Origin: Bacteroidota bacterium
GTDB taxonomy: Bacteria; Bacteroidota; Bacteroidia; Bacteroidales; VadinHA17
DNA length: 35,899 bases
NCBI GenBank assembly: GCA_025350595.1
Contig: JANXXP010000382.1
Location: 1 to 35,899, forward strand
Direction of reading: 5' to 3'
Shown: positions 1-35,899 of the stretch, piece by piece
How the letters are laid out: every line of letters starts with the position of its first letter
Numbering within the stretch: the stretch's first letter is position 1
Program-made: the position numbers and the translations under genes
The notes under the pieces: model-generated
What the model saw: only the letters and a program-made list of their open reading frames with translations
Told to the model about the DNA's origin: nothing
The model's database searches: none

Positions 1-32
1 GCACGCAGTGCGAGCTCGGCGCAGCCAAAACC
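1..32. repeat. Intergenic GC-rich repeat fragment at left edge
   Basis: This short GC-rich stretch contains CGCAGTGC (4-11) followed by CGGCGCAG (17-24). The same two blocks occur in the same order at 13490-13514, in a non-coding stretch of this window. That suggests both are copies of a dispersed intergenic repeat rather than coding sequence. The copy is cut by the window edge, so its full extent is unknown. Confidence 0.35.
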
Positions 33-88
33 AATTACTCCATTTAGGGTCATGGCAAATAATTGATTTTTAAGCAAAAAAAGTAACA

Positions 89-109
89 ACATGCTGTAAA
101 ACATGCTGT
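89..109. repeat. Short direct repeat ACATGCTGT x2
   Basis: ACATGCTGT occurs at 89-97 and again at 101-109, a 12-bp period. It lies just beyond the stop codon of the leftward gene that ends at 128. It is not an inverted repeat, so it is not a terminator stem. No function can be assigned. Confidence 0.4.
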
Positions 110-127
110 TAACTTTCTTTATTGTTT

Positions 128-535
128 TTACTTCTGAGACTTAACTTCTACAACTCCTGTTGATTTGGTTAGGGTGAGAGGTACTTCACCTTCTGTATAA
201 ACGGCTTTGCCAGTCATTTTAGCTGCATCTTCAAGTTTCAATTTTATAGACACATCCTGAGCTTCAACATATACTGAAAAGAAAAGACTATCATTTACAA
301 CAGATACTTTTTCAGCGGTAAGTGGAGAAGTATTTCCGTTAAATGTCATAGTTGCTGAATATTTTTTATCTGCCAGGCTAACTGCAATAGTTCCTGACTG
401 ATATCCCTGAGGAGCATAAGGCGCTTCAAAATTCCATGAACCAACAGGTCCGGCTTTTTTATTAGTATTTTGTGCGCTTACAGCTATGACAGAAAGAAAT
501 GAGATTACCAGGAGAGTTAAGATTTTACTTTTCAT
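128..535 (-). CDS. Small secreted hypothetical protein
   Basis: This 135-residue protein has a clear Sec signal peptide: Lys at 2 and 4, then a hydrophobic run, with likely cleavage after Ala-Gln near residue 22. The mature part is rich in Ser, Thr, Val and Lys and looks like a small beta-rich periplasmic or surface domain. No catalytic motif is visible, and I do not recognise the family. It lies last after the leftward sulfur genes, but the 130-bp gap and its own likely -7 box (559-566) suggest separate transcription. The start was chosen because the signal peptide begins exactly at this ATG. Confidence 0.75.
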   Translation of the reverse strand: MKSKILTLLVISFLSVIAVSAQNTNKKAGPVGSWNFEAPYAPQGYQSGTIAVSLADKKYSATMTFNGNTSPLTAEKVSVVNDSLFFSVYVEAQDVSIKLKLEDAAKMTGKAVYTEGEVPLTLTKSTGVVEVKSQK

Positions 536-558
536 AATGAGATTAATTAGTTAGATTT

Positions 559-566
559 CAAATATA
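559..566 (-). promoter_or_regulatory. Candidate -7 promoter box (TATATTTG)
   Basis: On the minus strand this reads TATATTTG, an exact match to the Bacteroidota -7 consensus TAnnTTTG, 24 bp upstream of the secreted-protein start at 535. No well-spaced -33 TTTG is evident, so the call rests on one box. Confidence 0.4.
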
Positions 567-616
567 GAAATCAATTTCCAAAAACCAATTTTATTTTTTA
601 GAATGATGATGAAAAG

Positions 617-643
617 GCAACAAGCAGCATGCAACAAGCAGCA
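617..643. repeat. 13-bp direct repeat GCAACAAGCAGCA
   Basis: GCAACAAGCAGCA is present at 617-629 and 631-643 with a 14-bp period, in the gap between the secreted protein and the rhodanese-like gene. A related GGCAACA-rich repeat occurs at 30920-30950, which hints at a dispersed class of short intergenic repeats. Confidence 0.5.
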
Positions 644-665
644 GGGAGATAATAAGATGCAGTGA

Positions 666-1289
666 TTAGCAACCTCCTGCAGCTTTCTTTTTCTTTATTC
701 CGGCTGTGATTGCCGGTTTAGCTGAAACAGTACTCTGATCCTGTGAAGGTTGAATTGCAGAACCCCCACCAAGGGCGGCACCTGCACTTTTACGAAAATC
801 GTATTTCGCGAATTCTTCATCGGGACTTGTTGATGCTGGTTTATTAGGATTAAGAATTGCGTCAAACCAATAGTTAAGCCCGCCTTCGAGAACAAAGTTG
901 TTATTATAACCCAGTTGCCTCGTAACCATCCATGCTTCATTTGCGGTCAGAGTACCATTTGAATAGAAAACATTCATCTTTCCATCCTGGTTAAGGATAT
1001 CGGCGTATTTTTCAGAAAGCAGATCAGTAACCGGAATATTAATCGCACCCTGAAGGTTGAACTTTTCGAATTCATCCTGACTTCTTACATCAATTAGACG
1101 AAGGGTTGGGTCCTTTTTAATTATCATATCAGCCACTGCGTCCGGAGTGAGATACTGAGTTCGGGTATTGACTTCACCCAATAACTGTTCCGCTGTCAGT
1201 TTGTAAGGTTTCGTCTTATTCTGAGGAACAGCTGCAATGATTAATCCCATTGGGATGATGAATAATGCTAATAATCTTAAAGGTTTCAT
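666..1289 (-). CDS. Exported rhodanese-like protein lacking catalytic Cys, C-terminal Cys
   Basis: This is a 207-residue protein with an N-terminal hydrophobic anchor or signal (residues 4-21) followed by a rhodanese fold at about residues 48-145. The CH2A-type motif LIDVRS (65-70) and the helix after the active loop are present. The active-site loop reads YSNGT, so the sulfur-carrying Cys is replaced by Ser110. The only cysteine in the whole protein is its last residue, Cys207, after a Lys-rich tail ending KKKKAAGGC. Classical thiosulfate sulfurtransferase chemistry in the loop is therefore unlikely; the terminal Cys could carry persulfide instead (inference). It sits 36 bp downstream of two YeeE-type sulfur transporter genes. 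An in-frame ATG three codons upstream (1298) is an alternative start. Confidence 0.85.
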   Translation of the reverse strand: MKPLRLLALFIIPMGLIIAAVPQNKTKPYKLTAEQLLGEVNTRTQYLTPDAVADMIIKKDPTLRLIDVRSQDEFEKFNLQGAINIPVTDLLSEKYADILNQDGKMNVFYSNGTLTANEAWMVTRQLGYNNNFVLEGGLNYWFDAILNPNKPASTSPDEEFAKYDFRKSAGAALGGGSAIQPSQDQSTVSAKPAITAGIKKKKAAGGC

Positions 1290-1325
1290 ATTGGTCAATT
1301 TATATGTTGTATTTGATGTATTTCT

Positions 1326-1916
1326 TTAATATTCTTCCCTTGGAAATTTTTTCTCAGCCCATTCAGCTACCCAGAACATTGCCAAAGCAACCATAATTAG
1401 CAGGATTGCAAATACTCCGTCAGTGAGTCCGAGAGTTGTGCTAATTTTTGGAGAGCCCAGGAATTTTGCAAGATACATTCCATCCCATATTGGGTAACCT
1501 ATGCCAAAGATGAATACTCCCAGGAATAACCCTCCGATAAAAACGAAGGCATCAAGTTTGCCGATTGAGGCACCGCAAAAGCTTGTACCTGGACAATATC
1601 CTCCCATAATAAATCCTGCTCCCATAATAATTCCTCCAACAATCGCTGATGTCAGATAGGTTGGATTTACATAAACCATACTAAGATCTATCCAGCCAAA
1701 AAGGCTGAAGAAAAGTAGTCCGAGCATAGCGGTTATTGCAGCTGTAAAAAATACTTTCAATACAACTGTGTCATATCCATAAAAGACGCCGGCGAGTTTT
1801 CTGCTGGATGAAAAACCGCTTTGTTCCAAAACAAAACCAAATCCAATCCCAATAATGAAGGCAAGAAAGAGGTTTGTGTTTTCTGATATTAATTCGTTAA
1901 CTGATAATGGTCCCAT
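1326..1916 (-). CDS. YeeE/YedE family sulfur transporter half (PmpB/TsuA-like)
   Basis: This is a 196-residue integral membrane protein with about five to six hydrophobic segments. The family's Gly/Cys signature appears as GGYCPGTSFCG, with Cys108 and Cys114. In the characterised thiosulfate transporter TsuA (YeeE), conserved cysteines in such loops pass thiosulfate through the membrane; here the family is split into two half-size proteins, as in PmpA/PmpB. The partner half is encoded just upstream on the same strand (1993-2526). Neighbouring polysulfide reductase and rhodanese genes support transport of thiosulfate or another sulfane-sulfur species. The exact substrate cannot be read from sequence. 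Confidence 0.88.
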   Translation of the reverse strand: MGPLSVNELISENTNLFLAFIIGIGFGFVLEQSGFSSSRKLAGVFYGYDTVVLKVFFTAAITAMLGLLFFSLFGWIDLSMVYVNPTYLTSAIVGGIIMGAGFIMGGYCPGTSFCGASIGKLDAFVFIGGLFLGVFIFGIGYPIWDGMYLAKFLGSPKISTTLGLTDGVFAILLIMVALAMFWVAEWAEKKFPREEY

Positions 1917-1992
1917 TTGAATGTCTTTTTATCTGATTATCTAAATGTCTGATTGTCTTTCTTTCATAAAGCCGTTGCGCCTTTTAGCCGTT

Positions 1993-2526
1993 TTATATCC
2001 AGTTCTTCCTGAAGAAATAAGCCAGCGCGAACGCGGTTCCGAATATTGCCATCATAGTTATAAATCCTCCAAGGGAAAGCACTGCCATCCCGCTTAGGGC
2101 AGAGCCACTGGTGCAGCCTCTTCCGAGCTGCGATCCAAAGCCAAAGAGCACTCCGCCTCCCAGTGCAAGGAACAATCTCTTCATTGATGTGATTTTAGGA
2201 GAGTGTTCAACCTTAAATTTCAGACGACCTGCAAATGCGCCCGATAGAAATCCCCCTACCAGAACACCCAGCATTTCAAATACCAGCCATGTTTTCATGG
2301 GGTTCCCAGCATGTGATTGTCTGAATTCTTTAACAAATCCCGAGGACTCTGAGGAAACTGGAGCGATAGTTGTTTCGACGGTTACAATTGCACTTTTAAT
2401 AGCACCGCTGGCACCAAGCCCGCGACCTGACACAAAATTTGCTGCCAGAAGAACAATTCCAAGTAATACCCCGCCTATATAAGGATTAAGGTACTTTGTT
2501 TTTTTTATTTCGATCGATTTTGCCAT
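1993..2526 (-). CDS. YeeE/YedE family sulfur transporter half (PmpA-like)
   Basis: This 177-residue membrane protein is the second half-size YeeE/YedE member. Hydrophobic segments lie at about residues 15-35, 82-100, 117-135 and 145-172, with the signature LGRGCTSGSALSG around Cys138. A periplasmic-like loop (about 45-80) contains no cysteine. It is 76 bp upstream of the other half and probably forms a heteromeric channel or transporter with it. It lies downstream of the reductase genes with a 99-bp gap, so read-through or a separate promoter are both possible. Confidence 0.87.
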   Translation of the reverse strand: MAKSIEIKKTKYLNPYIGGVLLGIVLLAANFVSGRGLGASGAIKSAIVTVETTIAPVSSESSGFVKEFRQSHAGNPMKTWLVFEMLGVLVGGFLSGAFAGRLKFKVEHSPKITSMKRLFLALGGGVLFGFGSQLGRGCTSGSALSGMAVLSLGGFITMMAIFGTAFALAYFFRKNWI

Positions 2527-2606
2527 GTGTTATCTTTTTACAAATTTTTCATTTTATCATTATGGTCCGAGGTGTGCAGTGTGTGCTTTTACTTTACCGC
2601 AAACCT

Positions 2607-2620
2607 CATACCGCATACCG
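2607..2620. repeat. Heptamer repeat CATACCG x2
   Basis: CATACCG is repeated in tandem at 2607-2613 and 2614-2620, in the gap between the YeeE and NrfD-type genes. Its reverse complement, CGGTATG, is the same unit that opens the longer heptamer array at 35806-35840. Confidence 0.5.
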
Positions 2621-2625
2621 GTTAC

Positions 2626-3567
2626 CTAATATAGCCACCTACTCACCTGTCCGGCATAAACTATTATAAACCGAAGCATCAGGCTGCCAAATATTACCAT
2701 AACTGCCGGCATCATTGCAGGGATATGAAACTTGCCCAGCTCCATAATCTCCAAAAGAGCAGGAATGAGCATTCCCAGAATAACCACAAATATCCAGAAT
2801 GACATTGTATAAGGTCCTCCAAGAAACATTTTTGCTGCTTCAATCTGAACCTGAGTACTTGCATTAAATCCCATGAACATATGAATTATCAGAAATAATT
2901 CAATTCCTATCAGTACCAGATCTACCCTTGCAAATTGTTTACGTTCCATCGTATTTTTAGACAGAAGTAAAGTAGCTGCTGCTCCGGCGGAAAGTCCGGA
3001 AGCAAGGAACAGAGGTCCAAGAATCGATGTATTCCAGAGTGGACGTGCGTTAAAAGCTGAAAGCAAAATCCCTGTGTATATACCTAATATGATTGCGTAA
3101 ATTAGCATTACCCAGGCTAATGCTATCTTGTATTTATTGAAAAAAGATTCAAGATCAAACAAGATCTTAAACTTCCAGTCCCAGCGAGGGAAAATATCCT
3201 TTATATGCAGCGCACACCATATAAAGGATACTGGGGTAATAACCATTAGCGTCCATGCGCCCCATGACATTGGCGACTGCAACCTGATATTAGTGTATAA
3301 CTGCCAGAAAAACAACTTGTGACGCAAATCAATAAATAAAGCAATTAACCCCAGAACAAGTAAAAATGGTGCAAGAAACGGGGTAATTCGTACAGCGGTT
3401 TTATAATCTTTTTCCCTTCCTCTTATAAAATAGAGAGCTGCGATTGCAAGAATACCTGCAGCCATTCCTCCAAGAAACAGATAAAGGGATATCTGCCAGT
3501 GCCAGATATGCAGATGCGGATCAATAAGTTGATTCATCCTTCCGCTTACAATAGTTTCTTCTTTCAT
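2626..3567 (-). CDS. psrC: NrfD/PsrC-type membrane subunit of polysulfide/thiosulfate reductase
   Basis: This 313-residue protein has eight strongly hydrophobic segments, as expected for the NrfD/PsrC family that anchors molybdoenzymes and exchanges electrons with menaquinone. The N-terminal IWHWQISLYLFLGG element is typical of the first helix in this family. It has no heme-binding CxxCH. It follows the ferredoxin-like subunit gene by 21 bp and completes a PsrA-PsrB-PsrC set, so it is the quinone-facing membrane subunit. The direction in the cell (quinol to sulfur compound, or the reverse) cannot be decided from this subunit. Confidence 0.9.
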   Translation of the reverse strand: MKEETIVSGRMNQLIDPHLHIWHWQISLYLFLGGMAAGILAIAALYFIRGREKDYKTAVRITPFLAPFLLVLGLIALFIDLRHKLFFWQLYTNIRLQSPMSWGAWTLMVITPVSFIWCALHIKDIFPRWDWKFKILFDLESFFNKYKIALAWVMLIYAIILGIYTGILLSAFNARPLWNTSILGPLFLASGLSAGAAATLLLSKNTMERKQFARVDLVLIGIELFLIIHMFMGFNASTQVQIEAAKMFLGGPYTMSFWIFVVILGMLIPALLEIMELGKFHIPAMMPAVMVIFGSLMLRFIIVYAGQVSRWLY

Positions 3568-3588
3568 ATTTAACTGATAATTAACATT

Positions 3589-4122
3589 CTAGATTAGGAA
3601 GTACAATTGAGGATTTGTTCCTGCTTCCGGTATAAGCGTCTTGAATTTTCTCCTTTTCAGTATAACAGAAACATTACTGTTAAGGTCGTGAAGATCACCA
3701 AAGTAGAGGCATTTTGTAGGACATACTGCCACGCACGCGGGAGACAATCCGTTTTTAATCCTGTGTTCGCAGAAGGTACATTTATCAACATAACCTGCCG
3801 GATGAGGATATCGTGCATCGTAAGGACATGAGGCCATACAGGCTCCGCATCCGATACATTTATTGTGATCAACAACGACTATCCCCCCTTCAATCTTTTG
3901 ACTTGCACCGGTAGGGCAACACCTTACACATGGTGCATTTTCACAATGATTGCACCGCTCCGACCTGATCTCCATTTCAAGTTGTGGATAAGTTCCGTCC
4001 ATTACCTCAACAACCCAATCACGGCAGAAACCGATTGGAACATTGTTTTCGGTCTGACAGGCTACAACACAATCGCTGCATCCTACGCATTTCCTGGTAT
4101 CTACTGCCATTGCGTATCTCAT
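3589..4122 (-). CDS. psrB: Four-cluster ferredoxin subunit PsrB-like
   Basis: This 177-residue protein has four ferredoxin Cys motifs: CVGCSDC, CNHCENAPC with CCP, CIGCGACMASC and CTFC with a C-terminal CVAVC. That is the standard pattern for electron-transfer subunits of the DMSO reductase family (PsrB, PhsB, TtrB). It would carry electrons between the NrfD-type membrane subunit and the catalytic subunit on the outer face of the membrane. It has no signal peptide of its own, as expected if it is exported in complex with the Tat-targeted PsrA. Its ATG overlaps the psrA stop codon (ATGA, 4119-4122), which implies translational coupling. Confidence 0.93.
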   Translation of the reverse strand: MRYAMAVDTRKCVGCSDCVVACQTENNVPIGFCRDWVVEVMDGTYPQLEMEIRSERCNHCENAPCVRCCPTGASQKIEGGIVVVDHNKCIGCGACMASCPYDARYPHPAGYVDKCTFCEHRIKNGLSPACVAVCPTKCLYFGDLHDLNSNVSVILKRRKFKTLIPEAGTNPQLYFLI

Positions 4123-6356
4123 GATGCAACCTCCTTCTCAGTTTTCTCTGTTACAAATGTTACAAAATTGCCTCTCATCCCTGTTCCTCCCATAATCGGA
4201 TCGATCAATACTTTTGTAATAAGCTGTGTATCGCTTGCGCCTTTTCCAAAACAGCGTTCCAATTGCTTCTGACCATGTCCGAATCCATGAACCATATATA
4301 TTGAGTCCCAGCGGATCCTCTCTGTTATTCTTACTTTAATAGGGAAATCAGAAACAACTCCATCCTGATTTTTCAGCCAGATATACTGACCTGCTTTCAA
4401 TCCCCACTCTTTTGACACCTTAGGGTTAACCCATACTGAATTTTCCTTCATCAGGTCAGTAAGATTCGGGTTATTTAAAGTCCTTCCAAAAGTGTGCATT
4501 GGTGCACGACCATAAATAAGACGGTAAAAGCCTTCAGCTGGTTCTTCATGAGCAACATATTTTGGAAGAGGATCAAAACCTGCATCCTCAAAAGCTTTAG
4601 AAAATAATTCAATCTTTCCTGAATCTGTCGAAAATACAACGTCTTCATTTTCTGCAAAATATAGATCATCAGCCTCTCTTTCGGATGTCTTAACTCCTAC
4701 CCGCTGCATCTCTTCAAGAGAAGAACCAATCTGTTTAAGCTGCCAGTCAAGCAATTCCTCCTGTTTTTCAAACGGAACATAAGCTTCAAGACCAAGATTA
4801 ACTGCAAGGCCTCTGGCAATATTATAACCTGACCTGGTACTATTCTTTGCTTCAGCGGCTGGCATCCTGAGAGCAATAGCCGGTTTACGGTAAGGACTGA
4901 TTCTCAGCGCATCATAGCGTTCAAGATAGGTACATTCAGGAAGAACAACATCAGCCCATCCTGTAATTTCCATCGGCATAGTATCTATAGCAACAATAAG
5001 ATCAAGATTCTGAATTGCTTTAATAGTATCCGGCCGATTTGGGATGGATGATATAAGATTTGTTCCGTTAACAATCCATCCTTTTATTAATATTCCGGGC
5101 TTGTTCTCAGGAATTGAAGCAGCGATCAGAGCATTCGAAACCGGAGAACTTGCGATAGGGTATTTACCAGGAAAGGCATCGGTCCAGGTCTTTTTAGGTT
5201 CAGGATACTTTGGGATTTTAGCAGAGGGGACAGCAAATTTTGCAGGTCTGTAAAATCCACCGCGCCGGCCCCAAGAACCTAAAAGTGCATTTAAAATAGC
5301 AACAGCACGAACCCGCTGTGTATCATCACCGTACCACGTTACATGACGACCAGGATGCACAATAACTGAAGGAGAAGCATCGGCCATCTCTTTGGCGGTT
5401 TTTCTGATAAGATCTGGTTTGATAGTTGTAATTCCATAAGCCCATTCAGGAGTAAAATCCTTTACATGTTCTTTTAGTTTGTCGAATCCAGAACAATATT
5501 TTTCGACATACTTTTTATCGTAATAATCGTTAAAAATTATCTCGTTAATCCAGGCCAGAAGTAATGCAATATCCGTAGATGGCTTTATGGGAAGCCAGAA
5601 TTTTGATTTGCCTGCTGCTGTTGAGAATCTTGGATCGACAGTAATTATTGTCACTCCTTTATCTATAGCATCCGACATCTCCTGAATCTGTCCGTTATGC
5701 ATGTTCTCACCAATGTGAGATCCAATGAGGACAAGACATTTTGTATCGCGTATATCAGTTATTTCAGGAGAGTAAACTTCCTCTCCGAATGTAGCCATAA
5801 ATGCTTCATCTCTTGGCCCACGACATTGGGCATAAGATGGTTCTGCAATATTTGACGAGCCATAAGCTTTTGTCAGATTTGTATAATAAGCGCTTCCTGA
5901 GCCGTGTGTAAATAAAGCCATACTTTCAGGACCATATTTTGAAGAGATGTCCTTCATTTTAGCTGCAATATATTCAAATGCTTCATCCCATGAGGCTTCC
6001 CTGAATACCTGCTTTCCCCGCTCTTTAACTCTTATCAGTGGTGTTTTTAATCTGTCTTCATCATAGTACATTCCAACTCCACCTGTCCCACGAGGACAAA
6101 ATCGGCCATTACTATGCTGATCTTCATCATTCCCTATGATCTTCCAGATTTTACCTTCAGATGTTTTGTAAACCCATCCTGCACATTTCCAGAAACATAC
6201 CTCACAGTAAGTTGGTGTTCTCTTAAGATCCACCCTTAGCTTACTGGCATTTTCAGGTGAGGAAATCAATTTGATTGCACCATATGTTCCTGAGCTCATT
6301 GCAAGAACACCGGCTCCCATTGCTGAAATTTTAATAAAATCTCTTCTGCTGGTCAT
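4119..6356 (-). CDS. psrA: Molybdopterin catalytic subunit, polysulfide/thiosulfate reductase type
   Basis: This is a 745-residue member of the DMSO reductase superfamily. It opens with a Tat signal (SRRDFIK at 3-9 followed by a hydrophobic run). The N-terminal [4Fe-4S] site is Cys51, Cys54, Cys58 and Cys87, the last in FCPRG. Cys178, in SYAQCRGPRD, is placed to be the molybdenum ligand, as in PsrA/PhsA. The length matches PsrA and PhsA (about 750-765) rather than tetrathionate reductase or SoeA, which are longer. Downstream YeeE transporters and a rhodanese support a polysulfide or thiosulfate substrate. Thiosulfate versus polysulfide, or oxidation instead of reduction, stays open. It starts 47 bp after the stop of the fnr-like gene on the same strand. 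Confidence 0.88.
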   Translation of the reverse strand: MTSRRDFIKISAMGAGVLAMSSGTYGAIKLISSPENASKLRVDLKRTPTYCEVCFWKCAGWVYKTSEGKIWKIIGNDEDQHSNGRFCPRGTGGVGMYYDEDRLKTPLIRVKERGKQVFREASWDEAFEYIAAKMKDISSKYGPESMALFTHGSGSAYYTNLTKAYGSSNIAEPSYAQCRGPRDEAFMATFGEEVYSPEITDIRDTKCLVLIGSHIGENMHNGQIQEMSDAIDKGVTIITVDPRFSTAAGKSKFWLPIKPSTDIALLLAWINEIIFNDYYDKKYVEKYCSGFDKLKEHVKDFTPEWAYGITTIKPDLIRKTAKEMADASPSVIVHPGRHVTWYGDDTQRVRAVAILNALLGSWGRRGGFYRPAKFAVPSAKIPKYPEPKKTWTDAFPGKYPIASSPVSNALIAASIPENKPGILIKGWIVNGTNLISSIPNRPDTIKAIQNLDLIVAIDTMPMEITGWADVVLPECTYLERYDALRISPYRKPAIALRMPAAEAKNSTRSGYNIARGLAVNLGLEAYVPFEKQEELLDWQLKQIGSSLEEMQRVGVKTSEREADDLYFAENEDVVFSTDSGKIELFSKAFEDAGFDPLPKYVAHEEPAEGFYRLIYGRAPMHTFGRTLNNPNLTDLMKENSVWVNPKVSKEWGLKAGQYIWLKNQDGVVSDFPIKVRITERIRWDSIYMVHGFGHGQKQLERCFGKGASDTQLITKVLIDPIMGGTGMRGNFVTFVTEKTEKEVAS

Positions 6357-6403
6357 AAATTATATTATAGTCATTGATTGAATGGAAAAACCGAATATGA
6401 AAA

Positions 6404-7105
6404 CTATCCCAGCCTGCTTATCTTATCAAGTTTCTTTATATTATTGATCACAATATTTTTACCAGAGATAGTAATGATTTCTTCATCATTGAATTTTGCC
6501 AGAACACGACCCGTACTTTCTCTTGATGTTCCAACCATGTCAGCAATCTCACGCCTACTTAACGGAATCTGAAATTTGGTGCTTGAAAAAACAACCCTGG
6601 AAAAATAGATTAACATATCAGCGATACGTCCGTAAGTTTTCTTATTGCTCTGCGCAATAAATCTGTGAAAATTATAAAGGCTCTCTCTTCCAACGGATGA
6701 AAGAATTTCAAACGCAAAATTCCCGTTACTTTTGATCATTTGGGTAAAGATATCAATGTCAATATAACAAACCTTAAGCTCAGTAAGAGCTGAGTAAGAG
6801 TAATGATTTATCTTATCGCCAAAAAGGGAAGTCAAACCAAGGTATGAATGAGGGAGAATTATCTGGAGAATTTGTTCCTTATTATCTGGCTTGATGAGAT
6901 ATTCTTTAACCAGTCCTGATCTCAGATAAATAATATGTGATATAGGATATCCTGCATTCAGAATATTGGTCTTTCGGTTTATTTCACTTATATACCGGTT
7001 ATTAGTAATTAACTCCAGTTCTGTTTCACTCAGTTTTTCGGTTGCACAAGACTTATCAAGACAGTCATGACATTTATTAGTAGCCGGTTTTGGTGTTCTG
7101 GTCAT
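6404..7105 (-). CDS. FNR-like Crp-family regulator with Fe-S cysteines and CRP-type recognition helix
   Basis: This 233-residue Crp/Fnr regulator has an N-terminal CHDC plus Cys20 (Cys12, 15, 20) and a fourth Cys113 in ELKVCYIDID. This is the spacing and place of the FNR [4Fe-4S] ligands (Cys20, 23, 29, 122 in E. coli). A cyclic-nucleotide-type beta roll, long dimer helix and winged HTH follow. The recognition helix reads SRESTGRVL, with Arg195, Glu196 and Arg200 at the CRP Arg180/Glu181/Arg185 positions, so TGTGA half-sites are predicted. Two such palindromes lie just upstream. The ATG at 7105 was chosen because the Cys cluster then sits where it does in FNR; an upstream ATG at 7174 would place the start inside the operator. 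It is likely an oxygen or NO sensor controlling the sulfur genes on both sides. Confidence 0.88.
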   Translation of the reverse strand: MTRTPKPATNKCHDCLDKSCATEKLSETELELITNNRYISEINRKTNILNAGYPISHIIYLRSGLVKEYLIKPDNKEQILQIILPHSYLGLTSLFGDKINHYSYSALTELKVCYIDIDIFTQMIKSNGNFAFEILSSVGRESLYNFHRFIAQSNKKTYGRIADMLIYFSRVVFSSTKFQIPLSRREIADMVGTSRESTGRVLAKFNDEEIITISGKNIVINNIKKLDKISRLG

Positions 7106-7130
7106 ATTAGAATATCTGTATATCTGAATA

Positions 7131-7138
7131 CAAAGATA
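7131..7138 (-). promoter_or_regulatory. Candidate -7 box for the fnr-like gene (TATCTTTG)
   Basis: On the minus strand the sequence is TATCTTTG, an exact TAnnTTTG match, 26 bp upstream of the chosen start codon. The implied start site is near 7128. That places the centre of the first palindrome (7167.5) about 40 bp upstream, close to a class II activator position. Confidence 0.5.
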
Positions 7139-7159
7139 TAAATTAGATTCCTTTTTTTT

Positions 7160-7175
7160 TGTGATATTGATCACA
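7160..7175. promoter_or_regulatory. CRP-type palindrome TGTGA-N6-TCACA (operator 1)
   Basis: TGTGATATTGATCACA is a perfect match to the CRP-type consensus TGTGA-N6-TCACA and lies between the divergent sulfur operons. The regulator encoded next to it carries the matching recognition residues. The site is predicted to be its operator. Confidence 0.7.
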
Positions 7176-7181
7176 CTTTAT

Positions 7182-7197
7182 TGTGTCATATCTCACA
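7182..7197. promoter_or_regulatory. Second CRP-type near-palindrome TGTG-N8-CACA (operator 2)
   Basis: TGTGTCATATCTCACA has TGTG and CACA arms with the same total length as operator 1. It is offset from operator 1 by exactly 22 bp, about two helical turns, so two dimers would bind on the same DNA face. Confidence 0.55.
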
Positions 7198-7331
7198 GCG
7201 TGTCGATTTTAAGCCACTTCCAGTCATTCACATTTTTATGATTTTCGCACTTCAGATACATCGTAAATGCACATGCAATGGTCAAAAACAAATATTTATC
7301 ATATTTATGCATATAAATATATAAGTAACTA

Positions 7332-7339
7332 TATATTTG
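7332..7339 (+). promoter_or_regulatory. Candidate -7 box of the sqr operon (TATATTTG)
   Basis: TATATTTG matches TAnnTTTG exactly and lies 33 bp upstream of the flavoprotein start codon at 7372. No clear -33 TTTG is present at the usual distance, which would fit a promoter that needs an activator. The palindromes lie about 150 bp upstream. Confidence 0.45.
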
Positions 7340-7371
7340 TATTGTGAATTAATTAACAGTACAGATTTGAT

Positions 7372-8604
7372 ATGAAAAAACTTTTAATACTAGGTGCTGG
7401 GACAGCTGGTTCGATAATGTCAAACAAGATGCGAAAATGTTTGTCAAAAAATGAATGGAGTATAACAGTTGTGGAAAGAGAAATGAAGCATTATTATCAG
7501 CCTGGTTTTCTTTTCATCCCCTTCGGATATTACAGGAAAAAAGACATTGTTAAACCCGAATCGAAATTCATACCAAAAGGAGTTGATTTAGTAAACGCTG
7601 AAATTGAGAATATCGATTCTGCACAAAACAGAGTAACACTGAAAAATGGAACATCAATTATTTATGATATACTCATAATTGCTACCGGTACACGGATTAG
7701 TCCCGAAGATACACCCGGACTTAAAGGAGAACTCTGGCAAAAAAGCATTTTTGATTTCTACACAATTGAAGGAGCTGAAGCTCTTGCAAAATATTTCAAA
7801 ACATGGCAAGGCGGCAACCTGGTTATAAACATTGCGGATAATCCTATCAAATGTCCGGTTGCTCCACTTGAATTCGCTTTTTACTCAGACGAGTTCTTCT
7901 CAGCAAAGGGAATGCGAGATAAAGTAAACATAACCTATGTAACGCCACTGTCGGGAGCATTTACAAAACCAAAAGCCTCTAAGATGCTTGGATCACTCCT
8001 TGAGCAAAAGAATATTAATCTCGTAAGTGACTTTTTCATCGGAGAAGTAGATAATACAAATAAAAAAATACTTGATTTCGGAGGAAGAGAGGTTCCTTTT
8101 GATTGTCTGGTAACAATACCACTTCATGTCGGAGATACTGTAATATCAAAAAGCGGTTTGGGTGATGAGTTCGGATTTGTAAAGGCGGATAAACAAACTC
8201 TTCAGTCTGTGATATCCAAAAACGTTTTTGTAATAGGAGACGCAGGAAACTACCCCTCATCAAAAGCCGGATCAGTAGCACATTTTCAAGCCGATATCCT
8301 TGTGCATAATATCTTAAGTTTTATAAATGACAAACCGTTGACAGCAACTTTCGATGGTCATTCCAATTGCTATATTGAAACAGGACACGGGAAAGGAATC
8401 CTGATCGATTTTAACTATACAACCGAACCACTTCCCGGAGTTTATCCAATGCCGCTGGTAGGTCCCTTCGCCTTATTGAAAGAAACAAGACTTAATCATC
8501 TTGGAAAACTTCTGTTCAAATGGATTTACTGGAATATCCTCCTGAAGGGAAGAAGACTACCTGTAACAGATTATATGTCAATGACCGGTAAAATTCAGAA
8601 TTAA
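7372..8604 (+). CDS. sqr: Sulfide:quinone oxidoreductase-like flavoprotein
   Basis: This 410-residue FAD protein has an N-terminal dinucleotide motif (LGAGTAGS, 7-14), the ATG motif (IIATGTR) and the FAD-binding VIGDAGN near 287-293. Two cysteines sit where SQR has its redox pair: Cys161 in PIKCPVAP and Cys333 in SNCYIETGHGK. They correspond to Cys201 and Cys379 of human SQOR, which carry the sulfane sulfur. The C-terminus has an amphipathic, aromatic stretch (about 379-393) suited to membrane attachment, also typical of SQR. It would oxidise sulfide to persulfide or polysulfide and reduce quinone. It is the first gene of a rightward set followed by DsrC- and DsrE-type sulfur carriers. The related flavocytochrome c role is less likely because no heme partner is nearby. 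Confidence 0.85.
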   Translation: MKKLLILGAGTAGSIMSNKMRKCLSKNEWSITVVEREMKHYYQPGFLFIPFGYYRKKDIVKPESKFIPKGVDLVNAEIENIDSAQNRVTLKNGTSIIYDILIIATGTRISPEDTPGLKGELWQKSIFDFYTIEGAEALAKYFKTWQGGNLVINIADNPIKCPVAPLEFAFYSDEFFSAKGMRDKVNITYVTPLSGAFTKPKASKMLGSLLEQKNINLVSDFFIGEVDNTNKKILDFGGREVPFDCLVTIPLHVGDTVISKSGLGDEFGFVKADKQTLQSVISKNVFVIGDAGNYPSSKAGSVAHFQADILVHNILSFINDKPLTATFDGHSNCYIETGHGKGILIDFNYTTEPLPGVYPMPLVGPFALLKETRLNHLGKLLFKWIYWNILLKGRRLPVTDYMSMTGKIQN

Positions 8605-8651
8605 TTACTAATCAATAAAATACTATAACTAACAAATTAAATTTCACTACT

Positions 8652-8963
8652 ATGGCACAAAAAACATATGCGGGAATAACAGTCGATGTTAATGAAGAAG
8701 GTTATTTTACCAATCCGGCACAATGGACCAAAGAAATTGCAGTAGAAATCGCAAAAGAGGAAGGTCTTGTACTGACAGGACAACACTTTGCAATTATGGA
8801 TTTTCTTCGCAACAAATTCATAGGCGGAGAAGCACTCTCAATCAGAAGCATTAATCATTCTGGTGTTCTTGATGTAAAAACATTCTATCAGCTCTTTCCG
8901 GGAGCGCCACTCAAAAAGGCTACTAAAATTGCAGGTATTCCAAAACCCGTAAGCTGCATTTAA
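8652..8963 (+). CDS. DsrC/TusE family sulfur-carrier protein
   Basis: This 103-residue protein has the DsrC/TusE fold signature: an N-terminal VNEEGYFTNPAQW element and the C-terminal arm ATKIAGIPKPVSCI. The penultimate Cys102 is the conserved persulfide-carrying residue. The upstream second cysteine of true DsrC (ten residues earlier in the arm) is absent, so it resembles TusE. DsrAB, TusA and TusBCD are not encoded nearby. Placed between an SQR-like enzyme (47-bp gap) and a DsrE protein (26-bp gap), it probably accepts sulfane sulfur produced by SQR or DsrE (inference) rather than serving only tRNA thiolation. Confidence 0.9.
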   Translation: MAQKTYAGITVDVNEEGYFTNPAQWTKEIAVEIAKEEGLVLTGQHFAIMDFLRNKFIGGEALSIRSINHSGVLDVKTFYQLFPGAPLKKATKIAGIPKPVSCI

Positions 8964-8989
8964 TAAAAACCCTATAAATACAACTAACT

Positions 8990-9493
8990 ATGAACACAGA
9001 ACCTAATTATGCAATTAAAAAAGTCAATCTCATTTGTGCCAAAGGCGCAATAGAAGACGTGTATGCAACCCTCGTTATGGGAAATGGTGCAGTAATGGAA
9101 GGAATAGAAACAAATATATTCTTTACCTTCTTCGGACTTGATGCCATCATCAAAACCAGAATGGACAAGCTCCATACGGGTGTTGTCGGAAATCCTGCAT
9201 TAAGACTGCCCGGGGGTATGAGAATGGCATCGCTTTTGGGAATAATACCGGGAATGGAGGCCTTCACATCCTGGATGATGAAGAGCCAGATGGCTGATCT
9301 GGATATACCACCTGTAAGCGAATTTATGGATCTGATTACTGCAGGGGGAGGTAAAATTTATGCCTGCAAATTAGCAATGGACATGTTCAAATTCAAACAG
9401 GAGGATCTTTCGGAACATGTAAGCGGGATTCTTACAATTGGTGAATTTTATGCTCATGCTGGAGGCGAAGGATCTCAAATTATATTCACCTGA
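8990..9493 (+). CDS. DsrE/DsrF-like sulfur-transfer protein (DsrE2 type)
   Basis: This 167-residue protein matches the DsrE/DsrF/DrsH-like fold. A first strand carries Cys16 (VNLICAKG), and the motif GKIYACKLAMDMF places Cys126 at the usual sulfur-binding position. A central segment rich in Gly, Met and Leu (about 73-100) is typical of the DsrE2 subgroup, which is often membrane-associated. DsrE-type proteins trap or donate persulfide and pass it to DsrC/TusE by Cys-Cys transfer. It is the third gene of the sqr set; an inverted repeat follows 26 bp after its stop. Confidence 0.88.
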   Translation: MNTEPNYAIKKVNLICAKGAIEDVYATLVMGNGAVMEGIETNIFFTFFGLDAIIKTRMDKLHTGVVGNPALRLPGGMRMASLLGIIPGMEAFTSWMMKSQMADLDIPPVSEFMDLITAGGGKIYACKLAMDMFKFKQEDLSEHVSGILTIGEFYAHAGGEGSQIIFT

Positions 9494-9519
9494 GAGCCTT
9501 TCCACTATACTTATGTAAA

Positions 9520-9590
9520 AGGGGCTGTCTCATAAGTTGAAATCCATTAAACGCGAAGGGCGGTTAAAAAAAACTTTTGAGTCAGCCTCT
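9520..9590. mobile_element. 71-bp inverted-repeat element (MITE-like or IS end remnant)
   Basis: AGGGGCTGTCTCATAAGTT (9520-9538) pairs with 9572-9590, whose reverse complement is AGAGGCTGACTCAAAAGTT. They match at 16 of 19 positions across a 33-nt centre. GGGGCTGTCTCA-type ends resemble the terminal repeats of IS1182-like elements, so this may be a MITE or a collapsed insertion. It could also work as a transcript-ending hairpin after the sqr-dsrC-dsrE genes. No coding sequence and no convincing target-site duplication are present. Confidence 0.5.
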
Positions 9591-9755
9591 CTTCATTTTC
9601 TGATGTGCTATTCATAGCTTAAAATAACATATTCTAAAAGAACAAATATTCTATTCTGGTGTTTAAATAATAACATACAAAAATCACAAACACTAACTGA
9701 AAATAATTTCCCATTATTTGCTGCACTGACATACATCTAAAATCGAAAATAAATT

Positions 9756-11417
9756 ATGATAAATAATACAGATACTGTAGAAACAGATGTTCTGATTATT
9801 GGAGGTGGACCATCCGGATTAGCTGCTGCAATTCATCTTGCTGATATTTTAAAACAAAAAAATCAGGCAGGTAGAATTCTTCTGATTGAAAAAGGGCTCT
9901 CAATAGGGAGTCATATTCTTTCCGGAGCAATTATAAAAACAGCTGTATTCAAAGAACTTTTACCTGAAACTGATCTTTCAGAGATTCCATTTGATACTAA
10001 AGTGATAAGCGATAAAACACTATTTTTAACAGAAAAGAGATCATTCGCAGTACCTTTCCATATGCCTTACATGAATAACATGGGCAACTATACCGCATCA
10101 TTGGGTCAGATCTGTAAATACCTGGCTGTAAAGGCGGAAGAAAAAGGGGTTGAAATATATGCCGGCTTTGCTGTAGATGAGATTTTGTATGGAGATGGAA
10201 AAGTAATTGGTGCAAAAACAAAAGATACTGGGCTCGACCATCACGGAAATCATCTGGAAAATTTTCAGCCTGGAACACGCATTGAAGCTAAACTTACCAT
10301 TTTTGCAGAAGGGACACGAGGCAGTCTGACAAAAATGCTAATTAAAAAATTTGATCTGAACAAAGGGAAAAATGAACAGGTTTACTCCCTTGGCTGTAAG
10401 GAAATATGGTCGGTTCCTCCCGGAAATATTGAGGCTGGACATGTTTTCCATACTTTGGGCTATCCGCTTGACAATGATGAATTTGGAGGAGGATTCATAT
10501 ATGGTTTAAAAGACAATAGAGTAGCTCTTGGTCTGGTTGTCGGACTTGATTATAAAGATCCTACTTTCGATGTACACGATGCAATGCAGATCTGGAAAAC
10601 GAATCCATTTATCTCCAAAGTCCTGAAAGGGGGCAAATTACTTGAATACGGTGCCAAGACACTTCCTGAAGGTGGGTTTTATTCCATCCCGAAATTATTT
10701 ACTGACAATGCATTGATAATTGGCGACAGCGCCGGACTATTAGCAATGCCTGCTCTCAAAGGAATACATCTTGCTGTAAGATCAGGTATGCTGGCTGCCC
10801 AAACAGCTGCTGATGCACTTTTGAATAAAGATACTTCTGAAAAAAGCCTTCAGAAATATGAGTCTTCGCTTTATAACAGTAATATTTCTAAGGAATTATA
10901 TCCTGTTCGTAATTTTCGGCAGGGATTTGCAAAGGGCTTAATAGTTGGAGGGATGCACTTTGGAACACAATTAATAACGGGAGGAGCCGGATTTTTCGGA
11001 AGGCTTAATTCTCATCCTGATTATCAGGCAACAGTAAAACTCAGTGAGCTAAGAAAGAAGCCTTTTAAAGAACGTTTCAAAGGGAAACTTGAATTCGACA
11101 AAGTGCTCACCTTTGACAAATCAACCGATGTTTACCATTCCGGTGTCTTTCATGATGAGAATCAGGTTGTTCACCTTCAAATTAAAAACAAAGAAGAATT
11201 CGATGCTGTTAATATTGAAGAGTATGGTGCACCTGAGCAATTTTATTGTTCATCGGAGGTTTATGAGCTCCATACCAATAAGAACGGCAGGAAAGAGTTA
11301 CGCATCCATGCTGAAAATTGCATGCATTGCAAAACCTGCGATATAAAATCTCCGGGACAAGAAATTACCTGGGTTGTTCCGAATGGAGGCAATGGTCCTG
11401 ACTTTCAAAATATGTAA
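9756..11417 (+). CDS. Electron-transfer flavoprotein:quinone oxidoreductase (ETF-QO)
   Basis: This 553-residue flavoprotein has an N-terminal FAD motif (IIGGGPSGLAAA, about 15-26), the GSHILSGAI element of ETF-QO and a second FAD contact (LIIGDSAGLLAMPALKG). The C-terminal [4Fe-4S] site is Cys498-x23-Cys522-x2-Cys525-x2-Cys528. It passes electrons from reduced ETF to the quinone pool at the membrane. The length fits bacterial ETF-QO, equivalent to a FixC fused to FixX. It is followed 18 bp later by a fused EtfB-EtfA, its direct redox partner. No acyl-CoA dehydrogenase is encoded in the window, so the electron source is unknown. Confidence 0.93.
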   Translation: MINNTDTVETDVLIIGGGPSGLAAAIHLADILKQKNQAGRILLIEKGLSIGSHILSGAIIKTAVFKELLPETDLSEIPFDTKVISDKTLFLTEKRSFAVPFHMPYMNNMGNYTASLGQICKYLAVKAEEKGVEIYAGFAVDEILYGDGKVIGAKTKDTGLDHHGNHLENFQPGTRIEAKLTIFAEGTRGSLTKMLIKKFDLNKGKNEQVYSLGCKEIWSVPPGNIEAGHVFHTLGYPLDNDEFGGGFIYGLKDNRVALGLVVGLDYKDPTFDVHDAMQIWKTNPFISKVLKGGKLLEYGAKTLPEGGFYSIPKLFTDNALIIGDSAGLLAMPALKGIHLAVRSGMLAAQTAADALLNKDTSEKSLQKYESSLYNSNISKELYPVRNFRQGFAKGLIVGGMHFGTQLITGGAGFFGRLNSHPDYQATVKLSELRKKPFKERFKGKLEFDKVLTFDKSTDVYHSGVFHDENQVVHLQIKNKEEFDAVNIEEYGAPEQFYCSSEVYELHTNKNGRKELRIHAENCMHCKTCDIKSPGQEITWVVPNGGNGPDFQNM

Positions 11418-11435
11418 CCTAAAAGAAATCACAAA

Positions 11436-13382
11436 ATGGCTTTAACTATAATAAGTTTGATAAAACAAGTCCCGCTTCCAAGTGAGATGCGAATGGGGGA
11501 AGACGGACTCATGGACCGGACCAAAGCAAAATCAATTATAAATATTGATTGTCAGTTTGGTCTCGAGGCAGGGTTACAGCTCAAAAAACAATATCCTGAT
11601 GCAAGATTAATTGTTTGCTCAATGGGACCTAAGTCTTTCGAGAACGCATTAAGAACAGCAATTTCAATGGGATATGATGAAGCTTACCTTTTATCGGACC
11701 GTAAACTTGCTGGAAGTGACACCTATGCAACAGGTCTTGCGATTTCCACAATGCTCAAACATCTTGGTTTTACCAAAGATTCCAAAGATCCGTTTATAGT
11801 CCTTGCAGGAAGACAAACCAGCGATGGTGATACGGCTCATGTTCCATCACAGGTAGCAGAAAAGATAGGAATTCCTCAGGCCACCTTTGTTGAGAGTGTA
11901 AAACCTGATGGCTCAGGCAATGTCATTGCCAGAAGGATAATAGAGGGCGGATACCAATTATTAAAGCTGCCAATGCCCTGTGTCATATCACTGACTCCAA
12001 CCGGAATTCCTCCCCGTAAACCATCCTTAAGCGGAGCAATAAAAGCCCGCAACCTCAGGATTACAACTTTCGGCATAGAAGATATAGGGCTGGGTACAGA
12101 AAAAATTGGAATAAACGGATCGCCAACAATCGTAGCTAAGGTAATCAATATTGTCAGCGAACGTCCCCCCATAACAATGTCTGTGGGACATAATGAATCG
12201 CAGTTAGTTGACAGTCTGATTGCAAACATAAAAAAAGGTGGTAATGTCCTGCAGAATAAGGAAAAAGCAGCAAAAAAAGAGGTAGAACATCCTGATTTTC
12301 CGGATAAAGATTTCAGAAACGGATCGAGAGGAATTTTAACATGGGCAGAAATAACCAATGGAAAAATTTCCAGACCATCGCTGGAACTTCTTACACCTGC
12401 AAGAAACCTCGCTACACAATTAGGAAATAACACACAGGTAATCACAGTAATTATCGGAAAAAATGTCGGACAATTGAGTCAAACTCTTATTGAACATGGC
12501 TCTGATGAGGTCATAATGGTTGAAGATGAAAGACTTCAAGAATACCTGGTCCTCCCCTTTTCATCAATTTTCGCCCAGATTATAAATGAGAGAAAACCAG
12601 AAATAGCCTTATTTGCCGCTACAACTTCAGGTCGTGAGTTAGCACCCAGAATAGGGATGAAAACTGATAGCGGTGTTACAGCCGATTGCACTGGACTTGA
12701 GATTGGTGAATATATTGACAAAAAAGAAAAAGTTATTTATAAACCAATTCTTGAATCACGACGGCCTACTTATGGCGAAAGTAAACTGGCAACGATCCTT
12801 GGTTTTGTTTGTCCTCAAATTTCAACAGCAAGGGCAGGTACCTTCGAAGTTCCTAAAAACATTGAAGGTCGAAAAGGAATTATTTCAGAATTCAAACCAG
12901 TCCTGAACGATAAAGATTTTGTTGTCGAAATAGTGAAGACAGAAAGAGGCGAAGGGGGATTACAGAATCTCTTCGAGGCAGATTTAATTATTGCCGGTGG
13001 CAGAGGTACAACTAATGACAACTTAAAGCTTATAAAGACTCTCTCTGAAGAATTAAAAAAACAGGGAATAAATGCCGAATGGGCTTGCAGCAGACCTGTT
13101 GTCGACGAAGGAGTTGCCGAGTACTCACGACAAATAGGTCAGACCGGAAAGACGATTCGTCCGAAAATATATATTGCGGTTGGAGTCTCCGGTGCGATTC
13201 AGCATATTGCAGGGATGAAGGAATCTGAAAAAATCATTGCAATCGATCACAACCCAAAGGCGCATATCTTCAACAACGCTGATTTTGGTATAGTTGGAGA
13301 GTATTCTGATATAGTACCTGAATTGATCGAAAGGGTAAAAGCCGGTTATAAATTCGGCCTTGATCAGGTTATAATAAAATAA
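11436..13382 (+). CDS. Fused electron-transfer flavoprotein EtfB-EtfA
   Basis: This 648-residue protein joins two ETF subunits that are normally separate. Residues 1 to about 265 are EtfB-like, with IKQVPLP at the start, GSDTYATG and AGRQTSDGDT motifs. After a charged Lys/Glu-rich linker (about 268-297) the EtfA part begins (GILTWAEI). It ends in the FAD domain with AGGRGTTN, QIGQTGKT, GAIQHIAGMK and NNADFGIVGEY, all standard FAD and AMP-ribityl contacts. The order is beta then alpha. It would collect electrons from dehydrogenases and deliver them to the adjacent ETF-QO. Whether the beta half binds AMP or a second, bifurcating FAD cannot be settled by eye. No frameshift is seen, so the fusion is real in this sequence. 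Confidence 0.92.
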   Translation: MALTIISLIKQVPLPSEMRMGEDGLMDRTKAKSIINIDCQFGLEAGLQLKKQYPDARLIVCSMGPKSFENALRTAISMGYDEAYLLSDRKLAGSDTYATGLAISTMLKHLGFTKDSKDPFIVLAGRQTSDGDTAHVPSQVAEKIGIPQATFVESVKPDGSGNVIARRIIEGGYQLLKLPMPCVISLTPTGIPPRKPSLSGAIKARNLRITTFGIEDIGLGTEKIGINGSPTIVAKVINIVSERPPITMSVGHNESQLVDSLIANIKKGGNVLQNKEKAAKKEVEHPDFPDKDFRNGSRGILTWAEITNGKISRPSLELLTPARNLATQLGNNTQVITVIIGKNVGQLSQTLIEHGSDEVIMVEDERLQEYLVLPFSSIFAQIINERKPEIALFAATTSGRELAPRIGMKTDSGVTADCTGLEIGEYIDKKEKVIYKPILESRRPTYGESKLATILGFVCPQISTARAGTFEVPKNIEGRKGIISEFKPVLNDKDFVVEIVKTERGEGGLQNLFEADLIIAGGRGTTNDNLKLIKTLSEELKKQGINAEWACSRPVVDEGVAEYSRQIGQTGKTIRPKIYIAVGVSGAIQHIAGMKESEKIIAIDHNPKAHIFNNADFGIVGEYSDIVPELIERVKAGYKFGLDQVIIK

Positions 13383-13596
13383 ATCATTCTTCCCCATTTA
13401 AGTAATTTTTAAGCCCAAGAATTTCTTTGTGATATTCTATAGACATCTAACTACCAATACTTTATGGTTATCTAAAAAATCCTTTTAACCGCAGTGCACA
13501 CAAAGTCGGCGCAGAGGACACTAAGTTAAAACAATGACCAGCAAGTCTTTGCGATCTTTGCGTAAAGCCACACCTGCAATCTGGCCCCTTCGCTAA
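13383..13596. other. Gene-free stretch with short repeats
   Basis: There is no convincing gene between the ETF stop and the ProC-like remnant. The stretch contains the GC-rich blocks CGCAGTGC (13490-13497) and CGGCGCAG (13507-13514), shared with the left window edge, and a CTTTGCG-AT-CTTTGCG direct repeat (13547-13562). These look like dispersed intergenic repeat debris. A 60-codon reading frame on the minus strand (13468-13650) has repeat-derived composition and is not accepted as a gene. Confidence 0.5.
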
Positions 13597-13809
13597 AATG
13601 GCCCACCGGGCTATTTCAGGAAGAGACATCAATATGCCTGTTTTTTCCAAGCACTCATTGCTTCATTAAAACTGATGTTCAAATCGGGGATGTCTCCTAA
13701 GGAGGTAATGGATTTAATTCCTGTGAAACCAATTGGAGAAAACGAGCCACAGATTACCGAAATCTACAGAAGCAAATTGCATGGACTGTTTGAAAAAATA
13801 AGGCCCTAA
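13597..13809 (+). pseudogene. C-terminal remnant resembling a ProC-family (pyrroline-5-carboxylate reductase-like) protein
   Basis: An open frame without a proper start runs to the TAA at 13807-13809. From about 13627 it reads like the dimerisation-domain tail of ProC-like proteins, with QALIASLKLMFKSGMSPKEV followed by a region containing PVKPIGENEP and ending KLHGLFEKIRP. An in-frame TAA at 13594-13596 and the lack of an NADP-binding domain show that only the tail survives. An internal ATG at 13675 could give 44 residues, but this is unlikely to be functional. The TAA overlaps the stop codon of the convergent lipoprotein gene by two bases. The family assignment is from memory of the motif and is tentative. 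Confidence 0.45.
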
Positions 13810-14564
13810 ACTTTAGAATACTTAATGTTTCTTAAAATGATGTTCTCAATCTTACCATCGTAAATTTTGGTTTGCTTTATCCAGTTGCCTGCATTGTCAT
13901 ATTCGTATTCGAAGGATATTTTATATTCCTTATTATCTTTAGAAATAAAAATTACGTTTTCAATTATATCATTATTGGTATTTCTTTTAAATTTGGTTAT
14001 ACTAATAATATCTCCGTTGCCATTTTTTTCTGTTCGTGAAACAAGTTGTCCGATTAAAAATTCATTCTGAACTAAACTGACTACCTCTCCTTTACTATTA
14101 ATAGTTTTTTCTTCTGATATTTCATCTCCTGAATAGACATACTCACATGCTGCATCAACTGTTCCATTTTCATTATATATTTTACAACCTGTACTTTTTA
14201 CTCCCGTAAGAACGGGAACTTCTTTTCCTACTAACTTTTCACCATTATAGGTAACCATCTCAGTGCATACACCCTTGCTGTTATAAATATATTCTGTTCT
14301 TTCATTGATGCTGTCGTTCTCATCAATTTTGTATGATTCGGCCAGATTACCATTTTTATCATAAACAAATTTTGATTTATTACACTCGGTTTTCATACCA
14401 GCAGGGCATGCACATTTACTGTCGGTATTATGAATTGTTTTGTCTATTTCAGAGATGTTTCCCTTTAAATTGGCAGTTTCAAGGTCTGATTTTATATGCA
14501 ATTTCTCATAATTACAGGAGAATACGATGAGGGCAATAACTGAAAGTATTGATGCTTTTTTCAT
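13806..14564 (-). CDS. Lipoprotein with YD/RHS-like repeats
   Basis: This 252-residue lipoprotein begins with a signal sequence and a lipobox-like cysteine (IVFSC, Cys about 17). The mature part carries spaced copies of an F/Y-x-Y-D/N-x-x-G-N type pattern, such as FVYDKNGNL, YIYNSKGVC and YEYDNAGNWIKQT, which resemble RHS/YD repeats but much shorter than a toxin-delivery RHS protein. Several extra cysteines (a CAC and a Cys after GMKTE) lie near the N-terminus. The ATG at 14564 was chosen over one 18 codons upstream because the signal peptide starts here. The function is unknown; a surface carbohydrate-binding or envelope role is possible. Confidence 0.75.
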   Translation of the reverse strand: MKKASILSVIALIVFSCNYEKLHIKSDLETANLKGNISEIDKTIHNTDSKCACPAGMKTECNKSKFVYDKNGNLAESYKIDENDSINERTEYIYNSKGVCTEMVTYNGEKLVGKEVPVLTGVKSTGCKIYNENGTVDAACEYVYSGDEISEEKTINSKGEVVSLVQNEFLIGQLVSRTEKNGNGDIISITKFKRNTNNDIIENVIFISKDNKEYKISFEYEYDNAGNWIKQTKIYDGKIENIILRNIKYSKV

Positions 14565-14723
14565 ATTTATTTCGTTAGGTTTAGCTACCCAAAAATAAAT
14601 ATTACTATAGTCAGTCAAATTAAAAACTAATTAAATTTCTGAAAAACGTGGTTGGGCTATTCTGATTTGTTAATGCACAAGTTATGGCATGAGTAAGAAT
14701 ATATAATGAACAAAAAATATAAA

Positions 14724-15110
14724 TTACAGCTGACTAATGACTTTTTGCAATTTATTCGTCACCTCTCCTGCAATTCCTTCCAATGCCGGGTTTTGAATAG
14801 CCATCATTGAAACAATGGGATTTATGGCAGCTACTTCAATATGGTTTTTTGAAAGCTCCTGAATTACTACATTACAAGGCAACATTGTACCTATTTTATC
14901 CTCCACTTGCAAAGCTTTATAAGCATAAGCTGGAATACAAGCTCCTAGAATTGTATATTTTTTAAAATCGATATCAAGCTTTTCTTTAAATTTTTCATGC
15001 ATCCGGATTTCGGAAACAATTCCGAATCCTTCAGTTTTAAGTGCTTCAGTTATCCGATTTATTGCCTCGTCAAATGAAGCATTGATTGTTTTACTGAAAT
15101 AGTATTCCAT
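14724..15110 (-). CDS. DUF302 domain protein
   Basis: This 128-residue soluble protein matches the DUF302 family: an N-terminal aromatic strand (YYFSKTI), an amphipathic helix, GFGIVSEI, the ILGACIPAYAYKAL segment and the MLPCNVVIQE motif near residue 78. There is no signal peptide or membrane helix. DUF302 proteins are small alpha/beta proteins of unknown activity, often found beside sulfur, heavy-metal or redox genes, and that fits the cation-transporter-like gene 28 bp upstream. Both are read leftward and are probably co-transcribed. Confidence 0.85.
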   Translation of the reverse strand: MEYYFSKTINASFDEAINRITEALKTEGFGIVSEIRMHEKFKEKLDIDFKKYTILGACIPAYAYKALQVEDKIGTMLPCNVVIQELSKNHIEVAAINPIVSMMAIQNPALEGIAGEVTNKLQKVISQL

Positions 15111-15138
15111 AGTTCTGAATTTACATTATTACTTTTCA

Positions 15139-15780
15139 CTAATCACAACAGTTATCTTCTTTCCCTCTTGCTTTCTCAAAAGCTTCTTTTCCCTCCATGA
15201 CAGAAAAGTAAATTAAACCTGCTGCTCCTATTAAATCAGCAAAAACAAAACCTGTCAGCTCATAAATAAGACTTGATAAAAGCAGTACAATTGACATATA
15301 TACACACACCCTGGTACAATTGGCATCAGCAATAATCGGTCCTGAATCAAGTTTTCTTCCTACACTCTTTTTTGAATTCATCAGCCATGTCATAACCACA
15401 ATAGATATAATTGAAATGACAACTCCCCATAAAGTAGTTACGGGTTTATGATTGGAAATAATATTAAGGATTATCCCTGTTAAAAGACCAGCTGACAATA
15501 TATAAAAAGCAAAACCAGTAGTCTTCAGCGCTCTTATTTCGAATTTAGTCTTTGAGCTCTCAGGAGATTGTCTGATCCGATAGATCATCACAGCGATGCC
15601 AATCCCTGACATTACTTCAATAAAACTATCTACACCAAAGCCAAACAAAGAAAGGGTTTCATCAGAGTAACCAAAAAACATCGAGACAACACCTTCGATA
15701 ATATTATAAAAGATTGTAAACAGGCTTAATAAAAAAGCCTTTTTGTAAAATCCGTGTTCATCCGGAGATTGTTGTATCAT
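15139..15780 (-). CDS. Cation-diffusion-facilitator-like membrane protein
   Basis: This 213-residue protein has six predicted membrane segments. Segment two contains FGFGVDSFIEV, where Asp and Glu spaced by four resemble the metal-binding pair of CDF transporters. Segment five follows DANCTRVC in the place of the second CDF metal pair. The C-terminal cytoplasmic zinc domain of typical CDF proteins is missing; instead the protein ends in a short charged tail with CCD. It is therefore a truncated-type CDF relative, and metal transport is likely but not proven. It precedes DUF302 by 28 bp. A TAnnTTTG box lies about 100 bp upstream. Confidence 0.75.
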   Translation of the reverse strand: MIQQSPDEHGFYKKAFLLSLFTIFYNIIEGVVSMFFGYSDETLSLFGFGVDSFIEVMSGIGIAVMIYRIRQSPESSKTKFEIRALKTTGFAFYILSAGLLTGIILNIISNHKPVTTLWGVVISIISIVVMTWLMNSKKSVGRKLDSGPIIADANCTRVCVYMSIVLLLSSLIYELTGFVFADLIGAAGLIYFSVMEGKEAFEKARGKEDNCCD

Positions 15781-15877
15781 TATATAAAATTAAGAAGAAA
15801 TTAATATTTAATTCCCCAACCAATATCAGTCTATAATGAAAATGAGTATGTTTCCTGAATGTTTTTAAGTCATATAA

Positions 15878-15885
15878 CAAACATA
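15878..15885 (-). promoter_or_regulatory. Candidate -7 box (TATGTTTG)
   Basis: The minus strand reads TATGTTTG, a TAnnTTTG match, 98 bp upstream of the CDF-like gene start. The surrounding 15781-16025 stretch is AT-rich with no gene. No good -33 box was found. Confidence 0.35.
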
Positions 15886-16025
15886 TTTCACAACAAAAAT
15901 AGAGTATAACTTATCAGAAAACAATCAATCTCTGATTAATATTCTTTTCATATCAAATAGTTTATTATTGCTTATATAATAAATCGTGATTAAATACAAA
16001 GAATTGATTACCTAAATCCACGTCT

Positions 16026-16259
16026 TCAGACCGTTACTGCCACAGAAAACTCCTTGTTCAAAATTAATTTTACCTGATCCTTAGTCTGAATGCTTGAAGT
16101 AGCTTTTACAACTATTCCATTCCTGTAATATATTGTAAAAGGTATTCCCATAAAACCACGAACTTCAGGAATACTCCTAATAACATACGATTCAGGATTG
16201 TCGAACTCCATATCGTAAAATTTTACATGCTTGAATTCATCCTCAAGTTCTTTGGCGAG
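16026..16259 (-). pseudogene. Thioredoxin gene remnant lacking the CxxC half
   Basis: The frame encodes the second half of a thioredoxin: LAKELEDEF, then a strand leading to FMGIPFTIYYRNG with the cis-proline loop, and a C-terminal helix. The first half, including the WCxxC active site, is absent. Upstream in this frame the sequence runs into the DUF6132 gene and meets TAA at 16305-16307. The only ATG in frame is at 16211, inside the fold, so a working thioredoxin cannot be made. The junction, near 16255-16265, looks like the scar of a deletion that joined the DUF6132 end to the thioredoxin middle. An assembly error is the main alternative. Confidence 0.7.
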
Positions 16260-16471
16260 AGTAAGAACCCAAATGCTGCTCCAAAAAGAGTGGATCTGTA
16301 TGGATTACTTGTTATTGCACAGGTTCCGGATACACAACCAACAAAATGATAATATAGAAATCCAACCATACCCCCTGCTATAACCCCTATAAAAGGTTTC
16401 CAGAAGTACCATGAACTGAAAAACTCTTTTACACTTTTGGGTTTTGGGGTTACTTTACATCCTTCTTCCAT
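16223..16471 (-). CDS. DUF6132-type small membrane protein, altered C-terminus
   Basis: This 82-residue protein has an N-terminal soluble part and a hydrophobic core with the family's cysteine motif HFVGCVSGTCAITSNPY, followed by a second membrane segment (FGAAFGFLL). The last ten or so residues (SPKNLRMNSSM) come from sequence that in another frame encodes thioredoxin, so the natural end has probably been replaced. DUF6132 proteins usually sit beside thioredoxin and DUF2892 genes, and that is also the order here. The ATG at 16471 was chosen; it is 1 bp after the DUF2892 stop. The function is unknown, presumably thiol or sulfur related. Confidence 0.75.
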   Translation of the reverse strand: MEEGCKVTPKPKSVKEFFSSWYFWKPFIGVIAGGMVGFLYYHFVGCVSGTCAITSNPYRSTLFGAAFGFLLSPKNLRMNSSM

Positions 16472-16472
16472 A

Positions 16473-16679
16473 TTATTCTTTCTTTCCGGTACTAATACCA
16501 AAAGGCAGGTATAACGGACAAAAGCTAATAAGACTGGTCAGGACAAATATTGCTGAAACTGCCAGAAGCACTATTGCCAGAACTCCTGAAATTACGTGAG
16601 TAAAATACAATACTACCACTACGACTGCAACCAGAATTCTGATCACCTTGTCAATTGTTCCCATGTTTTTTTTCATCAT
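16473..16679 (-). CDS. DUF2892 (YgaP-C-like) membrane protein
   Basis: This 68-residue protein has two hydrophobic segments and the family pattern: NMGTIDKVIRILVA at the start and a C-terminal FCPLYLPFGIST. DUF2892 is the membrane part of the rhodanese YgaP and is common as a stand-alone protein beside rhodaneses and thioredoxins. Cys near residue 54 is conserved in the family. It is the first gene of a short leftward set with DUF6132 and the thioredoxin remnant, and is divergent from the Crp/Fnr gene at 16908. Two consecutive ATG codons make the exact start uncertain by one residue. Confidence 0.88.
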   Translation of the reverse strand: MMKKNMGTIDKVIRILVAVVVVVLYFTHVISGVLAIVLLAVSAIFVLTSLISFCPLYLPFGISTGKKE

Positions 16680-16778
16680 CTTTCGCTTTAAATTTATATT
16701 AACTTTTTAGTTTATGTATTACTTTTTAATTTGAACAGACAGCATAGGAAAGAACTTTTTGCATTTTCTGTATTGGTA

Positions 16779-16786
16779 CAAAAGTA
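16779..16786 (-). promoter_or_regulatory. Candidate -7 box of the DUF2892 operon (TACTTTTG)
   Basis: The minus strand reads TACTTTTG, matching TAnnTTTG, 100 bp upstream of the DUF2892 start. It is part of a small palindrome GTACAAAAGTAC (16776-16787), which might also be a regulator site. Confidence 0.35.
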
Positions 16787-16874
16787 CTTTGTAATACTAC
16801 ATAAACTGCGAATATTAATGAGCAGTATGACAAGTTAAGGGTTGATACAGGACAACTTTTTTATTGATTTAAGT

Positions 16875-16882
16875 TAACTTTG
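16875..16882 (+). promoter_or_regulatory. Candidate -7 box of the second Crp/Fnr gene (TAACTTTG)
   Basis: TAACTTTG is an exact TAnnTTTG match, 26 bp before the regulator's start codon, giving a short leader of about 22 nt. Confidence 0.45.
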
Positions 16883-16907
16883 CATCTTTTAGTGAAACCA
16901 AGGCAAT

Positions 16908-17603
16908 ATGAAAACCATACTCGAAACCGACAGAGATTTTATTTGTGATATCCAAGCACCCTGCTTTCAGATACTTTCGCCTGAAGAGGCTGAATTAGTA
17001 AGGGCCAGCAAGACACAGGTCCTTTTCCGCAAAGATGACAACCTAACCAAACAAGGAGCATTTGCCTCTTATGTACTGTTCATTATAGATGGTTATGCGA
17101 AGCAATATCTTGAAGGTGACGGCATTAAAAATTACAACCTTCGTATAATTAAACCCGGCGAATTTGTCGGACTATCAGCAGTTTTCTCTGAAAACACATT
17201 TAACTATTCCTCAGTTGCCTTAACTGATTGTCATGTTTTTCTGGTTGAGAAGGAGGCCATATCGAAAGTGGTTAAAATCAATGGAATGTTCGGCTTCAAT
17301 ATTATTAAGAGGTATTGTGAACAAAACACTAACCTTATCAATACTGTCAGAAATCTGATGTATAAACAGATGAACGGACGTATGGCGGATGCTCTCCTTT
17401 ATATTGATATTTTGAAAAACGAAAAACCAGAAATATTCCAACTGCTTTCAAGGAAAGATCTTGCCGAATTTGCAGGCATTTCAACAGAAAGTACTGTTAA
17501 ACTCCTTAAGATATTTGAAAAAGATGGTCTGATAGAGCTTATTGATAAGGATATAATGATTATCAAACACGAAGAATTACTTGAAATAAGCCGAAAAGGC
17601 TGA
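16908..17603 (+). CDS. Crp/Fnr family transcriptional regulator
   Basis: This 231-residue regulator has a beta-roll sensor domain (about 25-120), a dimerisation helix and a C-terminal HTH with SRKDLAEFAGISTESTVKLL. The recognition helix has Thr-Glu-Ser-Thr-Val-Lys, so the Arg residues used by CRP for TGTGA are missing, and its DNA site should differ from that of the regulator at 6404. It has only Cys13 and Cys19 near the N-terminus, followed by a few scattered cysteines, without an FNR-type CxxC cluster. It is divergent from DUF2892-DUF6132-trx and probably regulates that set. The ligand is unknown. Confidence 0.88.
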   Translation: MKTILETDRDFICDIQAPCFQILSPEEAELVRASKTQVLFRKDDNLTKQGAFASYVLFIIDGYAKQYLEGDGIKNYNLRIIKPGEFVGLSAVFSENTFNYSSVALTDCHVFLVEKEAISKVVKINGMFGFNIIKRYCEQNTNLINTVRNLMYKQMNGRMADALLYIDILKNEKPEIFQLLSRKDLAEFAGISTESTVKLLKIFEKDGLIELIDKDIMIIKHEELLEISRKG

Positions 17604-17609
17604 CTATGT

Positions 17610-18491
17610 CTATATCACCAATAATTTAAATCCAAGAACATTTACCAGCTTCTGGCCGGGGCAGAAAATTTTATAAGCAACAGGCCATACGTTTGACAGA
17701 TAAGTATCTTGCTTTTCCCTGATTTTAATTATCAGTTCATCCATTTCCGGTATGCTAGTGCTATTGGGGTATTTATATCCCAGCGCGTTAACCAGTTGAT
17801 TCAGATCGTTGTATTTGCCAAGATTCTGGGTCAGATCATCCATTTTCTTTTCAAGAGCTTTGATCACAGATATATTCAGTGGTCTGAAAAAATATAATTG
17901 GTACAGAAAGTCCTTAGATTTCTTTCTGAATTCATGAATATTCTTTGGCTTAGGGTTATTCCTGCAGATCATGTAAATATCTGTCACCTTGTTAAATGTC
18001 GCTTCAAGTTCTTTAATTAGCAACTGAGGATTAATTACTTTCATAGCTTGAAAACGGAGCCTGTATCCTGCTTTATTGAGCAGGCTGTCAATTTCTTCCA
18101 GACCGGCTTTTATATCCTCTGGCGGTTCAGTAACAGGTTCAGTTTTATTAAGAAGTGTTATTATCGCCTTATTTTCCCTGATTTGTTTAAAGATGCCCGG
18201 AAATTCTTTACGCAATTCTTTCAAAGTCTTTCTGTGCACTGAAGTCTCACGCCATGAAGACATTATCCTTCCAACTTCTCTGAATGCAGTTATATCTCTG
18301 ACTACAGACTCAGGTTCCTGCTGTGGCGCTATAAGTTTAAGTACAGCCCTTGCATTTTTCATGTAAACACGAACATCGTGAACAGTTTTCTCATCAGGAA
18401 CAGGAAATTGCTTCAATAAAATCTGTGATTCCTTTATATATCCCGTAAGAGCAGGTTTTATCTCTTTAAGTTTAACGTAATCGAGTTCCAT
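17610..18491 (-). CDS. CHAD domain protein
   Basis: This 293-residue, mostly helical protein has the two-fold CHAD architecture. Conserved basic surfaces include HDVRVYMKNARAVLKL near 38-53 and HEFRKKSKDFLYQL near 184-197, each with the His/Arg/Lys pattern that binds polyphosphate. There is no CYTH domain. CHAD proteins localise to polyphosphate granules; a polyphosphate kinase gene lies 6 kb away at 24637. The stop is 6 bp from the convergent Crp/Fnr stop. It is more likely a polyphosphate-binding or granule protein than an enzyme. Confidence 0.87.
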   Translation of the reverse strand: MELDYVKLKEIKPALTGYIKESQILLKQFPVPDEKTVHDVRVYMKNARAVLKLIAPQQEPESVVRDITAFREVGRIMSSWRETSVHRKTLKELRKEFPGIFKQIRENKAIITLLNKTEPVTEPPEDIKAGLEEIDSLLNKAGYRLRFQAMKVINPQLLIKELEATFNKVTDIYMICRNNPKPKNIHEFRKKSKDFLYQLYFFRPLNISVIKALEKKMDDLTQNLGKYNDLNQLVNALGYKYPNSTSIPEMDELIIKIREKQDTYLSNVWPVAYKIFCPGQKLVNVLGFKLLVI

Positions 18492-18650
18492 CTCAAAAAT
18501 GTAAATAATGAAATTTCTAATTTCATAAAGTTACATAATTCAATGGTTCGTTAAACTTTAATATATATGCTTTTGTTTGCGTAATGTGAATGAGAGCCCT
18601 CACATAAGATTTTAGAGTTTTTTCTTCCTCAATTTCTGCATTATTATCTT

Positions 18651-19361
18651 TTACTGACGATGTAACCCGATCTTATCAAAAAAACTATCCCTGTAAGTAA
18701 TGCTTACAGGAAGTCTGGTTTCACCTATGACTACAACACCTCTTTCAACCGACCTGATTTTATTAATTGCAACCATAAAGGACTTATGGATACGGCAGAA
18801 GCAGTCAACTGGAAGACTTTCCTCCAGGTTTGAAAAATTTTGAAGCGTCATTATTTTCTTATCATTACAAACTATTCTCAGGTAATCTTTCATCCCTTCA
18901 ATATAAAGAATACTATCAATATCAACACGTTCGTAACGATATTCCGTTTTAACAAAAAGGAACCTTTCATAATTTGCTTGTAATTTGTTTCCAGAATTTT
19001 TATCGGAATAATATTCCATAACCTTGTCAACTGCTTTTAAAAAGCGTTCAAATGAGAAAGGTTTAAGAAGATAATCTGATATGTTCAGTTCAAAGCCTTT
19101 CATTGCATATTCCTGGTACGCTGAAGTAATAATAATCCTCGTTTTCAGATTTGTTGCTTCAATGAACTGAATACCTGTAAGCTGTTCCATCTGGATATCC
19201 AGAAAGATCAGGTCAGCAGGGCATTCCTTCAGCCAACCAATCGCTTCAATCCCGCTTTGAAATGTCGCAATAAGCTTCAATTCAGGCACTTTAGATATAA
19301 AAGACTCAAGCTTTGAAATAGCAGGAGGTTCATCATCAATTACCACGCAGTTGATCTTCAT
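18651..19361 (-). CDS. LytTR-family response regulator
   Basis: This 236-residue response regulator has a receiver domain with Asp9, Asp10, phospho-acceptor Asp55 (LIFLDIQM) and a Lys in LLKPFSFERF. The C-terminal LytTR DNA-binding domain (about 130-236) includes ILYIEGMKDYLRI and FCRIHKSFMVAINKI. The start codon lies 26 bp inside the end of the histidine kinase gene, so the pair is translationally coupled. It should bind direct-repeat promoters, but the target sites are not known; the permease gene just upstream of the kinase is a candidate target. Confidence 0.94.
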   Translation of the reverse strand: MKINCVVIDDEPPAISKLESFISKVPELKLIATFQSGIEAIGWLKECPADLIFLDIQMEQLTGIQFIEATNLKTRIIITSAYQEYAMKGFELNISDYLLKPFSFERFLKAVDKVMEYYSDKNSGNKLQANYERFLFVKTEYRYERVDIDSILYIEGMKDYLRIVCNDKKIMTLQNFSNLEESLPVDCFCRIHKSFMVAINKIRSVERGVVVIGETRLPVSITYRDSFFDKIGLHRQ

Positions 19362-20379
19362 TTGTATTAATTGTAAGTGAAACGCGAAACTGTTGATTAT
19401 CGTCAGTGATTGTCAGTTGATGTCTCCCGGGATAAACGAGCTGTAGCCTCCTTTTCAGATTGGCAATTCCCATTCCCGAATGGTCATCTGGTTTTGTTCC
19501 GGCAACTTTATCAAAATAGTTTGAGATTTCAAAGAAAATTATTCCATTTTCAGACTTGAGGTTTATCTCAAGTGATGGTCTGATATCCCTGAACAGGCCA
19601 AATTTAAATGCATTTTCAACAAGCGGGATAAAAAGCGCCGGGGAAACAAGAGTTCTCAGATCTCCGTTAAATTTAAAACTTATAGCTTCAGGCGATTTAA
19701 TACGCATCCGGTGAAGCTCTATGAAATTCCGTATATAATCAACCTCCTTCTCCATTTCCACAAAATCTGTCGAAGTTTCATAAGTCAGGTAACGCATCAT
19801 CTCTGACAATCGTATTAATGACAAAGATGCTTTATCAGGGTCACTCAGAATCAGGGAGTCAATATTATTAAGAGTGTTAAACAGAAAATGCGGATTTAGC
19901 TTGCTCTTTAAAAGATTGAGTTCGGCAGATAATTTCTGTCTGTCAATTTCAATGTTCAGATTCATCGAATTGAACCAGTTGATTAATACTCTGAAAAAAG
20001 AACCAAAGACAGCTGCTGTCAGAACCGGGAAGAACCCGCTCATATGAGTACTGAAGCTGTATCCTCTTAAAAAATGCTCAAAGGTACCTTCAAAGTATGC
20101 TCTCGAAAGGAACAGTAACATATACCCAAAAAAAGGCATTATCAGAACGGTAAGAAAGAAAATGACTAAGAAGCTTACAAATTTCTTACGATCAAGGAAT
20201 AAAGGAACAAAAAACAGATAGAACAAATAAAACGTGATCATCAGGTAAAGAAAGCCAATGATATAAGTTACAATCTGTCCAGTTCCCATTCCGTTTTTTA
20301 TGCCCGAATAGGGGATATTAGCAAAAGCTGCAAAGAACCAGATGAAAATGTTCAGATATATAATATTTCTTTTTGTCAT
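19336..20379 (-). CDS. LytS/YehU-type sensor histidine kinase
   Basis: This 347-residue kinase has four hydrophobic segments in the N-terminal half, with no large extracellular domain. The His_kinase domain contains LKSKLNPHFLFNTLNNID (His164) and a C-terminal ATPase region with VENAFKFGLF (N box) and GMGIANLKRRL (G box). The ATG at 20379 was chosen because the first helix starts directly after it; an ATG at 20439 would add 20 residues and lies 7 bp after the permease stop. It pairs with the LytTR regulator that overlaps its end. The stimulus is unknown, but could be substrate of, or stress on, the co-encoded permease. Confidence 0.9.
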   Translation of the reverse strand: MTKRNIIYLNIFIWFFAAFANIPYSGIKNGMGTGQIVTYIIGFLYLMITFYLFYLFFVPLFLDRKKFVSFLVIFFLTVLIMPFFGYMLLFLSRAYFEGTFEHFLRGYSFSTHMSGFFPVLTAAVFGSFFRVLINWFNSMNLNIEIDRQKLSAELNLLKSKLNPHFLFNTLNNIDSLILSDPDKASLSLIRLSEMMRYLTYETSTDFVEMEKEVDYIRNFIELHRMRIKSPEAISFKFNGDLRTLVSPALFIPLVENAFKFGLFRDIRPSLEINLKSENGIIFFEISNYFDKVAGTKPDDHSGMGIANLKRRLQLVYPGRHQLTITDDNQQFRVSLTINTNEDQLRGN

Positions 20380-20446
20380 AATTGTTGCCCAATTCACAAA
20401 TATATTAAAAATGATCTTTCGTTTTATAATTTTAATCATCTCCGGA

Positions 20447-22795
20447 TCATTCGTATCGGAGTGCCAATACCGGGTTCCGGCTCGCAACAATCCAGGTTTG
20501 AGAACTTACTGTTAATAATGCAACAAATGCTGCAATGACCGGCCCTGCTAAAAAAGTCCAGATTGGTACCGGAGTATGAAAATAAAATCTCCCAAGAAAG
20601 ATTTTCCCAAACAGGAATGAAAGAGAAAGTGCTATTACAGAAGCGATAGCCAGCCATTTGGTATAATTGGTAAGGAGAAGACTCATGACGGAAAGTGTGG
20701 TTGCCCCGTTGGCTTTTCTGATTCCAATTTCTTTGGTGCGGTTTTGGGAGGTAAAAGATGCAAGTCCGAATAACCCTATGCAGGCCATCAACAGTGCTAG
20801 AATGAATGCCAATCCTACCAGATTTGATGGAAGAGACAGGTTTGAATAGGGTATCAGGTCACGAAACAAGGTTGCCTGATAAGGAGCTTCTTTTTCATAA
20901 TGTCTGAATAATGTGCTGATCTGATTGGATATAGCAGGAAATGAGCCTGAAGAGTACCTGATCAGTATTGAGGGTCGGTCATTTGAATTTATACTTATAA
21001 TAGCAGGTACAAGAGGACCAGCCAGGTCAATGGCGTGAAAATCTTTGAATACACCAATTATTGTACCTTTTCGTCCTTCAATGGTTATTAAGGTGCCAAC
21101 CGGATTTTTATTCTTCATCACTGAGGCTGCAACATCATTAATCACATAAGCTGTGGAATCAGTAGAAAAGGATGGATTGAAAAATCTTCCATCGACCATT
21201 TTTACCCTCACTGTTTTGTTATAATCAAAATCAGAATTGATGCACCAGAAATGAAGTTTTTCAGTAACATCCTTACCCTCCCAGGTCACTTCACTTGAAA
21301 CCCTTGCTCCCCGGGTAGGAATGCAGTTGGTAAAACTTACAGCATCAATTCCGCTGATAGCGAGCAACTCAGTCTTGAAACTTTGGGCATGCTGCTGAAT
21401 ACTTTTTGAATTGTTTATAACGATTAGGTCCTTATCTACTCCTGCATCATAATTTCGCATATAGCTATCCTGCGTTTTGATAATCATCATGCAAATGATC
21501 AAGACAATAGGTATGGCAAATTGAAATACGATAAGGCTTTGTCTGAAAATACTATAACTGTGACCGGCAATTATTTTACCTTTCAGAGTATCTATTGGAT
21601 TTGTTGAGGCAAGATATAAAGCGGGGAATATTCCTGAAATAAGCCCGGTAAATATGGTAACTAATGTCAGAAATGCCAGCATTTTGATATTAAACAATTG
21701 CAGTTGAATATTATAATTAAACATCGAATTGAAACCAACCAGAAGCAACCGGATCAGAATAAGGGCACTTATAAGGCTGATGAGAGTAAGAATGAATGTT
21801 TCTCCAATGTACTGAAGGGCAATTGTTGACCTGGCAGAACCCACTGCCTTTTTTATTCCAGCCTCACGGTACCTCCTGAAATTTAATGCAATGGCAAGGT
21901 TTATGAAATTGAAACATGCAATCAACAGAATTGCAAAACCAATTGTACCGATAATTACAATGTTTTGCATTTCTTTCCATACTCTCCTTCCACCGGCATA
22001 ATTGTATAATATTTGTTCCTTTAAAGGAAATAAAAATAGTTCCTGATTCAGAGTTGTTTCTTGTGTTTTTATCAGGTTCCGGATCTTGTTTTCAACGAGC
22101 CTGTAGTTGATATTGTTTTTGAGCAAAACCCAGGTCTCGTTAGAGGCAGACCCGGTTTCAAGGGCCCAGATATTATCAGTCAGAAATTTTGTAAAAGGAA
22201 TTACGAAATCAAACTGCAGTTTTGACTGTGAAGGAACATCTTTAATAACGCATGACACTTTAAAAACCTCTTGTTTGCCTCCATCTTTCAATACCAATGT
22301 TTTATCAATACAATCCGTATTGTTAAAGAATTTCACTGCCATACGTTCCGAAATGACAATTGAATTCATATCGTCCAGCATGATGAGGCTTCCAGCACGA
22401 ATGACAGGAAATGAAAAGACCTTAAAGAAATTGCTATCGACATATATTCCTTTCTCATTAAATGTTTTATCACCATTTATAAAGGAAAAATTCCTTTCAG
22501 CAATGCGCGTTATCTCTTCAATTTCGGGAGTATTAACTTTCAAAACATCCCTTAGGGAAGCTGAAAGATACTCTTTCGGAAAACGTGCACCATTAAAATG
22601 GGTAACGTAAGCATCAACTGAATACAGCCGGTCATAGTTTTTATGGAACTTGTCATAACTATATACATTACGGATATACAGCAGTGTAATTATTGCACAT
22701 GTAAGTCCAAATGTCAGACATACAAAATTAAGAATACTATAGGTTTTGTTACGCCACAGGCAGCGTAATGCGATTTTGAAGAAACTTTTAATCAT
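20447..22795 (-). CDS. MacB/FtsX-type ABC transporter permease
   Basis: This permease of 782 residues has an N-terminal membrane helix (about 12-36), a large periplasmic MacB-PCD domain, three FtsX-type helices near 275-390, a second helix and periplasmic domain, and a final set of helices near 675-780. The motif GLFGLASFTSQNRTKEIGIRKANGAT is characteristic of the FtsX domain. This duplicated form of 780-800 residues is common in Bacteroidota. No ATPase is encoded nearby, so it must use one from elsewhere or act as a non-transporting mechanotransmission module. It is upstream of, and probably co-transcribed with, the LytS/LytTR pair. The ATG at 22795 is preferred over one nine codons earlier. 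Confidence 0.9.
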   Translation of the reverse strand: MIKSFFKIALRCLWRNKTYSILNFVCLTFGLTCAIITLLYIRNVYSYDKFHKNYDRLYSVDAYVTHFNGARFPKEYLSASLRDVLKVNTPEIEEITRIAERNFSFINGDKTFNEKGIYVDSNFFKVFSFPVIRAGSLIMLDDMNSIVISERMAVKFFNNTDCIDKTLVLKDGGKQEVFKVSCVIKDVPSQSKLQFDFVIPFTKFLTDNIWALETGSASNETWVLLKNNINYRLVENKIRNLIKTQETTLNQELFLFPLKEQILYNYAGGRRVWKEMQNIVIIGTIGFAILLIACFNFINLAIALNFRRYREAGIKKAVGSARSTIALQYIGETFILTLISLISALILIRLLLVGFNSMFNYNIQLQLFNIKMLAFLTLVTIFTGLISGIFPALYLASTNPIDTLKGKIIAGHSYSIFRQSLIVFQFAIPIVLIICMMIIKTQDSYMRNYDAGVDKDLIVINNSKSIQQHAQSFKTELLAISGIDAVSFTNCIPTRGARVSSEVTWEGKDVTEKLHFWCINSDFDYNKTVRVKMVDGRFFNPSFSTDSTAYVINDVAASVMKNKNPVGTLITIEGRKGTIIGVFKDFHAIDLAGPLVPAIISINSNDRPSILIRYSSGSFPAISNQISTLFRHYEKEAPYQATLFRDLIPYSNLSLPSNLVGLAFILALLMACIGLFGLASFTSQNRTKEIGIRKANGATTLSVMSLLLTNYTKWLAIASVIALSLSFLFGKIFLGRFYFHTPVPIWTFLAGPVIAAFVALLTVSSQTWIVASRNPVLALRYE

Positions 22796-23082
22796 ATAGA
22801 TGTAATTTAAATCATTGTACAAAAAGAGTCAATGACAATTACATCTTAAAATATATTATACCATCGGGGTAAGTTTACAGACGATATTATTGAATCAATC
22901 TGTGAAGTGAAATCTGTACAGGCATTTTTCATACAATTCTATAGGACATTTTCTTATTACTTCTTTTATTTCGAGTTTACTGGTTCGAGCTGATCTTTCC
23001 ATTAAAAACTGCAAACAGGGATTCAACCGGAAATGAAAAGAAAAAGCTAAATTTGCTGTTATTAAATCCAAAAACAAAAAAA

Positions 23083-24126
23083 ATGGGGAAAATAACCAGG
23101 GGACAAAGAATCGGTATTCTCACCGCGGGAGGCGATTGTCCGGGGATAAACGCAGCTATACGAGGTGTAGGAAAGACTGCAATTGTGAAATACGGTATGA
23201 AACTGGTAGGTATCAGCGATGGGTTTACCGGGATGATAAATAAGGAATATCATGAACTTACAGAACACGATCTTTCAGGTATATTAACTCTTGGCGGTAC
23301 AATTCTTGGTACTTCAAGAGAAAAACCATTTAAAAGCAGCGGAAAAGGTAAAAATGAAATCAGCAAACCTGTTCTCATAAAGGAGCACTATGAACAAATG
23401 GGACTTGACTGTCTTGTTTGTATAGGTGGAAATGGAACAATAAAAACAGCTCACCTTCTTTCTCAGGAAGGACTTAATGTTGTTGGGATTCCAAAAACTA
23501 TCGACAATGATGTATGGGGAACAGACGTTACTTTCGGATTTAATTCCGCAGTAAATATAGCAACTGAGGCAATCGACCGGTTGCATTCAACAGCTAATTC
23601 CCATAAAAGGATTATGATAATTGAAGTTATGGGGCACACAGCGGGCTGGATAGCTTTATACTCGGGTATTGCAGGAGGCGGAGATGTTATATTGATTCCT
23701 GAAATTGAATATAAAGAAGAAATAGTTGCTGAATATCTTTTGCAACGTGTCAATGATAACAAACCCTACTCAATAGTTGTTGTAGCAGAAGGGATAAAGA
23801 ATCCTATAAAAGACAGCTGCTCATCTGCACAAGCGTTAAGCAAAAGAATTAATGAACTGACAGGACTTGAAACAAGAGAGACAGTTCTTGGTTATATACA
23901 AAGAGGTGGTACCCCCTCTCCTATGGACCGGGTGCTTGCTACCAGGTACGGATCTGCTACAGCTGACATGATAGCTGAACGGAATTATGGGAAGATGGTT
24001 TCTCTTAAGGACAATAAGATTCAATATGTACCACTGGCAGAGGTATCGGGTAAGTTAAAACTTGTGGAACCAAATGATCCTCTTGTTATTCAGGCTCAGA
24101 ATATGGGAACAAGTTTCGGAATTTAG
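23083..24126 (+). CDS. pfkA: 6-phosphofructokinase, group with G104/K124 and GGNG loop
   Basis: This 347-residue PFK converts fructose 6-phosphate to the 1,6-bisphosphate. It has GILTAGGDCPGINAAIRG at the start, PKTIDND (138-143) and the substrate segment MGHTAGWIAL. At the phosphoryl-donor site Gly118 (Gly104 in E. coli) suggests ATP, while Lys138 (position 124) is the residue typical of PPi-dependent or group III enzymes. The loop reads GGNGT rather than GGDGS/T, so the Mg-binding Asp103 is replaced by Asn117. Donor preference is therefore uncertain. The ATG at 23083 was chosen, ten codons after an upstream ATG. It is followed 16 bp later by sixA and ppk1. Confidence 0.9.
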   Translation: MGKITRGQRIGILTAGGDCPGINAAIRGVGKTAIVKYGMKLVGISDGFTGMINKEYHELTEHDLSGILTLGGTILGTSREKPFKSSGKGKNEISKPVLIKEHYEQMGLDCLVCIGGNGTIKTAHLLSQEGLNVVGIPKTIDNDVWGTDVTFGFNSAVNIATEAIDRLHSTANSHKRIMIIEVMGHTAGWIALYSGIAGGGDVILIPEIEYKEEIVAEYLLQRVNDNKPYSIVVVAEGIKNPIKDSCSSAQALSKRINELTGLETRETVLGYIQRGGTPSPMDRVLATRYGSATADMIAERNYGKMVSLKDNKIQYVPLAEVSGKLKLVEPNDPLVIQAQNMGTSFGI

Positions 24127-24142
24127 CAATGCAATTTGAAAT

Positions 24143-24640
24143 ATGAAAAAACTGATATTCGTCAGACACGGCAGAGCAGAAGATCCGGCTTCGGAAATTA
24201 CAGACTTCCAGCGATCGCTGACAATTAAGGGTAAAAGCATTTCAAAGCTTATGGCTCTTGAATTGAAGAAGATAGAGAAAACTCCAGGTATTATGATCTC
24301 AAGTCCGGCTTTCAGGGCTTTGGAAACAGCTTATATTTTTGCCGGAGAATTCGGTATTGAGCCGGAAAAGGTAATTGTAAACAGTAACATTTATTACAAA
24401 ATGAATTTTCATTATCTCCCTGAGATCCTGTCTATTGCTGGTGAGGAAAATGATACTTTAATTCTTTTTGGACATAACCCTTCATTTAGTGAAATAGCAG
24501 ACAGTTTATGCAAAGGAGGCTGCGATTACATGCCAAAATGCGGAATAGTCGGGATCTCTTTCAAAATTGATAAATGGACCGATCTAAAACACAATACCGG
24601 AAAATTGGAATTCTATTTAAAACCAGAACAGCTATTATGA
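24143..24640 (+). CDS. sixA: SixA-family phosphohistidine phosphatase
   Basis: This 165-residue histidine phosphatase has the RHG motif at residues 8-10 (FVRHGRAED), a SSPAFRALETA element with the conserved Arg and a second His in LFGHNPSF. These are the hallmarks of SixA-type enzymes that remove phosphate from phosphohistidine proteins. Length and lack of a signal match SixA. Its stop codon overlaps the ppk1 start by four bases (ATGA), an unusual coupling to a kinase that itself carries phosphohistidine. Confidence 0.9.
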   Translation: MKKLIFVRHGRAEDPASEITDFQRSLTIKGKSISKLMALELKKIEKTPGIMISSPAFRALETAYIFAGEFGIEPEKVIVNSNIYYKMNFHYLPEILSIAGEENDTLILFGHNPSFSEIADSLCKGGCDYMPKCGIVGISFKIDKWTDLKHNTGKLEFYLKPEQLL

Positions 24641-26691
24641 GTAAAACTTATATCCCAAAAGAGATCAGCTGGTTATCATTCAACGAACGTGTATTACAGG
24701 AAGCTGAAAATAAAGAAGTTCCACTTATTGAGAGGTTTAAATTTCTCGGAATCTACTCAAATAATCTTGATGAATATTTCAGGGTAAGGGTGGCTACACT
24801 GAAAAGACTATCAATATTTGGAACAAAATCAAATGATATCCTTGGCTATAGTCCTAAAACCACTTTGAAGAAAATTCATCAGATTGTTCTTTCGCAAAAC
24901 ACCAAATTTGAAAAAATATTTAAAGGGCTTCTTCAGGAACTTGACAAACATAATATCCACATCGTAAATGAAAAGCAATTAAATCCGGAACAAGCTGAAT
25001 TTGTACAGAAATATTTCCATAAAGAGGTAAGAACAAGGCTTATGCCATTCCTGATCGAAAAGGATTCAGAGCTGCCTAACCTTACTGATGATGCCATCTA
25101 TCTTGCCATATTTCTCTTAAAAAAAGAGACCCAGAAAAAAAGGTTTGCACTTCTTGAAATACCTACCAATGTTCTTCCACGGTTTTTAGTCCTGCCCGAA
25201 AAAGATGACAATAAATATGTAATCTTCATCGACGATATTATAAGATTCGGTTTAAAGGAAATCTTTTTCATCTTTGATTTTGATGAGTTTTCGGCCTATA
25301 CAATTAAACTCACAAAAGATGCTGAGCTTGAAATAATTGACGATATTTCAGAAAGTTATATCGACAAGCTTTCACGCAGTCTCCAGCAAAGAAAATGGGG
25401 TACTCCCACCCGTTTCATTTATGACAGGGAAATGCCTGATGATCTTCTGAAAATACTTACTAAAAAACTGAGCTTTGGTCCTGATGATGCTATTATTCCT
25501 GCTGACCGGTACCACAATTTCAAAGACTTCATGAACTTTCCTAATCTGGGAAAAAAGAAGTTCTACTATGAACCGCTGACACCAATTCCCCATAAAGATA
25601 TTCAGCCTGGTAAAAGTATCTTATCTGCTATTAAAAAAAAGGATATAATGCTGTTTTTTCCATACCAGCCTTTTGATCATTTTATTGATCTGCTAAGAGA
25701 GGCTTCTATTGATCCTTATGTCACTTCGATACAGATAACTCTATACCGTCTTGCCAGGAATTCGAGTGTTATAAACGCTTTGTTGAACGCTGTTAGAAAT
25801 GGTAAAAATGTCACAACTGTTGTTGAGCTTCAGGCCCGGTTTGATGAGGAAGCCAACATCCTGTGGGGAAATAAACTTCTCGACGAAGGTGTTAAGGTTA
25901 TATATGGTGTGCCAGGATTAAAAGTACACTCTAAGCTATGTCTGATAACTCGTACCAAAAACGAAGTTACGCAGAGATATGCTGCGGTAGGAACAGGAAA
26001 CTTTAATGAGGATACCGCCAGAATTTATACTGATCACCTGCTTCTTACAACTGAGAAAAAGATTACCAACGAAGTGTTTAAGGCTTTTAACTTTTTCAAC
26101 GTTAACTATAAGAAGGATAACTATTACCATCTCGTTCTTTCACCATTTTTTCTCAGGAATAAAATAATCCTGATGATTGAAAATGAAATCAAAAATGCCA
26201 AAGCCGGGAAGAAAGCCTATATCAACCTCAAATTGAATAACCTCACAGATACCGAGATTATTAACTACCTTTATGAAGCAAGCAATGCTGGAGTTAAAAT
26301 TCGTCTGGTTATCAGAGGAATGCTGTCACTCGTTCCAGGGGTAAAGAAGTTTAGTGAAAACATTGAAGCAATAGGAATAGTTGACAGATACCTTGAACAT
26401 TCCAGATTCCTGATCTTCTGCAATGGAGGCAATGAACAGATGTATATTTCTTCAGCAGATATTATGCCAAGAAATCTTGACCGGAGGATTGAAGTAACCT
26501 GTCCAGTATTTGACAAGAATATTAAATCAGAGATTAAGAAGATATTCGAAATTCAGTGGGGAGATAATGTTAAAGCCAGGATATTCGATGTGACCCAATC
26601 CAATAAATTTAATAAGAATGATAAAGAAATAAACCATTCTCAATTGGAAGTCTATAAATTTATTAAGAAAATTAATGAAAAATGTTCATGA
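24637..26691 (+). CDS. ppk1: Polyphosphate kinase 1
   Basis: This 684-residue PPK1 makes polyphosphate from ATP. The N-domain opens with EISWLSFNERVLQEA. The catalytic core includes the autophosphorylated His431 in GLKVHSKLCLITR and the second conserved His588 in YLEHSRFLIF, with the RLARNSSVI and QARFDEEANI loops. The length is typical. The ATG at 24637 overlaps the sixA stop; a longer frame starting at 24574 would read through sixA and is not supported. Together with PFK and CHAD this forms a polyphosphate- and energy-related neighbourhood. Confidence 0.95.
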   Translation: MSKTYIPKEISWLSFNERVLQEAENKEVPLIERFKFLGIYSNNLDEYFRVRVATLKRLSIFGTKSNDILGYSPKTTLKKIHQIVLSQNTKFEKIFKGLLQELDKHNIHIVNEKQLNPEQAEFVQKYFHKEVRTRLMPFLIEKDSELPNLTDDAIYLAIFLLKKETQKKRFALLEIPTNVLPRFLVLPEKDDNKYVIFIDDIIRFGLKEIFFIFDFDEFSAYTIKLTKDAELEIIDDISESYIDKLSRSLQQRKWGTPTRFIYDREMPDDLLKILTKKLSFGPDDAIIPADRYHNFKDFMNFPNLGKKKFYYEPLTPIPHKDIQPGKSILSAIKKKDIMLFFPYQPFDHFIDLLREASIDPYVTSIQITLYRLARNSSVINALLNAVRNGKNVTTVVELQARFDEEANILWGNKLLDEGVKVIYGVPGLKVHSKLCLITRTKNEVTQRYAAVGTGNFNEDTARIYTDHLLLTTEKKITNEVFKAFNFFNVNYKKDNYYHLVLSPFFLRNKIILMIENEIKNAKAGKKAYINLKLNNLTDTEIINYLYEASNAGVKIRLVIRGMLSLVPGVKKFSENIEAIGIVDRYLEHSRFLIFCNGGNEQMYISSADIMPRNLDRRIEVTCPVFDKNIKSEIKKIFEIQWGDNVKARIFDVTQSNKFNKNDKEINHSQLEVYKFIKKINEKCS

Positions 26692-26789
26692 AAAGTATTC
26701 TAAGACCTTTGCTCCATTACATCTTCTCACAGGCTTAAAATATACAAAGTTCGAATTCTTATTACATAATATAACTTAAAAATCGAACT

Positions 26790-27314
26790 ATGAACTATTA
26801 TGCCCTTATAACCGGAACAATTATCATAATACTCTTTTCGTGGTTTCTTTCCATAAAATATAAAAGATATCATGGAATTGCCAGGTTCTTTGCTTTTGAA
26901 AGCATTTTTATCCTGGTTCTTTTGAATTATAAAGTCTGGTTTACAAATCCATTCTCCCTTCCTCAGATTTTTTCATGGATACTACTAATCTTTTCCGCTT
27001 ATGTAGTTATTGACGGATATCTTCTATTAAAAAGGAAAGGAAAACCTGACAGTAATTTCGAGAATACATCTCAGCTTGTAACATCAGGAATATATGGTTA
27101 TATAAGGCATCCGTTATATTTGTCTGTATTCCTCCTCGGCACCGGAGTGATGTTAAAAGACATGGGGAAGGTTCAAGTTATTCTCGGTTTTATAAACCTG
27201 ATTGCTGTATGGATTACAGCCTCAATTGAAGAAAATGAGATGATCTCAAAATTCGGTAATGAGTACAAAGAGTATATGAAAAAGACGAAGATGTTTATAC
27301 CGTTTGTAGTATGA
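26790..27314 (+). CDS. ICMT-like membrane methyltransferase
   Basis: This 174-residue protein has about four hydrophobic segments followed by the SAM-binding C-terminal signature of the isoprenylcysteine carboxyl methyltransferase/PEMT family. That signature comprises LVTSGIYGYIRHPLYLSVF with the RHP core, EENEMISKFGNEYKEYMKK and FIPF at the end. In bacteria such proteins methylate lipids or unknown membrane substrates. It stands alone: 98 bp follow the ppk1 stop, and the next gene is convergent. The substrate is not predictable. Confidence 0.85.
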   Translation: MNYYALITGTIIIILFSWFLSIKYKRYHGIARFFAFESIFILVLLNYKVWFTNPFSLPQIFSWILLIFSAYVVIDGYLLLKRKGKPDSNFENTSQLVTSGIYGYIRHPLYLSVFLLGTGVMLKDMGKVQVILGFINLIAVWITASIEENEMISKFGNEYKEYMKKTKMFIPFVV

Positions 27315-27353
27315 AGCACAAGCTATCCAGGACTGTTCTGGCTCCCGCTACCC

Positions 27354-28271
27354 CTATCCTATCGAATCAATATTATAAGGTGTCTTCTGGTAAACAAAGT
27401 AATTAAGCCAGTTAACAAAAAGCATATTAGCCTGTGACCGCCAACGCACCAATGGAGGATTATTCGGATTATCATCCAGGTAATAATTTTTCGGCATCTC
27501 AATTGGTAAATGCCTGGCAAGGTCTCTTTTATATTCTGTGTCGAGAGTTTCAGGTGAGTATTCCGAATGCCCGGTAAGAAAAAACTCCCTGCCATTTTGA
27601 GATGCCACCATATAAACACCTGACTCATCTGATTCCGATAAAATGCTAAGTTCCGGCACCTTCAATATATCTTCCCTTCGTATTTCTGTATGGCGACTGT
27701 GGGGAACATAGAAGACATCATCAAACCCCCGGAGGATTGGATTCATAGCGTTATTCTTTGAATGTTTGAAGACCCCGAACATCTTTTTCCCGAGAGGGTA
27801 CTTTGGAATTCCATAGTAGTGATAGAGAGCCGCCTGTGCCCCCCAGCAAATAAAAATAGATGAAGTCACATTCGTCCTGGCCCATGAAAATATTTCAGTA
27901 AGCTCTTTCCAGTATATCACTTCTTCAAAAGGCATCTGTTCAACAGGTGCTCCCGTAATAATAAGGCCATCATATTTATTATGCAAAATAAGATTGAAGT
28001 CCTTATAAAAAGCCTGCATGTGTTCCTTTGGAGTATTTTTCGAAATATGTGAAGTGAGTTTAATAAAATCAAGCTCTACCTGGAGAGGAGAATTTGACAG
28101 CAATCTTATCAGATCTGTTTCTGTTGTGATCTTTACAGGCATGAGATTCAGAATTGCTATTTTAAGTGGCCGTATATCCTGCTTAGATGCGTGTGAAGCA
28201 TCCATAACAAAGATATTCTCCTTTTCCAGTTCTTTAATTGCCGGTAATTTATCCGGAATATTTAATGGCAT
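27354..28271 (-). CDS. metA: Homoserine O-acetyltransferase (MetA type, Glu111)
   Basis: This 305-residue enzyme of the MetA family acylates homoserine in the first step of methionine biosynthesis. The catalytic Cys142 ([10 protein letters not shown]), His235 and Glu237 ([10 protein letters not shown]) are at the canonical positions. Residue 111 is Glu (GAPVEQMPF), which in studied MetA proteins selects acetyl-CoA, whereas Gly111 selects succinyl-CoA; acetylation is therefore predicted. The product feeds sulfhydrylation with sulfide, a possible link to the sulfur genes at the left. No SAM-type riboswitch is seen in the 132 bp upstream. Confidence 0.93.
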
Positions 28272-28403
28272 AGCTGTTCTTTTTTAAATATAAGTATTGA
28301 TGCTACTCTTGTCAGAAGTAAAAACATTGTAAAGATAACAGGAAAACTTTTTCTCATTCACATTGTTTCTTAATATATGAACTGAGAATAATATTTAACG
28401 GCT

Positions 28404-28856
28404 ATGAACAGAAGAGAATTAATTCAAAGGGTTTTATTGGGGGGCGCTGTTTTAGTAATGGTCCCATCGGTTCTTGAAAGCTGTACAAAAATTCCAAATG
28501 GAAATGCTGGTTCAAATTCAGGAACTCCTGCCGGCGGAACAACTATTACATCAAACAAGATAGATCTGGATATCACACTAGCTGACAATACAGCACTAAA
28601 TTCAGCAGGTGGATCAAGATTCGTTGAAAGTATAATTGTTATAAATACAGGAGGTGGGAAATTTTCAGCACTTTCAAATATTTGTACCCACGCCGGGTGC
28701 ACTGTTTATTATAACTCAGGCTCAGGGAAGATTGAATGCCCGTGTCATGGTTCGGTATTTACTACTTCAGGCAGTGTTATACAAGGACCCGCTACTTCTC
28801 CACTCAGATCATACCCAACAACCCTTATAGGAAACATACTTACAATAACATTATAA
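28404..28856 (+). CDS. Rieske [2Fe-2S] protein
   Basis: This 150-residue protein has an N-terminal RRELIQRV signal that may be Tat-like or lipoprotein-type (Cys27 in LESC), then a low-complexity Gly/Ser/Thr linker (about 31-50). A Rieske domain follows, with CTHAGC (Cys94, His96, Cys99) and CPCHGS (Cys112, Cys114, His115). The two extra cysteines form the disulfide typical of high-potential, bc-type Rieske centres. No cytochrome b is encoded here. It is followed by a c-type cytochrome (198-bp gap), a DUF5777 barrel and a YceI protein, a set that may move electrons in the periplasm. Confidence 0.9.
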   Translation: MNRRELIQRVLLGGAVLVMVPSVLESCTKIPNGNAGSNSGTPAGGTTITSNKIDLDITLADNTALNSAGGSRFVESIIVINTGGGKFSALSNICTHAGCTVYYNSGSGKIECPCHGSVFTTSGSVIQGPATSPLRSYPTTLIGNILTITL

Positions 28857-29053
28857 AAAATTGAGATGTTGTTTGGTGGAATTACTGAAAACTTAAATCC
28901 TGAGAGAAGTCCTGATAAAACTAAATCATAATATAGTTATCTGCCTTCATAACATAAGGTTTTTTGTCTGAATGCTGACACATATGTTAAGGTATGCTTT
29001 TGGAACTAATTCAGATATTGTTGTATATTTACATAAATACGATTTGATTCCAG

Positions 29054-29431
29054 ATGGGAAGGAAATTACTGATAAGTGTTTTAGTTATTGTTGGTTTCCT
29101 CGCAGGTATTTTTCATTCATGCGCAAATAACAATGAACTTGATTTATATGGAGTTCAGCTCTGCGATACTACCAACATTACCTGGAACTCAAAAATAGCT
29201 GAAATTCTTAAAAACAATTGTGTCATCTGTCATGGACCAGAAGTCTCATATAATGGTGTCCGACACGATAGTTATGCCGCTGAAATGGTAGTTGTTAAAG
29301 ATGGCAGGTTAAGAGGAGTGGTAAACCATCTTGATGGGTATTTTCAGATGCCCAAAGATCGCGGTTTTTTACCGGAGTGTGAGTTAAAAAGCATTAATAT
29401 ATGGCTGGATCATGGTGCTCCTGAAAACTAA
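29054..29431 (+). CDS. Monoheme c-type cytochrome lipoprotein
   Basis: This 125-residue protein has a lipoprotein signal ending at Cys23 (GIFHSC). It contains one heme motif, CVICH (Cys56, Cys59, His60), and a likely axial Met99 in YFQMPKDRGF. The rest is small and compact, as in single-heme cytochromes of the PSD1/CxxCH lipoprotein class. It is encoded 5 bp upstream of the DUF5777 gene, so the two are co-transcribed. It probably accepts or delivers electrons to the Rieske protein on the outer side of the cytoplasmic membrane. Confidence 0.88.
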   Translation: MGRKLLISVLVIVGFLAGIFHSCANNNELDLYGVQLCDTTNITWNSKIAEILKNNCVICHGPEVSYNGVRHDSYAAEMVVVKDGRLRGVVNHLDGYFQMPKDRGFLPECELKSINIWLDHGAPEN

Positions 29432-29436
29432 TCCGT

Positions 29437-30351
29437 ATGAAAAAGTATATTTCTTTAACAATCTTGCTTCTTATCTTCCTTAAAACAAGTTTATATTCAC
29501 AGGATCTTGATCAGATTATAAACGGACTATCTGAGTCCAAAACTCCCGACTATGTTTTTGGAACTTTTAAAGGCACAACTATTATAAATGGTCAGTCGGT
29601 AGAGGTACCAGGGAATGGTGACCTTAATTTTATTATTTCACATCGTTTCGGAGCTGTAAATAAGGGAATCTATACTTTCTTCGGACTTGACCAGGGTACT
29701 ACACGACTTGGATTTGAGTACGGTTTAAAAAACTTCGCGTCATTATCTATAGGACGCAATACCATGGATAAAATCTATGATGGAGGTATTAAGTTAAAGA
29801 TATTAAGACAACAAACCGGGGCAAGAACGATTCCTGTAAGCGTATCGGTTTATAGTACAGTTATGATAAAGACCATTAAATGGGAAATTCCTACTCGCGA
29901 TAACCTTTTCTCATCGAGATTTTCATATACAACTCAGGTTCTTATTGCACGAAAATTCAATCAGAAATTATCATTACAGCTAAGTCCTTCATATATTCAT
30001 AAGAATCTTGTCGCAACACCTGAAGATCAGAATAACATCTTTGCTCTTGGGCTGGGAGGAAGATATAAACTCAATCATAAGCTATCTTTAAACGGAGAGT
30101 ATTTTTATCTTCTCCCCGGTAAATCCGCCATTGATTATTATAATAGTTTATCGTTTGGTATCGATATTGAAGCAGCCGGACATGTTTTCCAGCTTCACCT
30201 GACCAACTCACAGGCAATGTTTTCAAGGGGGTTCATTACCGAAACAGCAGGAGAATGGAAGGATGGCAATGTCTTTATCGGATTTAATATTTACAGAGTA
30301 TTTTCTACACTTAAAAAAAGCAAATCCATTCATAGAGATGAAGAGAAATAA
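29437..30351 (+). CDS. DUF5777-type outer-membrane beta-barrel protein
   Basis: This 304-residue protein has a signal peptide ending near Ser-Gln 21-22. The body is rich in alternating hydrophobic and polar residues with aromatic girdles, as in outer-membrane barrels. The characteristic elements are HRFGAVNKGIYTFFGLDQG near 70-88, RLGFEYGL and a C-terminal YRVF-like strand region. These fit the DUF5777 family common in Bacteroidota beside cytochrome and YceI genes. Its last 14 bases overlap the YceI start. The role is unknown, perhaps a porin or scaffold for the redox proteins. Confidence 0.82.
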   Translation: MKKYISLTILLLIFLKTSLYSQDLDQIINGLSESKTPDYVFGTFKGTTIINGQSVEVPGNGDLNFIISHRFGAVNKGIYTFFGLDQGTTRLGFEYGLKNFASLSIGRNTMDKIYDGGIKLKILRQQTGARTIPVSVSVYSTVMIKTIKWEIPTRDNLFSSRFSYTTQVLIARKFNQKLSLQLSPSYIHKNLVATPEDQNNIFALGLGGRYKLNHKLSLNGEYFYLLPGKSAIDYYNSLSFGIDIEAAGHVFQLHLTNSQAMFSRGFITETAGEWKDGNVFIGFNIYRVFSTLKKSKSIHRDEEK

Positions 30352-30913
30352 GATCAGAGTTCTGCTAACTATTTATCTCCTTTTCGGGACAGTAACAATT
30401 ATTTCATCCCAGAATAAATCAGTTATTTACACTTGTACCAACGGACAGGCAGCCTTTTTGTCGGATGCTCCTCTTGAGCTGATAAAAGCTTCTACAAAAA
30501 ACCTCTCAGGAGCAATTAATATCAGCGACCGTTCATTCTCTTTCCTGATTCCCACCAAAACTTTTGAGGGATTCAACAGCAGCCTTCAACGGGTGCATTT
30601 TAATGAAGACTATATGGAAACGGAACTCTACCCTAATTCAACATTCAAAGGAAAGATCATTGAAGATGTTGACTTGAAGGTACCTGGTGTTTACAGGATA
30701 AGGGCTAAAGGCAAAATGTATATTCATGGGGTTGAAAATGACCGTATTGTACGGTGCGACCTCGCAGTAGACGATAATAAGATTGATGTTCAGGCAAATT
30801 TCACAGTATTTCTGACTGACCATAATATAAGTATCCCGTCAATTGTGAATCAGAAAATTGCCGAGGAGGTAAAACTTGATATAAAACTTACACTTATTCC
30901 TTCCGGAAAATAA
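30338..30913 (+). CDS. YceI-family secreted protein
   Basis: This 191-residue protein has a signal peptide (residues 1 to about 24, ending in SSQ). The mature part has YceI lipocalin-like features: FEGFNSSLQRVHFNEDYMET, the FKGKIIEDVDL segment and KGKMYIHGVE. YceI proteins bind long isoprenoids such as quinone-like lipids in the periplasm. The ATG at 30338 was chosen because the signal peptide starts here; it overlaps the DUF5777 end by 14 bp. It is the last gene of the Rieske-cytochrome set, before a 76-bp gap containing repeats. Confidence 0.85.
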   Translation: MKRNKIRVLLTIYLLFGTVTIISSQNKSVIYTCTNGQAAFLSDAPLELIKASTKNLSGAINISDRSFSFLIPTKTFEGFNSSLQRVHFNEDYMETELYPNSTFKGKIIEDVDLKVPGVYRIRAKGKMYIHGVENDRIVRCDLAVDDNKIDVQANFTVFLTDHNISIPSIVNQKIAEEVKLDIKLTLIPSGK

Positions 30914-30919
30914 TCCGAA

Positions 30920-30950
30920 ACAGGCAACAGGTGGCAGGCTACAGGCAACA
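30920..30950. repeat. Direct repeat ACAGGCAACA x2
   Basis: ACAGGCAACA occurs at 30920-30929 and 30941-30950, separated by GGTGGCAGGCT-like sequence, in the 76-bp gap before the propeller gene. It resembles the GCAACAAGCAGCA repeat at 617-643. Confidence 0.45.
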
Positions 30951-30989
30951 ATTCTACAAAATGCAGGTAACCTTTGATAATCTTAGAGT

Positions 30990-33900
30990 ATGAAAAGAAT
31001 TAACTGGTACATAATATTTTTTTGGTTAATAACTGTTTCCACTTCATCACTGGCGCAAACTCCCTTTTTGAAGCAGCATCATCTGTTCAAGGGAAAAGAA
31101 GACTATAATGTCAATGTTATCTACCAGGATCCAAAAGGATGGATATGGTTTGGTACAAACAAAGGATTATTCAGATTCGACGGCATTAATTATACCCGGT
31201 ATACTATCTCAGAGGGTCTGGCAATGGATCAGGTTACCGCTATTTATTACAATCATGATAATAAGCTTTGGATTGGCCATAAAAATGGAGGGATAACTCT
31301 GTTTGACGGCAATACTTTTCAAATTTTTACTCCTGAGGAAAGTCTTGGGAAAATTGAAATAACTGATATTACCTCAGACAGCACAGGAGTTATCTGGTAT
31401 TCCACTCTCGGGGAAGGTGCTTTCAGGTACGACGGCAGATATCTTTCTAATCTTAGTACAGATGATGGTCTTTCTGACAAAAACATCTACGATATTGAAA
31501 TAGATAAAAAGGGTATAATATGGTTTGCTACCGATAATGGGATTACCCGTTATTCAGGTGGAAAATGCGATGTAATTTCAATGAAAAACGGGCTTAACGA
31601 TAACATAGTTAAGGTGCTGAAATCTTCAAATGATGGCAGGTTGTGGATTGGAACACAAGATCAGGGATTATCAGTTTATGACCCAGGTAACAAAACATTT
31701 TCTTCAATTACAGGATGGAACTTTGGTCCGGTTACCGGTTTTACGATGAGCCTCGAAGACGAAATCTGGATCAGCACAGAGAAAGAAGGAATTGTTCAGC
31801 TGAAACTAAAGACAAACGAAAAACCAACCTACAGGAAGATAACTTCCAGGCAGGGGTTAATTGATAACAGGATTAGCACAATTGTCAAAGATCAGGAAGA
31901 GAACATTTGGATTGGTGGGAAACATGGTGTCATTCAGGCACTGCCTCCTGTATTTGAATTTCTGAATAAAACGAATGGAACTCCTTTTGAAATGGTTTAT
32001 AGTCTTGCAAAAGATAATCAGGAGAATATTTGGGTAACTAGTGAATCCGGTCTTTTCAGAGGTATTCAGGATAATAACGGACAGTACGAATGGAGCAATA
32101 TTAGTGAAAAGATAAAGATGCCCAGAGATAACTATATTTCTCTTTACCTTGATAACGAGGGTCAGATATGGGCAGGTACTTATGGCGACGGAGTGTTCAG
32201 GATCAATCCCGAAAATCTTAAATATGTAAAATTTACTATTGCCCAGGGATTAAGCGATAACAACATTATTTCAATATCGGGTAGCAACAATTTAGTGTGG
32301 TTTTCAACACTTGGAGGTGGGATCTCGTTATATAATATTGACAAATCCCGGATGAGTAATTATAACAAAACAGAACTTAGGGATGCATACGTTTATGCTA
32401 CAAAATCTGATAATAAAGGCAGAACATGGATTGCAGGATCCCTTAAGCATCCTGCATATATTTATCACGATAGCTTAGTTGTTTTGGATAAGAATGGCCA
32501 GAGATTTTCCCAGCTATATGGAGTCGCTCTGGATACATCCGGAGCAGCCTGGTTTAACCTGAGAGATAAAGGTCTCATCAGGGTGATGGGCGATAGTATT
32601 GTTGTTTTGGGCAAAAAAGAGGGAATCGCTTTCGACCAGATACAATCCATAATCTTCGATAAGTTCAACAACCTTCTTGTAATATCTAACCGTGGGTTCC
32701 TGTTTTACAAACCTAAAACCGGGGTGATCATAGAATTCGGAGAAAACTCTGGTCTCTCCTATCTGTATCCAGTTGACAATTCCGTTTTCCCTGACAAACT
32801 GGGTCAGATCTGGATCGGTACCGAAACAGGAATAATAAAATATAATCCAGAATATCTGCAATTTATAGATAAAAATCCACGCGTATTTTTATCACTGAAG
32901 AATCTTTTCTATAATCCAATTAAGTCCGGAAAAAAGAGTTTCCGACATAATGAAAACAATTTCACATTTGGATATACAGGTATATGGTTCAGTAATCCGG
33001 AAGGTTTGAGATACAGGTATATGCTGGAAGGTTATGATCTTAAATGGAACTATTCCAGCCGTAACCAGGACCGAACGTTCTCAATGCTTCCGGCAGGAAC
33101 TTATACTTTTAAGGTAGAGGTTAGTCTCGATGATAAAAACTGGTACAGCTCAGCTGATTCCTCATTTTCTTTCATTGTGCATCCGCCATTCTGGAAACAG
33201 TGGTGGTTTATTGGCGGCATGATAATTCTTGTAATTAGTGGTATTTACTACTATATTAAACAAAGGGTATCAAACCTCGAAAAGGCAAAAGAAGAACTGG
33301 AACAGGAAGTACAAAAACGTACCGAGCAGATAAGAAAGCAGAATAAAGAGCTTGAGGACCAAAAAGAAGAACTGGAAACCCAAAAAGAAGAAATTGGATT
33401 ACAAAGAGACCTGGCGGAAGAACAAAGGGATCAGATTGAGATTCAGCAAGAAGAGATTAAAGCCAGTATCCGTTATGCGCATTTCATTCAGACAGCAGTC
33501 CTGCCTCCAAAAAAGCAGCTGGATGATATCCTTAATGATTATTTTATCCTGAATAAACCAAGGGATATTGTAAGCGGAGACTTTTTCTGGGTTGCAAAAA
33601 ACAGTACCCATATTTTCTTTGCAGTAGGCGATTGCACAGGGCATGGTGTTCCGGGAGCATTCATGAGTATGCTTGGAATCAGCGCCTTAAATGACATCGT
33701 TAAATCGCTCCAGACATGTAAAGCCGCTACCATACTGAATTTACTCAGGGACAGGGTTCAGGAGTCCCTGCACCAGGGAGCCGACCGGGAAACTGTCGCC
33801 TATGATGGCATGGATATAGCCTTATGTATTTTAGATCCGTTGACTAACAAGCTTCAGTTTGCGGCGGCACATAATGCACTCTATCTTATCCGGAATGGCG

Positions 33901-34229
33901 AGATAGAAACAATACATCCTGACAAGCTGGATATCGGAAGTTATCTGCCTGAGAAAAAGGATTTCACTAATCATGAGTTACAGTGCGAAGTAGGAGATCT
34001 GCTATATCTATTCTCTGACGGTTATGCTGATCAGTTTGGCGGACCAAATGGCAAGAAGTACAAATCTCAGCAATTCAGGGACTTTCTTGTCACATTGCAT
34101 GAAGAAACAATGGTCCGTCAAAAGTGGCTTCTCGATGAAGAAATTGAAGCATGGAAAGGTAATTTCCGACAGGTAGATGATATCCTTGTTATGGGTGTAA
34201 AAATCAGCGAAATAATAAAAGCAGAGTAA
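30990..34229 (+). CDS. Propeller sensor fused to SpoIIE-type phosphatase
   Basis: This 1079-residue membrane protein has a signal peptide, then about 14 short propeller repeats of the two-component-regulator type (W-x-G/W-F-G-T-x-x-G-L/I motifs, residues 40 to about 640). A Y_Y_Y domain (about 660-735), one membrane helix (about 738-757) and a coiled coil with KEELEDQKEELETQKEE-type heptads (about 758-825) follow. The C-terminus (about 826-1079) is a SpoIIE/PP2C phosphatase with SGDFFW, GDCTGHGVPGAFMS, YDGMDIALC and LYLFSDGYADQFGG metal-binding motifs. It replaces the usual histidine kinase output with a Ser/Thr phosphatase. Possible targets, such as an anti-sigma antagonist, are not encoded here. 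Confidence 0.92.
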   Translation: MKRINWYIIFFWLITVSTSSLAQTPFLKQHHLFKGKEDYNVNVIYQDPKGWIWFGTNKGLFRFDGINYTRYTISEGLAMDQVTAIYYNHDNKLWIGHKNGGITLFDGNTFQIFTPEESLGKIEITDITSDSTGVIWYSTLGEGAFRYDGRYLSNLSTDDGLSDKNIYDIEIDKKGIIWFATDNGITRYSGGKCDVISMKNGLNDNIVKVLKSSNDGRLWIGTQDQGLSVYDPGNKTFSSITGWNFGPVTGFTMSLEDEIWISTEKEGIVQLKLKTNEKPTYRKITSRQGLIDNRISTIVKDQEENIWIGGKHGVIQALPPVFEFLNKTNGTPFEMVYSLAKDNQENIWVTSESGLFRGIQDNNGQYEWSNISEKIKMPRDNYISLYLDNEGQIWAGTYGDGVFRINPENLKYVKFTIAQGLSDNNIISISGSNNLVWFSTLGGGISLYNIDKSRMSNYNKTELRDAYVYATKSDNKGRTWIAGSLKHPAYIYHDSLVVLDKNGQRFSQLYGVALDTSGAAWFNLRDKGLIRVMGDSIVVLGKKEGIAFDQIQSIIFDKFNNLLVISNRGFLFYKPKTGVIIEFGENSGLSYLYPVDNSVFPDKLGQIWIGTETGIIKYNPEYLQFIDKNPRVFLSLKNLFYNPIKSGKKSFRHNENNFTFGYTGIWFSNPEGLRYRYMLEGYDLKWNYSSRNQDRTFSMLPAGTYTFKVEVSLDDKNWYSSADSSFSFIVHPPFWKQWWFIGGMIILVISGIYYYIKQRVSNLEKAKEELEQEVQKRTEQIRKQNKELEDQKEELETQKEEIGLQRDLAEEQRDQIEIQQEEIKASIRYAHFIQTAVLPPKKQLDDILNDYFILNKPRDIVSGDFFWVAKNSTHIFFAVGDCTGHGVPGAFMSMLGISALNDIVKSLQTCKAATILNLLRDRVQESLHQGADRETVAYDGMDIALCILDPLTNKLQFAAAHNALYLIRNGEIETIHPDKLDIGSYLPEKKDFTNHELQCEVGDLLYLFSDGYADQFGGPNGKKYKSQQFRDFLVTLHEETMVRQKWLLDEEIEAWKGNFRQVDDILVMGVKISEIIKAE

Positions 34230-34232
34230 ATA

Positions 34233-34778
34233 TTATTTTGAAGAAATCCAGGCTGTTACCTTATCTGAATCAGGTTTTTCTTTTGAATAAATTACATCAA
34301 CAAGGTTTCCTTTTTCATCAATAAGATACTTCTGGAAGTTCCATTTCACCTCTGAATCCATTACTCCATTCTTCGCTTTGGAAGTAAGCCATTTGTAGAG
34401 AGGTGCCATATCATCACCCTTTACAGATATTTTCTCCATCATTGGAAATGTTACACCATAGTTTTCGGAACAGAATTTCCGGATGTCTGCTGCAGTTCCA
34501 GGCTCCTGATTAGCAAAGTTATTTGCCGGGAATCCAATTATTACAAGATTATCCTGATTCTTTACATACACCTCTTCAAGTTCTTTATATTGTGGAGTGA
34601 ATCCGCATTTGGAAGCCGTATTTACGACCATTACCTTTTTCCCTTTGAGTGAGGCAAAATCAAAATCTTTTCCTTCCAGAGTTTTTACTTTAAAATCATA
34701 AAATCCTGAGGATTGTGCTAAACCTGCCATTGATGTCATCATCAGAAAAAACACGATATTTAATTTATTAGTTTTCAT
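34233..34778 (-). CDS. Secreted glutathione peroxidase-like thiol peroxidase
   Basis: This 181-residue GPx-fold protein has a Sec signal (to about residue 22). The catalytic Cys58 lies in NTASKCGFTPQY; Gln91 in FPANNFANQEPG and Trp/Asn in VKWNFQKYL complete the GPx tetrad. The enzyme is Cys-dependent and probably uses thioredoxin-like reductants, since free periplasmic glutathione is unlikely in this phylum. Its stop is only 3 bp from the convergent propeller gene, and its start is 44 bp from the divergent CAP-domain gene. The role is peroxide removal outside the cytoplasm. Confidence 0.93.
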   Translation of the reverse strand: MKTNKLNIVFFLMMTSMAGLAQSSGFYDFKVKTLEGKDFDFASLKGKKVMVVNTASKCGFTPQYKELEEVYVKNQDNLVIIGFPANNFANQEPGTAADIRKFCSENYGVTFPMMEKISVKGDDMAPLYKWLTSKAKNGVMDSEVKWNFQKYLIDEKGNLVDVIYSKEKPDSDKVTAWISSK

Positions 34779-34822
34779 AATTATTTGGTTTATTTACAAC
34801 TTAAAACAAAAAGGAAAGAAAT

Positions 34823-35803
34823 ATGTTCGGAAAACTATGGAAAACGATTAAAATATTTTTGATAATAGCCATTGTCTTGATTTGCCTTCCTCATTCTATT
34901 CTGCCTCATTCTACATCAAATGTGGGGAAGGATGATTTTGAGAGCTATTTAAGGCTGAATGAAAGCGAAAAGAGACTTCCGGAATACAGAGATGACAATG
35001 AAGCCTTGAAACTTAAGCTGATGCAACTTGATAATATAAACATTAGCAGGAAGAAGTATAAAGCCGATCCGGTAAAACTGGATATTCTTGCTTCGAGGGT
35101 AGCAAATAAAATGAGCAGGGAAGCCGGAGAAAAGGATTTTACCGGACACTGGAACACATCTGGAGAAAAGCCTTATCACAGGTATGCATTTGCAGGAGGA
35201 TATGATCATGTATCAGAGAATGCATTCGGCTCATGGTCGTCTGATAATTATGACAAATCTTCTTCAAATATAAGTTCAATGATGAAGTCGGGGCATGATA
35301 AGTTCATGTCAGAAAGAGCGCCAAACGACGGACATAAACAAACAATAATTGACAAGCCTCATAATTATGTTGGGATTGGATACTATCTGGATGGAAAACA
35401 GTTCAGGTATTATGAAGAATTTATAGACAGGTATCTTGAATTTGAGAATATCCCTTCAAGTCTGAAAGTCGGTGAAGCAGGAAGTATCACAGTTAAAACC
35501 AGAGGCGAAAATTTTCTCTATTTTATGGTTATCTATTATGAAAAATTCACTGAACCTATGACGTCTGAACAAATTAAACGCAAGGGAGGGTATGATGATT
35601 ATACAAATGAAGAATACAAAAGCATAGCCGCATGGGATCTATCACGCTATAGAAACGGCACCTTATATCAGATACCACTTAAGTTTTCAAAGGAAGGACT
35701 ATACTATATTCAGATCTACTGTGATAAAAATGAAATAAAATCAGGATCTCTGAATACTAAAGGTAAATCACCGGTTAGCGGAATAGTAATTAAGGTTAAT
35801 TAA
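34823..35803 (+). CDS. CAP/SCP-domain secreted protein
   Basis: This 326-residue protein has an N-terminal membrane or signal segment (about 8-25) and a CAP domain (about 75-200). Segments such as FTGHWNTSGEKPYHRYAFAG, SENAFG and a later GHKQTI...NYVGIGY fit the CAP cavity His/Glu pattern, though the canonical HN..R motifs are loose. A C-terminal beta-rich part of about 120 residues is unassigned. Bacterial CAP proteins are extracellular and of unclear activity. It ends just before the heptamer array at 35806. Confidence 0.78.
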   Translation: MFGKLWKTIKIFLIIAIVLICLPHSILPHSTSNVGKDDFESYLRLNESEKRLPEYRDDNEALKLKLMQLDNINISRKKYKADPVKLDILASRVANKMSREAGEKDFTGHWNTSGEKPYHRYAFAGGYDHVSENAFGSWSSDNYDKSSSNISSMMKSGHDKFMSERAPNDGHKQTIIDKPHNYVGIGYYLDGKQFRYYEEFIDRYLEFENIPSSLKVGEAGSITVKTRGENFLYFMVIYYEKFTEPMTSEQIKRKGGYDDYTNEEYKSIAAWDLSRYRNGTLYQIPLKFSKEGLYYIQIYCDKNEIKSGSLNTKGKSPVSGIVIKVN

Positions 35804-35805
35804 AT

Positions 35806-35840
35806 GGTATGCGGTATTCGGTATTCAGTATTCAGTATTC
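35806..35840. repeat. Heptanucleotide tandem array (GGTATTC-type, 5 units)
   Basis: Five 7-bp units run in tandem: GGTATGC, GGTATTC twice, then AGTATTC twice. The first unit, read as CGGTATG, is the reverse complement of the CATACCG pair at 2607-2620. The array begins 3 bp after the CAP gene's stop codon. Confidence 0.75.
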
Positions 35841-35870
35841 GGAAAGTAAAACCTTAATCGACTGACGATC

Positions 35871-35898
35871 TGATTACTGATTACTGATTACTGATTAC
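35871..35898. repeat. Heptanucleotide tandem array (TGATTAC x4)
   Basis: Four perfect copies of TGATTAC lie here; the array probably continues past the window end. It is separated by 30 bp from the GGTATTC-type array and is likely the same class of short tandem repeat. Confidence 0.75.
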
Positions 35899-35899
35899 T

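Follow-up and report, generated by a model that had tools for sequence, protein, structure and literature searches.

Do two gene sets that share one locus, one sulfur-reducing and the other sulfide-oxidising, work as one system, and what is the rhodanese-like protein at the end of the reducing set for? Both questions arise from the window, a stretch of 35,899 nucleotides from a Bacteroidota draft genome (contig JANXXP010000382.1), in which the two sets lie side by side. In the nearest relatives, as a rule, only one of the two is present.

Anatomy of the sulfur island

The genes crp-psrA-psrB-psrC-yeeB-yeeA-rhd were found on one strand and sqr-dsrC-dsrE2 on the other (Table 1). This confirmed, in place and content, the first-pass annotation of a PsrABC reductase, YeeE halves and a rhodanese-like protein diverging from SQR-DsrC-DsrE. 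Because identical cassettes with identical order recurred in many relatives, with collinearity at the DNA level, the arrangement is more than chance. Beyond chad there were pfkA-, sixA- and ppk-like genes (from 23053, 24143 and 24574; names by eye). ETF:quinone oxidoreductase/EtfBA genes also lay 3' of the sqr unit in four genus relatives (G018, G025, G026, G031). Rfam and tRNA scans of the window gave no matches.

Table 1 Features of the island and its flanks, with positions in the window.
Feature	Position	Strand	Evidence
lip135, small, probably secreted protein, left slot marker	128..535	-	homologue directly upstream of sqr or rhd in genus relatives
rhd, rhodanese domain, GGC tail	666..1298	-	PF00581; alignments, AF model, Foldseek
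yeeA, N-terminal half of YeeE/YedE transporter (PmpB-like), Cys 108	1326..1916	-	PF04143 profile 4-157
yeeB, C-terminal half of YeeE/YedE transporter (PmpA-like), Cys 138	1993..2526	-	PF04143 profile 172-309
psrC, NrfD-family membrane quinol subunit	2626..3567	-	PF03916 2e-49
psrB, 4Fe-4S subunit	3589..4122	-	Fer4_11 2e-23; NrfC/TtrB/DsrO-like, below equivalog cut-offs
psrA, molybdopterin subunit, PsrA/PhsA type	4119..6356	-	PDB match; NCBIfam PhsA score below cut-off; Tat-like start
crp, Crp/Fnr-family regulator	6404..7105	-	PF13545, PF00027; alignments
Palindrome 1, exact, TGTGATATTGATCACA	7160..7175	+	pattern search
Palindrome 2, one mismatch, 22 bp from palindrome 1	7182..7197	+	pattern search
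Palindrome 3, one mismatch, immediately 5' of sqr start	7343..7358	+	pattern search; counterpart in G048
sqr, sulfide:quinone oxidoreductase, NF049943 type	7372..8604	+	profile score; Cys 161 and Cys 333
dsrC/tusE-like, single penultimate Cys	8652..8963	+	TIGR03342 71.4 vs cut-off 53.5
dsrE2-like sulfur carrier, Cys 16 and Cys 126	8990..9493	+	PF13686 89.6 bits
ETF:quinone oxidoreductase and fused EtfBA	9756..13382	+	family matches and gene order in relatives
chad, CHAD-like gene, right slot marker	17610..18491	-	gene order in relatives; name by eye

An assembly chimera joining two loci is very improbable. The assembly is a draft (396 contigs, 2.3% contamination) and has a second, partial lip135-sqr end on contig C145. 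However, every junction of the window recurred in other genomes, namely lip135-rhd (L080, L082), psrA-crp (L072, L074, L104) and crp-sqr (L016), and this explanation was rejected.

The psr cassette combined a PsrA-type catalytic subunit carrying the [4Fe-4S] cysteines with an NrfD membrane subunit. Cys 51, 54, 58 and 87 of PsrA were present in 45–46 of 48 aligned rows, the rest being mostly gaps. The best PDB match was the Thermus protein 2vpw (655.7 bits; next 202.8), and the score against the NCBIfam PhsA model was below its cut-off (464 vs 694 bits). With three subunits, a Tat-like start (RRDFIK, by eye) and this closest solved relative, the cassette resembles PsrABC/PhsABC, but its operon is extended by yeeB-yeeA-rhd.

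The SQR scored above the cut-off of NF049943, the selenoprotein subtype of type III SQR (621.8 vs 525 bits), and stands, like that subtype, with DsrE2 and DsrC/TusE. In the PDB it matched the SQR 8dhk (161 bits). Cys 161 was conserved in 39 of 40 rows and Cys 333 in all 40. Unlike the selenoprotein, the window SQR has Cys at the probable Sec position: selenocysteine was absent from its frame, which is open without a stop and reads H-S-N-C at Cys 333 (the HxxU motif is from a table in PMC13188914). Outgroups had a DUF1641 gene between sqr and dsrC, which is missing in the window.

Dissimilatory DsrC has two C-terminal cysteines, CysA and CysB. In all 35 aligned homologues of the window protein only the penultimate Cys was present, the CysB position being non-Cys. 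By this pattern the protein looks TusE-like and, since CysB is absent, should not form a DsrC trisulfide, a chemistry we rejected here. DsrE2 was above the cut-off of the Pfam family DrsE_2 (PF13686) and below that of the equivalog NF047629 (88.3 vs 210), with Cys 16 and Cys 126 conserved in 35/35. All 39 genomes bearing DsrE2 fell within the 42 with an SQR match. The YTD cluster of sulfur disproportionators, as described in PMC13047784, also has YeeE and DsrE-type parts. In contrast to it, the window has no TusA/YeeD, a split YeeE and a different DsrE family, and the cluster was rejected as the identity of the island.

A rhodanese fold with a Gly-Gly-Cys tail

For rhd, ATG at 1289 is a likelier start than the listed one at 1298. 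The protein has an N-terminal membrane/signal helix, a rhodanese domain (PF00581 3e-14, 53.6 bits vs cut-off 22.2; Foldseek E 5e-7 to rhodaneses) and a disordered tail ending in IKKKKAAGGC. In the AF model the core had a pLDDT >90. The active-site loop reads VFYSNG, with Ser where the catalytic Cys is expected. The label "rhodanese-like" therefore holds for the domain, but the catalytic Cys is absent and the C-terminus is GGC.

Both traits were widely conserved. The catalytic position was non-Cys in 48/48 rows of the order-level alignment, in all 80 scored rows from named genomes (drawn from the best 80 of 183 relatives, with another row gapped here) and in 29 of the 31 reading frames among the phylum loci listed; the two exceptions (L141, L144) retained Cys and had the tail too. 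The GC tail was present in 47/48 rows of the order-level alignment, which contains the window, in 78 of the 80 named-genome homologues (again the best 80 of 183) and in 31/31 reading frames from the 29 phylum loci listed. It was missing in the second rhd copy of G078 (L064) and in one MAG copy (L213), and L223 was incomplete. Two tandem rhd copies occurred in some genomes. The bit-score filter of the order alignment excluded one G071 gene (seen as L038_15 and L063_9). This rhodanese has two domains and the catalytic Cys, lacks the tail and does not adjoin YeeE.

Distant homologues were found with a profile that includes the tail, a mild bias from which a control with the tail-free Pfam model PF00581 is free. 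This control gave 36 rhodanese-domain matches in five genomes. All six that adjoined or were fused to a YeeE half had Ser in the catalytic position and a GC tail (GGC, EGC or GGCE), and none of the remaining 30 had such a tail (L291 read only to an in-frame TGA). Cys loss alone is uninformative, as one rhodanese (L306) was Cys-less yet tail-free and distant from YeeE.

The usual neighbours of rhd are the YeeE halves. Each YeeE half has one conserved Cys (yeeA Cys 108, 41/41; yeeB Cys 138, 45/45), which fits the definition of PmpA/PmpB, proposed to be a split YeeE in PMC11582611. These residues correspond to Cys91 and Cys293 only in where they lie within each half. Unlike PmpA/PmpB, the pair is followed by a third gene, rhd-GGC, in nearly all loci read. 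Among the best 80 of 183 named-genome relatives, split-YeeE genes lay beside rhd in 78 loci (both halves in 75, one half in 3), and both halves adjoined rhd in 28 of the 29 phylum loci listed. The sequences of L154 and L187 start at the rhd gene itself. The operon was also seen in strains, apparently isolates, of Labilibaculum, Ancylomarina and Sunxiuqinia.

In distant Bacteroidota, a YeeE half, an extra helix, the rhodanese and GGC formed a single-chain fusion. This form adjoined octaheme tetrathionate-reductase-like genes, not psr. An octaheme cytochrome gene lay upstream in 6/6 regions read, and all four octaheme genes tested scored well above the TIGR04315 cut-off (571–598 vs 375 bits). 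The transporter half of a structure model of the fusion had a pLDDT <50 and was unusable. A second yeeB-yeeA-rhd unit within the genus, with the tail LDGGCE, had no PsrA or octaheme gene adjoining.

A close analogy is SoxYZ/SoxT, in which a carrier with a GGC arm is likewise found near a YeeE-family transporter; in PMC11582611, persulfidated SoxYZ is proposed to feed SoxT1A. According to PMC11237559, where a 'GGC' motif served as a filter for SoxY sequences, SoxY-S1c is located with YeeE/D and dsrAB, with dmsAB further upstream, and SoxY-S3 adjoins an octaheme tetrathionate reductase. As in SoxY, the GGC of rhd stands on a flexible arm (invariant in 24/24 aligned tails; tail pLDDT mostly <50). 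Unlike SoxY, rhd is a rhodanese fold by Pfam and Foldseek, not of SoxY fold or homology; its GGC is at the extreme C-terminus, it has an N-terminal helix, it is sometimes fused to a YeeE half and it lies beside reductases. Among the titles, abstract openings and passages covered by our searches of the open-access PMC literature, we found no description of a GGC-tailed or Cys-less rhodanese with YeeE.

Two other roles for the tail were considered. The Sud protein of Wolinella, of rhodanese type and periplasmic, carries polysulfide to Psr. The window protein could likewise gather polysulfide sulfur for PsrA, the YeeE pair serving something else. It shares with Sud and periplasmic rhodaneses a PF00581 domain adjoining PsrABC, and differs from them in that nearly all members lack the catalytic Cys and have the tail Cys instead. 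In favour of this direction, in L128 (G440) two tailed rhd copies directly adjoin psrC, with no YeeE half within the available stretch. We regard it as rather unlikely: fusions were to a YeeE half and, among the loci read, never to a Psr subunit, and the carrier also occurs away from psr, beside another reductase or none. Alternatively, the tail may be a tether that is disulfide-bonded to YeeE, to PsrA or to a second copy, or that binds a metal, with the rhodanese as a docking module only. The missing catalytic Cys in nearly all members, which takes classic rhodanese chemistry out, and the tandem copies would suit a tether. The context was nevertheless sulfur transport or reduction wherever it was readable, and GGC is the functional motif of SoxY, which makes a tether unlikely.

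Exchange of the cassettes and the region between them

Within the genus (62 genomes), five genomes had both psr and sqr, 14 sqr only, 32 psr only and 11 neither, an anti-association (Fisher p 6e-4; p 0.045 for the 37 high-quality genomes). G003 and G048, with no PsrA match and a yeeB of 85–88% identity near a contig end, counted as psr-bearing in this table only; with these two partial psr loci uncounted, p was 2.6e-4. G005 was scored as psr only, as the apparent sqr beside its psr (L084) was a weak hit and the genome had no SQR match. A tree-aware test was weak: of eight independent pairs, a mean of 0.3 went the same way and 4.6 the opposite way (median p 0.125, not significant). The rpoB tree behind it, built quickly and leaving 18 of its 46 inner branches open, covered 49 of the 62 genomes (10 had no match, G005 and G015 only short pieces, and G036 was too short). 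In the full set of 146 genomes, psr and sqr showed no association (both 14, sqr only 26, psr only 53, neither 53; p 0.14); this table omits G097 and G126, with distant SQR-like hits of 27–32% identity.

The slot between lip135 and chad held sqr in 18 genomes and psr in 19, and both only in the window (1/38 occupied slots). Positions 164–576 and 6535–9491 of the window matched L016 of G048, a slot with sqr, no psr and ~60 bp between the two parts. Positions 666–6356, then 17606 onward, matched L080 of G008, with psr, no sqr and 215 bp between. By these slot counts and the 146-genome table, each arm occurs without the other, and psr and sqr as obligate partners were rejected. Outside the genus, linkage recurred in four further genera of its family: psr and sqr adjoin each other in G062 and G082, and 10 kb separate them in G071 and G078. 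One locus (L216) read psrABC-yeeB-yeeA-rhd-sqr co-directionally, and G100 had yeeB-yeeA-rhd-sqr, all in one direction (L047; probably the same contig as L194).

The regulator between the arms had been called FNR-like. FNR has four cysteines for a [4Fe-4S] cluster and its own FNR-type recognition helix. The window protein belongs to the Crp/Fnr family and has the Cys pattern C-x2-C-x4-C and a central Cys. Its recognition helix (SRESTGR) is CRP-like and the nearby palindromes are CRP-type, and FNR was rejected as the type. Its start is likelier ATG at 7105 than the listed GTG at 7174, since the latter lies inside a perfect operator-like palindrome. Searching the whole window for TGTGA-N6-TCACA with at most one mismatch gave three matches, all in the 266-bp crp-sqr gap. 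Three matches window-wide are not unusual (reached in 19/100 shuffles), but three in the gap are (reached in 0/5000 local shuffles). The gap of G048 had counterparts of all three, beside a crp gene broken by a frameshift and missing most of its DNA-binding part. A second Crp type had an exact palindrome in 4/7 rows, so the palindrome is not unique to the window's regulator type. Judged from these motifs, a CRP/FNR-type regulator probably binds the palindromes between the cassettes.

The first-pass annotation had proposed one functional system, a reversible sulfane-sulfur buffer tied to the quinone pool, with a single switch over PsrABC as the reducing arm and SQR as the source of sulfane sulfur. 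Divergent arms with palindromes in their gap, linkage in the four other genera and the co-directional order of L216 are in its favour, and the gene-order comparison that it called for did find linkage outside the genus. The same comparison gave anti-association within the genus, none over 146 genomes, a single double-occupied slot and arms found separately. One functional system is not supported by these counts, and we consider the buffer quite unlikely. Mere co-residence has close to an even chance: an ancestral two-cassette slot (as in G062) with losses, or swaps by flank recombination, would make the window either a leftover of the old state or a newly formed double occupant, its cassettes being metabolically uncoupled. 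The collinear flanks, the same order M1 peptidase-psr-sqr in another genus (L028) and the 10 changes of sqr/psr state on the best quick rpoB tree, with the close sisters G010 and G035 differing, point this way; the shared palindromes and the repeated linkage in different topologies speak against it. Co-residence is compatible with the explanation we prefer, which leaves coupling open.

Proposed sulfur traffic

That explanation, which we hold to be somewhat better than an even bet, is of two autonomous cassettes and a SoxY-like carrier arm on a dead rhodanese fold, serving the YeeE pair. The cassettes would sit side by side in a slot that usually holds one, facing a CRP/FNR-type regulator. A periplasmic molybdoenzyme of the PsrA/PhsA type would take quinol electrons via PsrB/PsrC and reduce polysulfide or thiosulfate, the likely substrates judging from the family. 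The Cys-less rhodanese domain, probably periplasmic, may be the docking platform of a flexible basic arm, whose terminal Gly-Gly-Cys would hold a sulfur atom in analogy to the GGC arm of SoxY. The arm could then ferry sulfur between two partners, the reductase and the split YeeE (PmpAB) with its conserved cysteines. The membrane side is proposed from the N-terminal helix, from PsrA with its Tat-like start and from a by-eye reading of the charges. In the other cassette, SQR would oxidise sulfide, with the electrons going to quinone, and pass the resulting sulfane sulfur to DsrE2 and the single-Cys DsrC/TusE.

For the phylum, we lean very slightly towards a SoxY counterpart that evolved in Bacteroidota. 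A rhodanese fold that has lost its catalysis, bearing an N-terminal helix and a basic GGC arm, would be a dedicated carrier subunit of split YeeE, fused to it in some lineages, and would couple PsrABC and the octaheme tetrathionate reductase, which are unrelated and both quinol-linked, to transmembrane sulfur traffic.

According to PMC11582611, it is poorly understood even for Sox bacteria how sulfane sulfur crosses the inner membrane. If our reading is true, the arm beside or fused to a YeeE half-transporter would name the partner in this handover. The YeeE pair with a GGC-tailed rhodanese would then be a sequence marker by which the metabolism of sulfur compounds could be recognised in many Bacteroidota for which there are only metagenomes. 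The either/or slot is a natural experiment on how a lineage changes from a sulfur-reducing to a sulfur-oxidising lifestyle or back.

Gene content and control region

All ten genes that the first-pass annotation had named and placed were confirmed in the window by family searches. On the minus strand these were, in order, crp, psrA, psrB, psrC, yeeB, yeeA and rhd, and on the plus strand sqr, dsrC and dsrE2. Among solved structures, the window PsrA was closest to the Thermus reductase 2vpw, at 655.7 bits against 202.8 bits for the next one. The window SQR scored above the cut-off of NF049943, a selenoprotein subtype of type III SQR. For selenoprotein type III SQR, a review table gives HxxU (PMC13188914); the window protein has at this place Cys 333, in the motif H-S-N-C, instead. 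DsrC had a single C-terminal Cys in 35/35 homologues aligned.

Features with coordinates, in the window and in one related locus
Feature	Sequence	Position	Strand	Remark
lip135	window	128-535	-	left slot marker
rhd	window	666-1298	-	rhodanese domain, GGC tail
crp	window	6404-7105	-	regulator
sqr	window	7372-8604	+	first gene of the sqr cassette
ETF:quinone oxidoreductase and fused EtfBA genes	window	9756-13382		after the sqr unit
DUF302 and cation-efflux genes	window	14724-15780		between ETF genes and right slot marker
chad	window	17610-18491	-	right slot marker
regulator gene of genome G048	L016	9173-9740		frameshift-broken; three upstream palindromes remain

Allowing up to one mismatch, TGTGA-N6-TCACA matched three times in the window, each time inside the 266-bp gap between crp and sqr. 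Three matches are not unusual for the window length (reached in 19/100 shuffles); for the gap, this number was reached in 0/5000 dinucleotide shuffles. An exact palindrome with variable middle bases was found close upstream of the crp gene in all seven regulators of the window subfamily with a readable upstream region (window, G048, G031, G010, G006, G051 and G018; an eighth, G019, ends at a contig end). G048 had counterparts of all three palindromes, yet most of the DNA-binding part of its Crp was missing. The palindrome is not unique to this subfamily, because regulators of another Crp type (helix RES[IV]SR) had an exact site in 4/7 rows. A third type, which precedes sqr in other genera (17 rows representing 15 genes), had no exact palindrome and one site with a mismatch. 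The four-Cys pattern of the window regulator would be compatible with an Fe-S or a thiol sensor.

One slot for two cassettes

In the genus sample (62 genomes), SQR was found in 19 and PsrA in 35 genomes, the psr-bearing genomes being 37 when two that carry just the yeeB part of the cassette were included. Both arms occurred in 5 genomes, sqr only in 14, psr only in 32 and neither in 11 (p 6e-4; p 0.045 in the 37 high-quality genomes). Across 146 genomes there was no association (14 both, 26 sqr only, 53 psr only, 53 neither, p 0.14), and outside the genus it was slightly positive and non-significant (10, 11, 22 and 41, respectively).

The slot is bounded by the M1 peptidase/lip135 on one side and chad-pfkA-sixA-ppk on the other. 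It held sqr-dsrC-dsrE2 in 18 genomes, each time flanked on one or both sides by a slot marker (in G028 by tblastn only). The rhd-yeeA-yeeB-psrCBA cassette occupied it in 19 genomes, with a marker no more than three genes away on at least one side, and an SQR match was found in 0/19 of these. Only the window had both cassettes in the slot. The genus-level repulsion is positional. The remaining psr copies of the genus were at contig ends or in other places. A second psr locus of the genus (L072, L085, L110) stood apart from the slot markers, and its psrA was preceded by two genes of Crp type.

In DNA alignments, the window was collinear with L016 (G048) except for 5.96 kb, comprising the psr cassette and the final part of crp, and with L080 (G008) except for 11.25 kb, comprising crp, the sqr unit and the genes that follow it. 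On a quick rpoB tree covering 49 genomes, the cassette state required 10 changes among single-state genomes and was opposite in close sisters (G010 psr, G035 sqr); a conservative pair test on this tree was not significant.

The first-pass annotation had suggested that both arms form one system under one switch, acting as a reversible sulfane-sulfur buffer; this reading is partly supported. Outside the genus, linkage of the arms was met in relatives, with adjoining cassettes in G062 and G082, a 10 kb separation in G071 and G078, and a co-directional psrABC-yeeB-yeeA-rhd-sqr in L216, but within the genus the arms repelled each other. The shared control region of the window is likely to stand, whereas the relatives disfavour an obligate redox buffer.

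Several further observations were made around the slot. At an end of contig C145 of the window's own genome (L050) there was another, incomplete lip135-sqr start (sqr 73% identical, no psr between), which would be either a further copy of the slot or the trace of a contaminant strain in this bin. The ETF genes also followed the sqr unit in four genus relatives (L011, L014, L018, L042), there with a gene for a class-V aminotransferase (PF00266; about 500 aa) in between; this gene also adjoined psr in the slot. In outgroups and part of the genus (L028, L043, L023, L048 and others), sqr and dsrC were separated by a DUF1641 gene (about 225 aa), which is absent from the window. A heterodisulfide-reductase-like cluster adjoined the left flank in L011, L014, L018, L021 and L095 (CCG and Fer4 domains computed for two genes, other names assigned by eye). 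In L063, L064 and L067, psrA had two neighbors identified by eye, one Rieske-like and the other a cytochrome-b-like protein of 917 aa with numerous CxxCH motifs; both lay between psrA and sqr in G071 and G078.

The GGC-tailed rhodanese and its partners

The rhodanese loop of rhd had no Cys at the catalytic position in 48/48 aligned rows of the order; in four, a Cys followed a few residues later. A mostly Lys-rich linker and a C-terminal GGC or GGCG were present in 47/48, the exception being a second G078 copy that ends before the tail. Invariant columns in 24 aligned sequences were the start Met, four domain residues and G-G-C.

The best 80 of 183 relatives were kept from a scan of named genomes. 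Their titles included Bacteroidales, Prolixibacteraceae, Marinilabiliaceae, Marinifilaceae, Labilibaculum, Ancylomarina, Sunxiuqinia and similar, and one Chlorobiota. The C-terminal GC was found in 78/80 (L213 lacks it, L223 is cut off), and Ser at the catalytic position in 80/80 scored, one further row being gapped. From a draw of 395 phylum genomes, 52 matched the rhd profile. In the 29 phylum loci listed besides the window's own, 31/31 reading frames ended in GC, as GGC or EGC, and 29/31 lacked the catalytic Cys; L141 and L144 kept both cysteines.

Since the search profile includes the tail, a tail-free Pfam model served as control. It gave 36 rhodanese-domain matches in the window's own genome and four others. 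Six adjoined or were fused to a YeeE half, all with the GC tail and Ser at the catalytic position. The other 30 had no GC tail (L291 read only to an in-frame TGA). Among them, L237 and L317 had a C-terminal Cys, not G-C, and kept the catalytic Cys, and L306 had lost the catalytic Cys and had no tail.

Both YeeE halves were found in 75 of these best 80 loci and one half in three more; the two without (L154, L187) start within 160 bases of rhd. Of the listed phylum loci, 28/29 had both halves; in L128 (G440), two tailed copies adjoined psrC, with no YeeE half in the stretch read. PsrA or PsrC was present in 70/80 and 15/29 loci, which were often short.

In distant members (e.g., L140, L145, L147, L152), a single chain joined a YeeE half to an extra helix, a rhodanese domain and the GGC end. 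Charges before the extra helix, judged by eye, suggest that the rhodanese part would be periplasmic, as in the split form. Upstream of the fused form there was an octaheme cytochrome c gene in 6/6 regions read, followed by a cytochrome b gene in 4/6 (BLAST). Four of four octaheme proteins tested passed the tetrathionate reductase family cut-off, and the one searched against the PDB matched the octaheme protein 1sp3 at 4e-121. The genus also had an extra yeeB-yeeA-rhd unit (L325-L328) with the tail LDGGCE, and with neither PsrA nor an octaheme gene in the neighborhood covered. A two-domain rhodanese adjoined this extra unit in the window's own genome. With psr, octaheme or no reductase beside it, yeeB-yeeA-rhd is therefore the constant unit, and the reductases change or are absent.

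Comparison with SoxY

According to PMC11582611, SoxY bears sulfur on an arm that carries it at the Cys of a GGC motif, the YeeE-like SoxT1A is a proposed recipient from SoxYZ, and a split YeeE is the proposed identity of PmpA plus PmpB. Divergent SoxY genes have the same kinds of neighbor as the GGC rhodanese, namely YeeE/D with dmsAB further upstream, or an octaheme tetrathionate reductase (PMC11237559). The fold differs, rhd having tested as a rhodanese and not as SoxY. The protein could act as a carrier, with sulfur passing from reductase to transporter or in reverse. Two elements of this locus would be new and unproved, namely the proposed carrier arm and the slot that usually holds one cassette or the other, and by analogy we infer that the GGC rhodanese may be a SoxY-like sulfur carrier without being a SoxY.
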